52,359 nt of DNA from Acidobacteriota bacterium (lineage in GTDB: Bacteria > Acidobacteriota > Aminicenantia > JBFLYD01). Location: positions 1 through 52,359 of the forward strand of contig JBFLYD010000019.1 of NCBI GenBank assembly GCA_040756905.1, read 5' to 3'. The notes below the pieces were generated by a model that saw only the letters and a list, made by a program, of their open reading frames with translations, searched no databases and had not been told where the DNA came from. A program made the translations under genes and the position numbers. Below are positions 1-52,359 of the stretch, piece by piece. Numbering within the stretch: the first letter of the stretch is position 1; each line of letters opens with the position of its first letter.

Positions 1-1
1 T

Positions 2-70
2 GATGAAATTAAAAGATTATACGAAATAATTCAATTCAGTATATACAAGCCTGAAACTCATAAGTGTTAG
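2..70 (+). CDS. possible 3' end of a gene entering from the left
   Basis: An open frame enters from the left edge and ends with TAG at 68-70. Its 22 visible residues include RLYEIIQFSIYKPETHKC, which reads like real protein rather than random sequence. It would converge on the truncated VWFA gene at 103-495. No family is recognised from so short a tail and chance cannot be excluded. Confidence 0.25.
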   Translation, partial: DEIKRLYEIIQFSIYKPETHKC

Positions 71-102
71 TATTTATGCGGTTTTGTGGTAAAAAATATG
101 CT

Positions 103-495
103 CTAAAGTAGGAAACTCACGCTAGAGGGTAGGATTTTAGTTTCTTGGATTATTTCAGGTTTAATCTCAGTTTTAGCAGAAGGCAAAGAAAGGATATGTT
201 TTTCAAACTCTGTGATTGGTTGTTTTTTCCCACTATCATAAATTATGAAATCTTCTTTCTTCAGATCCAAAACAGGATTCCCTTTTTTATCGGTGACATA
301 GACTTGGACCAGCTTTAGAGTTACTACAACCTCATGCTGAATAGTTTGCTGCTTTTTCTCTGTTTGTTGAATTGGACTTGAATATGAATAGAGCTCCGTA
401 AGGATAATTTGCGCAAGAAAAACAATAAGGAAAGAGAAGAGCCATTTTCTCATCCGATACCTTTTGACCCCACTCAAGAGTTCAGTTTTACACAT
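103..495 (-). pseudogene. truncated VWFA-related exported protein (N-terminus only)
   Basis: This keeps only the signal segment (MRKWLFSFLIVFLAQIIL) and the first beta-rich part of a VWFA-related acidobacterial protein. The motif VTLKLVQVYVTDKKGNP and the following DFIIYDSGKKQ region are nearly identical to residues 45-80 of the intact paralogue at 2538-4643. The similarity stops around the ETxxxxP segment and the frame ends in PSSVSFLL, so the whole VWFA fold is missing. Three Met codons are possible: at 504, at 495, and at 453 just before the hydrophobic run. AGGAGG lies ten bases before the 495 Met, which is why that one is used. It is a decayed duplicate unless the short exported peptide has its own role. 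Confidence 0.7.
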
Positions 496-631
496 GAAAA
501 TCATACCTCCTCTTTTCGCTCTTGTAATTATATTTTACTCCCTCCTTCAACTGAAAGCAAATTACACACCAGACCATAGTTACCAACATCAATGAGCAAC
601 CAAGAGAGAAAATTTCAAACTCTGTATCATC

Positions 632-1153
632 TCATTTTTTAATTATCTCATTTAATTTCTTAATAAATTCTATTTGTTCGTCTGGATTAATTCTTGCTTT
701 ATCCGCTAGCAAAATTTTTCCCTTGTTGTCAATTAATATTTTCAAGGGTGTTTTATTTATGTTGAACATTTTCGTAACTTTAGATTCCACATCATATAAA
801 ACTGGAAAAATTATCTCTGAATTTTCTACTCAATTCTTGAGTTCTTTTTCATCAATATGCCTAGCTATTCCTATAACTTGTACTTTACCTTCTTCCGAAA
901 TTCTTTGCCACAGATTCGTTTCTTCCAAACAAGGACTGCAATCTAAAGGAGAGAAAAAGGCTAAAAGTGTATAAGGCGAATTTCTCAATATTTCCTCAGA
1001 ACTATATCTGATTCCATTTAAATCATTTAAGACAAAATTAGGAGTGAACTTTATCATAAGATAAGATTTTCTCTTAATATCAAAATCATCTTTATTTTGT
1101 TTTTGAAAATAGTTTTTAGATAAAAAAAATAGATTTGCTATAGATTTGTTCAT
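632..1153 (-). pseudogene. redoxin/thioredoxin-like protein interrupted by an in-frame TGA
   Basis: A start with an excellent AGGAGG (AAGA spacer) at 1153 opens a 107-codon frame holding a thioredoxin-fold N-terminus with a CxxC centre (FFSPLDCSPCLEE, Cys72 and Cys75). The frame meets TGA at 830-832. The same frame then continues for 65 more codons (VENSEIIFPVLYD ... TPLKILIDNKGKILLADKA) to TGA at 632-634, and this is exactly the missing C-terminal half of a redoxin. The lost codon aligns with a Phe in the related redoxin at 29699-30280 and lies far from the cysteine pair, so selenocysteine is unlikely. A nonsense mutation (for example from TGG or TTA) or a sequencing error is the simplest reading. 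There is no signal peptide, unlike the 29.7-kb relative. Confidence 0.75.
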
Positions 1154-1275
1154 TCTTCCTCCTTTCCTAAACTTAATATTTATTAAAAATATAATATAAA
1201 AGTATATAAAAGTTTATAAATGTCAAGCCACCTGCCTTCGAATAATTGAAAAAAATATATAAATGAGGGATAATT

Positions 1276-1512
1276 TTGAAGGAAAAAAATGAAGAGATTA
1301 AAGATTCTGAGAAAAAAACAATCTGGCAAGATCAAAGGAATTATGAAATTTCTTTTAATTTAGAAGATATAAAAAAATTAAAAAGCTCTGAATATACAAT
1401 TGAAAGAGAGCTAAAACTAAAAAGAGGTGATTATACCTTGCTTGCGATCCTTGAAAATAAATCAAATAAAAACAGGAGCAAAAAGGAGATAAGTTTTAGT
1501 ATAGATAAATAA
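1276..1512 (+). pseudogene. C-terminal remnant resembling the neighbouring exported protein
   Basis: A 78-codon frame with only a TTG start, no convincing ribosome site and an in-frame stop at 1264. Its end (LKLKRGDYTLLAILENKSNK ... KKEISF) has the same pattern as the last 40 residues of the protein at 1525-2505 (LEPGDYSLSIDILDKISK ... KKDIPF). It looks like the last beta-sandwich strands of a decayed paralogue lying in tandem with the intact gene. It could still be a small expressed protein. Confidence 0.45.
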
Positions 1513-1524
1513 TTGGAGGAAAAA

Positions 1525-2505
1525 ATGATACATAGAAAAAAAACTTTAATCTTTATGTTTTTTTTACTTATACTTTTTATCCCTTCCCTATTAAATTCTT
1601 TAGATAAAAAAAATAAATCCCAGCAAAAAAGAAAAATCCCATCAAAAATAGCAAAAATATTCGATGAAGAAATTTTAACCAGGGAGACTAAAACCGAAAT
1701 TCCAATCAATATCATTCGTATAATTTATCTTCCTGCTCAGGAGAATAACATCTATCCCGTATTCATCATGGAGGCAAAGAACTCAGATATAGGCTTTGTG
1801 GAATCATCAAAAGATAAGAAAATGCTATTTGCCAATCTAAATATTTATGCAAGATTCTATAAAATGGAAAATAAAAACATTGCAGGAACTTATAAAGAAA
1901 TTAATATCCCTTATCAAGCAGAAGAAAAAAAAGAGGGCTACAATCCTGAAGAGAAAAACTTTTATACCTTTGGATATACACTTGCTCCTGGAGCTTACGT
2001 AATTTTGATTGCTTTTTCCTCTGAAGATTTGAACAGGATTGGGACAGCTCTTGCTGAATTTTCATTACCAGATACTTCCCAGCAAAAGCTGGATACAACC
2101 ACAATTTTTTTTGTTAAATCTATCGAAGAGCTATCTGCTCCAGAGAAAATATTAAAGCTTGAAAAGAACTGTTTCACTTATGGAAATTTGAAATTCGAAC
2201 CAAAAAAAGAGAATGTTTTTTCTCCTTCTGAAAATCTTGATATATTCTATTTTGTCGTTGGGTCAGCAACTAATCCTCAAACAGGTAAGATTGAGCTTGA
2301 GATAAATTATTCCCTGAAAAAAGGAGAAGAAACGATTACTCGATTTCCTCCCCAGAGTTTAGACATCCCTATAATAAGTCAGCCTATTCCCTTAATCTCA
2401 GAGGGTAAGAATTTAGAACCAGGCGATTATTCTCTTTCCATTGATATTCTCGATAAAATTTCTAAAAACTCAATTAAAAAAGATATACCTTTTCAGGTAA
2501 AATAG
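1525..2505 (+). CDS. exported protein of unknown function, beta-sandwich type
   Basis: Not assigned to a named family. The start is the ATG at 1525 with GGAGG at 1515-1519; the TTG at 1513 lies in that ribosome site. An N-terminal hydrophobic segment (LIFMFFLLILFIPSLL) is a signal peptide or anchor, so the roughly 300-residue remainder is extracytoplasmic. The body alternates short hydrophobic strands with charged turns and ends with a PGDYSLSIDILDK pattern, as do the C-terminal domains of VWFA-related and GWxTD proteins of Acidobacteriota. Those genes follow directly (2538, 4886), so a shared surface-associated process is plausible. There are few Cys and no visible catalytic motif, which favours a structural or binding role. 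Confidence 0.6.
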   Translation: MIHRKKTLIFMFFLLILFIPSLLNSLDKKNKSQQKRKIPSKIAKIFDEEILTRETKTEIPINIIRIIYLPAQENNIYPVFIMEAKNSDIGFVESSKDKKMLFANLNIYARFYKMENKNIAGTYKEINIPYQAEEKKEGYNPEEKNFYTFGYTLAPGAYVILIAFSSEDLNRIGTALAEFSLPDTSQQKLDTTTIFFVKSIEELSAPEKILKLEKNCFTYGNLKFEPKKENVFSPSENLDIFYFVVGSATNPQTGKIELEINYSLKKGEETITRFPPQSLDIPIISQPIPLISEGKNLEPGDYSLSIDILDKISKNSIKKDIPFQVK

Positions 2506-2537
2506 ATTATAAATTTATTAAATTAAGATAGGTAAAA

Positions 2538-4643
2538 ATGAAAATCAAAAAGTGCATTTTCTTGTTTCTAATCATTTTTCTGTCTTTATCATTTTTCAAA
2601 ATCATCTCAGAAAAAATATTTGCTAAAGTCCAAACACAAACGGACAAAACGCAGCTTCGCCATGAAGTGGTCGTGACTTTAAAGTTGGTTCAGGTTTATG
2701 TCACAGATAAAAAAGGAAATCCCATTCTGGACTTGACTAAGGATGATTTCGTCATCTATGACAACGGTAAAAAGCAAGACATAACAGAGTTTGAGAAATA
2801 TGTTCTTTCCTTCCCTTCCCTTGAAGCTGAAGATAAACTTAAGATAATCAAGGAAACACCTCTTCAACCAGACCGAGAGTTGATGAGCCGCAAGTTCTTC
2901 CTTTTCTTTGATTTTGCCTACAACAACGCCAAGGGTATCATCAAAGCCAGAGAAGCCGCGCTTCACTTTATTGATACTCAGCTTCAGCCATCAGATAAGG
3001 TCGGAGTGCTCTCTTTCTCTTCTCTAAAGAGCTTAACCCTTCATGAATATTTGACGACTAATCATCAGAAAATTCGACAAATTGTAGAGAAATCTGGCAT
3101 CAAAGAGATAACGGGGAGAGCAGAGAATTTTGAGGCCGAATACTGGCAGGCGGTTGCCGACGAAAATCCGAAGGATGCCAGCAAGGCTGGATGGGTATTT
3201 GATAAACCTGATCCAGGGATTATATCCCGACAACGGAAAGAGAGTTTGGTCCAAATTTTAAATTTTACACAAAAAATGATCGAGTTAGCTAAAGCCATGA
3301 GATATACTCCCGGTCACAAATATATTATCCTTTTTTCCTCCGGTGTTCCCTATACACTTGTTTATGGAATTCAGTCGCCCTACAGATACCAAGAGAAATA
3401 TGAAATAGGAGAAAACATCCAGAGCTGGGGAGAAACTCTGTTAAAGCAAAGATATGAAGAGATGCTTAAAGAATTAAGCGCTTCCAATTGCGCTATCTAT
3501 GCCCTGGATACAGAAGAAGCAAGGATAACTCTTGAGGCAGATTTAAGGATGACTGGAGCTTTTTCTTTGGAGAAGATGGCGAGCGAAACAGGAGGAAAAT
3601 ATTTTGGCAACATTAACAAATACGAAAAGCACTTAGAAAAGATCCAGAATTTGACAGGCTCTTACTATGTGCTTGGCTATTATATCGATGAGAAATGGGA
3701 TGGAGCATATCATAAAATAAAAGTTGAGGTGAAAAGGCCTGGTTGCAAGGTTCATGCTCAGAAGGGGTATTTCAACTCGAAGCCTTTTAGCGAATATAGC
3801 CAGCTTGAGAAGCAGCTTCATCTCGTTGACCTGGCTTTGAGCGAGAAACCTCTTTTCCTGACACCTCTTCGTTTTCCCCTGGCTACCTTGTCCTGTTCCG
3901 TTGATAAGGAGGCAAACCTCTGTCTGATCGCAAAAATCCCATTAGAAAAGATACAGGAGATTTTAGAAGGAAAAGTTGAAATCATAAGTCTTATCTTCGA
4001 TAGCGCCGAAAATATCGTCGATCTGCGGAGAGGCGAGGCAAATTTTTCCCAATTGCCGGGAGAAAATGCCTATTATTATTCCTTATTTTCCCTGCCGCCT
4101 GGCTCATACAAATGTCGCTTAGTCATCAGAAATTTGGAGACAGGAAGGGGAGCTGTCGGTTCTTCCTCAGCTACCATTCTCGAAACAAAGAAAAAAGGGA
4201 TCGAGCTTTACCCACCTCTTTTGCTTTCTCCCGAGAAAAACGCTATTTATGTGAAAGGTCTGCCTCCAAAAAAATCAGCACAAAGATTCGCCTCTCTTTC
4301 TTTAACTGATTATTTCCATTACGATACGACTCAGTACTCACCATATATAGATGATTCTTTGCAAAGAAATTCAACAGTTCCGGCTGTTGTTGTTTGCTCA
4401 ATTTTTGATATTTCCGCTCCTGAAGTTGAAATTTCCGCTTCCCTGATTGAAAAGTCATCCGGCGAAACAATTCCTCTTACTGTATCTGTTCTCTCTGATG
4501 CGAAAAAAAAGGATAAACATATCTTTTTCATCCATATTCAGATTCGCGCATTGCCCCAGGGCGAATACGCTTTAAATCTCGTCGCCAAAGAAAAAACGAG
4601 CCAGACAGAATCTCAGGTGACGAAGATTTTTAAGATAAAGTGA
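2538..4643 (+). CDS. VWFA-related (acidobacterial-type) exported protein
   Basis: This 701-residue protein starts with a signal peptide (KKCIFLFLIIFLSLSFFKII). A short beta domain follows (VTLKLVQVYVTDKKGNP, DFVIYDNGKKQDITEFEK) that defines the VWFA-related acidobacterial family. A von Willebrand A-like domain lies at about 115-400 (KFFLFFDFAYNNAKG, SDKVGVLSFSS, KYIILFSSG, ALDTEEARI, GGKYFGN, YYVLGYY) and a roughly 270-residue beta-rich C-terminus ends in PQGEYALNLVAKEK. The expected metal-site DxSxS is DFAYN here, so metal binding is probably altered or lost. The role is probably extracytoplasmic protein-protein contact. It lies upstream of the GWxTD gene, with 242 bases between them, and an N-terminal duplicate survives at 103-495. 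Confidence 0.85.
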   Translation: MKIKKCIFLFLIIFLSLSFFKIISEKIFAKVQTQTDKTQLRHEVVVTLKLVQVYVTDKKGNPILDLTKDDFVIYDNGKKQDITEFEKYVLSFPSLEAEDKLKIIKETPLQPDRELMSRKFFLFFDFAYNNAKGIIKAREAALHFIDTQLQPSDKVGVLSFSSLKSLTLHEYLTTNHQKIRQIVEKSGIKEITGRAENFEAEYWQAVADENPKDASKAGWVFDKPDPGIISRQRKESLVQILNFTQKMIELAKAMRYTPGHKYIILFSSGVPYTLVYGIQSPYRYQEKYEIGENIQSWGETLLKQRYEEMLKELSASNCAIYALDTEEARITLEADLRMTGAFSLEKMASETGGKYFGNINKYEKHLEKIQNLTGSYYVLGYYIDEKWDGAYHKIKVEVKRPGCKVHAQKGYFNSKPFSEYSQLEKQLHLVDLALSEKPLFLTPLRFPLATLSCSVDKEANLCLIAKIPLEKIQEILEGKVEIISLIFDSAENIVDLRRGEANFSQLPGENAYYYSLFSLPPGSYKCRLVIRNLETGRGAVGSSSATILETKKKGIELYPPLLLSPEKNAIYVKGLPPKKSAQRFASLSLTDYFHYDTTQYSPYIDDSLQRNSTVPAVVVCSIFDISAPEVEISASLIEKSSGETIPLTVSVLSDAKKKDKHIFFIHIQIRALPQGEYALNLVAKEKTSQTESQVTKIFKIK

Positions 4644-4829
4644 AAAATACCTGCGTTTATAATTTTCAATACATCCGAAAGAATAACCAAATCAACGAAG
4701 TCTGAACCCTTTCAGAGGAAAGCGGCTGGAAAAGAAATGTCAAAAATACACCGTTAAAAACAATCAATAGCATGATGAAGTGGGAATCAAGTTGAAATTT
4801 ATTATCATAAGAAGTAAAATAGTTTTGTT

Positions 4830-4870
4830 CTTATTGGTAGCCGCAGGCTTTGGCCTGCGTTTACAATAAG
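4830..4870. repeat. imperfect palindrome (REP-like) before the GWxTD gene
   Basis: CTTATTGGTAGCCGCAGGC faces GCCTGCGTTTACAATAAG across a short loop, giving a stem of about 18 pairs with few mismatches. The centre is strongly GC-rich, unlike its surroundings. It ends 15 bases before the ATG at 4886, so it lies in the leader of that gene. Form and composition resemble the arms of the small element at 15109-15210. Confidence 0.6.
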
Positions 4871-4885
4871 AGAAAGATAAATAAA

Positions 4886-6937
4886 ATGAAAAAAAAGTAC
4901 TTCTTTTTTCTGCTTTTTTTCCTTTCTGTGCCTCTTTTCATTCTTTCCCAGAAAAAAGCAAAAGATCTTCCTCCCCTCTACCGGAAATGGTTAGAGGAGG
5001 AAGTCGTTTATATCATCACACCGAAGGAAAAAGAGGTCTTTCTCCAGCTCGAGACTGATCGGGAAAGAGACATTTTCATAGAAGCCTTCTGGAGACAGCG
5101 TGACCCCAACCCCTCCACTCCTGAAAACGAATTCAAAGAAGAGCATTATCGACGCATAACCTATGCCAATCAGAATTTTGGAAGAGGTGCACCTGGACCA
5201 GGCTGGAGAACGGCCATGGGCAGAATTTATATCACCTTGGGAGAGCCCAAGTCGATTGACAGGTTTGAAAACCTGACCGAAACTTATCCTATTATCATCT
5301 GGTTTTACGAAGGCATGGCTGAGTATGGCCTTCCCAATGCCTTTTATGTAGTTTTTTTCAAGAAAAGCGGAGCAGGGGATTATGAATTGTACTCTCCCAT
5401 AAGAGATGGTCCCCAAGAGCTCCTCATCCACTACAAAGGAGACATGACAAACTACTCATTGGCCTATGATGAACTCTTTCAAATAGAGCCCACCATCGCC
5501 GAAGTTTCCCTTTCTTTGATTCCTGGTGAGCCTCAAACTCTATCCCCTTCCTTAGCCTCAGAAGTTCTCTTATTCTCCAAGATTCCTTCAGCTCCCCTTG
5601 AAAAAGTGAAGGATACTTATGCGGAGAAGCTTCTTAAATACAAAGATATCGTAGAAGTCGAATATACAGCCAACTACATGGACAATGATTCCTATATTCG
5701 AGTCATTCAAGATAAATCAGGGATTTTCTTTGTCAATTATCTCGTTGAGCCCAAAAGGCTTTCTATCGAACAGTTCGAAAGGAGATTCTATACGAAATTA
5801 GAAATCAACGGAAAAATTTCTGATCCCGGGGGGAAAACCATTTACCAATACGATAAATCCATTCCTATCGAGTTCACAGGAGAACAAATGGAAAACATCA
5901 AATCAAAACTCTTCAGCTTCCAGGATGTGTTTCCTCTCGTCGAGGGAAGTTATCGATTTAACTTCCTCCTCAAGAACACCATTTCCAAGGAATTCACTTC
6001 CTTTGAATCGGATATTATCATCCCCAAAATCTCTGGCCCCCAAATGAGTTCTTTGATTTTGGCGAACAGGGTGAATAAGCAATCAAAATATAAGGGAAGA
6101 ACCAAGCCCTTTTTTGTCAGGGACATCCAGCTTGTGCCTTCGCCTCGCAACGATTTCGCTCCCAAAGACAATTTGTACCTCTTTTTCCAGATTTACGGAC
6201 TCACTGATGAATTGAGAGAAAATAGCTCTCTAGAATACGCCATCTATAAAGGCGAAGAAAAAGTCTTCTCCTCGATCAAAAGCATCAAAGAATATCCTGA
6301 CTTTCCTGATTTCTTCGAAGAAATATCCTTGGCCAATCTCTCTCCGGCCAACTATAAGATGAAAGTATGTCTTTTAGATAAAGAGAAAAAAGAAGTCCTC
6401 TTCGAACAGAGCGATTTTTTTATTACCCCTGTAGGCTATTTGCCGCGGCCGTGGGTTCTTTCTTTTCCTCTCCCCTCTTCTGATGACCCCTTGTTCTCCA
6501 ACATTTTAGGGAATCAGCTTTTCAATAAAAAAGATTTTCAAGGAGCAAGAAGGCATCTGGAGAAGGCCTATCAAAAAGACCCAACTTTTGTGAAATATGC
6601 CCTGGATTACTGCCGCCTCCTTTTAGCCACAAAAGAATATCAACGGGTGAAAGAGATAGCCCTTCCCTTCTTGAAAAATCAAGAAAAATATGAATTCCTC
6701 TCCCTCCTGGGGCGGTCTTGCCAGGCACTGGGAGAGCTCGAAGAAGCTATCTCCTATTACAAAGAATATCTTTCCCACTTTGGGACGAACATCCCCATCC
6801 TCAATTCCATCGGAGAATGTTATTATAAATTGGGCCGAAAAGAAGAAGCTCTCGTAGCCTGGGAAAAATCCCTCGAGATTAACCCCAAGCAGGAAGATAT
6901 CAAAAAAATTGTCGAATCCTTAAAAGGCAAAAAATGA
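4886..6937 (+). CDS. GWxTD-domain exported protein with C-terminal TPRs
   Basis: The start is the ATG at 4886, which leads into a signal peptide (KKKYFFFLLFFLSVPLFILS); the longer TTG reading would put charged residues in front of it. The N-terminal half is a GWxTD domain (PPLYRKWLEEEVVYIITPKEK, FWRQRDPNPSTPENEF, then GPGWRTAMGRIYITLGEP at about 104-121). The family Asp of GWxTD is Ala here (GWRTA). A middle beta-sandwich region (about 250-530) is followed by three or four TPR-like helical pairs at about 540-683. The family is widespread in Acidobacteriota and Bacteroidetes-like phyla and has no established biochemical role. The stop overlaps the start of the next gene by four bases (ATGA), so the two are probably translationally coupled. 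Confidence 0.88.
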   Translation: MKKKYFFFLLFFLSVPLFILSQKKAKDLPPLYRKWLEEEVVYIITPKEKEVFLQLETDRERDIFIEAFWRQRDPNPSTPENEFKEEHYRRITYANQNFGRGAPGPGWRTAMGRIYITLGEPKSIDRFENLTETYPIIIWFYEGMAEYGLPNAFYVVFFKKSGAGDYELYSPIRDGPQELLIHYKGDMTNYSLAYDELFQIEPTIAEVSLSLIPGEPQTLSPSLASEVLLFSKIPSAPLEKVKDTYAEKLLKYKDIVEVEYTANYMDNDSYIRVIQDKSGIFFVNYLVEPKRLSIEQFERRFYTKLEINGKISDPGGKTIYQYDKSIPIEFTGEQMENIKSKLFSFQDVFPLVEGSYRFNFLLKNTISKEFTSFESDIIIPKISGPQMSSLILANRVNKQSKYKGRTKPFFVRDIQLVPSPRNDFAPKDNLYLFFQIYGLTDELRENSSLEYAIYKGEEKVFSSIKSIKEYPDFPDFFEEISLANLSPANYKMKVCLLDKEKKEVLFEQSDFFITPVGYLPRPWVLSFPLPSSDDPLFSNILGNQLFNKKDFQGARRHLEKAYQKDPTFVKYALDYCRLLLATKEYQRVKEIALPFLKNQEKYEFLSLLGRSCQALGELEEAISYYKEYLSHFGTNIPILNSIGECYYKLGRKEEALVAWEKSLEINPKQEDIKKIVESLKGKK

Positions 6938-7914
6938 AATTTCATCAGTTTTTCTTCTGGAGCATTCTTATTCTTCTGTCTTTTCTTTTATGCATTGAGG
7001 ATGTGGCAGGCCAGGCAGGACGAGGAAAAGGAAGAATTAATGGAGTTATTCTCGATGAGCAAGGAAACCCCGTACTTGGGGCGAAAGTCGTCATCCAATA
7101 TTCGCAGGATCAGACTGTCCAGCGAGAGATCTCTACTGACAAAAAGGGACAATGGGCTTTTTTAGGGCTCGGTTCGGGGATATGGAAAATAACGGCTTCA
7201 GCCGAGGGATATATACCCACGACTACTGCTACCAATGTCAGTCAGCTCGGAATAAACCCGAAAATCACTCTTACCTTGAAGAAAATGGCGCAATCCCAGT
7301 CTTCCTTTATCAGAGACCAGGAGTCCTTGAATTTTATCGAAAAAGCGAACCAACTCTTTTCAGAAAAGAAATATGATGAGGCTATTTCCCTGATGCAGCA
7401 ATTCTTGGAGAAGAATCCTAAAGCTTATCAAGCTTATATCAACATCGGCGATTGTTACCGGGAGAAAGGCGAGTTTGAGAAAGCCATAGAAAACTATAAC
7501 TGGGCTATTGAAGAAGCGAAAAAAGATGAGACCACGGGAAAGGAGATGACAGCCAAGGCCCTGGCAGCCATCGGAGAATGCCACATGAGAAAAGGGGATT
7601 TCTCATCCGCCCAGACCTTTTTCAAGCAATCCATCGACACTTACCCTGAGAATGAGGCTTTAGCTTATAACGTCGGCGAAATCTTTTTTTCCAATCAAAA
7701 GCATGATGAGGCGATTCAATACTTCACCCTTGCTACAAAAATCAAGCCCGATTGGGGTCCAGCCTACTACAAATTGGGTTTAGTATACTTGAATAAAGCC
7801 GATTATGAGAAAGCCATAGAGAATTTGAAAAAATTCCTGGAACTTGAGCCAAATTCCGAGTTCGCTCCGACTGTCAAGAACATGCTCGAGTACTTAGAAA
7901 AAATCAAGAAATAA
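6934..7914 (+). CDS. exported carboxypeptidase-regulatory-like domain + TPR protein
   Basis: A signal peptide (FFFWSILILLSFLLCIEDVAG) is followed by a carboxypeptidase-regulatory/CnaB-like beta domain at about 32-112 (GRINGVILDEQGNPVLGAKV, STDKKGQWAFLGLGSGIWKITASAEGY). Four or five TPR units fill about 125-320 (ALAAIGECHMRKGDFSSAQTF, AYYKLGLVYLNKADYEKAIEN). It has no catalytic motif, so a periplasmic scaffold or binding protein is likely. The ATGA overlap with the GWxTD gene indicates co-translation. Both proteins end in TPRs, suggesting they act on a common partner. Its stop is two bases from the end of the opposing sulfatase-like gene, with no terminator between. Confidence 0.82.
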   Translation: MKFHQFFFWSILILLSFLLCIEDVAGQAGRGKGRINGVILDEQGNPVLGAKVVIQYSQDQTVQREISTDKKGQWAFLGLGSGIWKITASAEGYIPTTTATNVSQLGINPKITLTLKKMAQSQSSFIRDQESLNFIEKANQLFSEKKYDEAISLMQQFLEKNPKAYQAYINIGDCYREKGEFEKAIENYNWAIEEAKKDETTGKEMTAKALAAIGECHMRKGDFSSAQTFFKQSIDTYPENEALAYNVGEIFFSNQKHDEAIQYFTLATKIKPDWGPAYYKLGLVYLNKADYEKAIENLKKFLELEPNSEFAPTVKNMLEYLEKIKK

Positions 7915-7916
7915 AA

Positions 7917-10151
7917 TTATCGCTTTAGCATTTTTTCTAAGGACTGAAGTTCTATCTGGGCGTTTTTGATCTTTTGCTCGCTTTCTCCATCCGGGTTTTC
8001 CAAATAAAGCCTCAGATAATGAACAGCTTCGTTGATATTTCCAACCTTCTTCATGGCCACTGCTAAATTGTAATAGGCTGTAGGAGTGGGCCGAAGACTG
8101 AGAGCTTTTTTGAGAGTATCGATAGCTTTGCTTAAATCTCCCAAATAGCCATAGGCGATTCCGAGGTCTTGGCGTATTTCGTAATCATCGGGATAATCTT
8201 CTGCCAATTGCTCATAAATTTTGATCGCTTCCTGAATTTTGCCCGTGGTCGCCAAATTCATGGCGTAGTTCTTGCGGAGGAATTTGTTCTCAGGCTCAAT
8301 GGTCAGGGCTTTCTCGAAAGAGCTCCGGGCTTCTTCTTTATTCCCGATGAAATCCAAAATCCATGCTGAGGCAAGAAGAGCGTCGAAATAGTTGGGGTCG
8401 ATTCTTAAAAGAGCCTGCCACACATCCAGAGCCTTCTTCAACCGGCCCATCAACATATAGGTATGCCCCAGCCTGGAGAGAAGAACAGAAGAATTGGAAA
8501 TTTTTTTGTTCCCCTCTTCTAAAACCGAAATGGCCTCATCAAAGCGTTCCATTCTGGCATACATGAGGGCTAAATTGACATAGCTTGTGGGCGCTTCCGG
8601 CCTCAAAGATAAAACTTTTTCATAAATTTTGGCCGCTTCCTGGTAATTTTCCTTAAACTCGTAGATTTCTGCCTGGGTCATCATCTTCAGCTCTTCAATT
8701 CGATCTTTTGGGTCGGGCAGAGAACCTTTTGAAGGTTCTCCTGAAAATTCGACGTAACCCAATGACCTCAGTCTTTCCCTCTCTTCGGCTGTCATTTCTC
8801 TTTTTTCTGCTTTAACAGGAGAGGTATTTTTCGCGATGAGGGCTTTGAGTCTCTCTTTTTTCTCCGTGAGAACTTTTTTTTCTTCCACAATGACGTTTTT
8901 TGTTTCCCCAGGGTCTACTTTTAAGTTATAGAGTTCTTCCCTGGGAGCATGGATGTATTTCCAATCTCCATCGACCAAGCCGACGAGCTCTGACCAGCCA
9001 TAGTTTTCTCTCGGAAAATAGGTTTCCATGTAAGAAGGGAGATTGATTTTTTTCTTTCCCTGGATGTAGGGCAACAGGCTTTCGCCCTGAATTTCTTTTT
9101 CCATAGGGATTCGGAGCATGTCCAGGATAGAAGGCATGATATCAATAAGCCTGACCTTTGCCTTGACTACCTTTTTTTGAGGTAGATGATTCTCAGCATA
9201 GAAGATAAGAGGGACTTTCATCGTCCCTTCATAGAGGAAAACCCCATGTCCGTCTTCGCCTTTTTCTCCGAAAGCTTCTCCATGGTCTCCAGCCAGAACG
9301 ATAAAAGTTTTATCGAGGAGTTTTTTTTCTCTCAATTTCTTCACTGTTTTTCCCACATAAAAATCCATGTAGGCAATTTCCCCATCATAAGGGCTCTCTT
9401 GAAATTCCTCTCTGAAAGGCGGCGGAGGAACGTAAGGAAGATGAGGGTCAAAAAAGTGAACCCACAAGAAAAATTGTTGCTCATGATTTTTATCCAGCCA
9501 GGAAGCGAAGGAGGCAAAAACCTTCTCCGCCTCTCTCTCAGAATTTAAAGCTTTAAAAGCCTGCTCAGCGGCAAAATTATCGTCATAGGAATCGAAACCC
9601 TGGTCCAGGCCAAAACGGGAATCCACGGTGAAAGAACTGACGAAAGCAGCGGTTTTTAAACCCTGGCTTTTCACGATTTCAGCCAAAGTCGTAATATCAG
9701 GCCGGAGATAGTAGGAGCCGTTGTTCCGAACTCCATGGTAGAGGGGATACATGCCGGTAAGTATGGAGCAATGGGAAGGAAAGGTCAAAGGAACCTGACA
9801 ATAGGCATTTAAAAATTTCACTCCATTCAAAGCTAAGAAATCGAGGTTTGGAGTTTTTGCTTTTTCGTAGCCATAGCAACCGAGCCTGTCAGCGCGAGTT
9901 GTGTCCAGCGTGATGAGCAAGACATTCAAGTGGGTATCCCTTTTGACGGAGCTCCTTGGGATGAGAAAATAAAATAAAAAACCAAAAGCTATTAAAAGTA
10001 GTAAAATTGTGAGGACATAAATCAGAGATTTATGAGATATTTTTTTAAGCGGTTTTTTATCTTCTATTATTTTTGTTTCTTTAGTAACTGACTTTACAGG
10101 TGGAGGAACATGAAGAGACTTTCTTTTCTTTTTTCTTCTCTTTTTGGACAT
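7917..10151 (-). CDS. membrane-anchored sulfatase-superfamily protein with TPR tail
   Basis: A strongly basic N-terminus (KKRRKKKRK) and one membrane segment at about 43-65 anchor an alkaline-phosphatase-superfamily domain at about 75-400. Metal ligands are visible (LITLDTTRADRLGCYGY with Asp83; AGDHGEAFGE; HGVFLYEGTMKVPLI). The nucleophile region reads PLTFPSHCS. Where formylglycine sulfatases have Cys-x-Pro-x-Arg, this has Thr123-x-Pro-x-His127, so formylglycine maturation is not expected and a Thr-based hydrolase or transferase is more likely. About seven TPRs occupy 500-735 (YVNLALMYARMERFDEAISVLEEG and repeats). The Thr form is common in this TPR-fused subfamily. The substrate is unknown. 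It is convergent with the forward run at 2538-7914. Confidence 0.82.
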   Translation of the reverse strand: MSKKRRKKKRKSLHVPPPVKSVTKETKIIEDKKPLKKISHKSLIYVLTILLLLIAFGFLFYFLIPRSSVKRDTHLNVLLITLDTTRADRLGCYGYEKAKTPNLDFLALNGVKFLNAYCQVPLTFPSHCSILTGMYPLYHGVRNNGSYYLRPDITTLAEIVKSQGLKTAAFVSSFTVDSRFGLDQGFDSYDDNFAAEQAFKALNSEREAEKVFASFASWLDKNHEQQFFLWVHFFDPHLPYVPPPPFREEFQESPYDGEIAYMDFYVGKTVKKLREKKLLDKTFIVLAGDHGEAFGEKGEDGHGVFLYEGTMKVPLIFYAENHLPQKKVVKAKVRLIDIMPSILDMLRIPMEKEIQGESLLPYIQGKKKINLPSYMETYFPRENYGWSELVGLVDGDWKYIHAPREELYNLKVDPGETKNVIVEEKKVLTEKKERLKALIAKNTSPVKAEKREMTAEERERLRSLGYVEFSGEPSKGSLPDPKDRIEELKMMTQAEIYEFKENYQEAAKIYEKVLSLRPEAPTSYVNLALMYARMERFDEAISVLEEGNKKISNSSVLLSRLGHTYMLMGRLKKALDVWQALLRIDPNYFDALLASAWILDFIGNKEEARSSFEKALTIEPENKFLRKNYAMNLATTGKIQEAIKIYEQLAEDYPDDYEIRQDLGIAYGYLGDLSKAIDTLKKALSLRPTPTAYYNLAVAMKKVGNINEAVHYLRLYLENPDGESEQKIKNAQIELQSLEKMLKR

Positions 10152-10216
10152 AAAATTAATTTTTTACACTTCTACAAAAAAATTAAAAAGATAAAATGAC
10201 ATGAAGCAAATAAAGA

Positions 10217-10253
10217 GAAAAAAACCCGCCTCCCCCAGAAGAGGAGGCGGGTT
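10217..10253 (-). terminator. intrinsic terminator of the TonB-dependent receptor gene
   Basis: A perfect 11-base-pair stem (AACCCGCCTCC at 10223-10233 with GGAGGCGGGTT at 10243-10253, nine-base loop) is followed on the reverse strand by a run of T residues (A-run 10217-10224). It lies 25 bases after the receptor stop codon, as expected of a Rho-independent terminator, and separates that gene from the sulfatase-like gene. Confidence 0.9.
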
Positions 10254-10277
10254 GAGCTTCAGCTTCTGCTTAAGATA

Positions 10278-13200
10278 CTAAAAGATGAACTTAACTCCCA
10301 ATCGGGCTGAGATAGGCCCGTAGAAATCTGTTTCTTTCATAAACAGTGCATTCGGTACATAATTGATATTTGGAGTCGTCAGATCCCAGTTTTTGGCAAG
10401 AATCATGGCTTCTGAGACACTTAGACCATAAAGAGTTCTATAGGCATAAAGTCGCTGGGCGGTTTTGATGTCAAAGATGTTATCCACGTTGAGGTTGAAG
10501 TTAATTTTATATTTTCCCACTTTCAGGTTGTACTCGGCATAGACATTACCAAACCACGTGAACGGCGTCCTCTTTGTCTGGAGTTTGCCATTCTCATCCC
10601 GGTAATAGAATCTATTGAAGGGATACTGAAAAGCATCAAGATATGTCCAGGTCTCTGTAAAAGGTTTACCGCTCATAGCAAAAACAACAGCGCTCACAGT
10701 AAGGGGGAAGGGAAAGGTGTAAGCACCCCAGAATTTGAATTGGTGGGGTCTGTCAGTTGGCAGGGGTCCATCGATCAGCTCACCATTCTTGGTGTAAGAC
10801 ATCGCCCAGTTGTCAAAGCTTCTCTCTACATAGGGGCTTGTGCGTCCGTATTCGTCAGAGCTTCCCAGACCGGAAAAATTACCCTCCAATCTACTCCAGG
10901 TGTAAGAAAAACCTGCCAGCCAATTATTGGAAAATCTTTTGTCGAGGCTGAAATTGATTGCATAGTATTCCCGTTTAGCCTTGGGAGTCTCCCAATAGTT
11001 GGGATCCATCTTGCCGCCGTGGGTTGTCCAGAGAGAATAGCCAAAACCAGGGTTAGTTTCATAATACTGCTCTCCGACACCTGGAACAAGGACACCCACG
11101 TCTTCAATGACACGACGAAGGTGCTTCTGGACAAACCGGACTGTGGCTGAAAGGTTTTCCATCAGCTTCTTCTCTACGCCTAAAGCGATTTCCCGCTGGC
11201 TAACTGGCTTCAGATCAATATCTGTGGACTCAAAAGAGGGGTAACGCCAATCATAAACCGCCAGAAGCTTTCCTGGAAAGATACCACCAACTCCAATCTT
11301 GTCCCATTCGTATGTATCCAGCGTATAGTAGGCGCTTTTCCATTTGAACCCGGCATAGGAGTGGGCAGGCATATAGGTCTTGATAACATCATAATATAAA
11401 CCGTAGTTTCCAAAGACCTTCAAGCTTGTATCGCCAAAGACATCATAGATTAACCCGAGTCTGGGAGAGAGTTTGTCCCCGAACTCGAATTCAATAGGTC
11501 TAAAACCCTTAGGAATGGAAGGATCTGCAGAGTAAGGCGGCACATATTCTGACTCTGCCCGGAGACCCAAATTCAGGGTTAATTTATCGGCAATCGTCCA
11601 GCTGTCCTGGAGATAGAACGCCCAACGGTCATTATAGACTTTAAAAAACTCGCCAAAAGGACCGGCGCGGTCTGGGTTATTATCCCCCCGGACTTCATAG
11701 TGGCCGTATGTTCCTATCCCATAGTTTACTCCACCGAGGATGCGTGGCCGACCCCACCATAACCAGATTTCCGGATTCGTGATAGTCCTATCAGCGTCTT
11801 CTCCCTGACGAAACCATGAACCTCCGAATTTGAAGGCATGCTCACCCCCAAGGTTCATATAATATGTGAAATCTGCGCTTAAGTAGTTTTTGTACTTTAT
11901 ATACTTCTTGAATTCGTAACTCCTTCCGTAGTTTTGCCAGCCCCTGGGCCTCTGATATTGTGAGGGGATACTAGGATATTTGGCGGTCCCATCACCGTAA
12001 TGAAACCACCTGGGCTCGGTGGATACAAACTGCTGGTTGGTCGTGTCATAGAAGAAGCGGCCTCCACGGATGTTGATCATGAGGTTATTCCCGAAGGTCA
12101 AATCGGCAAAGCCCTGGGCATTCCAGCCCGGATAGTCATAACCGTCTCTTTCCCAGCGGGGGTCTGTCGGGCTACCTGTGCCATCTCGAGGAGGAAGACT
12201 TTTCCTCCATTTGGTGAAATTGTTAACAAAAGAAGCGCCTACACGCATGAAACGGAAAGGCTGAGCGGTTATCTTTCCCTGGAAATTATAGGCGTAACTT
12301 TTACTCGTATAATCTCCGATTACTGGGGGAGTGGTTAAAAATTCAACATGCCTTTTGGTAGGTTGATAGACAGGAAGAACTGAGCCGAAGAACCACAGCC
12401 TGTCTTTGAGAATGTATCCACCTAGGCTTAATCCACCCTCAAACCGATTCCACTTATCCTTACCATACGCTTTAGGCAACCCTTTTCCTGTCTGGTAATT
12501 GACATATTCGGCTTTCGTGATATCAAAGGGGTTCAGACGGAGACTATCTCTTTCATTTCCCGTCAGCCAGGAGCTATTTAAATAGCCAATAATTTCGCCG
12601 TGGTATTCATTTCCTCCTTGCCTGGTGACAACGTTGATTACGCCACCCAGAGCGCCGCCATACTCAGCATTGTAGCCGCTTGCCACGATTTGAATTTCAT
12701 CAATAAATTCGAAAACAGCGCCCATACGGGGGAGACCAACATCATTTCTTGTGGTATCAGTTCCGTCAATGTAGACCAAGTTCTCAGCGGCGGAAGCACC
12801 ATCCACGGAAATCCCGCCCAGCCAGGGTTCGGAGTTGACCCCGGGCACAATGGTAGTCAAGGTGTCAAAGTTCCTTCCCCTGGGAAGCACATCAAACACC
12901 TGTTTGGTGATCGTCATTCCCTTGGTTGTGCTCTTCACATCAATCAAGGGAGGCGTTCCCGTGACAGTTATTTGTTCTTCTATTTTGCCCAGGGTCATGG
13001 TGATATTAATCGTAAGAGTTTCATCGATGTGGAGTATGATATCTTTTCGCACCACAGTATTGAATCCTTGAAGGGAATAAGTGATAGTATAATCTCCAGG
13101 GGGTAGGGCAAAAAGACGATAAACACCGTAAACATCGGTAACCGTGCTGGATTTGCCGATGAGTTTCGGGCTTTCTGCCACGACCGACACTCCAGGAAGA

Positions 13201-13331
13201 GCTGCGCCAGTTTCATCAGTAATTTTTCCTATGATCTTTCCACTCGCAACAGTCGGGGTTTGGGACTGAAGTGTTCCACAGATAAGAAGAAAAGCAAAAG
13301 CTAAAATGATTAATACTTTTGGTTTAATCAT
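10278..13331 (-). CDS. Oar-like TonB-dependent outer-membrane receptor
   Basis: The ATG at 13331 is preferred over an upstream in-frame Met because AGGAGG lies five bases before it and a signal peptide follows (KVLIILAFAFLLICGTLQSQ). A carboxypeptidase-regulatory beta domain (GKIIGKITDETGAALPGVSV) comes first. A plug domain follows (VDGASAAENLVYIDGTD; IDEIQIVASGYNAEYGGALG; GVINVVTRQGGNEYHGE). A beta-barrel of roughly 750 residues ends in RLGVKFIF, with the terminal Phe used for outer-membrane assembly. It would take up a large ligand or export or attach surface protein; the substrate cannot be read from sequence. Sampled GC is near 50%, much above topA. Monocistronic, with its own terminator. 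Confidence 0.9.
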   Translation of the reverse strand: MIKPKVLIILAFAFLLICGTLQSQTPTVASGKIIGKITDETGAALPGVSVVAESPKLIGKSSTVTDVYGVYRLFALPPGDYTITYSLQGFNTVVRKDIILHIDETLTINITMTLGKIEEQITVTGTPPLIDVKSTTKGMTITKQVFDVLPRGRNFDTLTTIVPGVNSEPWLGGISVDGASAAENLVYIDGTDTTRNDVGLPRMGAVFEFIDEIQIVASGYNAEYGGALGGVINVVTRQGGNEYHGEIIGYLNSSWLTGNERDSLRLNPFDITKAEYVNYQTGKGLPKAYGKDKWNRFEGGLSLGGYILKDRLWFFGSVLPVYQPTKRHVEFLTTPPVIGDYTSKSYAYNFQGKITAQPFRFMRVGASFVNNFTKWRKSLPPRDGTGSPTDPRWERDGYDYPGWNAQGFADLTFGNNLMINIRGGRFFYDTTNQQFVSTEPRWFHYGDGTAKYPSIPSQYQRPRGWQNYGRSYEFKKYIKYKNYLSADFTYYMNLGGEHAFKFGGSWFRQGEDADRTITNPEIWLWWGRPRILGGVNYGIGTYGHYEVRGDNNPDRAGPFGEFFKVYNDRWAFYLQDSWTIADKLTLNLGLRAESEYVPPYSADPSIPKGFRPIEFEFGDKLSPRLGLIYDVFGDTSLKVFGNYGLYYDVIKTYMPAHSYAGFKWKSAYYTLDTYEWDKIGVGGIFPGKLLAVYDWRYPSFESTDIDLKPVSQREIALGVEKKLMENLSATVRFVQKHLRRVIEDVGVLVPGVGEQYYETNPGFGYSLWTTHGGKMDPNYWETPKAKREYYAINFSLDKRFSNNWLAGFSYTWSRLEGNFSGLGSSDEYGRTSPYVERSFDNWAMSYTKNGELIDGPLPTDRPHQFKFWGAYTFPFPLTVSAVVFAMSGKPFTETWTYLDAFQYPFNRFYYRDENGKLQTKRTPFTWFGNVYAEYNLKVGKYKINFNLNVDNIFDIKTAQRLYAYRTLYGLSVSEAMILAKNWDLTTPNINYVPNALFMKETDFYGPISARLGVKFIF

Positions 13332-13562
13332 TAAATCCTCCTTTTCATTAAATAAACCAAAAATCCCTTTTCCCACTTTTTAATGGGAATCCAATACGCA
13401 AAAAAGTTTTTATTTTTCTTTTATTCTCACCTCCTTCGTTATTATTTGGATGAGTAGGTAAAAGTAAAATCATTTTTTCTTCATTCAATTAATTTTATAG
13501 CAAAATCCGTGCCAAATATAAATTATTGATTTCATTATATTTATAAATCCATTTTAATAAAT

Positions 13563-13580
13563 TATCCAATATTTTGGATA
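13563..13580. repeat. small perfect palindrome in the gap upstream of the TonB receptor
   Basis: TATCCAA and TTGGATA face each other across TATT. The site lies 230 bases upstream of the receptor start and just after the stop of the M49-like gene. It could be an operator or a weak stem with no function; AT-rich DNA yields such sites by chance. Confidence 0.25.
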
Positions 13581-13599
13581 AAAATTCAAAAAAATAAAT

Positions 13600-15105
13600 T
13601 CAAAATTCTTTATCATAGACTGGCTTTACATCCACCGGAATGTCTTTTAATTTTTCAATCGATGTTTTCAAAAAATCTGGAATTTTAGAGTATCTCTCAA
13701 TCATCAATGAAGAAGCAGGGTAGTCTCTTTTTCCTTCAATGGTTAGAAGCTCTTTTGCAAGGTTACTTACTGACTTTTTTATCCTTTCTTCGTTGATTGA
13801 GTATTTTTTGTTAACTAAATCGTAAGTAATTGCTCCATCATTAAGAAGATAATTAAACTGCAAAAGATTAGCTTTTGCATGGGCTTCTTCAGCTCCAAAT
13901 CGAATCGAACGAAATATCGAAGCTAAATAAGTCGCATACATTTTCTTTTCCATTTCTTCTAATATTACCTTTTTCTTTATCAAATAGTCAAAATTAAAAA
14001 GCCCCAATATATCTGCTTTTGCTTCCTCTATCACTGCATAATTCTCCTTCAATTCTTTATTCACAGTGCTAATCGATCCATCAGATTTCTTTATAAAATT
14101 TATTCCCAGGGGATGGCTCAACTCATGAAGTAATACATTATAGAAAAAACCGTCAAAAGTTACATCTGAAATCAATTCCTCTGACACAATTTCTTTAGCG
14201 ATTGGAAGCAATGTATTCTCAAACTTTGCTCTCATTATATTTCTCAGTATTACTTTCCTCGTTCCCTTTTCCTCCCTTACTTTTTCATCGTTTGGAAGAG
14301 CAAAAGCTATAGCATGAATTCCCCAGTTGCCCTCTCCAGAGGAAAAAATCTCATCAGCGATTCTTATTGGAGAAAAAATTCCTGGCTTTGCAGCTTTATA
14401 CTGGGCTTCCACTGGAAGGTTTTTCTGCAACTCACTTAAATATGAAGAGAAATTTTCAATTTTTTTACTTTCCTCAAAATCATTAAGATAAATAAAACAT
14501 TCATAGGAGGTCTTTAATCCTAACAATTTATCTTCATAATTTTCATAAGGTCCTATAACAATTTCTATTTGATTATCTTTTAAATCGAGCCAGTCACAAT
14601 CACTCTGAAAAAAATTATCGGTTAAAAGGTCCTCTGCTCTCTGGGATAAATATTTTTTTAATGTTAGATTTTCAGCAATCTGAGCTGCTTCTTTCAGCAC
14701 GTTTGAAGCCTTTTCTAAATAATCTCTATATTCAACGTTGTATGGAATAGCCTCGAGTTCCTTCTCTTTTCTTTTTAATACAGTAAAAGGACTCTCAAAT
14801 AAACTCTTCAATTCAGGATTTTCTTTAACGAAATTTTCAAACTCCTCCTTTGTCATGTTCTCAGGATAAAATTTTTTTTCTATCTGAATCTTGAATATCT
14901 GATCTATTATCTCTGAGGCATTTAAAAATTTATTTAATAATTGCTTCTCGTTTTGATTTATTCTTTCCTTATCCCATTCAATTAAGACTTCCACAAGTTT
15001 CTTTTCTTTCTTATCCAATTCCTGATTTTCAACAAAAGAAAGATTTAAAAATAAAATGCTCAAAAAAAAACGCAAAAAAAAGAAACCAATGCCTTTAAAT
15101 TTCAT
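13600..15105 (-). CDS. exported M49-like (dipeptidyl-peptidase III-related) metallopeptidase
   Basis: A signal-like segment (FFFLRFFLSILFLNLSF) precedes a 480-residue body. The zinc signature is HELSH at 327-331, followed by PLG. EEAKAD at 360-365 matches the second M49 motif (EExxA[DE]) at the usual distance. M49 proper has HExxGH; here the spacing is HExxH, as in bacterial relatives. Family knowledge predicts an aminopeptidase-type release of dipeptides, here outside the cytoplasm. A HELSHPLG core with an acidic second motif could also fit a non-peptidase relative. A small palindromic element fills the whole gap to topA, four bases upstream of this ATG. Confidence 0.7.
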   Translation of the reverse strand: MKFKGIGFFFLRFFLSILFLNLSFVENQELDKKEKKLVEVLIEWDKERINQNEKQLLNKFLNASEIIDQIFKIQIEKKFYPENMTKEEFENFVKENPELKSLFESPFTVLKRKEKELEAIPYNVEYRDYLEKASNVLKEAAQIAENLTLKKYLSQRAEDLLTDNFFQSDCDWLDLKDNQIEIVIGPYENYEDKLLGLKTSYECFIYLNDFEESKKIENFSSYLSELQKNLPVEAQYKAAKPGIFSPIRIADEIFSSGEGNWGIHAIAFALPNDEKVREEKGTRKVILRNIMRAKFENTLLPIAKEIVSEELISDVTFDGFFYNVLLHELSHPLGINFIKKSDGSISTVNKELKENYAVIEEAKADILGLFNFDYLIKKKVILEEMEKKMYATYLASIFRSIRFGAEEAHAKANLLQFNYLLNDGAITYDLVNKKYSINEERIKKSVSNLAKELLTIEGKRDYPASSLMIERYSKIPDFLKTSIEKLKDIPVDVKPVYDKEF

Positions 15106-15108
15106 TCT

Positions 15109-15210
15109 AATATAAACGCAATAAATAATTTGTAGGGCAACCCTTCAGGGTTGCTTAATGCAAGGCTAAAGCCATGTCCTACATGTCAATTTATTTAATG
15201 CGTTTATATT
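15109..15210. mobile_element. 102-bp MITE-like palindromic element between topA and the M49-like gene
   Basis: The outer arms begin AATATAAACGCA and end TGCGTTTATATT, a perfect 12-base terminal inverted repeat. The match continues inward with mismatches (ATAAATAATTTG against ATTAAATAAATTGACA). Inside are TGTAGG...CCTACA arms and a perfect GCAACCC/GGGTTGC hairpin. No coding frame is present. The right arm contains the topA stop codon (15204-15206), so the element forms the very end of topA, and it finishes four bases from the M49-like start. Confidence 0.65.
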
Positions 15211-17417
15211 AAATATTTCTCCTTGTAGTTGCAATTTTCTTTAGGGCAATAAAGAAAATCTCCTGTTTTTTTCGAAGTCTTTAAAACGAGATAATTCCAG
15301 TTACATTCAGGACAAGCTTTTTCAATTATTTTATCTCCAGATACATACTTACAATCAGGGTAAGAGCTACATGTATAATACTCTCTTCCTCTTTTTCCTC
15401 TTCTTTTTATCAATTTTCCACCACACCCATTCGGGCAAAGAAAATCAGTCTCTTCTTTATTTTTCTTTATATAATTACAATTCGGATAATTTGAACAGGC
15501 TACAAATAGGCCATATTTTCCCTTTCGATATTGAAGAGGGGAACTGCATTGAGGGCATTTTTCATCGAGAAATTTCTTTTTCTTCGGTATGAGAGGAGAC
15601 GTGTAATCGCAATCAGGATAATTAGAACAGGAAAGAAAACTTCCATATTTACCACTCTTTATTACAAGTAAATTTCCACATTTTGGGCATTTCTCTTCTG
15701 TTGGAATTCCTTTTGACTTTGAGCTTTCCATAATTTTATAAGCATTTTTTAATTTCTCATCGAGAATCGAATAAAAGTTTCTCAAAGAATTTACCCATTC
15801 TTCCTCGCCCTCTGAAATTCTGTCTAACTCTTTTTCCATGTTTGCTGTAAATTCATAATCCATTAATTCAGGAAAATGCTTTATTAAAAGATCAACCACA
15901 TGCATTCCAAGTTCTGTTGGGACAAACTTTCCATCCTCTTTAAAAACATAAACTCTATTTTGAAGGGTTGAGATAATCGTTGCATAAGTGCTCGGTCTTC
16001 CAATTCCTTTTTCTTCAAGCTCCCTAACCAGGGAAGCCTCAGAATATCTTGGTGGTGGCTGGGTAAAATTCTGCTTCGGAATTAACTCTTCAAGTTTAAG
16101 AATCTCACCTTCTTTTGCCTCAGGTAACTGAATCTTTTCATCTTTATCCTCGGAAACCCCTGCTAAAATTAGGTATCCAGGGAAAAGTATCACTTCTCCC
16201 TCTGAAATAAATAGATATTTTCCTGCATTGATAAAGAACTTGGTTTCTTCGATTAAAGCTGAGGCCATCTGGAAGCCTACGAATCTTTTCCATACCAATG
16301 AGTAAAGATTGAACTCATCTTTAGATAGATAGGATTTAATCGATTCAGGTGTTCTAAATACAGAAGTCGGCCTTATTGCTTCATGGGCATCCTGGGCTTT
16401 TCTCTTGTTTCTCCATATGTTCGGCTTCTGAGGTAAGAAATTTTCAGAAAAATTGCTCTTTATAAATTCTCTTGCTTCATTTATCGAATCCCATGAAATC
16501 CTAAAAGAATCAGTCCTCATATAAGTTATAAGGCCAACCGGACCTTCATCTCCGATTTCTACTCCTTCGTAAAGTTTCTGAGCAATGTTCATTGTCTTTT
16601 TTACTGGAAAACCAAGCCTTCTGTATGATTCCTGTTGTAAAGAACTTGTGATAAAAGGAGGGGGTGGATGCTTTTTCTTCTCTTTTTTTTCAATTTTATC
16701 GAGAATAAAATTTAGCTTTTTAAGTTCTTCAACAATTTCATTCGCCTGAGGTTCATTTTTTATCTCAGCCTTTTCTCCTTCAATCTTTGAAAGCTTTGAT
16801 TTAAAAGAAGGGGGGTTTTCCGCTGAAAGAATTGCAGTGATTGTCCAGTACTCCTCTGGAACAAAAGCTTTTATCTCTTTTTCTCTTTCACAGATCATTC
16901 TTAAAGCCACTGATTGGACTCTTCCTGCCGATAAGCCTTTCCCAACCTTTTTCCATAAAAGAGGAGAAACCAAATATCCTGCGAGTCTATCGAGAACTCT
17001 CCTTGTCTGTTGAGCCATAACTTTGTTCACATCAATATCTCCATAATTTCTAAAAGCTTCCCTTATTGCTTTCTCTGTAATTTCATGGAATAGCACTCGA
17101 TATATTCTTGGATTGATCTTCTCAAGAATTTCCTTAAGATGCCATGAAATTGCCTCTCCTTCTCTGTCAGGGTCTGTCGCTATAAATACACCTTCAGCTC
17201 CATCAGCACTTTTCTTTAATTCTGCAATTATTTTCTTCCTCTGGGGAATTATCTGATAGTGGGGTTTGAAGTCATTTTCTATGTCCACTGCCAATTTACT
17301 CTTTGGAAGATCTTTCACATGACCCATAGAGGCTTTTACTAAATAATTTCTGCCAAGGTATTTGTATATAGTTTTAGATTTTGCCGGTGATTCAACAATT
17401 ACAAGCTGTTTTCCCAT
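15204..17417 (-). CDS. topA: DNA topoisomerase I
   Basis: This type IA topoisomerase relaxes negative supercoils. The Toprim domain is at 3-115 (LVIVESPAKSKTIYKYLG; ATDPDREGEAISWHLKE). The catalytic Tyr299 sits in LITYMRTDS. The gate domains carry GRVQSVALR and RPSTYATIISTLQNRVYV. Four C-terminal four-cysteine fingers lie at about 585-737 (CPKCGN...CSNYPDC, CPQCSS...CSNYPNC, CPNGCG...CSSYPDC, CPECN...CPKENC). The 737-residue length is normal. The upstream neighbour lies over 100 bases away. The stop codon falls inside the arm of the element at 15109-15210. Confidence 0.97.
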   Translation of the reverse strand: MGKQLVIVESPAKSKTIYKYLGRNYLVKASMGHVKDLPKSKLAVDIENDFKPHYQIIPQRKKIIAELKKSADGAEGVFIATDPDREGEAISWHLKEILEKINPRIYRVLFHEITEKAIREAFRNYGDIDVNKVMAQQTRRVLDRLAGYLVSPLLWKKVGKGLSAGRVQSVALRMICEREKEIKAFVPEEYWTITAILSAENPPSFKSKLSKIEGEKAEIKNEPQANEIVEELKKLNFILDKIEKKEKKKHPPPPFITSSLQQESYRRLGFPVKKTMNIAQKLYEGVEIGDEGPVGLITYMRTDSFRISWDSINEAREFIKSNFSENFLPQKPNIWRNKRKAQDAHEAIRPTSVFRTPESIKSYLSKDEFNLYSLVWKRFVGFQMASALIEETKFFINAGKYLFISEGEVILFPGYLILAGVSEDKDEKIQLPEAKEGEILKLEELIPKQNFTQPPPRYSEASLVRELEEKGIGRPSTYATIISTLQNRVYVFKEDGKFVPTELGMHVVDLLIKHFPELMDYEFTANMEKELDRISEGEEEWVNSLRNFYSILDEKLKNAYKIMESSKSKGIPTEEKCPKCGNLLVIKSGKYGSFLSCSNYPDCDYTSPLIPKKKKFLDEKCPQCSSPLQYRKGKYGLFVACSNYPNCNYIKKNKEETDFLCPNGCGGKLIKRRGKRGREYYTCSSYPDCKYVSGDKIIEKACPECNWNYLVLKTSKKTGDFLYCPKENCNYKEKYLI

Positions 17418-17528
17418 TTTTCTGAATTCAGAAACAAATTTTTTTTAATCATTTATATTAAATAATTTTTGTCGCAGATGCAAATTTATCAGTTCCCCTG
17501 ATATTTTAAAAGAAGTTTCAAGTCCATT

Positions 17529-18656
17529 TTATTTTTCATAACTCAGTTCCCAGACATCATTGTAGAGAGACCCCCATCTGGGCACGCCTGCCCAACCACC
17601 ATAGATGAACATTCTTTTGCCATCGGACGCAGCCGTGAAGGGTGCTCTGGGTGATGGAAGCGAACCAGTAAACTCCAATTTCTCCCACTCAAGGGTATCG
17701 AGATTTAGCGAGTATGTTTCACCCAGGGCCGATTGCCGCTGCCAATTTCCATCCCAACCTCCAAAGATAATCAATCGGTTCAAATCCTCCAGAAGGGCAT
17801 GCCCTACATAGCCCCTGGCGCTTGGAGGATTCTTGGTCTGAAGTTTTGTCCAGGTCCAGTTTCGCAGGTCCAAGACATAAACCTCTGATAGATAACTCTC
17901 ACGGTCAGTGAAGGTAGAGCCCATGAACATAATCGCTCGATGATTTCTCCTGTCCAAGGCAACGGCTGGGTTAGTGTGGGGCGGAGGAATATCTCCTTTC
18001 GATTCGATTTTCGTCCATTGACCTGTTTTCAAATCGAACAAAGTAATTTGGTTTATAGAACCTGCACCGTGAAGATTCCCAAAGGGAGTCAGGCAGCCTC
18101 CAAAAAGGAGTATTTTTTCATCCCCTATATAAAGCATGGCAGTTCGCACCATGCGTGGATGGTGTTCTCCCTTGGTTTTTATCACACTCCATCTACTTGT
18201 TTTGAGATCAAAGGAATATACGTTGTAATCTGCGAACATCAAACCTGTTCCATCTGAGCCAAATACAACCATCCGGTCGCTTTCTGGAATATAAGCAGCA
18301 GAATGCATTGCCCTGGGCTCAGGAATTTCACCCCTCGCCCCAATAGCCTCGAGCTTCGTCCAGGTGTTCTTATCCAGATCTACAGCCCAGATATCATTGT
18401 AATTTCTTCCATGAAGCCCTCCGCCAAATAAAATCAGGCGATTTCTCTTACTGTCATAAATGAGTGAAACAAATTCGCGATCGGCGAAGGGGCCCTGACC
18501 ATCGAGCTCTAATTTTTTCCAGACGAATCTCAGCGGGTTATTTTGTGCATCTGCTTCTGGGATGGTGAAAGCAAATGCCAGGGAAAACAGAATGCAGATG
18601 TTAATAAATTTCCTGCATAAAGGGTTGTTAAGATACCAACCTTTACTCCTAAACAT
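17529..18656 (-). CDS. exported six-bladed kelch propeller protein
   Basis: The start at 18656 is set by AGGAGG with a six-base spacer. An upstream in-frame ATG at 18689 overlaps the end of the preceding gene and lacks such a site. A signal peptide (FINICILFSLAFAFTIPEADA) precedes six kelch motifs: LILFGGG...NDIWAVDLDKNTWTKL, MVVFGSDG...NVYSFDLKTSRWSVI, ILLFGGC...ITLFDLKTGQWTKI, AIMFMGS...VYVLDLRNWTWTKL, LIIFGGWDG...TYSLNLDTLEWEKL and MFIYGGWAG...NDVWELSY. It is a binding propeller without catalytic residues. It follows the 1214-residue metallopeptidase-like gene by 19 bases and is almost certainly in the same operon, with the ribosome site inside the end of that gene. Confidence 0.85.
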   Translation of the reverse strand: MFRSKGWYLNNPLCRKFINICILFSLAFAFTIPEADAQNNPLRFVWKKLELDGQGPFADREFVSLIYDSKRNRLILFGGGLHGRNYNDIWAVDLDKNTWTKLEAIGARGEIPEPRAMHSAAYIPESDRMVVFGSDGTGLMFADYNVYSFDLKTSRWSVIKTKGEHHPRMVRTAMLYIGDEKILLFGGCLTPFGNLHGAGSINQITLFDLKTGQWTKIESKGDIPPPHTNPAVALDRRNHRAIMFMGSTFTDRESYLSEVYVLDLRNWTWTKLQTKNPPSARGYVGHALLEDLNRLIIFGGWDGNWQRQSALGETYSLNLDTLEWEKLEFTGSLPSPRAPFTAASDGKRMFIYGGWAGVPRWGSLYNDVWELSYEK

Positions 18657-18675
18657 TGTTAACCTCCTTTTCTTT

Positions 18676-21600
18676 TTATCGTTCCCCATTTAACATCTTA
18701 TAAAATAGCCTTTCTATCTCCACCAACAACCTTGGGTCTTGTTTACTCAGAAATTCAATAAATCTCGCTCCCCCTTCATAAAACGAGATTCTACTAAAAG
18801 GCTCTCCTACGTAATGATTTTCTTCAAGATCGAGCCTAAGCCTGACTTGATTTTCGATAAAACGCGCTAACCCTTCTTTCCATTCCTGCCAAACCATATA
18901 TTCAAAATCGTTTTTGGCCAAAATCCGCTTTAATTCGCTACGATATTTAGAAATGTCATGAGGTTTATTTTCTTCCAATGCTTTTAAAAATAGAGAATAG
19001 GTTTTAGTGAATTCGTTGTTATCATAGGGAAAGGGATGGTTTAACTCCCATGCATAGTCTTTTTTGGCCATTGCTTTTTGAGCTATATCTAACTTTTCTT
19101 TGAGTTTTTGTTCACAGATCTCAAATTGATAACAATGGAGGAATTCATGAAAGATTGAAGCGTAGCCTTCAAGAGACTCAAAAACTTCACCTGAGATTAC
19201 ACAGACCATCTTACCTCCATAGGACTGGAGTGGAAAGGCAGCTCTTACGCCTTTGGCAATGGGCATCGGAGTGGGTGCCTTTTTAATGAAGATATACCTC
19301 TTTTTAGATGAATCGGCATCAAAGATAAAGAAGTAGCTACCTTCTACAATAGCAATGGGAAATGTTTTTTCTAAGAAAGGGTGGATATCTCTGATCTTAT
19401 TTTGTATTTCAAATATCTTTTGTAAACTGTCATGGTATTTCAATTGCACTTCTCTCGACTGTTTCCAACGAGCGAGTCCTTTTTCTATATCAAGATGTTG
19501 CAACATGAGCGGATAGTAATCTCGCAGCGCCGCTTCACTCTTTTCATACGCCTCCAACTGCTCGTAAAAGAATCGCTCTAGGATGTAACCTTGTCTGTAT
19601 TCGTCCATCATGTCAGCGCGCAGTTGTTCCGTCCACTTGGGGTCTCTTGTGTCGAGGTACTTCAGGGCAATGGCTCTCACCAGACACTCATCAAAAAAAT
19701 GCGTAATAGTTTTTGTCTTGAATTGGTCTTGAAATTCCGGGAGTTGCATGGCCGCTTCAAACAGGGGCTGTGCCCGCTGCTGTTGTGGGCGATAGCGCTC
19801 ATCATAGCTGACCGGATTAGTGATAGAATGGATAAATTCGTGCGGATTGTAGCCCCATTGGTCTGGAGGTCCATTCTGCGGCCCTTCAATGGAATAAAGG
19901 GTATCCTGCCAAACAAAGGCAAAAGCATATTCATAGGATAGCAGAAAGTTTGGAATAACTAAGGCCTGTACCACCTCGCCGCGGCCAGCCAACTCCGCTG
20001 GACTTTGAACACGACAATACTTCATCACTTTTGAGACCTCGCGCTGAATCGCAGAAAGATAGCCTTCGACAGCCTTTTGGTAATCTCCGCGAACGCCTTC
20101 ATAGATCGCTTCTATCGGAACAGCGGCGTAGAAATCCCGCAACAACGCGGGTAGTTCCGCCAGTGCGCTGAATCGAGGACGATCGGCGATCTCTCTCCAT
20201 TGCTCGGTAAAGCGAAACTCGGGTGGACCTGAGGTGGCCATGGTTACCACCGTATAGGTATATGGTTCCGCCCGATGCTTTTGATAAAACGTTTGCACGC
20301 GTTCCTTCAACGGACCGGGCGTCACCTCAAAGAGGCGTTCGCGCACTCGCTTTCGAACAGGGTGCATGCCGTTGGGATTGTTTTCCTCGTCGTAACCAGC
20401 CGCGTTGAGGAAAGCGAAAACAGTGAAAATGGTCTTGTTTTCCGTTAGACGAATTCGATTGGTGATAAACTGGTCAAGACTCAATGTAGGCGTATCTTTG
20501 TCGTGAAATAAGTCATCCTTTAGGCCGATGTTAAACTTTGCCTCTTTGATTTCTCTCCTGCTTTCCAACTTGCCGTTGACATATACCTCCGCTTTAAAGG
20601 GAATCATAAACTTTCCATCCACTTTGCGATAATCGGAGAACCTTATCTCCCTTTGCAATCGGGCAAAGGGTATGCTCTCCAAAAGATAGGTGATGAGGAG
20701 GGACTGTTTATCTAGCCAGATCTGGGTAGAAGTTGTCCCACCTTCGCTGGCACCAATTACATAAACCTCTCTTCCATCTACTTTTTTCGTATGCATTACA
20801 TCGGCAGCAACGGAAAGTCTGTGGTCTTGACCTTTTCCTTCGATGTCTCCAGTGAGTTGATGAAGAAACTGCTCAAAGGTTGAACTGTAAAGAGTGAAAG
20901 GAAGATACTGAAGATTCTGATCCACTTCTGGAACGCCGCGCCTGGCTTCTTTTTCACTCATGAGGATGCCATCTTTCCAAATGGATGCTTTCCCCTCGGG
21001 CGTCTCGACCTTCCAGAACGCTGGTGATTTGAAATAGACCTTTTGCTCAAACCTCTTGGGTTCGCCACTTTTCTCTGAAGTGCCTCCTACTCGACTATCG
21101 TATTCTTCGACTACCTCCGTTAACACTACATCCTGAAACCCTGCGCCCTGCGCTTTAGCTTTGTTTATCAACTCACTAAGGAATTTCCGGTTGGGAGGGC
21201 CTTCTTTTATCATCCTGTCACGAACTTCTTCAGGGACAGGGGCAAAGGCCACCTCGATAGCACCAGCAGCAGTGGGGATGCGATTTTTCAGAGCTAAAGT
21301 CTTCGGCTCAAGGATCAAAATCTCCGGGGCTTTGCCTCTTTTTAGCAAGATTAACTTCTTTCCATCCGGAGTAAATCCTCCAAATTCTGGAAAGCCTCCT
21401 GTCTTTAGCATCTTGTGGAATTCAACCTTCGGCTTGTCACCGAAATCTGTCCAGTAGCTGTAAATCTCACCGTTTATTTCTTCTTCTGCTTCTACTTCAT
21501 ACATTCCTTCCCTGCCATCGGTTGTGATGACAATCTGCTTGCCATCGGGCCGAATCAAAATCGCACGACAGAGTTTACCCACCTTGACTGTCAAAACATT

Positions 21601-22320
21601 CTCGATGGATTTTGTATCAATGATGGAGATGTCATCAGTTGTCTTATTGGCAACAATGGCATATCGGCCGTTGGGTGTGATTTGAACATCATGAGGATTT
21701 AGCCCGACTTTTACGTTCTTCACCAATTTTTTCTCTTTTGTATCATAGACAGCAATGGAGTCATAAGTGACTTTCGGAGCGTTAGGGTCAACAAAACCAG
21801 CGATGTTCATCTGAGTGATGTAAAGGTAATGGTCATCAGGAGTTAAGGCTCCTCGCCAGTAATCTTTAATCAGAATAGGAGTCTGTGACAAAAGTTCCCG
21901 TGCAATATAGTCAACTTCAAAAATAGCGCTGGCATCGGATGAGACAACAAAGTATCGGCGATTGTCATGGGCAAAGATGGGATTGCTGATGCCTCTAATT
22001 CTGACATCATTTTTCTCCGTATGGATAACGGTTGTGGTCAGTGTTCGCCAGTTCAACACCCAGATTTGTTTACCATCGTATGTTGCTCGAATCCATGCTG
22101 GTGCCTCACCTCCATAGATTTTCCCAACGACTTTATCAGCTGAAAAATCCACAACGAGGATGTGATTGTTTCTTCCAACGGATAGATAGCCTAAGGTGAT
22201 CTGCGCATCTCTTTTCAAGCCAGTAAACCCCGTTAGAAAGTCTTCACTTTCTAACGGGGTAAACATTGCAGCAAACAAAATGCTGATTAATACTAAAACA
22301 AAGGATTTAAATCTCTTCAT
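18676..22320 (-). CDS. exported propeller / LolA-like / double HExxH metallopeptidase-like protein
   Basis: A 1214-residue exported protein (signal KSFVLVLISILFAAMF) with an unusual domain order. At 35-365 is a YVTN-type beta-propeller (YLSVGRNNHILVVDFSADKVV; PHDVQITPNGRYAIVANKTTDDISIIDT). At about 430-615 is a LolA/lipoprotein-sorting-like half-barrel (YFKSPAFWKVETPEG; TQIWLDKQSLLITYLLE; YRKVDGKFMIPFKAEVY). At about 640-950 is a DUF4932-like zinc domain with HEFIH at 827-831 and Glu878 in FDECLVRA as likely third ligand. At about 990-1214 is a second zinc-type domain with HEFLH at 1058-1062 and Glu1149 in KEGLARFIE. Two complete ligand sets in one chain is odd. The DUF4932-like part is visibly GC-richer than the C-terminal domain. 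AAAGGAGG precedes the ATG; the kelch gene follows in the same operon. Confidence 0.8.
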   Translation of the reverse strand: MKRFKSFVLVLISILFAAMFTPLESEDFLTGFTGLKRDAQITLGYLSVGRNNHILVVDFSADKVVGKIYGGEAPAWIRATYDGKQIWVLNWRTLTTTVIHTEKNDVRIRGISNPIFAHDNRRYFVVSSDASAIFEVDYIARELLSQTPILIKDYWRGALTPDDHYLYITQMNIAGFVDPNAPKVTYDSIAVYDTKEKKLVKNVKVGLNPHDVQITPNGRYAIVANKTTDDISIIDTKSIENVLTVKVGKLCRAILIRPDGKQIVITTDGREGMYEVEAEEEINGEIYSYWTDFGDKPKVEFHKMLKTGGFPEFGGFTPDGKKLILLKRGKAPEILILEPKTLALKNRIPTAAGAIEVAFAPVPEEVRDRMIKEGPPNRKFLSELINKAKAQGAGFQDVVLTEVVEEYDSRVGGTSEKSGEPKRFEQKVYFKSPAFWKVETPEGKASIWKDGILMSEKEARRGVPEVDQNLQYLPFTLYSSTFEQFLHQLTGDIEGKGQDHRLSVAADVMHTKKVDGREVYVIGASEGGTTSTQIWLDKQSLLITYLLESIPFARLQREIRFSDYRKVDGKFMIPFKAEVYVNGKLESRREIKEAKFNIGLKDDLFHDKDTPTLSLDQFITNRIRLTENKTIFTVFAFLNAAGYDEENNPNGMHPVRKRVRERLFEVTPGPLKERVQTFYQKHRAEPYTYTVVTMATSGPPEFRFTEQWREIADRPRFSALAELPALLRDFYAAVPIEAIYEGVRGDYQKAVEGYLSAIQREVSKVMKYCRVQSPAELAGRGEVVQALVIPNFLLSYEYAFAFVWQDTLYSIEGPQNGPPDQWGYNPHEFIHSITNPVSYDERYRPQQQRAQPLFEAAMQLPEFQDQFKTKTITHFFDECLVRAIALKYLDTRDPKWTEQLRADMMDEYRQGYILERFFYEQLEAYEKSEAALRDYYPLMLQHLDIEKGLARWKQSREVQLKYHDSLQKIFEIQNKIRDIHPFLEKTFPIAIVEGSYFFIFDADSSKKRYIFIKKAPTPMPIAKGVRAAFPLQSYGGKMVCVISGEVFESLEGYASIFHEFLHCYQFEICEQKLKEKLDIAQKAMAKKDYAWELNHPFPYDNNEFTKTYSLFLKALEENKPHDISKYRSELKRILAKNDFEYMVWQEWKEGLARFIENQVRLRLDLEENHYVGEPFSRISFYEGGARFIEFLSKQDPRLLVEIERLFYKMLNGER
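22227..22260. repeat. perfect 15-bp inverted repeat inside a signal-peptide coding region
   Basis: ACCCCGTTAGAAAGT (22227-22241) and ACTTTCTAACGGGGT (22246-22260) pair perfectly around CTTC. In the reverse-strand mRNA this is a stable hairpin with a GAAG loop, 60 bases after the start codon of the 1214-residue gene, encoding TPLESEDFLTG at the signal-peptide end. It may slow early translation, or it may be an inserted palindrome that kept the frame. Confidence 0.7.
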
Positions 22321-22530
22321 TTTTATTTCCTCCTTTATTTAAAAAAGATCTAACCTTTTCCTCCCTTAGCCTTTACTCTAAATTCTTTCTTTCCGTTATC
22401 CATCATCTCCTTTTAGATTGGTTTCTTTAGGCACTAAAGCACTGTTTTTCTTATCTGCTCCCAATCCTAATCCCGGACCACTCCTCCATGTCACTATCTT
22501 CTTCGATTAATCTCCTTTTTTCATTTATCA

Positions 22531-23394
22531 TTATTTGACTAATGTCTTCCTTCTTTTAGCTGACCTCCTCAAAATTTTGCTGCTCTCAAAGACCGAATCA
22601 AAGAATTTGTTTGCTTCTGAAGTTAAAAGTTCCCGATACTCCAAGTAGATTTTTTTCGCCTTTGAGCCTGCCCAATTAACAGGGAGTAATTCCAGGGGCA
22701 ACATAGGATCATCCATTGCAATATCAATAAATTCCACCGTCAATCGGAACCTTTGTACAAAACATTCTCCTGGATCTACTGCTTCCTTTCTTTCTATCTT
22801 GCGTTTATGTGCGGCAAGAAGAGAGGCATATTGGTTGTAAAATTCCTTGTAGCATCTCTCCAACCCTCGAATATCCCAAACTTTAGATATTAATTCCTGC
22901 TCTTCACGGAAACCTGTATATTTTGCCTCAAAGGTCTCCACATACTCCGCTACCTTAAGCTTGTCAAAAATCCTCTCCAGTTCTTCTTTGAAATCATATG
23001 GCGAGATCCACAAAGAACTGCCCAAACTTCCATAACCCAATCTCCGCAACTCATCCCGCAGGGTATCTCGCAAGGAGCGCAACTCCTCAGGTATCGTATA
23101 TACAAGAAGCCTCCATTTTTTATCCCAGGGTTTGGGCTCCCGTTCTAAGGCTCGATGTTTCCCTTTTAGCATCCACTCTTTTCCTTTTTCGCTGAGGGAA
23201 TAATAACTCTGACGTCCTATCTTACGGCTCTGAATTAGTCCTTGTTTAGCCATTCTCGATAAAGCAAGGCGAACAGCAGTTTCAGAGAGATTAAAAGGTT
23301 TAAGGAGCTTTATTAAACTGCTCACCCAAATCTCTCCCCCACGCGGCATGATATATCCTCCAAACAATGTAAAGATTATCGTTAATGTCCGCAC
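22531..23394 (-). CDS. PaaX-family transcriptional regulator
   Basis: The start is GTG at 23394, supported because FTLFGGYIMPRGGEIWVSSL matches the normal PaaX N-terminus. A winged helix follows (LKPFNLSETAVRLALSRMAKQGLIQSRKIGRQSYYSLS). The PaaX central domain (WDKKWRLLVYTIPEELRSLRDTLRDEL; GYGSLGSSLWISPYD) and the C-terminal helical domain (FVQRFRLTVEFIDIAMDDPMLPLELLPVNW) are both present. In E. coli PaaX represses the phenylacetate operon and binds phenylacetyl-CoA. No phenylacetate genes are visible here, so the ligand and targets are open. The next gene downstream, 210 bases away, is the 1214-residue exported protein. Confidence 0.85.
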   Translation of the reverse strand: MRTLTIIFTLFGGYIMPRGGEIWVSSLIKLLKPFNLSETAVRLALSRMAKQGLIQSRKIGRQSYYSLSEKGKEWMLKGKHRALEREPKPWDKKWRLLVYTIPEELRSLRDTLRDELRRLGYGSLGSSLWISPYDFKEELERIFDKLKVAEYVETFEAKYTGFREEQELISKVWDIRGLERCYKEFYNQYASLLAAHKRKIERKEAVDPGECFVQRFRLTVEFIDIAMDDPMLPLELLPVNWAGSKAKKIYLEYRELLTSEANKFFDSVFESSKILRRSAKRRKTLVK

Positions 23395-23514
23395 TCTGAA
23401 CCTTTATTATTATATCATAATTTTATATTTCATTTTTTTTACGACATATTAAATTTTAATATTATTAGCTGTGTGAGAAATTGTTTGTTAATGAAGATGT
23501 TAAGGGATAGCACA

Positions 23515-23646
23515 CTAGTGCTTAGTTGCATAAGTTCTAACTCCGTCATTCCCGCAGGTCTTAAGCGGGAATCTATTGATTTTACTGGATTCCTGCTTTC
23601 GCAGGAATGACAACATAAGACACTAATTTACGCAACTAAGTACTAG
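23515..23646. mobile_element. 132-bp MITE-like element with nested palindromes
   Basis: The ends are CTAGTGCTTAGTTGCATAAG and, in reverse complement, CTAGTACTTAGTTGCGTAAA, a near-perfect terminal inverted repeat of about 20 bases. Inside are CGTCATTCCCGC...GCGGGAATC and GGATTCCTGC...GCAGGAATGAC arms, the widespread GTCATTCC(C/T)GC repeat type. No coding frame. It sits between the GNAT-YoaP gene stop and the PaaX gene start, 20 bases from the GNAT stop, and could act as a transcription barrier. Confidence 0.7.
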
Positions 23647-23665
23647 CAAAGGTTTATTGAAACTC

Positions 23666-24502
23666 TTAAGGAAACATCAATGCTTCTGAGACTTCTTTCT
23701 GAAAATTTTCTTTGTCAAATACGAAGGATTTTATAGGCTTTGCATTCACAAAACATCCTTCAACATTGCCCCTTTTTTTGACCTCTTCAGGCTCTTCGGA
23801 TTTACTTATCCAACGCATCGGTATTCCTTGAGCAACTTCCTTTATTTCTTGTTCTGCCTTTTTCAGAAAGGAATAGGAAAAAGGGCAAAAAGAAGGGCCG
23901 TAGATGAGTAAGACTTTGCCTTTATCCTCTTCTTGAGGGATGTAGCCTTCAGTTTTTTGAGTTTCCGTAATATACACAGGATCACGCCTCCCTTTGACAG
24001 GTTGATAGATAAAACCTTTCTTAAGAGGATAATACAGAAAGTCAGGGTCATCTCCCACCTGCTTGAACCCCTTCTTTGTGAAAAAGAGCCGGGCAGAATA
24101 CTGACCGGGTTTTTCACCTGCAAAGGTTTGCGTTACAAGGGCTAATGGAAACTTATTGTCAAACCAAACTCTGGGCTTTTTCATATCTTCTATCAGACTG
24201 GATAACAGTTTTGTTGCAACTTCTTTTCGCCAGTTCTCTTTTTCAGGGACATAGATGCAATAGATATAGATAATTCTCTCTGGGGGAACGGGTTTATACT
24301 GGATGAGTCCTACTGGAGTGGATTCTCTATATGCTAATTTGGCGAAGGAGCTCCACATTTGAAGCATCTCCATAGCCCATTTTCTCTTCTCCTCCATTCC
24401 TTTTATAAACGCGGGATCCTCTCTCTTTTCAGAGGGAATACATATCTGACAAAGATCATCTATGTTTTCCTCTGTAACATTTTTTATTCTAATCTTTTCC
24501 AT
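23666..24502 (-). CDS. GNAT acetyltransferase with YoaP-like C-terminal domain
   Basis: Residues 1-150 form a GNAT fold (NVTEENIDDLCQICIP; FAKLAYRESTPVGLIQYKPV; IYIYCIYVPEKENWRKEVATKLLSSL; LFFTKKGFKQVGDD). The last 90 residues form a YoaP-type thioredoxin-like domain (VLLIYGPSFCPFSYSFLKKAEQEI; MRWISKSEEPEEVKKRG; GCFVNAKPIKSF). The pairing is known for YoaP-type N-acetyltransferases, whose substrate is undefined. Only one cysteine of a possible CxxC remains (FCPFS), so disulfide chemistry is unlikely. The start has AAGGAG upstream. It is followed by an unrelated orphan on the same strand. Confidence 0.82.
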   Translation of the reverse strand: MEKIRIKNVTEENIDDLCQICIPSEKREDPAFIKGMEEKRKWAMEMLQMWSSFAKLAYRESTPVGLIQYKPVPPERIIYIYCIYVPEKENWRKEVATKLLSSLIEDMKKPRVWFDNKFPLALVTQTFAGEKPGQYSARLFFTKKGFKQVGDDPDFLYYPLKKGFIYQPVKGRRDPVYITETQKTEGYIPQEEDKGKVLLIYGPSFCPFSYSFLKKAEQEIKEVAQGIPMRWISKSEEPEEVKKRGNVEGCFVNAKPIKSFVFDKENFQKEVSEALMFP

Positions 24503-24562
24503 TTACCTTTTTCTCCTTATTAATACAACCGAATTAAATGAGTTGATTTGAGCATTTTTATC

Positions 24563-25600
24563 TTACCCTCTTTTAAAAAATTTTATCATACCCTTCCGTG
24601 CCATTTCTAAACTTTTAAGTCTATCTACCAATCTTATTGTAATGTTCAATTTTGCAGAAGTGGGTTCAAGGAGCTCGAAGACTTCATATTTCTTTACCTG
24701 TATTTCGATGGGCATGATCCCTGTTTTTTCAATACATTCCAGGAAACTTTTCTGGAATTCCTCTCTATAGTCTGTCAGTTTTGTTACATGGGCATGGAAA
24801 ATGAAACCTGAACCCTGGTCAACGAATAAAAATACATATGGGAAATAAGGTCTCTCATCTTCTTTTTTAATCGGGGTTGGAGCATGGAAGAAATCTACTT
24901 CCCAGATTAGATTGGTTTGTCTGATATTCCGCTTTATCCTTTGAATACGGATTTCGTCCCATGTTTCACTTGATATTTTTTCAATCTTCAAAGATGTTGG
25001 TTGCAGGTATTCATCTTTCCAGATTAGAGTATTTTTTCTAACCTCAGGAACTCTCACAAGATAATAATTTTTTTCAGGAGGATAAAGCACTTTCTTATTT
25101 TCTTTACAGCGTAAACACACCTCTTTTGTTTGCTGTAAAACAAGGGTTAAATAAATTATCTCATTTTTATTTAAAAACCATGGGAAATAACCGGGTTTAT
25201 AGTTTCTGAATATTGGCCAGGAATTTGGTCCTCTGAATTTCAATCCTAAATCTTTTATTATCTGCAAATCCTCTTTTTGTAAAAATTTTCTATCTTCAAA
25301 TGATGCCATCAAGCAGTCTTGAATATACAAGGAATCTGGATCACCAGGTTGAACTTGCCCTGATTGAATTTTTAAATATGACTCCAATCCCTTTGTACCT
25401 AAATAAACAGCCAAGCCAAAAAATTCTCCTGAATTTCCCAGCACGCAACAGTAACCTATTTCGCTGTTTTCAGGATTCTGAACCCCGAATAAATCTGAAT
25501 CAAACATCCACTCCCAACTCTTGATGTTTTTGAATTCTATGGCTTCAAAGTAAAGGCCTCTCCATTCTTGAAGAGAAGGCAAAGATTTATCCATTTCCAT
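24563..25600 (-). CDS. conserved protein of unknown function (resembles DUF7309/DUF6930)
   Basis: I cannot assign a function. The protein has 345 residues, no signal or membrane segment, and is probably cytoplasmic. Recognisable blocks are an N-terminal EWRGLYFEAIEFKNIKSW, a GYCCVLGNSGEFFGLAVYLG beta-hairpin, FRGPNSWPIFRNYKPGYFPWFL in the middle, a single CLRC pair, and a C-terminal VWFA-unrelated alpha/beta part. From memory the middle block resembles DUF7309 and the end DUF6930, which occur together in proteins of unknown role. Two Met codons lie six bases apart at the start, with only a weak AGAAAGAGA upstream. GC is low, like the housekeeping genes here. Confidence 0.6.
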   Translation of the reverse strand: MEMDKSLPSLQEWRGLYFEAIEFKNIKSWEWMFDSDLFGVQNPENSEIGYCCVLGNSGEFFGLAVYLGTKGLESYLKIQSGQVQPGDPDSLYIQDCLMASFEDRKFLQKEDLQIIKDLGLKFRGPNSWPIFRNYKPGYFPWFLNKNEIIYLTLVLQQTKEVCLRCKENKKVLYPPEKNYYLVRVPEVRKNTLIWKDEYLQPTSLKIEKISSETWDEIRIQRIKRNIRQTNLIWEVDFFHAPTPIKKEDERPYFPYVFLFVDQGSGFIFHAHVTKLTDYREEFQKSFLECIEKTGIMPIEIQVKKYEVFELLEPTSAKLNITIRLVDRLKSLEMARKGMIKFFKRG

Positions 25601-25746
25601 TCTCTTTCTATATTAGATTTATTAATATATCAAAATTGGAGGTTCGAATACAACTTTACACGTACAATTTCCATATAGATTCTTAATGAGGCAATAGGGT
25701 TCCTAAAGATTTATCGAGACTCATTAGATAATTTTTTGACAGAAGT

Positions 25747-26847
25747 TTATAAAAGTTTTTTCTGAAAGGTTTTCCCAGGATTTTGAATTATGGCTCCTTT
25801 TAATTCAAGGTTTAGAAGGTGTGAGTGAAGTATAAAAACAGGGATTCCTGTTTTAACAGAAATTTCATCTATTGGAGTTGCTTCATCAGACTTTAGAATC
25901 TCAAATATTTTGCTTTCATCCTGAGTTAATTCAATTTCAATTTTTTCTTTTTTTATTAAAAATTGTTCTCTTATTCGATGGGGAAGCTCTTCTACAACAT
26001 CTTCCCAGGTTTCAACCAATTTCGCTCCACTTTTAATTAAAAAATTCGTTCCTCTGCTTAATTCCGAGGTTATATTCCCTGGAACAGCCATAACTTCTCT
26101 TCCCTGATCGAGAGCATACCCTGCTGTTATCAATGAACCACTTCTGATTGAGGCTTCAATCACTACAACTCCATATGAAATTCCGCTTATAGTTCTGTTT
26201 CTCACAGGAAAATTCTGGCTAAATGGGGGAGTTCCCAATGGAAATTCTGAAATAACTACCCCCTTCTTCTCCAATTCAACCATCAGAGATTTATTTTCTT
26301 TAGGATACACAATATCTATTCCACAACCTAAAACACCGATTGTTTTTCCTTTGCCAATCGCAGCCTTATGAGCAATCGAATCGATTCCTCTCGCCAACCC
26401 ACTTACCACAACCAATCCTCTTTCTGCTAAGTCAGACGAAATCCTTTCTGCAACGTTTTTTCCATATGGAGAAAAATTTCTCGTTCCGACTATGGCTATT
26501 GAAGGTATCTTTAATAAATCCGAATCGCCTTTAATGTATAGACATCTTGGAGGGTCCTGGATTTCCCTTAAAAGAGGAGGGAAATTTTCATCATCATATG
26601 AAATAACTCTTGCACCTATTTTTTCTGCATTATAAAGCTCTTCTTCAGCAATTTTAAAAATCTTTCCTGTTAAAATAAGCTCTTGATTTGATTCCTTCAT
26701 ACCAATTTCACTTAATTCTCTTTGGTCCATACTGAATATTTCTTCAGGGGTAATTTCTCTTTCTTTCAATTTTCTTAAAATTGATGAATTGGTAGAAAAT
26801 AATATCTGCAAAGCAACAGAAATTATCTCAGTTCTTTCAAAAATCAT
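25747..26847 (-). CDS. dprA: DNA-processing protein DprA
   Basis: DprA binds incoming single-stranded DNA and loads RecA in natural transformation. An N-terminal helix-hairpin-helix-like region (about 1-60) is followed by the Rossmann DprA/Smf domain: SIAIVGTRNFSPYGKNVAE, VVSGLARGIDSIAHKAAI, IGVLGCGIDIVYPKENKSL, FPVRNRTISGISYGVVVIEA, GSLITAGYALDQGREVMAVP and GTNFLIKSGAKLV. A C-terminal winged helix (about 305-366; ATPIDEISVKTGIPVFILHS) matches the family. Length is normal. It is transcribed away from pgeF; the gap between them carries palindromes and a MITE-like element. Confidence 0.95.
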   Translation of the reverse strand: MIFERTEIISVALQILFSTNSSILRKLKEREITPEEIFSMDQRELSEIGMKESNQELILTGKIFKIAEEELYNAEKIGARVISYDDENFPPLLREIQDPPRCLYIKGDSDLLKIPSIAIVGTRNFSPYGKNVAERISSDLAERGLVVVSGLARGIDSIAHKAAIGKGKTIGVLGCGIDIVYPKENKSLMVELEKKGVVISEFPLGTPPFSQNFPVRNRTISGISYGVVVIEASIRSGSLITAGYALDQGREVMAVPGNITSELSRGTNFLIKSGAKLVETWEDVVEELPHRIREQFLIKKEKIEIELTQDESKIFEILKSDEATPIDEISVKTGIPVFILHSHLLNLELKGAIIQNPGKTFQKKLL

Positions 26848-26882
26848 ATTGAATATTTCTAAATTAAATTCTCAAAAAATAC

Positions 26883-26919
26883 AACCCCCCCTTTATGTTA
26901 GTAACTAATAAAGGGAGGG
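26883..26919. repeat. hairpin between dprA and pgeF
   Basis: CCCCCCCTTTAT and ATAAAGGGAGGG form a 12-base stem with one mismatch, and the loop contains TTAGTAACTAA, itself palindromic. It stands between two divergent genes and so is not a terminator for either. It overlaps the left end of the element at 26915-27034 by a few bases. Confidence 0.55.
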
Positions 26920-27034
26920 TCAGGTTTTCATTATTCTTTATTCAAAATTTAAATCTCTTAATTGATTTCCGATTATATTATTCATAAAATATGTTATACT
27001 AAGCGAAAAATGAATAATGAAGATCTGACCCCTC
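26915..27034. mobile_element. 120-bp MITE-like element that overlaps the pgeF start
   Basis: The ends are GAGGGTCAGGTTTTCATT (26915 onward) and, in reverse complement, GAGGGGTCAGATCTTCATT (27034 backward), both continuing with ATTC. That is 20 matches over 23 positions with one gap. No coding frame fills it. The right arm contains the ATG at 27010 and the first codons of pgeF, and an extended -10 promoter lies just inside it. Confidence 0.65.
26992..27000 (+). promoter_or_regulatory. extended -10 promoter for pgeF
   Basis: TGTTATACT is a TGn-extended -10 with five of six consensus bases. No good -35 lies 16-18 bases upstream, as is usual for extended -10 promoters. Transcription would begin near 27007, only three bases before the ATG at 27010, so the message would be almost leaderless. 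The site lies within the small mobile element. Confidence 0.45.
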
Positions 27035-27735
27035 ATATGAATTGGAAATTTAAAATAATGTACGGGCAGGAATTCCTGGTTTTTTTTGAAATAGATAAAA
27101 ATTTAATTCAGTATGGTTTTTCAACAAAAAGAATAAAACCTGAGGAATTTTTTAAGAAAATCAAAGAATCAAATTTCAGATATTTTACTCTCCATCAGAT
27201 TCATTCGGACAGGATATTCAGAGTTTCTCATAATTCTCTAAATAATTATTATGCAGATGGACTTATTTCAGATGAATCAGGAATATTTCTTTTAATAAAA
27301 ACAGCTGATTGTCTTCCGATTTTTCTACTCGATAAAGATGAGAAATATTTCGGAGCTATTCACTCAGGATGGAAAGGAACTTACAAACAGATTGCAAAAA
27401 AAGCTGTCTTTAAGATGGAAAAAGAATTTGGGATAACACCTGAGAGTTTAATCGCAATGATAGGACCTGGAATTGGCGAATGCTGCTATGAAATAGGAGA
27501 GGAATTGGCAAAAAAATTTTTAAATAAAAATGCATCTGGAGTTAAATTTAAAAACGACAAATTTTATTTAAATCTTCGAGAATTGAACAAAAATCAAATG
27601 ATTGAAATGGGTGTTAAGGAAGAAAATATATATCAATTAGACCTTTGCACTAAATGCAATAAAGATTTATTCTACTCTTACAGAAGAGAAAAGGGAACAA
27701 AAGCAAGAATGTATTCTTTTATCGGGATAAAATAA
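27010..27735 (+). CDS. pgeF: YfiH-family purine nucleoside phosphorylase-like / peptidoglycan editing factor
   Basis: Family motifs are present in order: HQIHSDRIFRV, KTADCLPIFLL, FGAIHSGWKGTYKQIAKKA, IGPGIGECCYEIGEELA and DLCTKCNKDLFYSYRREKGTKARMYSFIG. The His and Cys residues of the zinc site (HSGWKGT; ECCYE) are intact. YfiH proteins were first called laccases; members cleave adenosine or related nucleosides, and E. coli PgeF edits peptidoglycan precursors. In-frame starts lie at 27010, 27037 and 27058, none with a ribosome site. The first is chosen because the promoter ends just before it, and its first nine codons then come from the MITE-like element. The TTG at 26962 is upstream of the promoter. 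Confidence 0.88.
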   Translation: MNNEDLTPHMNWKFKIMYGQEFLVFFEIDKNLIQYGFSTKRIKPEEFFKKIKESNFRYFTLHQIHSDRIFRVSHNSLNNYYADGLISDESGIFLLIKTADCLPIFLLDKDEKYFGAIHSGWKGTYKQIAKKAVFKMEKEFGITPESLIAMIGPGIGECCYEIGEELAKKFLNKNASGVKFKNDKFYLNLRELNKNQMIEMGVKEENIYQLDLCTKCNKDLFYSYRREKGTKARMYSFIGIK

Positions 27736-27766
27736 TTTTTCAATATATAAATGAAAAAACATAGAT

Positions 27767-28255
27767 TCATTCTATGCAACAACTCATCCTGTTAGGTTCA
27801 TGGATGAATGATTGAGCTGCTATTTTTATAGCCTCACTAAAAGTAGGAAAGATATGCACTGTATCAATAATATCCTCTATGGTTAACCCTAATTTAATCG
27901 CTAAAGTTGCCTCATGAATTATCTCAGATGCTAACCTGGAGACAATATGGACGCCTAAAATTTTTTTTGATTCTGGATGAAGAACCATGTAAATTAAACC
28001 TCTTGTATCATCTATTATCTTAGCTTTTGGAATTCTATCCATCTTAACCATCTGGCATAAACAAGTACCAAATATTCTCATAGAATCTTCTTCCTTAATT
28101 CCAACGCTGGCAATCTGTGGTGAAGTAAATATTGCATAAGGAATAATGCTGTAATCCATCTTAGTCTTCGCATTTTTTAATGCATTTTGTGCGGCTATAT
28201 TCCCCTCTTTAAATTCTAAAGCACATAGCTCAATATGGCAATGAAAGTCTAATAT
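27767..28255 (-). pseudogene. merA: C-terminal remnant of mercuric reductase (MerA)
   Basis: This holds only the dimerisation domain of a flavin disulfide oxidoreductase: FTSPQIASVGIKEED, GLIYMVLHPESKKILGVHIV, ASEIIHEATLAIKLGLTIED and HIFPTFSEAIKIAAQSF. It ends in MSCCIE, the vicinal-cysteine tail specific to MerA, which hands Hg(II) to the active site. The frame extends upstream of the first Met (28159) through LEFKEGNIAAQNALKNAKTK, the residues that precede this domain in MerA, to a TAG at 28256-28258. FAD- and NADPH-binding domains are absent. The first residues of the open frame read LDFHCHIE, which is not MerA and recalls a copper-oxidase motif, so a deletion junction is possible. Confidence 0.8.
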
Positions 28256-28647
28256 CTAACAGGGTGAAACTGAAATGGAGAGTTGCTGATCTGAGAGATG
28301 AGAGAGAGGTGGTCTTTGAGTGTTTTTTATAGGGTTTCGGAAATTTAACTTCTTCAAGCTCCGGCCAGAGCGAAAGATTTGGGAAGTAACAGTGACGTAA
28401 CAAGGCTTTACCTCCTTTCTGTTTTTTTCATAGAGTATATTTTATCAAAAGATTGACTATGAGGAAGAAGAAATTGGGGGTGAAGCCAAAAATTAGAGCT
28501 TGAAAACCCGCGTCGCAACTGGGTTTTTAAAGTTGAAAACGCTCTGGTAATAAAGGAGATATTTGATGAACTTCTGTCTCTCATTGAAATCTCTCATATA
28601 AAGTGTGTAATCTTTATCATCTTTTTTTATTTAATCATCAACCAAAA
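28256..28647. other. gene-free stretch between the merA remnant and the NHL gene
   Basis: No credible coding frame. It holds a segment at 28271-28300 (TGAAATGGAGAGTTGCTGAT...) that recurs in diverged form at 32030-32058, and a weak stem AAACCC...GGGTTT near 28505-28535. It looks like debris left by rearrangement next to the truncated merA. Confidence 0.5.
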
Positions 28648-29709
28648 TTATTTCTCAATAAATTTCATTGAATATTTTCTAATATGAGGAAAAGGCTCTG
28701 AAAAAGTTAGATAAATATTTCCTTGGTAATCATTTGCGATAACTGACTCTTTCCAATCTTGATCAACTTCAGCTGATGGAATAGAAAGAAGCCATCTCCC
28801 ATTTTCATCAAAAAAATCGAGATATGAATAGAATTCTTTATTTTTAAAATTAAGATCTCTAATTAAATGAATAATTTTTCCATCCGGAAGAGATATTATA
28901 TCCCAAGTTCCTGATTCAGGGCGTATGATACCCATTTCATCTCTGAAAGGTGGTTTAAAAAAGGGAGCCTTACGAGAAAAACTTAATAGCAATTCGCCGT
29001 TCTCTGAATATTTTCTTATTTCATAAGGGTAAAAAAAACTATAGTAAATGTTTCCATCTTTATCTGAACATAGATTTCCCGTATAACTAGTATAAATTAA
29101 GATATCTTTATTATTTTTTTCGCAAAAGCTACCTTCTAATTCTCCATTAAAAACATTAAATCTATGCACCCAATATTTACTTTTACTTCTTACATCTGTT
29201 ATATATAATTTTCCACTCTTACCAACTATAATATCTCCTGGATAAAAGCGTAAGGTTATAGATTTTTTAAATACCCCTTTTGAATCTAATATTATAATTC
29301 TCGGTGGACTCAAATCTGTAATATATAAATTATTTTGTGAATCTAAAGCGAACCTTCTTGGTTCTGAAAATTCTCCTGGGCCAACCCCTTTAATACCTCC
29401 ATAAGACTGTAAAAATTTTCCATCTTGCGCAAATTTCTGTATTCTATAATTTTTGAAATCAAGAACATAAATGTTGCCATGTTGATCTACCTCAATATCT
29501 GTAATTCCTCCAAAAATGTATTCTTCTTTATCAAAATCGTCTGTGCCAATTTTTAGTAGTAATTTAAACTCTACAGACTTTTTACCTTTCCAAGCTTCGA
29601 CTTTGGAAATAATCAGCTTATCTGAATCTCTTTTTTTAATTTCTTTATTTTTTGATAAGACTAAGGGAAACAACATGATAAGGAAAAATATTAATATTTT
29701 ATATTTCAT
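28648..29709 (-). CDS. exported six-bladed NHL-type propeller protein
   Basis: The start is the ATG at 29709, which opens a signal peptide (KYKILIFFLIMLFPLVLS) and overlaps the upstream redoxin gene by 11 bases. NHL-like repeats follow: GGITDIEVDQHGNIYVLDFKNYRIQKFAQDG, PRRFALDSQNNLYITDLSPPRIIILDSKG, GDIIVGKSGKLYITDV, GNLCSDKDGNIYYSF...IRKYSENGE, TWDIISLPDGKIIHLI and NDYQGNIYLTF. Such 6-bladed propellers are frequent in Aminicenantes and Bacteroidetes, with unknown ligands. Coupling to a membrane redoxin suggests a periplasmic redox or sensing pair. GC is about 23% in a sampled line. Confidence 0.8.
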   Translation of the reverse strand: MKYKILIFFLIMLFPLVLSKNKEIKKRDSDKLIISKVEAWKGKKSVEFKLLLKIGTDDFDKEEYIFGGITDIEVDQHGNIYVLDFKNYRIQKFAQDGKFLQSYGGIKGVGPGEFSEPRRFALDSQNNLYITDLSPPRIIILDSKGVFKKSITLRFYPGDIIVGKSGKLYITDVRSKSKYWVHRFNVFNGELEGSFCEKNNKDILIYTSYTGNLCSDKDGNIYYSFFYPYEIRKYSENGELLLSFSRKAPFFKPPFRDEMGIIRPESGTWDIISLPDGKIIHLIRDLNFKNKEFYSYLDFFDENGRWLLSIPSAEVDQDWKESVIANDYQGNIYLTFSEPFPHIRKYSMKFIEK

Positions 29710-30280
29710 TATAATTTTTCTGCTTTGAATATTCTGAACTAGGGATGCTGACATCTATTATTTTATTTTTACTATCGAGAGTTATCCTTAAGGGAGAGTG
29801 TTTAAATTCCATTTTTTGTCTGATTGAATCAGAAGGGTCGATTAAGATAGGAAACTTAATCCCCCTATTCTTAATAAAAGTAAGCAGACCACTTATATCT
29901 GGACTATTGGAAATCCCCAAAATAAATACTTCATTATCTCCAAATATTCTATCAATTTTTTTCCATAAAATGTATTCTTGAAGACAAGAAGGACAATTAT
30001 CTAAATTAAAAATAATAATAACTTTTAATAAAGCTTTAGAATTATTTAATCTCCAAATTTGACCGTGTAAATCCTCCAAGGTAAAATCTATAAAAGTATC
30101 TCCAATAAAAGATTCCCCATTTAGTTTTTTTGTTGGACCTGCTTTTGATTCAAGTTTATTTCGAATCTTATAATATATTTTGTAATTTTCTTTTATATCT
30201 TTTAAAAGATTAAAACCAAATAAAAGTAGAAATATTAATAGAAAAAAAGTAAAAATCACTTTTATCGTTTCTTTATTCAT
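29699..30280 (-). CDS. membrane-anchored redoxin/TlpA-like thiol protein
   Basis: An N-terminal membrane segment (VIFTFFLLIFLLLFGFNLL, about 8-27) anchors a periplasmic thioredoxin fold: FIGDTFIDFTLEDLHGQIWRL, then IIIFNLDNCPSCLQEY with Cys96 and Cys99, then FILGISNSPDISG, GIKFPILIDPSD and SPLRITLDSKNKIID with the cis-Pro region (HSPLR). The CxxC pair predicts disulfide exchange with periplasmic partners. Its start overlaps a 47-residue membrane ORF upstream (ATGA) and its end overlaps the NHL gene, so the three are one translational unit. It is related to the broken redoxin at 632-1153 but has the membrane anchor that one lacks. Confidence 0.78.
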   Translation of the reverse strand: MNKETIKVIFTFFLLIFLLLFGFNLLKDIKENYKIYYKIRNKLESKAGPTKKLNGESFIGDTFIDFTLEDLHGQIWRLNNSKALLKVIIIFNLDNCPSCLQEYILWKKIDRIFGDNEVFILGISNSPDISGLLTFIKNRGIKFPILIDPSDSIRQKMEFKHSPLRITLDSKNKIIDVSIPSSEYSKQKNYNEI

Positions 30281-30420
30281 AATCCTTTTAGTAGTTCTTT
30301 AATCATATAAATTTTTCTTGTAATTCGAAATTTTTCCCATATAAGATATAGATCTACTAATAAAGCGGAGAAGAAAAGTATAAATAAAACAATCTCTATT
30401 TTCTTGAGTATATTTTTCAT
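30277..30420 (-). CDS. 47-residue single-pass membrane protein upstream of the redoxin gene
   Basis: A short frame from ATG at 30420 to TGA at 30277-30279 encodes MKNILKKIEIVLFILFFSAL, continuing LVDLYLIWEKF and a basic tail. One membrane helix at about 9-27 is flanked by Lys and Arg. The stop overlaps the redoxin ATG by four bases, the usual sign of a coupled pair. The tail (RKIYMIKELL) resembles the juxtamembrane part of the redoxin (YKIYYKIRNKL), so it may be a partner subunit or a decayed duplicate of that anchor. A TAGG lies before the start. No named family. Confidence 0.55.
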   Translation of the reverse strand: MKNILKKIEIVLFILFFSALLVDLYLIWEKFRITRKIYMIKELLKGL

Positions 30421-30476
30421 TTTAAACCTACAAATTTTTTTCTTTTAGTAACCTCATCCTAAGCTCGATGAATTAT

Positions 30477-31802
30477 GATTGTGTCCCCATATTCGTAGAA
30501 ATTTATTATTTGACACATAACCATTATCAATTTAACCATTTATGCCACTCTGTCAAGTACTTTTTTGACAACCGGTGACATCTCACGCCAGCCCGAAATC
30601 CGCCGCATAACAATCTGACCGCTGGCAAAAAGACCATAAAGTAGTACTAACACCGCCTCTTCAGAGGGAAGTAAAGCCTGAGTCTTTACCCGACGTCTGA
30701 ATTCACCATAAATCCGCTCAATAATATTCGTGCTCCGTAAACTCTTCCATTGTTCTTTAGGATAATTAAAGAAAGTTAATAACTCAGTCTGCGCCTCTAA
30801 GAGACTTTTGACCACGCCCGGACATTGCTTCTGCCAACGTTTCTCAAAACGGCTCCAAGCAACTAAAGCCTCTTCTCGATTACCCGCATAAATAATTGCG
30901 TGATAATCTTCCTTAATCGCCTCCTGGGTATGCTTTGGAGCATGGGCAAGCAGATTCCGAAGTTTATGAACCACACAGCGCTGTACTTCAATCTTTGGCC
31001 AAATAGCTTCCACCGCCGCACGCAATCCTTGATTCCCATCAATAATAACTAACTGAGGACGAACTAACCCACGACCATCCAATTCCGCTAATACACCCTC
31101 CCAGGCGTTAGTTGATTCTGCACCCATTAACCATAAACCCAACAAAACTTTTTCACCATCTTCCTTTATGCCAACCGCAGCTAAAACCGGCACTCTGACA
31201 ACGCGACCACCAGCACAAATCGTCACGCCAAAACCATCCAGATAAAAATAGGCAATAATTTCATCCTGTAATGGACGCTTTTGCCAGGCTTCAAATTGTT
31301 CTTTTAACCGACCGACTAACCGACTGATTGTGCTTTTTGATAAAGGCGTGCCTTTTAACAGAGGTCGCAGCGCCTTCATAATACGACGGGTATTGGCACC
31401 ACAGAGATAGAGACCTAAAATTGCATCATCAACGGTCTTGGTCCGACGCTGATAGCGAGGAAGAATTTGGCCACGCCACTCAATGGTTGACCCTGCTTCA
31501 GCAAAAAGCCTTCCCCGAGGAAGCGATAAAGTAGTTTTACCCAAAGAAGTAGAAATTTGTCGGGATTCATAGCCATGACGATACCCCTGACGGCCTTCGG
31601 CACGCTGATAAAAACCAACCCCCAAAGCGACCTCAAGCTCTTCATTTACAATCCGCTCAATAACAATACGTACTTCCCGACGAATAGCCTCGGTAAGCGG
31701 ACCTTCCTCAAAGATAACCGTTCCTTTATCAAATTTCATATACTATGCTCCTTTCACTCTAATTATAGCCATTTAAATTTCCACGACAAGTGGGACACAA
31801 CC
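30477..31802. mobile_element. IS256-family insertion sequence, complete, with target duplication
   Basis: The ends are GATTGTGTCCCC at 30477 and, in reverse complement, GGTTGTGTCCCA at 31802; homology continues inward through CGT(A/G)GAAATTTA. The direct repeat TGAATTAT flanks it (30469-30476 and 31803-31810), an 8-bp target duplication as IS256 elements make. It is 1326 bp long with one full transposase gene and GC well above its neighbours, all signs of a recent arrival. It separates the small-membrane/redoxin/NHL operon from whatever lay upstream of it. Confidence 0.92.
30540..31739 (-). CDS. IS256/Mutator-type DDE transposase
   Basis: A complete 399-residue transposase. Family landmarks are the zinc-free N-terminus (GVGFYQRAEGRQGYRHGYESR), ILPRYQRRTKTVDDAILGLYLCG, and the first Asp in IAYFYLDGFGVTI. 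The second Asp is in PQLVIIDGNQGLRAAV followed by VQRCVVHKLRNLLA (the C/DxxxH signature). The last Glu is in LRSTNIIERIYGEFRRRVKT. No frameshift or stop is present, so it is probably active. It fills the element at 30477-31802 and leaves 60 bases on each side for the inverted repeats. Confidence 0.95.
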   Translation of the reverse strand: MKFDKGTVIFEEGPLTEAIRREVRIVIERIVNEELEVALGVGFYQRAEGRQGYRHGYESRQISTSLGKTTLSLPRGRLFAEAGSTIEWRGQILPRYQRRTKTVDDAILGLYLCGANTRRIMKALRPLLKGTPLSKSTISRLVGRLKEQFEAWQKRPLQDEIIAYFYLDGFGVTICAGGRVVRVPVLAAVGIKEDGEKVLLGLWLMGAESTNAWEGVLAELDGRGLVRPQLVIIDGNQGLRAAVEAIWPKIEVQRCVVHKLRNLLAHAPKHTQEAIKEDYHAIIYAGNREEALVAWSRFEKRWQKQCPGVVKSLLEAQTELLTFFNYPKEQWKSLRSTNIIERIYGEFRRRVKTQALLPSEEAVLVLLYGLFASGQIVMRRISGWREMSPVVKKVLDRVA

Positions 31803-31818
31803 TGAATTATTGCTTTAA

Positions 31819-31938
31819 TTATGATCCTTCTTTTAATCCTGAAGGAATTTGTGGGATAGGAATTTCTTTTTTTGATAACAGATAACATCGATTCTCTGCA
31901 TTTTTTGTCCGAGTTTCACTTCCTGAGACCCTGGGAAT
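31819..31938 (-). pseudogene. possible C-terminal fragment of an unknown protein
   Basis: A 39-codon frame without a start codon ends at TAA 31819-31821 and reads SETRTKNAENRCYLLSKK followed by EIPIPQIPSGLKEGS. The composition looks protein-like and a stop bounds it upstream. Before the IS256 insertion this tail would have stood about 90 bases upstream of the 47-residue membrane ORF. It may be the end of a gene once at the head of that operon. Chance is possible. Confidence 0.3.
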
Positions 31939-32029
31939 TTATATCATGGTAAAAAAATGACTGTCAAGTTTTGGGAAAAAAGGAAAGGATGAGAAAAGAG
32001 AAAGAAAACCTCTATAGACTATCCCCCTA

Positions 32030-32092
32030 TGAAATGAGAAATTGCTGATTATGAGAAGACGCCTAAAATTTTTTTGATTCTGGATGGAGAAC
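32030..32092. repeat. short echoes of the merA-remnant region
   Basis: GACGCCTAAAATTTTTTTGA at 32058 onward repeats the merA remnant at 27950-27985 with one fewer T and one substitution over about 36 bases. The preceding 28 bases (from TGAAATGAGAAATTGCTGAT) match 28271-28300 with several changes. The piece cannot code for MerA. It shows that copies of the same sequence border both sides of the 28.3-32.0 kb segment. Confidence 0.6.
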
Positions 32093-32100
32093 TGGAAGGC

Positions 32101-35004
32101 TTAATAAACTGGGCAGTATCTCTGGTAAGGGCAGTACTGACAGTTAAGCCAGTCTGGCTTAGGGTTATATATTCTGTTTCTTATTCCTTCCTCAACGTCT
32201 TTTACCTTCTCGAGTGCTTCCTCTACATCATCCTCATCTTTTTTTGCCCTTCCAATTATTCCCGATTCAACGAAAAATAGCTGAGTCTCATCTAATGGAT
32301 GAGTATAAGTTTTTGTAAAAGCATATGCATAGAGCGAAAGCTGAAGATTCTCTTTTGCCTTTTTATCAGCAGTTTTTTCATCTTTAACTTCTGAGGATTT
32401 AAAGTCAATTATAACCGCTCCATTTTCTCTCAAATCCACCCTGTCATACCTTCCTGATAACTTTACAGTATCAATCTTTAGAGAAAACGTTTTCTCAATA
32501 TAGACAGGAATGTATGGAGAATTTTCTTCAATTTCATAAAATTTCCTGAGGGCGCTTTTGCCTGCTTCATACCTCAACTCCTCATGTCTTCTATCAATAA
32601 AACCATCATTCACCCAATAATTTTTAAAGAAATTTAAAAGCTCATCCTGAGAAATTCTTTTTCCAATCATTTTTAAACGGAAATAATCATGAATTGCATT
32701 ATGAATCGCTCTCCCAAAAACAATTGTGTGATGGGGAGGAATTGGGATCTTCAAAACATGAATAAACTTATACTTAAGAGGACATGTCAAATAATCATCT
32801 ATCTGGTTAAAACTCAAAGGAAGTATTTCAGAGGTCTTTTCTTCTCCCACAACAGATTTGGAAACGGGTGAACTGTAATATATCTCTTCTTCAGGGGTAG
32901 ATTTTTTCAATTCTGGAGGAAGTTTAGGCATATCGAGCGCTTCTAACACAAATAAAGAGACTTTCTTTTCTCTTTTTCCTCCGTAATCTCTTGCACAGGT
33001 AAGATAGAGTTCGTCCTTAGCTCTTGTCATTCCTACATAAAAAAGCCTTCTCTCTTCTTCATATTTATCCACAGGAGTGGGGATTTCCTCTTTAATCAAT
33101 GCATCTGGTATTCGAATTGGCTCTTTTATTTCTCTTCCTGGAAATTTGTCCATTACAAGAGCCCCCAGAAAAACAACTTTAAATTCAAGCCCTTTAGCTT
33201 TATGCACTGTAAGAACATTGACTGCATCCTCATCAAGCTCTGCTTCAGCAGTAGGGGGGTTATCTCCCATTTCAATTAACAAATCAAGATAATCAGTAAA
33301 AGAAAAAAGAGAAGGATTCTCTGAACTTTCCCTGAAAGACCTCACTTTCTGAAAAAATTTACCGATATTTTTTATTTTAATCAGGCTTTCATGAAAATTC
33401 AGGCTCATCTTTTTCAAAAATTGAGTTTTTTCAACAAAAGAGAAAAGAATCGAATCAACTTTTTCTTTGAATGCAAGTTTTGTAAATTCATCTAAATCTT
33501 CGAGCATTTTCTTAATTGTAATCATTCCTTCCTCAGAGATTTCAATGTTTATTTCAGAATTCAAAATCTTTCGAAAAACCTGCTTTAATGGAATATTTTT
33601 CCTTTTTGCATAATTTGAGGTTTTGATTATATCTTCAGAATTCATCTGATATATATCTGAGCTTGCAAGATAGAATAAACTTACGTTGTCTTCAGGATTT
33701 GCAATCGATTTTAAAAAACTTATAAGAACTTTAACTTCATCCCTCGAATAAAGTCCTCTGCTTCCACTAAACCTGAACGGAATGCCTCTTCTTTCCAAAG
33801 CCTTAAGAAAGGGCTCGGCATCTGCATTTTTTCTTACAAGAATCGCTATCTCATGAAGTTCAACTCCTTCTTTTATTTTCTCTTCTATCATTTCAGCCAC
33901 CCTCTCAGCTTCAGTATGAAAATTGTCAAATTGGACAAATTTAACCATTTTTCCATTTTTTTTATTTGCTATTATTCTCTTTAAAACTTCATATTTATAT
34001 TCCAATCTGTTTGGGTTATTAAACTTTATAAGATTATATGCAGTATCCAGAATTGGCTGAGTAGAACGATAATTTCTTGTAAGAATGACTTTTTTTGCAT
34101 CTGGATAAAAGGAAAGAAAGTTCAAAATATTTGTTATTGCTGCCCCCCTGAATCGATAGATGGCCTGATCGTCATCTCCTACTACTGTAAGGTTTCTATT
34201 TTTTTCTGAAATCATCCTGAGGAATTTAAATTGAATATAATTTGTGTCCTGAAATTCATCCACCAGGATGTATTTCCATCTTTCCTGAAGTTCGGCTAAA
34301 ATCGAAGGTCTTTTTTCGAGCAATCTAACAAATAAATAAATCTGATCTTCAAAATCAATTTTCCCATTTTTCTCGAGAAGTTTTTTATACTCAATCCATA
34401 TTTTAGCAACTTCTAACTGTTTCTCTGCCTCTTCAACCTCATCTTCCTCCCCACTTTCAGCCCTTAATTTCTGAGCATACCCTAAATACTCTTCAGGTGT
34501 AATATCTTCCTGTTTTGCCCTCTTTATGACTTCCAGGATGTCAAAGATATGCTTTGTTGGATTCCCAAGAGGTAAGAAGTATTTAATCGGAAGATTAAAT
34601 AGATTCTCCCTGAAAAAAATTGCCTGCTCAATTTCATCCATAAGTTTAAAATTGGCCGGGAATCCTAACTCTAAAGAATACTCTTTCAACAAGGACTCTC
34701 CAAAAGAGTTAAATGTGCTGATATGAGCATAAGAATAACTATATGGAACAAGGATGTCCACTCTCTCTTCCATTTCATTTGCAGCTTTTTCTGTAAAAGT
34801 TAAAGCAAGAATCTCATCGGGTCTGCATTTTTTTGATGTAATGAGATAAGCAATTCGATGAGTTATTACTTTTGTCTTTCCAGTTCCTGCTCCTGCAATT
34901 ATTATAAGAGGCCCTTCTCCGTGAGTAACCGCTTCTAATTGTTCTTCGTTTAATTCCTCAAGAAGTGGCTCTTCATTTATTTTTTCGCGGGCATGTTTGG
35001 TCAT
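32101..35004 (-). CDS. UvrD/PcrA-type helicase fused to a Fe-S PD-(D/E)XK nuclease
   Basis: The start at 35004 overlaps the FtsB-like stop by four bases (ATGA). All SF1A helicase motifs are present: LNEEQLEAVTHGEGPLIIIAGAGTGKTKVITHRI, ALTFTEKAANEM, YILVDEFQDTN, VGDDDQAIYRFRGA, ILTRNYRST, VLTVHKAKGLEFKVVFL and RRLFYVGMTRAKDELYL. The C-terminal 230 residues form a RecB-family nuclease: GRAIHNAIHDYF, KLSGRYDRVDLRENGAVIIDFKSS, LQLSLYAYAF. The cysteines of a 4Fe-4S staple are in DDYLTCPLKYKF and WLNCQYCPYQRYC. It resembles AddA/AdnA-type recombination nucleases and should resect double-strand breaks. No separate AddB/AdnB-like partner is visible nearby. Confidence 0.92.
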   Translation of the reverse strand: MTKHAREKINEEPLLEELNEEQLEAVTHGEGPLIIIAGAGTGKTKVITHRIAYLITSKKCRPDEILALTFTEKAANEMEERVDILVPYSYSYAHISTFNSFGESLLKEYSLELGFPANFKLMDEIEQAIFFRENLFNLPIKYFLPLGNPTKHIFDILEVIKRAKQEDITPEEYLGYAQKLRAESGEEDEVEEAEKQLEVAKIWIEYKKLLEKNGKIDFEDQIYLFVRLLEKRPSILAELQERWKYILVDEFQDTNYIQFKFLRMISEKNRNLTVVGDDDQAIYRFRGAAITNILNFLSFYPDAKKVILTRNYRSTQPILDTAYNLIKFNNPNRLEYKYEVLKRIIANKKNGKMVKFVQFDNFHTEAERVAEMIEEKIKEGVELHEIAILVRKNADAEPFLKALERRGIPFRFSGSRGLYSRDEVKVLISFLKSIANPEDNVSLFYLASSDIYQMNSEDIIKTSNYAKRKNIPLKQVFRKILNSEINIEISEEGMITIKKMLEDLDEFTKLAFKEKVDSILFSFVEKTQFLKKMSLNFHESLIKIKNIGKFFQKVRSFRESSENPSLFSFTDYLDLLIEMGDNPPTAEAELDEDAVNVLTVHKAKGLEFKVVFLGALVMDKFPGREIKEPIRIPDALIKEEIPTPVDKYEEERRLFYVGMTRAKDELYLTCARDYGGKREKKVSLFVLEALDMPKLPPELKKSTPEEEIYYSSPVSKSVVGEEKTSEILPLSFNQIDDYLTCPLKYKFIHVLKIPIPPHHTIVFGRAIHNAIHDYFRLKMIGKRISQDELLNFFKNYWVNDGFIDRRHEELRYEAGKSALRKFYEIEENSPYIPVYIEKTFSLKIDTVKLSGRYDRVDLRENGAVIIDFKSSEVKDEKTADKKAKENLQLSLYAYAFTKTYTHPLDETQLFFVESGIIGRAKKDEDDVEEALEKVKDVEEGIRNRIYNPKPDWLNCQYCPYQRYCPVY

Positions 35005-35297
35005 TTTTTTATAACAATTACCTTTTCGTCGGGTTTTACCATCCATAGCTTTTCACGGGCTATTTTTTCATAATACTCAGGGCATTCTTTAATCAACTTT
35101 AATTCTTTTTCAAGATTTTCTTTTTTTAAAGAAAGAGTTTTAATCTCTTCCTCCAATTTCCTATATTCCTTTTTTGCCTGATACAGATCATAGTAACCTC
35201 TGTTTCCAAAAAAAATTGTTATTATGATTATAAGAGCAATGTAAATTATCGAAATTATAATGCTTTTTTTCTTTATCTCTGAATTTTTAAAAACCAA
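35001..35297 (-). CDS. ftsB: FtsB/DivIC septum-formation initiator family protein
   Basis: A 98-residue bitopic protein. A short basic N-terminus is followed by a membrane helix (SIIISIIYIALIIIITIFFG) and a GNRGYYDLYQAKKEYRKLEEEI coiled coil (about 30-70), then the family end CPEYYEKIAREKLWMVKPDEKVIVI. FtsB/DivIC bridges FtsL and FtsQ in the divisome. The start is TTG at 35297 with AAGGGA just upstream. The stop overlaps the helicase-nuclease start, coupling a division protein to a repair enzyme. Confidence 0.88.
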   Translation of the reverse strand: MVFKNSEIKKKSIIISIIYIALIIIITIFFGNRGYYDLYQAKKEYRKLEEEIKTLSLKKENLEKELKLIKECPEYYEKIAREKLWMVKPDEKVIVIKK

Positions 35298-35376
35298 TTT
35301 TTCCCTTCATCTGTATTTTTTATAAGTTTATCACGATCAAAAAGCTATATCAATTTTTCCAACTACAAAACTTTAC

Positions 35377-37224
35377 TTACTTCATTTTATTTAAAATGAG
35401 CGTACTATCTGAAAATTGAATTATCTGTTTGAATCTTTCTAAATTAATCTCTGCATTAGTAGCTTTGCCTGTTTTATTATCAAAGCATTGGATAGATCCG
35501 CCATTCTCATTCCAGAAACAAGCTATATTTTCTAAAAGTAAATATGAAGTCCAACCTTTTCTATTTATAAACCATCCTCCATCAGATAAATCAAATAAAT
35601 TCCTGCCCAAAAATTTTAAAGAAGAAGAAGAGGAATCCACCATTGCCATTATTGTTGGCGCTATATCTATATGTCCACATATCTTTTCTATCACTCTATG
35701 GGAAAAATTCTTGGGAGAATAAATAATCAATGGGACATTATCTTTTATTATAACATCGAATGAGCTTGGCAAATCCCATCTTATAGATTTTTTATCAAAT
35801 TCATCTTTTATTGTATGGAGCAATCTCCAGTTGTGGTCTCCGTATACGATAAGAACTGTGTTATCAAATAATTTTTTGTCTGAAAGTTCCCGAATAAATT
35901 CTCCTAAAGCAGAGTCAACAAAACTCACGAGTCTCAGATATTGATGAAAATAATCATCATCCTTCTCTGAAATCCAATCATTAACCTCATCGTATATTAT
36001 CTCGGCGGTCATGGATGAATGGGAAGTAATGGTTATTATATAGGCTAAATATGGTTCGGGGAGAGAAAAAATAAACTCAAGGGATTTTTTAAGTAAAACT
36101 TTATCATCCACTACCCATCCTTTTTCAGAGAAATCTTCTTTTCCATAAAATTTATCAAACCCTAATTTTGGAAAAACATACCCCCGGTTCCAGAAGCTTT
36201 TATTATTAGCATGCATTGCAACTGAAGTATAACCATATCTTTTCAATTCATGGAGCATCGAGCACCAATTATTGTTTTCGTATGCAAAAATTATCGCCAT
36301 GTCATCTTTTGGATAAATAGAACATAAGGAGGAAATTTCTGCATCTGAGGTGCCTCCTGCACCTGTATGAGAAAAAAAATATGGAAAATATATTCCTTCT
36401 GAAATGATTTTATTGATGTTCGGTGTAATTTCACGACCGTTGAAATTTTTTCCGATTACAAAATTCCCTATCGATTCTAATTGAACGACGATAAAATTTG
36501 GCTTTTTTAATTTAAACGATTCTTTGCCATCATTCCATCTCTTTTTATTAGAATTAAAACTTTCATGAATCCAAGATGGATAAGAAACTGTTTCTGCTTC
36601 TTTTCTCATCTTATATTCCTTCAGATATTTAGCGATATGGTTAACCACTTCACTGAAATAGAAAGATGGTAAAGTTGTTGTTCCTCCTCTATCCAGGATT
36701 ATCAATAAACCTCCTGTGTGAACTTTAGACCAGTTAAAATATATCAATCCCGAAGAAATCAGAATGATTATCAAAATTGCAACAAGAGAATATTTTTTTA
36801 TAAAAAATACAAAGTCAATCTTTTTTAATACTGGCAAGTATTTATAAAATAAATAAATAATCGGAAAAAAGAAAATATCCATCGCAAAAAATAGATCTTT
36901 TTTAGCGAGCAATTTGATTGCTCCGCCAATTGTCTCTTTTTCAAAAGCCATAAAAGCCATTTTAAAAACATTGAAAGATATTAGATTATGGTAGACCCGG
37001 AAATAAACCAAATTCGCTATCATTAATATGGATAAAATAACGTTTATAGTAACTATAAATATAAGAATTGAGAGATTTCGTTTAAATAAAAATCGAGCAA
37101 ATACAATAATCAGTAATATTATCGCTATTCCCTCTAAAAGCACTCCTAATGGAAATCTTTTTTGAAATTCGAGAGAAAAAATTAAAAATTTAACAAGTAA
37201 AGCAATAAGATAAATAATACCCAT
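35377..37224 (-). CDS. LtaS/MdoB-type phosphoglycerol transferase-like membrane enzyme
   Basis: Five membrane helices in about 1-165 are followed by an extracytoplasmic alkaline-phosphatase-superfamily domain. Metal and nucleophile residues match lipoteichoic acid synthases: NFIVVQLESIG (Glu250), HTGAGGTSDAEISSL (Thr292 as nucleophile), SVAMHANNKSFWNR, and VLIVYGDHN near 475. LtaS has Glu255 and Thr300 at the same places, so chemistry is probably intact. In a diderm the likely acceptors are periplasmic glucans or surface glycans, as for MdoB/OpgB, rather than teichoic acid. The next gene downstream on the same path is upstream of it at 37295: an exported glycosidase, possibly acting on the same glycan. 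Confidence 0.85.
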   Translation of the reverse strand: MGIIYLIALLVKFLIFSLEFQKRFPLGVLLEGIAIILLIIVFARFLFKRNLSILIFIVTINVILSILMIANLVYFRVYHNLISFNVFKMAFMAFEKETIGGAIKLLAKKDLFFAMDIFFFPIIYLFYKYLPVLKKIDFVFFIKKYSLVAILIIILISSGLIYFNWSKVHTGGLLIILDRGGTTTLPSFYFSEVVNHIAKYLKEYKMRKEAETVSYPSWIHESFNSNKKRWNDGKESFKLKKPNFIVVQLESIGNFVIGKNFNGREITPNINKIISEGIYFPYFFSHTGAGGTSDAEISSLCSIYPKDDMAIIFAYENNNWCSMLHELKRYGYTSVAMHANNKSFWNRGYVFPKLGFDKFYGKEDFSEKGWVVDDKVLLKKSLEFIFSLPEPYLAYIITITSHSSMTAEIIYDEVNDWISEKDDDYFHQYLRLVSFVDSALGEFIRELSDKKLFDNTVLIVYGDHNWRLLHTIKDEFDKKSIRWDLPSSFDVIIKDNVPLIIYSPKNFSHRVIEKICGHIDIAPTIMAMVDSSSSSLKFLGRNLFDLSDGGWFINRKGWTSYLLLENIACFWNENGGSIQCFDNKTGKATNAEINLERFKQIIQFSDSTLILNKMK

Positions 37225-37294
37225 AATTTTTAAAAATAAATCATTAATACAGCGTCATGTCAATACTGATCACTAAATTTTTAGGATAATCCGC

Positions 37295-39499
37295 TCATTT
37301 TCTTACAACTTTTTCAACTCTTCCAGAAGAATGGTCATAAATTACATAGGGCAAACTCTCCGAATTATAAACTATATTTTTATCTATTTTCATAGTATAG
37401 CCTTCGGGAATCTTATTAAAATACTTTTTTCCATCAGGCTTATCCCAGTAAACAGAGACATTTTTGTTGCGCCAGGGGAGATTCTCAAGGCTAAAATAAT
37501 CCCATTTTATCGGCAGAGGACTTAACTCAATCCGACCATCAACCAAAGGAACAAATCCACATAATTGCTGTATTATAATATCCAGCCACCATGAATGCAT
37601 GTAATCTTTAAATTTACTCAATGGTTTGCCTGTCAGAGGATTATAACGTTCATAAAAATCAATCTGAGGAGAAAAAAGGACTTTAACGCTGCAATCGATT
37701 AATTCCACAGCTTTAATTCCCATTTCTGGATTGAATACTTTGACTGCTTTGCTGAATGCTTCCAAAACATGGCAGGTAGTGGCTGGCCAAGAAGGTCCTC
37801 TCCAGAAAGAATTCGCATCAAAATAGAGTTCATCACGGCTTACACTCGGCACCGGGTATCTTAACCAGAATTTATTTGAATCGATTAAATGATCAAATAT
37901 TTTGAAATGATGTTTATCCGCAAGACCTGCAAAAAATGGGTAAAATCCTACTGGAGTTTTAACCCTTGCCATTTTACTATTTTTCTCATCCCCATCATAA
38001 AAAAAGTTATCCTTCTCATCCCACATCTTTTCGATGACATTTTTTCTTGTAAGTTCTGCCAGAGATTCCCAATATTTACTTTCTTCATCCTTCTTCAATA
38101 AGCTAGATATTTCTCTCAAAGCTGTTAAATCTCTAAATAGATAAGAAGTGGCGTCAACTGCTTCAAGCGGCATTAACCCTGAAAATTCACTTTTAAAAGC
38201 TCTCGGTGAATCATCCATTCCTGTTTCAAGCATATCTTCTATGATAAATAAACCATCATTATCTCTATCACGATTTTTAATCCACCATTTTATGTTTTTT
38301 GAAAAAGCCGGATATGTATCTTCAAGAAAAGATACATCTCCATGAACCTTAAAATGATCTAAAGCTTCCGAAACTAAAAAAGAATTCCCAGAAGCAGATT
38401 TATGATGAAGAGGAACATCATTTGTATCCATCGTTGTGTACCAGGGAAACCTTCCATCTTCATACTGGCAGATAACCATATTTTTAATGGGACCTTCTGC
38501 CCATGAAGGATCTCTCGACCATATTAAATCTTTTGCTATAAATGGAGCACTGTAAGCACAATAAATTTGGTAAGCACTTCTTCCCTCAAGGACAACTGGA
38601 TACTTATAGAAGCCATGGCCTCCTCGGACTGAACTGAATTTCAAAAGATACCATCGAAAGTACCATAGATCAGTATAATTATGGTCCGGACACCTGAATT
38701 TAGGAATATCATTTTGAAAAAATTTATTCCATGCTTGTTCATTTTCTTTCAAAGGATCAGGAATTGAAAAAAATTTCTTAATTTGTTTAATTGCTTTAGA
38801 TTGGTCAGGGTCAACAGACATTCCAGCGATGACAGTTTTTTCTTCACCTGGGTTCAAAATTAAATTATAACGCATTGAATAGAAGCCCTCATCACCAAAA
38901 TCAACTTTATCTGGCTTCACGTCTCTGACTACAATTATTTGATAGAAAGAAGAGAAAATTGTGGGATAAACATTAGGATTGTTGATCGAGATTATCCCTT
39001 CATCCTTAAGATATTCCTGAACACAGGGTTTATCAGGTCGAGAACCACGAAAATTTATTGCTCCCCTACAACTTCCGTTGATGTTAAGCTGATATTCGAT
39101 AAATTTCGTGCTTCTATTTTTGAAATGGAAAACCACTCCTATTACATCATCTTCTGTAACGAATACATCACGGTATTGTTCCAGTTCTACCATACCAGTA
39201 TCATGATTATAGTGTTCATCCTGAATCGGCTTTATCCTCACATGATCTGGATACCAGGCTATAACTTTTCCCTCAAGCGGACTGAACATTTCACCAAGAT
39301 TAAAATTTACATAATAAATTCTGTAAGGCTCACCAACAAATACAGCGATGTTATTTCCATGGCCTGCCGATGACCTGTCTGATCTTGCTCCCAAATAGGC
39401 TGTTATGTTATTGGAGGTCAATAATTCCTCTTTAGTTTGCCCGAAAAGAAACAGAATACTTATAAAGAATAATAACAATGCTAGAATAATCTTGCGCAT
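37295..39499 (-). CDS. exported GH63/MGH1-like glycoside hydrolase
   Basis: The ATG at 39499 begins a clear signal peptide (MRKIILALLLFFISILFLFG); an in-frame ATG at 39523 is also possible. An N-terminal beta domain (about 30-250) precedes an (alpha/alpha)6 barrel with the glucosidase/trehalase-type signatures RDPSWAEG, DGRFPWYTTMDTND, ETGMDDSPR and ANSFWRGPSWP, and a C-terminal beta part (GRIELSPLP). These fit the MGH1-like/GH63 group, which releases glucose or mannosyl units from short oligosaccharides or glycosides. The conserved Asp pair in GMDDSPR is intact. It is divergent from galU across 76 to 100 bases. Confidence 0.8.
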   Translation of the reverse strand: MRKIILALLLFFISILFLFGQTKEELLTSNNITAYLGARSDRSSAGHGNNIAVFVGEPYRIYYVNFNLGEMFSPLEGKVIAWYPDHVRIKPIQDEHYNHDTGMVELEQYRDVFVTEDDVIGVVFHFKNRSTKFIEYQLNINGSCRGAINFRGSRPDKPCVQEYLKDEGIISINNPNVYPTIFSSFYQIIVVRDVKPDKVDFGDEGFYSMRYNLILNPGEEKTVIAGMSVDPDQSKAIKQIKKFFSIPDPLKENEQAWNKFFQNDIPKFRCPDHNYTDLWYFRWYLLKFSSVRGGHGFYKYPVVLEGRSAYQIYCAYSAPFIAKDLIWSRDPSWAEGPIKNMVICQYEDGRFPWYTTMDTNDVPLHHKSASGNSFLVSEALDHFKVHGDVSFLEDTYPAFSKNIKWWIKNRDRDNDGLFIIEDMLETGMDDSPRAFKSEFSGLMPLEAVDATSYLFRDLTALREISSLLKKDEESKYWESLAELTRKNVIEKMWDEKDNFFYDGDEKNSKMARVKTPVGFYPFFAGLADKHHFKIFDHLIDSNKFWLRYPVPSVSRDELYFDANSFWRGPSWPATTCHVLEAFSKAVKVFNPEMGIKAVELIDCSVKVLFSPQIDFYERYNPLTGKPLSKFKDYMHSWWLDIIIQQLCGFVPLVDGRIELSPLPIKWDYFSLENLPWRNKNVSVYWDKPDGKKYFNKIPEGYTMKIDKNIVYNSESLPYVIYDHSSGRVEKVVRK

Positions 39500-39573
39500 G
39501 AAAAATAAGCTCAAATTTACCATACTAAAAGATATATATCAATTTATAAATAGAAATATATATTAAAATGGTT

Positions 39574-39579
39574 TATAAT
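39574..39579 (+). promoter_or_regulatory. -10 element before galU
   Basis: A consensus TATAAT lies 21 bases upstream of the galU start, followed by AAGGA at the right distance for ribosome binding. No good -35 is seen at 16-18 bases, so the call rests on the -10 alone. Confidence 0.4.
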
Positions 39580-39599
39580 AATACATAAAGAAGGAAAGA

Positions 39600-40475
39600 A
39601 TGATAAAGAAAGCAGTATTTCCAGCAGCTGGATTGGGCACAAGATTCCTTCCAGCCACAAAAGCACAACCAAAGGAGATGCTTCCCATTGTTGATAAACC
39701 ATTAATTCAATATGGAATTGAAGAGGCTTTAAATTCAGATATTAGAAACATAATAATCGTAACAGGAAGGGGAAAAAATGCCATCGAGAATCATTTTGAT
39801 GTAAATAAAGAACTGGAAATGATCTTAGAAGAAAGAAAAGAAATAGACCTTCTTGAAGAAGTAAAAAGAATTTCAGAATTAATCGATATATTCTATGTCA
39901 GACAGAAAGAGCCTTTAGGTTTGGGTCATGCAGTTCTAATCACTGAAGAAATAGTTGAAGATGACGCTTTTGGAGTTATTTTAGGCGATGATATCATAGA
40001 GTCAAAAATACCGTGTATAAGACAATTAATAGATGTGTTCAATCAGAAAAAATCCTCAATAGTTGCTTTACAAAGAATTAAACCTGAAGAAACAAAGAGT
40101 TATGGAATCATCAAAGGAAAAGAAATAGGAAATGGCCTTTATGAAATAGAAGATTTAGTTGAAAAACCTCTCCCAAAAAATGCCCCTTCAAACCTTGCAA
40201 TTATAGGAAGATACATATTGACAAAAAATATATTTCCTGCATTAAGGAAAACAACTCCAGGAATGAAAGGTGAGATTCAATTGACTGACGGAATAAAAAA
40301 TCTATTGGAAGTTGAAAAAGTATATGGATATATCTTTGAAGGAAAAAGATATGATGCAGGTGATAAATTGGGTTTTATAAAGGCTACGATTGAAATTGCA
40401 TTAAATAGAGAGGATATCGGTAATCAATTAAAAGAATATCTCTTAAATCTTGTATTAAATGAACAAAAAATATGA
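39600..40475 (+). CDS. galU: UTP-glucose-1-phosphate uridylyltransferase
   Basis: Makes UDP-glucose from UTP and glucose-1-phosphate for cell-envelope glycans. The nucleotide-binding start is textbook (VFPAAGLGTRFLPATKAQPKEMLPIVDKPLIQYGIEEA), followed by IIVTGRGKNAIENHFD, QKEPLGLGHAVL, GVILGDDII, LVEKPLPKNAPSNLAIIGRYIL and EIQLTDGIKNLL, and the substrate lysine region YGYIFEGKRYDAGDKLGFI. At 291 residues it is full length. AAGGAAAG precedes the ATG. It overlaps the archease gene by 17 bases, an unusual partner, and stands beside the glycosidase and LtaS-like genes. Confidence 0.95.
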   Translation: MIKKAVFPAAGLGTRFLPATKAQPKEMLPIVDKPLIQYGIEEALNSDIRNIIIVTGRGKNAIENHFDVNKELEMILEERKEIDLLEEVKRISELIDIFYVRQKEPLGLGHAVLITEEIVEDDAFGVILGDDIIESKIPCIRQLIDVFNQKKSSIVALQRIKPEETKSYGIIKGKEIGNGLYEIEDLVEKPLPKNAPSNLAIIGRYILTKNIFPALRKTTPGMKGEIQLTDGIKNLLEVEKVYGYIFEGKRYDAGDKLGFIKATIEIALNREDIGNQLKEYLLNLVLNEQKI

Positions 40476-40875
40476 AATTTTTTTTACAACCGCTGATATA
40501 GGATTGAAGGTCAGGGGAAAATCGATAGAGGAACTATTTAAAAATGCAGCAGAAGGAATGTTTTCTATCATGAGAAAAAATTTAAAGAATAGAAGTAACA
40601 GTATTAAAAGAAAAATTGATGTTAAATCTTATGAATGGGAAAGCTTATTGGCTGAATGGCTGAATGAACTTCTATTTCTTTATGATTCAAAAAAAGTGAT
40701 ATTCACTAATTTTAAAATTAATGAAATTCTTCCGTACCGTATCAAAGCAGAGATTAATGGATATAAAGCGAATAAGGAAGACATTTTAAGAGAAATTAAG
40801 GCTGTGACTTTGCATAATTTAAAAATAATAAAGGAAAAAAATATCTGGAAAACAGAAATAATTTTTGACATATAA
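40459..40875 (+). CDS. archease (RtcB cofactor protein)
   Basis: A 138-residue archease with the family opening (KYEIFFTTADIGLKVRGKSIEELFKNAAEGMFSIM), then WESLLAEWLNELLFLYDSKKVIFTNF, and ends in AVTLHNLKIIKEKNIWKTEIIFDI. The acidic metal-site residues (Asp in TTADIG, Asp at the C-terminus) are present. Archease helps guanylate RtcB and lets it turn over more than once. Its start lies inside the end of galU and rtcB begins 12 bases after its stop, so the three are co-transcribed. Confidence 0.9.
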   Translation: MNKKYEIFFTTADIGLKVRGKSIEELFKNAAEGMFSIMRKNLKNRSNSIKRKIDVKSYEWESLLAEWLNELLFLYDSKKVIFTNFKINEILPYRIKAEINGYKANKEDILREIKAVTLHNLKIIKEKNIWKTEIIFDI

Positions 40876-40887
40876 AAAGTGATAAAA

Positions 40888-42333
40888 ATGAAAAAAAATC
40901 TTATAAAAATAAATGACTATAAATGGGTTATACCCAAAGAAACAAACCCATTGATGAAAGTGCCTGGGGTCATATTTGCTTCTGAAGAGCTCGTTCAAAA
41001 AGCTCTTGAGGATCAATCCCTTGTTCAGGTAATAAATGCTGCATCCCTTCCTGGCATAGTAAAAGCTTCTATTGCAATGCCTGATATTCATTTTGGATAT
41101 GGGCTTCCGATCGGAGGCGTGGTGGCCACTGACTGGGAAAATGGAGTTATCTCCCCTGGCGGAGTTGGGTTTGACATAAACTGTGGGGTAAGATTGATAA
41201 GAACCAACTTTTTTTTAAAAGATATAAAAGATAAAGAAAGAGCCATAGTAGATACGCTATACCAAAAAATTCCTACTGGTGTTGGTTCTAGGGGTGCTTT
41301 AAAGCTTTCATTCAATGAATTAAAGGAAGTTCTAAAGAAAGGTGCAAAATGGGCAGTGGAAAGGGGTTACGGAGATAAAGAAGATCTTAATTCTACTGAA
41401 TCTTTAGGAACTCTTGAGGGAGCAGACCCTGAAAAAGTTAGCTCTAAAGCTCTGGATAGAGGAAAGGATCAGCTTGGAACTTTAGGCTCAGGCAATCATT
41501 TCCTGGAGGTTCAATATGTTGAAGAAATCTACGACCCTCACATAGCTAAAATTTTAGGACTTGAAAAAGATTTAATCACAGTGATGATTCATACAGGGTC
41601 AAGAGGACTCGGACATCAAATTGCAACCGACTATCTGGCGATACTCGGAGGAGCTTTAAAAAAATGGGGAATCAATGTTCCTGACAGACAGCTTGCCTGC
41701 GCTCCTATCCAATCTAAAGAAGGAATGAATTACATTGAGGCCATGAAAGGAGCTGCCAATTTTGCATGGGCAAACAGGCAGATTATAATGCACTGGGCTG
41801 AGGAAGCGTTGCTAAGAGCATTGAACATTTCAAGGCCATCCCTTGGAATGAAATTAATTTATGATATTGCTCACAACATTGTAAAAAAAGAAGAGCACAT
41901 CGTTGAAGGAAAAAAGATGACAGTTGCAGTCCATCGCAAAGGTGCTACAAGAGCTTTCCCTCCATTTCACCCTGAGGTTCCAATAATTTACAGAGAAATT
42001 GGCCAGCCGGTTATAATTCCAGGAGATATGGGAAGATATTCCTATTTACTCGTTGGCGAAGAAAAGGCTATGGAAGAAAGTTTCGGTTCCTCATGTCATG
42101 GCGCAGGAAGAGTTCTTTCAAGGCATCAGGCTATGAAGAGAGCTCAGGGAAGATCCATCTCAAAAGAATTAGAACAGGATGGAATTCTTGTCAGAGCTTC
42201 TGACAGAGAAACGCTTGTTGAAGAAATGTCAGAAGCTTATAAAGATGTTTCCCTGGTTGTGGAATCAATAGAAAAAGCCTCGATCTCAAAAAAAGTAGTC
42301 AGAATGCGACCCATAACAGTCATCAAAGGCTAA
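40888..42333 (+). CDS. rtcB: RNA-splicing ligase RtcB
   Basis: Joins RNA 3'-phosphate or 2',3'-cyclic-phosphate ends to 5'-hydroxyl ends using GTP and manganese, in tRNA or rRNA repair. Metal and active-site motifs are intact: MPDIHFGYGLPIGGVVA, GVGFDINCGVRLIRT (Cys ligand), LGTLGSGNHFLEVQ, MIHTGSRGLGHQIATDY, HRKGATRAFPP, and SSCHGAGRVLSRHQA with the guanylated His. The ATG at 40888 is used; a GTG nine bases earlier is possible, and neither has a strong ribosome site. About 481 residues. The stop overlaps the converging AsnRS-like gene by four bases. Confidence 0.96.
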   Translation: MKKNLIKINDYKWVIPKETNPLMKVPGVIFASEELVQKALEDQSLVQVINAASLPGIVKASIAMPDIHFGYGLPIGGVVATDWENGVISPGGVGFDINCGVRLIRTNFFLKDIKDKERAIVDTLYQKIPTGVGSRGALKLSFNELKEVLKKGAKWAVERGYGDKEDLNSTESLGTLEGADPEKVSSKALDRGKDQLGTLGSGNHFLEVQYVEEIYDPHIAKILGLEKDLITVMIHTGSRGLGHQIATDYLAILGGALKKWGINVPDRQLACAPIQSKEGMNYIEAMKGAANFAWANRQIIMHWAEEALLRALNISRPSLGMKLIYDIAHNIVKKEEHIVEGKKMTVAVHRKGATRAFPPFHPEVPIIYREIGQPVIIPGDMGRYSYLLVGEEKAMEESFGSSCHGAGRVLSRHQAMKRAQGRSISKELEQDGILVRASDRETLVEEMSEAYKDVSLVVESIEKASISKKVVRMRPITVIKG

Positions 42334-43274
42334 AGGGAAAATTCTCCAGGGATTTTTGGGAATAATTTTGTCTCCTCAATTCTCTCAATTCCACAGATAT
42401 ACCTTGTAAGCCTTTCTATTCCGATCCCAAAACCAGCTGAAGGATATAATCCCTTTTTTGCAATCTCCAGGTAAAAAGAAAAATACGATAGATCAATATT
42501 TTTTCTTTGTATTCTTTTTAAAATTTTTTCATATTCAAATTCCCTTTCTCCCCCTGAGAGTGCCTCTCCGTAGCCTTCAGGAAAGATTAGATCCATATCG
42601 ACTAAATACCCTGGCTGAGATTTATCTTCTCTATCGTAAAACTCTCTTATCTCGATTGGAAAATCTATAAGCCATACAGGCTCACCAAGCTCTCTTGATA
42701 ATAAATCTTCATAATTCTTTTGGTATTTCTGATATACATCTTTAAATTTTACTTTTCCAAAAGGAGTTTTTGGGATTTTTAATTTTCTTCTAAAAAAATC
42801 AAGTTCTTTTTTGGAGGATTCTTTCACAGATTTAATTATATGAACTAAAAGTCTCTCTCCCAGAGAAAGAATTTCTTCTCTTCTTGCATTTCTTACCTCC
42901 AAATCCAGCTGGGTAAATTCAAAAAGATGTTTACCTGAGTCCTTTTTCTCCTCTGGTTCAATTCTCAAGTTTGGTGAAAATGTAAACATTTTTTCTAATG
43001 AGAGAAGGGAAATCTGCTTATGAAATATCATGCTCTTTGTGATCTGATATGGATATCCATAAAGAGAAAAAGATATTTTTACATTTGGATCAGCTAAAGG
43101 ATCAGTTATAGGAGAAATAATAACTGGAAAAATCTCGATAAACCCCTCTTTCCTTAAAAACTCTCCAGCACTTCTTATGATCTCACTCTGTACCTTAACG
43201 GCATTTTTTATTTTTTCAGAGCTCAAAAACTCATATATTTTATCTGTCTTTTCTTTAATTTTTTCTTCTTTCAT
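42330..43274 (-). CDS. archaeal-type asparagine synthetase (AsnRS catalytic-domain paralogue)
   Basis: A 314-residue class II aminoacyl-tRNA-synthetase core without an anticodon-binding domain. Motif 2 is FSPNLRIEPEEKKDSGKHLFEF followed by TQLDLEVRNA, and motif 3 is GFGIGIERLTRYICGIERIEE. The active-site pattern follows AsnRS/AspRS (ITKSMIFHKQISLLSLEKMF). Stand-alone AsnRS-like cores of this length, known from Archaea (Pyrococcus AS-AR), make asparagine from aspartate, ATP and ammonia. Other options are tRNA or protein modification, as for the LysRS-like EpmA. It converges with rtcB, sharing four bases. Confidence 0.75.
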   Translation of the reverse strand: MKEEKIKEKTDKIYEFLSSEKIKNAVKVQSEIIRSAGEFLRKEGFIEIFPVIISPITDPLADPNVKISFSLYGYPYQITKSMIFHKQISLLSLEKMFTFSPNLRIEPEEKKDSGKHLFEFTQLDLEVRNARREEILSLGERLLVHIIKSVKESSKKELDFFRRKLKIPKTPFGKVKFKDVYQKYQKNYEDLLSRELGEPVWLIDFPIEIREFYDREDKSQPGYLVDMDLIFPEGYGEALSGGEREFEYEKILKRIQRKNIDLSYFSFYLEIAKKGLYPSAGFGIGIERLTRYICGIERIEETKLFPKIPGEFSL

Positions 43275-43339
43275 TATTGTAAAACCTCCTGGAATAAGAT
43301 TTTTTCTTTAAAATGAAAAGATTAAGAAAAAGCTGTAGC

Positions 43340-43360
43340 TGTCCCCTTTAAAAGGGGACA
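43340..43360. repeat. perfect 10-bp palindrome in a divergent promoter region
   Basis: TGTCCCCTTT and AAAGGGGACA surround one central A. It lies between the divergent starts of the AsnRS-like gene and the ECF sigma gene, so it is not a terminator for either. It could be an operator or a REP-type unit. Confidence 0.55.
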
Positions 43361-43530
43361 TTATTGTTGGTGAGATTATTTATGGAAGGATTGTTATCTA
43401 AATTTAAACATTCTCCATCACAATTATATTTCACAGAGTTATACTACAAAAATAAACAGGACAAGTCAAATGTTAAACATTTATATTTAATTTAATTTGA
43501 ATAAAAATTGAATCTCATTTGTAGTAGTAT

Positions 43531-44058
43531 ATGGGAGAGATGGAAGAAGACTCTAATATGATAAGCAAAGTCCTAAAAGGAAACAAAGAAGAATATGGAC
43601 TATTGGTTAAAAAATATATGAAAAAAGCCTATTTTATAGCTTTGGGAATTGTCAAAGACCCTGATGAAGCTCTGGATCTTTCCCAAGAAGCTTTCGTCAA
43701 AGCATTTAAGAATCTCAAGAATTTTGATGTGAGAAAACCTTTTTTCCCATGGTTTTATAAGATATTAAAAAATTTGTGTCTTAATTTTTCCAATAAAAAA
43801 AGGAGAGGCCAAAAGGCTCTAACAGAAATATTTAAACTCCAATCTCATGAAAAAGAAAAAGATTCTTCTATTAAAAAATCTTTACTCCAAGCGGTAGAGG
43901 AACTCCCCTTTGAAGAAAAAGAAATTATAATGCTGAGGTATTTTCAAGGGCTTTCTTATGAAGAAATCTCAGAAATTCTTGAGTGTCCGATAGGAACAGT
44001 TATGTCTCGATTATATTATGCTAAGAAAAAATTAAAAGAAAAAATGAAAGGTTTTTAA
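43531..44058 (+). CDS. ECF-type RNA polymerase sigma factor
   Basis: A 175-residue sigma-70-family protein with only region 2 (NMISKVLKGNKEEYGLLVKKYMKKAYFIALGIVKDPDEALDLSQEAFVKAFKNL; FPWFYKILKNLCLNF) and region 4 (AVEELPFEEKEIIMLRYFQGLSYEEISEILECPIGTVMSRLYYAKKKL), as in ECF factors. The start may be 43531 or the ATG nine bases on; the first has no ribosome site upstream and could be leaderless. The anti-sigma gene follows after one base, so it controls this factor in the usual way, and the operon probably autoregulates. Confidence 0.93.
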   Translation: MGEMEEDSNMISKVLKGNKEEYGLLVKKYMKKAYFIALGIVKDPDEALDLSQEAFVKAFKNLKNFDVRKPFFPWFYKILKNLCLNFSNKKRRGQKALTEIFKLQSHEKEKDSSIKKSLLQAVEELPFEEKEIIMLRYFQGLSYEEISEILECPIGTVMSRLYYAKKKLKEKMKGF

Positions 44059-44059
44059 A

Positions 44060-44509
44060 ATGGAAGAACATCACGACTATAAAATTTTATTGATGAAGTA
44101 TCTTGATAATGAATTGTCTGAAGAAGAAAGAGAAAATTTCCAGAATCATATAAAGTACTGTCAGGAATGTGAAAAGGAATTAAATGAATTTAAAAAATTA
44201 AAGGAGGTGATGAAAAGTATGAGATATTTGGAACCTCAAGATGAAGTATGGGAAAGGTATTGGACATCAATTTATAACCGATTAGAGAGAGGAATTGGCT
44301 GGATTCTTTTATCCATTGGCTCAATTATACTCCTTCTTTACGGAGCTTTTAAATTAATTGAGGATCTCATAAAAGACCCTACTATAGCTCTTTTGGTTAA
44401 AATAGGAGCTATCACTTTTTTAGCAGGCGCGGTTATACTTTTCGTTTCAGCATTAAGGGAGAGAATTTTTGTCTGGAAAAGGGATAAATACAGGGAGGTG
44501 AAAAGATGA
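44060..44509 (+). CDS. zinc-finger (HC2) membrane anti-sigma factor
   Basis: The N-terminus has the anti-sigma zinc finger: KYLDNELSEEERENFQNHIKYCQECEKEL, with His and the CxxC ligands at HxxxCxxC spacing. Two membrane helices follow at about 79-98 (GWILLSIGSIILLLYGAF) and 113-131 (IGAITFLAGAVILFVSAL), with a basic cytoplasmic end. It would hold the ECF factor at the inner membrane until a signal releases it. The gene starts one base after the sigma stop and overlaps the YbjQ gene by four bases. Confidence 0.88.
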   Translation: MEEHHDYKILLMKYLDNELSEEERENFQNHIKYCQECEKELNEFKKLKEVMKSMRYLEPQDEVWERYWTSIYNRLERGIGWILLSIGSIILLLYGAFKLIEDLIKDPTIALLVKIGAITFLAGAVILFVSALRERIFVWKRDKYREVKR

Positions 44510-44829
44510 TAATTACTACAGCTGATGCTATCCCAGGAAAAAGAATCGTAAAAGTTTTAGGCCTTGTAAAAGGCAATACAGTAAGAGCAAGGCACATTGG
44601 AAGGGATATGATGGCTCTTTTTAGAAATATCATAGGAGGCGAAATAACAGAATACACAAAGCTTTTAGCTGAATCTCGAGAGCAGTCTATTGATCGAATG
44701 ACAGAGAAGGCTGAAGAATTAGGAGCAAACGCTATAGTTGGGTTTAGATTTATCACATCCTATCTTATGGGTGGAGCTGCTGAGCTATTAGCTTATGGAA
44801 CAGCTGTTGTTACAGAAGAAGAGAGATAA
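44506..44829 (+). CDS. YbjQ/UPF0145 family protein
   Basis: A 107-residue protein typical of YbjQ: ITTADAIPGKRIVKVLGLVKGNTVRARHIGRDMMALFRNIIGGEITEYTKLL, REQSIDRMTEKAEELGANAIVGFRF and ELLAYGTAVV. The family forms pentamers and has been called heavy-metal-binding, but its role is not established. The ATGA overlap with the anti-sigma gene places it in the sigma operon, which hints at an envelope or metal stress signal. Confidence 0.9.
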   Translation: MIITTADAIPGKRIVKVLGLVKGNTVRARHIGRDMMALFRNIIGGEITEYTKLLAESREQSIDRMTEKAEELGANAIVGFRFITSYLMGGAAELLAYGTAVVTEEER

Positions 44830-44862
44830 AGAGAATTTTATTTTGAAGAAAAAAGAGATACT

Positions 44863-44937
44863 ATGAAAAAATTCATTATTTGGATAATTATCCTTTTAGT
44901 TTTGATTCTATTCATGCTTCTAAGTGACTCAAATTAA
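44863..44937 (+). CDS. 24-residue membrane microprotein
   Basis: ATG at 44863 to TAA at 44935 encodes MKKFIIWIIILLVLILFMLL followed by SDSN: a pure hydrophobic helix with two Lys in front, the standard form of bacterial membrane microproteins. It lies 33 bases after ybjQ and 95 before the hydrolase gene. A weak AGAG precedes the start. Expression cannot be shown from sequence. Confidence 0.4.
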   Translation: MKKFIIWIIILLVLILFMLLSDSN

Positions 44938-45032
44938 TATGCATCATCTCATATATTTTATAAGAGAGGTGAGTAATTTAATTCTCTGGACGATGATTTT
45001 TGGATAAACAATTATAAAAAGGGAGGGGTAAA

Positions 45033-47375
45033 ATGAAAAGAAGTATTTTTTCTGTTGCGTTAATTATCTTTTTATCCTGCCTTATCTCAGGGCAGGAAAT
45101 AATAGAGAAGGGGAAACTGAAAATTTATTTTCTTGGAGAGGAAGTTGGGTATGAGGATTACTCTCTTATAAAAAAAGATAGCGATTTTTATTTAGTATGT
45201 TCTGGCGAAATGAAAAAACCCATGTCCCTAAAAATAAATAGAATGGAAATTACATACGATAAAAATTATTTTCCAGTTAAATTTTTTCTCGATGCTTCAG
45301 TAAATAACATTCCTCAATTGATTAATTCAATATTTAAAGAAGGAAAAGCTATAAATGAAATCAAAATAAAAGAAGAATCCAGAATATTAGAGATCTCAGT
45401 AAAGCCAGGAACCCTTATTCTACCCAATGGAATCTTCTCGACGTATATAATTGCTTTAAAACGTTATGACTTTGAAAAAAGAGGGAAACAGGAATTTTCA
45501 GCCTTCATTCTGCCTCAACAGGAATTGACTTTTTCAATGGAATTAAAAGAAGTCCAGGAAATTGAATTGAAGAGAGGAAAAGTCTCTACAGAGCATTTCT
45601 CTGCAACCCTTGCAGGAGTTATAGCAGAAGATATCTGGGTCGATAAAGAAAGAAAATTGATTAAATTTTCAATTCCTTCCCAAGGAATCGAAATTTTCGG
45701 AGAAGAAATAAAGAAAGAGGAAGAAGTTGTATGGGAAAAGGATGGGAAAAGAGAAATCGAGAGGGGAAGATATGAAATATACATTCAGAATTCTAACATA
45801 GGATTCAGTGAGTTTGCTTTAAAAACCGATGGAAAAAATTATTTCCTTTTTGGAAGAAATAAAATAACTCTGGGAACTATCAGCCAGGATGCTGTTTCAC
45901 ATCAAGAATATGATGATAAATTGGAACCTATTCAGTACAACATTAAAGGGAAATGGAATGGAAAGCCTTTTGAGATAAAAGGAAATGCAGAGGGGAATAA
46001 AATAAAAACTTTTATGAGTGATGCAACAGCACTAAAAGATAAAGATTTTATAAAGGATGAAAAAACAATATTTTTGAATGACCTATCATTTTACGACTAT
46101 CTGATATTTTTTAAAAAATTGGAAAAGTTAAATTTAAGAGAAAAAAAATTCTACGGAATAGTGAGACCAGCCTCTGATGTTTTAATATTGGAAACGTACA
46201 GAATTCCTGTAAATATATCATTTGTTGAAAAGGAAAATTCAGAGCTAAATGGAAAGACTATAACATTGGAGAGATACTTTTTAGATGTAGCTGGAGCTGA
46301 GGGATTGTATGCATGGAAATACGACGGTAAAATAATAAAATTCTTTTCTCCTTTTAAATATCAGGTAGCTTTTTTAAAAGGTTATGAAAACATAAAGACT
46401 ATCGATATCCCAAAAAAAGAAGTCAAGGCAATAAATTACACTTCCGAAGATGTCATATTTCAATCTGGAAATTTAAAATTAGCAGGTTCTGTAACAATTC
46501 CAAAATATAAGGGTAAAAAATTCCCAGCGGTAGTTTTGGTATCAGGTTCTGGACCTCAGGACAGAAATGAAGATACCCCAGGAAAAGGAGGGTTGAAATT
46601 TGGCATTTTCAAGATTATTTCTCATTATTTAAGTGAAAAAGGAATAATTGTTCTCAGATATGATGATCGTGGCGTTGGAAAAAGTGAAGGAAATTTTGCC
46701 GATACAACTGACGAAGACTTTGTTTCTGATGCAGAATCAGCTGTTAAATACTTAAGATCAAGGGATGATGTTGACCCTGAGAAGATATTTCTCGTTGGCC
46801 ATAGCGAAGGCGGGATAATTGCTCCTCGTGTAGCTTTGAATGACCAAAGGCTGGCAGGAATTGTATTAATGGCAGGGACTGCAACCCGGGGTTCTCAAGT
46901 CCTAATCGAACAAACAATACATCTCTTGAATTCAGCGGAACTAACACAAGATGAAATTAATAGAGCGATGGAAATTCAGGAAAAAGTTATAAAAGCTCTT
47001 TCAGGAGAAATAGATGAGAAAGAAGTGGAAGAGTATTTAGTTCCAATGAAGCCTCGAATGAAATGGATTAAGTCTTTTATAAATTATGATCCTTCTAAAA
47101 CAATAAAGAAAGTAAAATGCCCAATTTTAATTCTAAATGGAGGAAAAGATATTCAGGTACTTTCTTACCATGCCAAAAAGCTTGAGGAAATCGCAAAAAC
47201 CTCAGGCAATAAAAATGTAACTTTGAAGATATTCCCCAGTTTAAACCACCTTTTCATTAAGTCAAAATCCGGGAATGTCTCTGAATATGCTTTTCAATTG
47301 ATGGAAAATAAGAATTTAAGCGAAGAATTTTTAGGCTATCTTGTTAGATGGATTAAAAGGCACACCAATAATTAG
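45033..47375 (+). CDS. exported alpha/beta hydrolase with large N-terminal beta region
   Basis: A strong GGGAGGGG site precedes the ATG and a signal peptide follows (SIFSVALIIFLSCLISG). The 440-residue N-terminal part has two similar halves of DUF3108/LolA-like strands (KGKLKIYFLGEEVGYEDYSL; RGRYEIYIQNSNIGFSEFAL). The rest is a serine hydrolase: PAVVLVSGSGPQDRNEDTPG, LRYDDRGVGKSEG, and GHSEGG with Ser591, then Asp706 (NGGKDIQV) and His739 (SLNHLF). This is the esterase/peptidase-like group often annotated as S9 or dienelactone-type hydrolase. The substrate is unknown. It may belong to the sigma-factor regulon. Confidence 0.85.
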   Translation: MKRSIFSVALIIFLSCLISGQEIIEKGKLKIYFLGEEVGYEDYSLIKKDSDFYLVCSGEMKKPMSLKINRMEITYDKNYFPVKFFLDASVNNIPQLINSIFKEGKAINEIKIKEESRILEISVKPGTLILPNGIFSTYIIALKRYDFEKRGKQEFSAFILPQQELTFSMELKEVQEIELKRGKVSTEHFSATLAGVIAEDIWVDKERKLIKFSIPSQGIEIFGEEIKKEEEVVWEKDGKREIERGRYEIYIQNSNIGFSEFALKTDGKNYFLFGRNKITLGTISQDAVSHQEYDDKLEPIQYNIKGKWNGKPFEIKGNAEGNKIKTFMSDATALKDKDFIKDEKTIFLNDLSFYDYLIFFKKLEKLNLREKKFYGIVRPASDVLILETYRIPVNISFVEKENSELNGKTITLERYFLDVAGAEGLYAWKYDGKIIKFFSPFKYQVAFLKGYENIKTIDIPKKEVKAINYTSEDVIFQSGNLKLAGSVTIPKYKGKKFPAVVLVSGSGPQDRNEDTPGKGGLKFGIFKIISHYLSEKGIIVLRYDDRGVGKSEGNFADTTDEDFVSDAESAVKYLRSRDDVDPEKIFLVGHSEGGIIAPRVALNDQRLAGIVLMAGTATRGSQVLIEQTIHLLNSAELTQDEINRAMEIQEKVIKALSGEIDEKEVEEYLVPMKPRMKWIKSFINYDPSKTIKKVKCPILILNGGKDIQVLSYHAKKLEEIAKTSGNKNVTLKIFPSLNHLFIKSKSGNVSEYAFQLMENKNLSEEFLGYLVRWIKRHTNN

Positions 47376-47391
47376 TAAGTCATACGCAACC

Positions 47392-47421
47392 TTGACACTC
47401 ATTAGAGAATTCTTTTATTAT
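47392..47421 (+). promoter_or_regulatory. sigma-70-type promoter of tRNA-Phe
   Basis: A perfect TTGACA (47392-47397) and TATTAT (47416-47421, five of six) stand 18 bases apart. Transcription would start near 47428, just before the mature tRNA end at 47431. Confidence 0.7.
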
Positions 47422-47430
47422 TAAAAAGAT

Positions 47431-47503
47431 GCCGAGATAGCTCAGTCGGTAGAGCGAGGGCCTGAAAAGCCCTGCGTCGGCGGTTCGATTCCGCCTCTCG
47501 GCA
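47431..47503 (+). tRNA. tRNA-Phe (GAA)
   Basis: The cloverleaf is complete. The acceptor stem is GCCGAGA with TCTCGGC and discriminator A, and the D arm contains AGCTCAGTCGGTAGAGC. The anticodon stem AGGGC/GCCCT encloses CTGAAAA with anticodon GAA. The T arm is GGCGG TTCGATT CCGCC. The CCA end is not encoded. It stands at the edge of the accessory region (toxin module, recombinase, IS remnants), a common place for integration. Confidence 0.98.
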
Positions 47504-47805
47504 TATAGTTTTTTCAATATTGATGAGCTTTTTCACATTCTTAATCCTTCATTACATTTCATCACCTTTAATTATTTTCATGGGCAGGTTTTTTTAACCC
47601 CTATAAATAGCTTAAACCCTTATCAATTCAAGTTAAACTCGCTATAAAGAATATCCAACATCGGCGTCAAGAGATTCTATCAAAAGGAAAAATTATAGGC
47701 TGATTTTGGGTAGATTTACTCTCATATAAAATTCAATCTCAAATAGAGATAATTAAAGACCAAAATACGGGAGAAAATTTATATGAGCGTTCGTGGCGCT
47801 ATCAA
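47504..47805. other. gene-free stretch between tRNA-Phe and the RelE gene
   Basis: No coding frame and no duplicate of the tRNA 3' end was found. An AT-rich tail with a T run directly after the tRNA may end transcription. The rest holds only short direct and inverted similarities. Confidence 0.5.
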
Positions 47806-48126
47806 TTAAAATATAAGCTTAAGTTTAATTTTCTTATATATGTTTCCCCTCGGCCCCAAATTAATTATATTTACTTGTTTTTCTTCTTGTAATATTTCAT
47901 ATATTATTCTGAAATCACCAGTTCTAGAACTCCATAAACCGCCAAGATCTCCACTAAGAGGAGCTCCTGCTATGTAAGGATTTTCTTCTATTTTTTTGAT
48001 TTCTTTATTTATTTGCTCTCTGATTTTTGGAGAGCTTCGGGAAGTATATTTTTCATAACTTTTTCTTGCTTGTTTATTTTCAAAGAAAATTCTATATTTA
48101 TTCTTTTCTGATTTTCTCCCACTCAA
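47806..48126 (-). CDS. RelE/ParE-superfamily toxin
   Basis: A 106-residue RelE-like protein: YRIFFENKQARKSYEKYTSRSSPKIREQINKEIKKIEENPY, then GDLGGLWSSRTGDFRIIYEIL and VNIINLGPRGNIYKK, the core strand and C-terminal strand of the fold with the basic residues of mRNA interferases. The start is TTG inside the end of the preceding gene, behind AAGGTGGGG, so the two frames overlap by 29 bases. Toxin downstream of its partner in tight overlap is the usual type II arrangement. The C-terminus runs on a few residues beyond the usual length. Confidence 0.82.
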   Translation of the reverse strand: MSGRKSEKNKYRIFFENKQARKSYEKYTSRSSPKIREQINKEIKKIEENPYIAGAPLSGDLGGLWSSRTGDFRIIYEILQEEKQVNIINLGPRGNIYKKIKLKLIF

Positions 48127-48439
48127 TTACCCCACCTTTCCTTGCACGATTCCAATTTTTTTTAATTTGTTTCAATAAGTTAGGGTTTTTTATAATTTCC
48201 GAAGTAATTATTTTTCCTTGTTCAATTTGTTCTTTAGATATAAAAGTTGCAATATTATCAGAAAACGCCACAGATGTTGTAGATATCGCTTCTTCTCCTT
48301 CTTTTTTCACATTCACCGCTTCCCAAACATTAGACAGTTGAGATATATCAAAATGTTTATTAATAAAAAATATTATTTCCTTTTCCAAGAGAAACGATGC
48401 ATAATTTGAACTAAAAGATGCATTTAGTATATTGCTCAT
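48098..48439 (-). CDS. candidate antitoxin (unrecognised family)
   Basis: A 113-residue soluble protein with no similarity I recognise to RHH, AbrB, Phd or HTH antitoxins. The N-terminal half (SSNYASFLLEKEIIFFINKHFDISQL) looks helical; the C-terminal half (SKEQIEQGKIITSEIIKNPNLLKQIKKNW, then ARKGGVIEWEKIRKE) is basic. It lies one base after the 83-residue gene and overlaps the RelE gene by 29 bases, so position alone suggests the antitoxin role. The weak AGAGAG before its ATG suggests coupling to the gene before it. Confidence 0.55.
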   Translation of the reverse strand: MSNILNASFSSNYASFLLEKEIIFFINKHFDISQLSNVWEAVNVKKEGEEAISTTSVAFSDNIATFISKEQIEQGKIITSEIIKNPNLLKQIKKNWNRARKGGVIEWEKIRKE

Positions 48440-48440
48440 T

Positions 48441-48692
48441 TTATTCTCTCTTTCTTAAATTCTCAGGAACTATGGCATCTATAGCATTGGTTGAATGAAC
48501 ATAATAAATGGGATCGTTTGTATTTGGATGATATTTATTGGTTCTAACAACTTTTGTGATTATTGCCTTAAATTTGAGAATTGAGCCATCTTTGAGTTCA
48601 TAAACATTCCAATTTTCTTCTTTTATTTTGAATTCTACTTCCTCTCCTTCTACCCACTCTGAACCTATTAAAACTTTGATTTTTCTCTCCAT
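48441..48692 (-). CDS. small conserved protein heading the RelE operon
   Basis: An 83-residue beta-rich protein with no recognised family: KIKVLIGSEWVEGEEVEFKI, then LKDGSILKFKAIITKVVRTNKYHPNTNDPIYYVHSTNAIDAIVPENLRKRE. The K-VVRT-KY-P-x-x-x-DPIYYVHSTN block looks conserved in style. An AGGAGG with a five-base spacer gives the best ribosome site of the operon, and the promoter at 48717-48745 lies just upstream. It may be a third component of the toxin module or the true antitoxin. Confidence 0.6.
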   Translation of the reverse strand: MERKIKVLIGSEWVEGEEVEFKIKEENWNVYELKDGSILKFKAIITKVVRTNKYHPNTNDPIYYVHSTNAIDAIVPENLRKRE

Positions 48693-48716
48693 AATATCCT
48701 CCTTCCTTTTCTATAA

Positions 48717-48745
48717 TTCATAACTTAGATTAAACAATAAGTCAA
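48717..48745 (-). promoter_or_regulatory. promoter of the RelE-type three-gene operon
   Basis: On the reverse strand TTGACT (complement 48740-48745) and TATGAA (complement 48717-48722) are 17 bases apart, in the short gap between the recombinase stop and the 83-residue gene. The -35 is good and the -10 moderate. Confidence 0.5.
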
Positions 48746-48756
48746 ATTATAGTTTT

Positions 48757-49572
48757 TCATCTTTTATTAATTGCTTTTTTAAGCTCCCTTGCAACATCCT
48801 CATCTGTTAACTGCAAATACCTTTGAGTAGTGGATAAAGAGACATGACCTAATATCTTCCTTACGGCTTCAAGATTGACCCCTTTTTTAAGATATAGAGT
48901 GGCTGAGGTATGTCTTAGTGTATGAGGTGAAACATTTTTGTTTATCTTGGCTTTTTTTGCTATCCTGGAAATAATATATCCTGCTTCTCTTGAGCTAAGA
49001 GGAAAAAGATTATCTTCTGGGGATTTATCTTTAATATAATCTGCTAACCTTTCCAGAAGCTCATCTGACACTATAGGGACCCTTCTGTCCTTTTTCCCTT
49101 TTCCTTGATTGATTCTAAGGTAAAACTCTGAGCCTTCCTCTTCAATATCTTTAACTTTTAAATTCAAAGCTTCAGAAATCCTTAATCCTGCAGTCAATAA
49201 AAGTTTGATGAAAAGTCTGTCTCTTTCTGGATTCCTTGTCTTTAAAGAGGCAGATAAAAGAGCTGAAGCCTCTGATTCTGAAAGAACCTGAGGAAGTTTC
49301 AATTCGGCTTTAACTTTAGGTAATTCAATATGGATTCCTTTCCATTTAAGATATACTGAAAAAGATGTCAGTTTCCTCTGCTTGGTTCTATTGGTCCATC
49401 CTTTTCCATTCATTGAAGATAGCCATCTCTCAATTGATTCTCTCTCTATTCTTTTGGTGAAAGAAAAGAATTGTTTTAAATCATTAGTGAAAGCTCTGAT
49501 TGTATGTTCTGATAATCCCCTTCCCTCAAGAAATTGCCTGAATTCTTCTATTTCTTTGTTTATGTTTTTCAT
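48757..49572 (-). CDS. XerC/D-like tyrosine recombinase
   Basis: The ATG at 49572 follows AAGGTGG; a GTG nine bases upstream lies in that site. The 271-residue protein has the core-binding SAM-like domain (IEEFRQFLEGRGLSEHTIRAFTNDLKQFFSF) and the catalytic residues Arg131 (TAGLRISEAL), Lys158-160 (GKGKKDRRVP), His217 and Arg220 (SPHTLRHTSATL), His243 (LGHVSLSTT) and Tyr252 (QRYLQL). Size and motifs fit Xer/XerA enzymes, which resolve chromosome dimers; short integrases of mobile elements look alike. A perfect palindrome with Xer-site geometry lies just upstream, and a toxin module just downstream. Confidence 0.9.
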   Translation of the reverse strand: MKNINKEIEEFRQFLEGRGLSEHTIRAFTNDLKQFFSFTKRIERESIERWLSSMNGKGWTNRTKQRKLTSFSVYLKWKGIHIELPKVKAELKLPQVLSESEASALLSASLKTRNPERDRLFIKLLLTAGLRISEALNLKVKDIEEEGSEFYLRINQGKGKKDRRVPIVSDELLERLADYIKDKSPEDNLFPLSSREAGYIISRIAKKAKINKNVSPHTLRHTSATLYLKKGVNLEAVRKILGHVSLSTTQRYLQLTDEDVARELKKAINKR

Positions 49573-49588
49573 TAAATCCACCTTTTTA

Positions 49589-49616
49589 TATTCTTATATT
49601 GTTCCATATAAGAATA
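49589..49616. promoter_or_regulatory. perfect 11-6-11 palindrome before the recombinase (dif-like or operator)
   Basis: TATTCTTATAT (49589-49599), spacer TGTTCC, then ATATAAGAATA (49606-49616): exact inverted arms of 11 bases with a six-base centre, the geometry of Xer recombination sites. A third partial arm, TATAAGAAT, occurs at 49642-49650. The palindrome also lies between a TTGACA (complement 49619-49624) and the start codon, where a repressor could act. The arms do not match the usual dif consensus. Confidence 0.55.
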
Positions 49617-50080
49617 AATGTCAAGTAAAAATATCTGACACTATAAGAATGGAAATCAAGAAATAGCTTGATTCACAGGTAAAGGGAATATATGGGTTGA
49701 CTCAAAATCTCTCGTCCTGGTGCAAATCAGAAGGCTTATTTAGTCTGTTTTAACTGATTCAAGCTAAATATATACCCAGGGTAGGGATTCAGGAGACCAT
49801 AGGGAAGAGAACCCATAATATATGTTAACTCCCTAACAATAGGACAATAGCTCCCTGGATTAATATATAGATTTTGATTTTCTTTTTGCTAAATTTAGCG
49901 AATTTTGATTATTTAAATTTAGATAGAATATTCAAGCTCAAAGATAAAAGAAATATCCACAATGCTTTATATAAAATCTATTGATTTTATTAAATCTTCT
50001 GATAATTCAATAATTAATTTAACCTAAGTAAGGGAAAAGGGAAAAGATATATAAAAGAGAAACATTAACATTAATATAGA
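49617..50080. other. gene-free stretch upstream of the recombinase
   Basis: No coding frame. Contains the -35-like TTGACA of the recombinase, the half-site at 49642-49650, and an inverted CCAGGG/CCCTGG pair near 49777-49857 that could fold a small RNA. I recognise no known RNA family. Confidence 0.45.
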
Positions 50081-50533
50081 TTATCTTTTCTTTTTATTTT
50101 TAAAGTATTTATTATAAAAAATGCTCTCCAATTCCTTTAACCTTCGCTCATAATATTTCTCTGCTTCCCTTATGATACTTTCGTTCTCCTCCTCTAATTC
50201 CCCCCATTCCCATTTATCCTCAAATGGATTGTATCTTAATATAGAATCTTTAGGAGCAGTCTCCCATCTATCTTCAAAAGCATTGTATTTAACCTTTCCG
50301 TCTTTTTCTTTCCATTCCCATTTATTCTTAAAGGGATTGTATGAAGTTATACTATCAGGCTTCTCGTAGCTCCATGTCCCTTCAAAAGCATTATATCTTA
50401 AGATTGCATTCTTTGTGGTGGTTTCCCATTTCCCTGTGAATGGATTGTATTTCTTTTCAGCATAAAGGTCTTGGGTGAAAAATACTACAAAAATTAAAAA
50501 ACAAATGGCTAAAAATATCATAAATTTTTTCAT
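50081..50533 (-). CDS. exported protein with five exact 18-residue YNxF...W repeats
   Basis: A signal peptide (MIFLAICFLIFVVFFTQDLYA) is followed by five tandem units, each beginning with YN(P/A)F and a Trp: YNPFTGKWE, YNAFEGTWS, YNPFKNKWEW, YNAFEDRWE, YNPFEDKWEW. The first Tyr recurs every 18 residues without a single insertion (29, 47, 65, 83, 101). A charged coiled-coil-like tail (EEENESIIREAEKYYERRLKEL) and a Lys-rich end follow. The repeats recall WG/KWG-type short beta repeats but I cannot name the family. The second of two adjacent Met codons is used because AGGAG sits five bases before it. Confidence 0.75.
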   Translation of the reverse strand: MKKFMIFLAICFLIFVVFFTQDLYAEKKYNPFTGKWETTTKNAILRYNAFEGTWSYEKPDSITSYNPFKNKWEWKEKDGKVKYNAFEDRWETAPKDSILRYNPFEDKWEWGELEEENESIIREAEKYYERRLKELESIFYNKYFKNKKKR

Positions 50534-50874
50534 CATATCTCCTATTTATATTCTTTACTATCTGATGTCAAGTAAAATGGTCAGAATAGCATCAAAAAAC
50601 TTACCAGTATGGGGGTAGGTTGCGGTTTAGGAATGGGTATATCCCCTTTACTGCCCTCATAAGTATTTTACAAAACAAGACAATATGTTGCTGGTAGAAT
50701 AAGGCGAAGAAAAAATGCGAGTAAAATGAGGAAGATAAATTTATAACTGGAAAAAGTCTGGGACAAATCTAATAAAACACTTATCCTCTTTTCTGGAAAA
50801 ATCTTTGTATTCTTAGTTTATCTTTTTATAAGAATTAAAAATTTGCTTGTAATTTTTATGAGATAGATTCTAAT
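50534..50874. other. gene-free stretch before the lipoprotein gene
   Basis: No coding frame. It contains TGTCAAGTAAAA (50572 region), also found upstream of the recombinase, giving the same TTGACA -35 sequence on the reverse strand for the repeat protein. CTCATAAGTATTTTA (50659 region) recurs near 51698. Confidence 0.4.
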
Positions 50875-50903
50875 TTGAAAATTTAAGATAGGTTTTATAA
50901 AAT
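50875..50903 (+). promoter_or_regulatory. sigma-70-type promoter of the lipoprotein gene
   Basis: TTGAAA and TAAAAT, each five of six to consensus, lie exactly 17 bases apart. Transcription would begin near 50910, followed by GAGGA and the ATG at 50922. Confidence 0.65.
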
Positions 50904-50921
50904 CTAAAATATGAGGACAAG

Positions 50922-51350
50922 ATGAGAGTGAAATTCTTTCAGTTAGCTTTTTTGATTCTCATTTTTTTAATTTTTGGGAACTGTGTAAGAGCAAGGGTTG
51001 CTACTTACCCCGGATTTAAATATACTCCAACCCTTCCCGAAGAGGTCAATGTTTATTATTTTCCGCCACAAATGCCATTTATAATTATCGGGGAGGTAGT
51101 AGCTGAGGGAGCACCTGCTGCGTCTTGGGGAAGAGTTGAAAACATAATGAAACAGAAAGTCGCATCTATAGGTGGGGATGCTATTATTCTTATTGAAAGA
51201 AGGGAGACATTTGCTGGAACATATACCACACCTTCAAGTGGAAATGCCTTTGTATATGGAAATCAAATTTATTATACCTATCAACCAGGGACTACTATGG
51301 CGATGCGAAGGAAACATGTAATTGGCTTAGTAATAAAATGGAAGGGTTAG
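50922..51350 (+). CDS. small lipoprotein of unknown function
   Basis: A lipoprotein signal with lipobox IFGNC (Cys21) leads a 121-residue mature protein. Its body (YYFPPQMPFIIIGEVVAEGAP; ENIMKQKVASIGGDAIILIERRE) has the pattern of small YbjQ- or DUF4156-like envelope lipoproteins, in which GEV and GA(D/N)A mark conserved strands. A Gly/Thr/Tyr-rich loop (YTTPSSGNAFVYGNQIYYTYQPGT) precedes the last strand. It is monocistronic, with its own promoter, and abuts an IS91 remnant. Confidence 0.75.
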   Translation: MRVKFFQLAFLILIFLIFGNCVRARVATYPGFKYTPTLPEEVNVYYFPPQMPFIIIGEVVAEGAPAASWGRVENIMKQKVASIGGDAIILIERRETFAGTYTTPSSGNAFVYGNQIYYTYQPGTTMAMRRKHVIGLVIKWKG

Positions 51351-51355
51351 CCTCC

Positions 51356-51625
51356 TCAAGAAAAACTCAAAGAGTTAGAAAGAAAGTTGAAATGAAGATG
51401 TGGATAAAAATTTATTCGCTCTCCAAAGGTCTTGATAACTACAATCATTCCAGGGATAAGCTCTTTGCCTGTTATTGCTCTGAAATATTTTAAAAGTGCT
51501 CTCACACCACAACGGCAGAGTGCACCTTGAAGCTTCCTCTTGTATTTTTGAAAAATTAACCTTAAGTGCCTATAGATTGTATACGCTTTCATAAGTTCTT
51601 TATGTATTGTTTTCTTATATTTCAA
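51356..51625 (-). pseudogene. IS91-family (Y2) transposase remnant
   Basis: The 89-residue frame keeps ALLKYFRAITGKELIPGMIV and the line that follows, VIKTFGERINFYPHLHFNF. This is the part of IS91-type transposases just before and including the HPHLH metal-binding signature (here YPHLH). The N-terminal zinc finger is missing and the catalytic Tyr region after it is lost, the frame running into LSNSLSFS and a stop. It is a degraded fragment. Confidence 0.7.
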
Positions 51626-51800
51626 GATTTAAAACTTCTCTCTATGTATGATGTATATATATATCATTGGGAAGGGGTTAATCTGTCTTGTTTTCTCATA
51701 AGTATTTTAAGAATATATATTTATTAAATTTCAATAAAGGTTTCCCCTGAATTGTCTACCCAGACTCGCCTTCTCATCTTTCCAATATAAAAAAACTATT

Positions 51801-52238
51801 CTAAACAAATAATTCAGGATATTTTCTTTTAACTGAATAAATTGTCTTTTCAGAAATACCCGATAAATTTGCTATTTCCCTTATATTTAATTGGTCATTT
51901 TTCACTTTAAGATATTGATTCCAGATTAATGATAATTTTTGTGAGATTGACAGATTCTTATCATAAATAATTTTTATGGGTATTTCAAAAGGGATATCTT
52001 CTCTATTTCCAGGTATTTTTATTTTAAATGTAAATTTTTGTGAAATGACTAGTCTAAATGTCTGGATTTCTTTCCTATAATTTCGTTTAAAATGACCATT
52101 GACTTCATCGAAAATCAGCTCTATTCCTTCATAAGGTATTTTTGTTTCTTCATATTCTTTTTGATATTTACAATTTACTAAACCTTCTTTCTCGAGTATT
52201 TTTTTTGAATAAAAAAAGGATGATCTCTTTAAATGCAT
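51801..52238 (-). CDS. protein with C-terminal helix-turn-helix, probably 5'-truncated by an IS
   Basis: The last 30 residues (LNIREIANLSGISEKTIYSVKRKYPELF) form a helix-turn-helix. The N-terminal part (FFYSKKILEKEGLVNCKYQKEYEETKI) looks like the second half of a winged helix. No family is recognised. The ATG at 52236-52238 lies where IS21-like terminal repeats end, so the original start was probably upstream and was cut off; the present start codon would come from the IS. It may be a regulator or a transposase-associated DNA-binding fragment. Confidence 0.5.
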   Translation of the reverse strand: MHLKRSSFFYSKKILEKEGLVNCKYQKEYEETKIPYEGIELIFDEVNGHFKRNYRKEIQTFRLVISQKFTFKIKIPGNREDIPFEIPIKIIYDKNLSISQKLSLIWNQYLKVKNDQLNIREIANLSGISEKTIYSVKRKYPELFV

Positions 52239-52359
52239 ATTCCGATGAATCTGGCCACTGATTCTGATTGAAACCGGCCACCTGTCGGAGCGAAGTGACG
52301 CTGAATTTTCATTATACCTCAGAGTGGCTGGATTGAGTCAAGGATGACTTTCTTTTCCT
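52239..52359. mobile_element. end of an IS21-like element running off the window
   Basis: Two direct units, ATTCCGATGAATCTGGCCAC (52239-52258) and ATTCTGATTGAAACCGGCCAC-like (52261-52281), carry the GGCCAC repeats typical of IS21-family ends. Beyond them GTCGGAGCGAAGTGACGC runs to the window edge without a coding frame. Sequence composition differs from the AT-rich flank. Only this end is visible, so the family call is from memory of such repeats. Confidence 0.5.

Follow-up and report, generated by a model that had tools for sequence, protein, structure and literature searches.

How does a single, probably exported protein come to carry two complete HExxH metal sites, and what might it do with both? 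The question is raised by one gene of an Aminicenantia bacterium, found in a stretch of 52,359 nucleotides that was analysed as a whole and is referred to here as the window. The gene is one intact reading frame of 1214 codons, opening with an ATG that is preceded by an AGGAGG ribosome-binding site (Table 1). The source genome is a draft assembly of 2.56 Mb. The N-terminus of the product reads as a cleavable-type signal peptide and lacks a lipobox Cys; the protein is probably exported, either to the periplasm or into the medium. Its units follow one another in the order YVTN-type propeller, LolA-like domain, middle zincin-like domain and C-terminal zincin-like domain, and the whole chain holds exactly two HExxH motifs, HEFIH and HEFLH, the number expected by chance at such an amino-acid composition being 0.038 per protein. 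The explanation that best accounts for the whole, and to which we assign a probability of roughly 60%, is a natural in-frame fusion that gave rise to an exported multidomain metallopeptidase. That two independent zincin-like domains were brought together in this chain we regard as very likely.

Table 1. Features of the two-site gene and its surroundings, with window coordinates
Feature	Position	Strand	Evidence
Whole gene, predicted exported four-part protein	18676..22320	-	Single ORF, ATG, AGGAGG site
Signal-peptide-like N-terminus, residues 1-25	22246..22320	-	KRFK then hydrophobic stretch; read from sequence
YVTN-type beta-propeller, about residues 26-365	21226..22245	-	Pfam/NCBIfam, PDB sequence match, Foldseek
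LolA-like half-barrel, residues 430-615, direct evidence about 502-613	20476..21033	-	Sub-threshold PF17131 and BLAST
Middle metallopeptidase-like domain, about residues 615/616-948	19477..20475	-	L109 identity, hhalign to DUF4932
HEFIH, residues 827-831	19828..19842	-	Both His invariant in 29/29
Glu878, proposed third zinc ligand (FFDECLVR)	19687..19689	-	Invariant in 29/29 homologues
Fusion joint, residues about 940-950	19470..19503	-	GC3 change point; standalone relatives end/begin there
C-terminal metallopeptidase-like domain, residues 949-1214	18679..19476	-	105 relatives, pLDDT 95.8, no Pfam/NCBIfam/PDB match
HEFLH, residues 1058-1062	19135..19149	-	HExxH invariant in 7/7 (set A1) and 44/44 (set A5)
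Glu1149, proposed third zinc ligand (WQEWKEG)	18874..18876	-	7/7 (set A1) and 43/44 (set A5); model helix
Kelch propeller, signal-peptide-like N-terminus, probably co-transcribed	17529..18656	-	AGGAGG and ATG; Kelch models to 5.8e-61
PaaX-type transcriptional regulator	22531..23394	-	PaaX Pfam domains and TIGR02277

The initial annotation placed a YVTN propeller at the N-terminus, and this is well supported: the region scores above the cut-offs of both Pfam Cytochrom_D1 (PF02239, 31 bits against 25.5) and the YVTN repeat model TIGR02276 (30.5 bits against 27.85), and its sequence matches the archaeal S-layer protein 1l0q in the PDB (E 6.6e-22). The same YVTN S-layer propeller is the best Foldseek match to this region, which is modelled at low confidence, and the match to 1l0q includes no peptidase domains. 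The LolA-like half-barrel, annotated over residues 430-615, is a weaker assignment than the propeller, and its evidence extends over about 502-613 and not over the full annotated range. There the LolA_like model (PF17131) shows a weak likeness across residues 507-607 (18.0 bits, under the Pfam cut-off of 30), while BLAST finds resemblance both to standalone LolA-like proteins of the class, about 250 residues in length, and to M16-type peptidase-like proteins, also of the class, in their C-terminal part. In these M16-LolA proteins a LolA-like domain is likewise attached to a peptidase-like protein, albeit one of another peptidase family. Propeller and LolA-like domain were not found together in another protein among 347 genomes of the phylum. 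The borders of the two protease parts, first drawn at 640-950 and 990-1214, are corrected to about 615-948 and 949-1214, and two identifications go beyond the initial annotation: the middle domain is a remote relative of DUF4932, and the C-terminal domain is a member of a family that is widespread but unnamed.

The Pfam model for DUF4932 (PF16286) matches neither the whole protein nor the middle domain alone, and the latter is therefore a remote relative of that family and not a listed member. Among 29 relatives of the middle domain the model weakly matches 21 at E <= 0.5 (best 1.1e-6), and hhalign against four DUF4932 members above cut-off aligns the middle domain over its full length with probabilities of 98.3% (E 1.3e-14) and 99.2% (E 5.4e-20). 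The motifs fall in register, HEFIH and DECLVRA in our protein corresponding to HEFNH/HEFGH and ESLVRA/ESMVRA in the DUF4932 proteins L167 and L168, such that HEFxH and a downstream ExLVRA are common to both; what sets the present domain apart, besides the silent Pfam model, is that propeller, LolA-like and second zincin-like domains are fused to it. By profile search, relatives of the middle domain occur in 65 of the 347 genomes. The standalone homologue L109, from another Acidobacteriota family, is a probable lipoprotein of 384 residues with 48% identity and a complete motif, and has none of the other three parts; L106 and L107 are further standalone homologues, more distant. No homologues were found in viral contigs, and a sequence-profile search of solved structures returned chance matches only.

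His827, His831 and Glu878 are constant in all 29 aligned homologues, a set gathered with no motif requirement, which makes this invariance good support for a metal site of the His-His-Glu type. The catalytic-type Glu828 is kept in 21 of the 29 and replaced by Gly or Thr in the other eight, so that the family takes in probable pseudoenzymes. As these eight preserve all three ligands, metal binding seems to be tolerated without catalysis, which lends some weight to a reading we consider rather doubtful, namely that only one site is active and that the inactive domain, most likely the DUF4932 relative, serves as a zinc- or substrate-binding pseudoenzyme that aids capture. The glutamate is, however, retained in our protein and in its closest relatives L109, L106 and L107. 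For the fused metallopeptidase that we favour, we put the chances that both sites are catalytically active peptidases at about even.

The C-terminal domain matches nothing in Pfam, NCBIfam or, by sequence, the PDB, where chance matches alone were returned. A genome scan nevertheless confirmed at least 105 loci for it, spread over many bacterial phyla as well as archaea; with its strictly conserved active-site-like residues and a very confident model, this nameless family is the part of broader use. Of these loci 80 were read, and the family includes members from WOR-3, Acetothermia, Chloroflexi, Bacteroidota, Aminicenantes, Calditrichota, Paenibacillus, Clostridium, Thermococci and others, mostly standalone proteins of 250-320 residues. 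His1058 and His1062 are conserved alongside Glu1149 (43/44 homologues), in a 44-member set (A5) that is biased toward these motifs, since the scan used the seeds [IV][LF]HEF[VL]HC and [TV]WQEWKE; six homologues of the same class, collected by BLAST and free of motif selection, show the same invariance of HExxH and Glu. AlphaFold2 models this domain with a pLDDT of 95.8, as a five-strand beta region followed by the HExxH helix and a helix (residues 1136-1162) bearing Glu1149, an order of elements that in the model resembles the gluzincins. In the full-length model (mean pLDDT 55.8) only the C-terminal domain is reliable, homologues of the middle domain being absent from the alignment, and from the middle domain, with pLDDT mostly 26-70, no conclusion on the zinc site is drawn. 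Foldseek found no PDB match to the C-terminal model at E <= 0.001 (best 0.69) while recovering propellers; the reported TM-scores are low throughout, for the propeller matches as well, and the absent fold match is therefore suggestive only. The viral fold library likewise gave no match to this model.

In the classic gluzincin arrangement, HExxH is followed by a conserved Glu that sits on a later helix. Both the middle and the C-terminal domain carry HExxH and a conserved downstream Glu, as expected of zincin/gluzincin metallopeptidases. It is unlikely, in our view, that the domains are metal hydrolases other than general peptidases, with the C-terminal family confined to some narrow task, perhaps in regulation or maturation. 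The distribution of that family would fit such a role: signal-peptide-like N-termini are present in some members and absent from many, so that the family is not bound to extracellular proteolysis, and it extends to archaea, Paenibacillus and Clostridium. Sequence reading also reveals fusions elsewhere to a Nudix-type domain (L035, L037 and L038) and to an alpha/beta-hydrolase (L074); no neighbour is conserved across phyla, what was seen being generic genes and, in Anaerolineaceae, a synteny peculiar to that lineage, and there is the missing PDB fold match. Against it stand the gluzincin arrangement itself and, for the protein described here, an exported context. A bolder proposal, which we offer as no more than tentative, is that the C-terminal domain founds a new and widespread zinc-peptidase family with an arrangement unrepresented in the PDB, and supplies here the second blade of a protease with two sites, these sites stemming from unrelated lineages and sharing a substrate held by the propeller and the LolA-like half-barrel.

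Among the material found there was no characterised enzyme of either family, middle or C-terminal. Aminicenantes have been reported as protein-degradation specialists (PMC6469976). Two conserved metal-site motifs and two binding-type domains in an exported protein, from a lineage with this reported specialisation, point most readily to proteolysis outside the cytoplasm, in which a captured substrate would be cut with two specificities; the protein itself would most likely be a peptidase, periplasmic or secreted, that combines binding domains with two zinc sites. In such a scheme the propeller and the LolA-like half-barrel would capture a substrate, either a protein or a lipidated peptide, and hold it in position, and a zinc ion would be held at each site through His-His-Glu, the HExxH glutamate acting as general base in the hydrolysis of the peptide bond. 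Two sites of differing specificity would then cut the same substrate, the fusion allowing its stepwise degradation, and the kelch propeller encoded next to the gene may act as an additional exported binding protein.

Somatic angiotensin-converting enzyme (M2 tandem) also joins two HExxH...E zinc peptidase sites in a single polypeptide, and its two M2 domains are homologous and arose by duplication (PMC1325048). Our protein shares with it the two sites per chain but not their kinship: the profiles of the middle and C-terminal domains are unrelated (hhalign, 5.3% probability), and the duplication of one domain into two is accordingly rejected. The two separate, complete HExxH ligand sets that had been proposed for this chain are thus borne out, with a conserved third Glu in each and in domains that are not homologous. 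It is unusual for one exported chain to hold two zinc-peptidase-like sites that are not homologous. The suggestion that no described family has this domain order is also supported: no relative with it was found in the sampled genomes, all of which come from outside the source organism's own family, and none of the 80 C-terminal relatives read is joined to other parts of our protein.

Downstream lies the kelch gene, which had been thought to overlap the two-site gene and to form with it a secreted two-protein system that binds and processes a single peptide or lipoprotein. The most likely kelch start is the ATG at 18656, which has an AGGAGG site that the longer reading-frame start at 18689 lacks; with this start the genes do not overlap, and are instead separated by 19 nt after the stop codon of the two-site gene. 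The short spacing and the AGGAGG site make co-transcription, as earlier proposed, probable. Signal-peptide-like N-termini on both products and a raised GC content of the kelch gene, similar to that of the first three domains, would likewise suit a joint system. It is nonetheless improbable that the two proteins work as one, as the comparative check of co-occurrence yielded no support: 140 further genomes of the class gave no close kelch homologue at E 1e-15, no kelch gene was present in the fetched surroundings of 80 relatives of the C-terminal domain, and no candidate substrate gene was recognised. The kelch partnership therefore rests on adjacency alone.

The origin of the fused protein can be read at the joint itself. 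Its counterpart on the C-terminal side is a WOR-3 protein in L026, a standalone member of the HEFxHC / WQEWKEG family of 285 residues with a signal-peptide-like N-terminus, in which all conserved residues of the C-terminal domain are found. L109 ends with LDPEAELARWREAHGRAATPAAAR, the L026 protein begins after its signal peptide with ARLEEVQLKYNSGLQK, and our protein reads LDIEKGLARWKQSREVQLKYHDSLQK across the joint; comparison of the three shows both domains complete, the joint falling precisely at their common border and the second signal peptide cleanly missing. Independently of this comparison, GC3 falls from 0.54 to 0.35; the best change point lies at residue 940 (reached in 0/300 shuffles), and the value is back at 0.46 in the kelch gene that follows. 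In the tree, the C-terminal domain groups with sequences from WOR-3, Acetothermia and another bacterium (support 99/94), apart from Aminicenantes, and its identity reaches 74% to the WOR-3 and Acetothermia proteins, that in L026 included, as against 39-48% to members of its own class. This suggests that the C-terminal part was acquired horizontally and then fused, with the frame kept, to a gene of other composition. As relatives hold the two protease-like parts solely as separate proteins, the fusion has a recent appearance and is probably recent, and, with a compositional step persisting at the joint, the sequence still lets one read how a multi-domain protease is assembled from separate genes.

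The same sharp compositional change, a fusion seen once and in no relative, and the draft state of the assembly are what one would also expect if an assembly or sequencing artefact had joined two genes near residue 940-950. We consider this very improbable: the joint is in frame and falls exactly where the conserved residues of the middle domain end and the mature part of the C-terminal domain begins, and the low-GC segment gives way, 19 nt on, to the higher-GC kelch gene with its perfect ribosome-binding site. A plain misjoin would require two coincidences, and is made unlikely by higher-GC flanks on both sides of the low-GC segment and by its clean edges. Other readings can be dismissed briefly, an anti-phage defence system because PADLOC matched 0 families for either the two-site or the kelch protein, and a plasmid or phage source because plasmid matches were to the propeller only, with none to the C-terminal domain, and phages gave none.

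Finally, a PaaX-type regulator is encoded 210 bp upstream of the two-site gene; it scores 224.8 bits against TIGR02277, under the cut-off of 264.55, and its link to the operon is putative.

Among the Acidobacteriota relatives of the middle, DUF4932-like domain of the fusion protein, eight proteins of about 500 residues have Gly or Thr in place of the catalytic Glu (HGYLH, HTYLH) and retain the His-His-Glu set; they are probably metal-binding pseudoenzymes. The unnamed family to which the C-terminal domain belongs includes other fusions, with a Nudix-like domain joined to its relatives at three loci (Chloroflexi, Blastopirellula) and an alpha/beta-hydrolase at one in Aminicenantes. In Anaerolineaceae the family also occurs as a standalone gene with a conserved neighbourhood (nine loci), in which we read the neighbours as thiolase and 2-oxoacid:ferredoxin oxidoreductase-like genes.

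In Aminicenantia, a LolA-like domain is found at the end of M16-type peptidase-like proteins at two loci, which makes a further peptidase-LolA pairing. The window itself holds a further metallopeptidase-like gene, the second downstream of the kelch gene, whose exported product contains an HELSH motif and matches the dipeptidyl peptidase III family (peptidase M49) at E 2.8e-15. Elsewhere on the contig, a block of genes and a transposase differ in composition.

Further features of the window
Feature	Position	Strand	Remarks
High-GC3 block	2532-13379		Third-position GC above that of most of the contig; genes: VWA-like; GWxTD+TPR; carboxypeptidase-regulatory+TPR; sulfatase+TPR; TonB-type outer-membrane barrel
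M49 metallopeptidase-like gene	13600-15105	-	
Mutator-family transposase	30543-31742	-	GC 0.46 vs about 0.29-0.35 in surroundings
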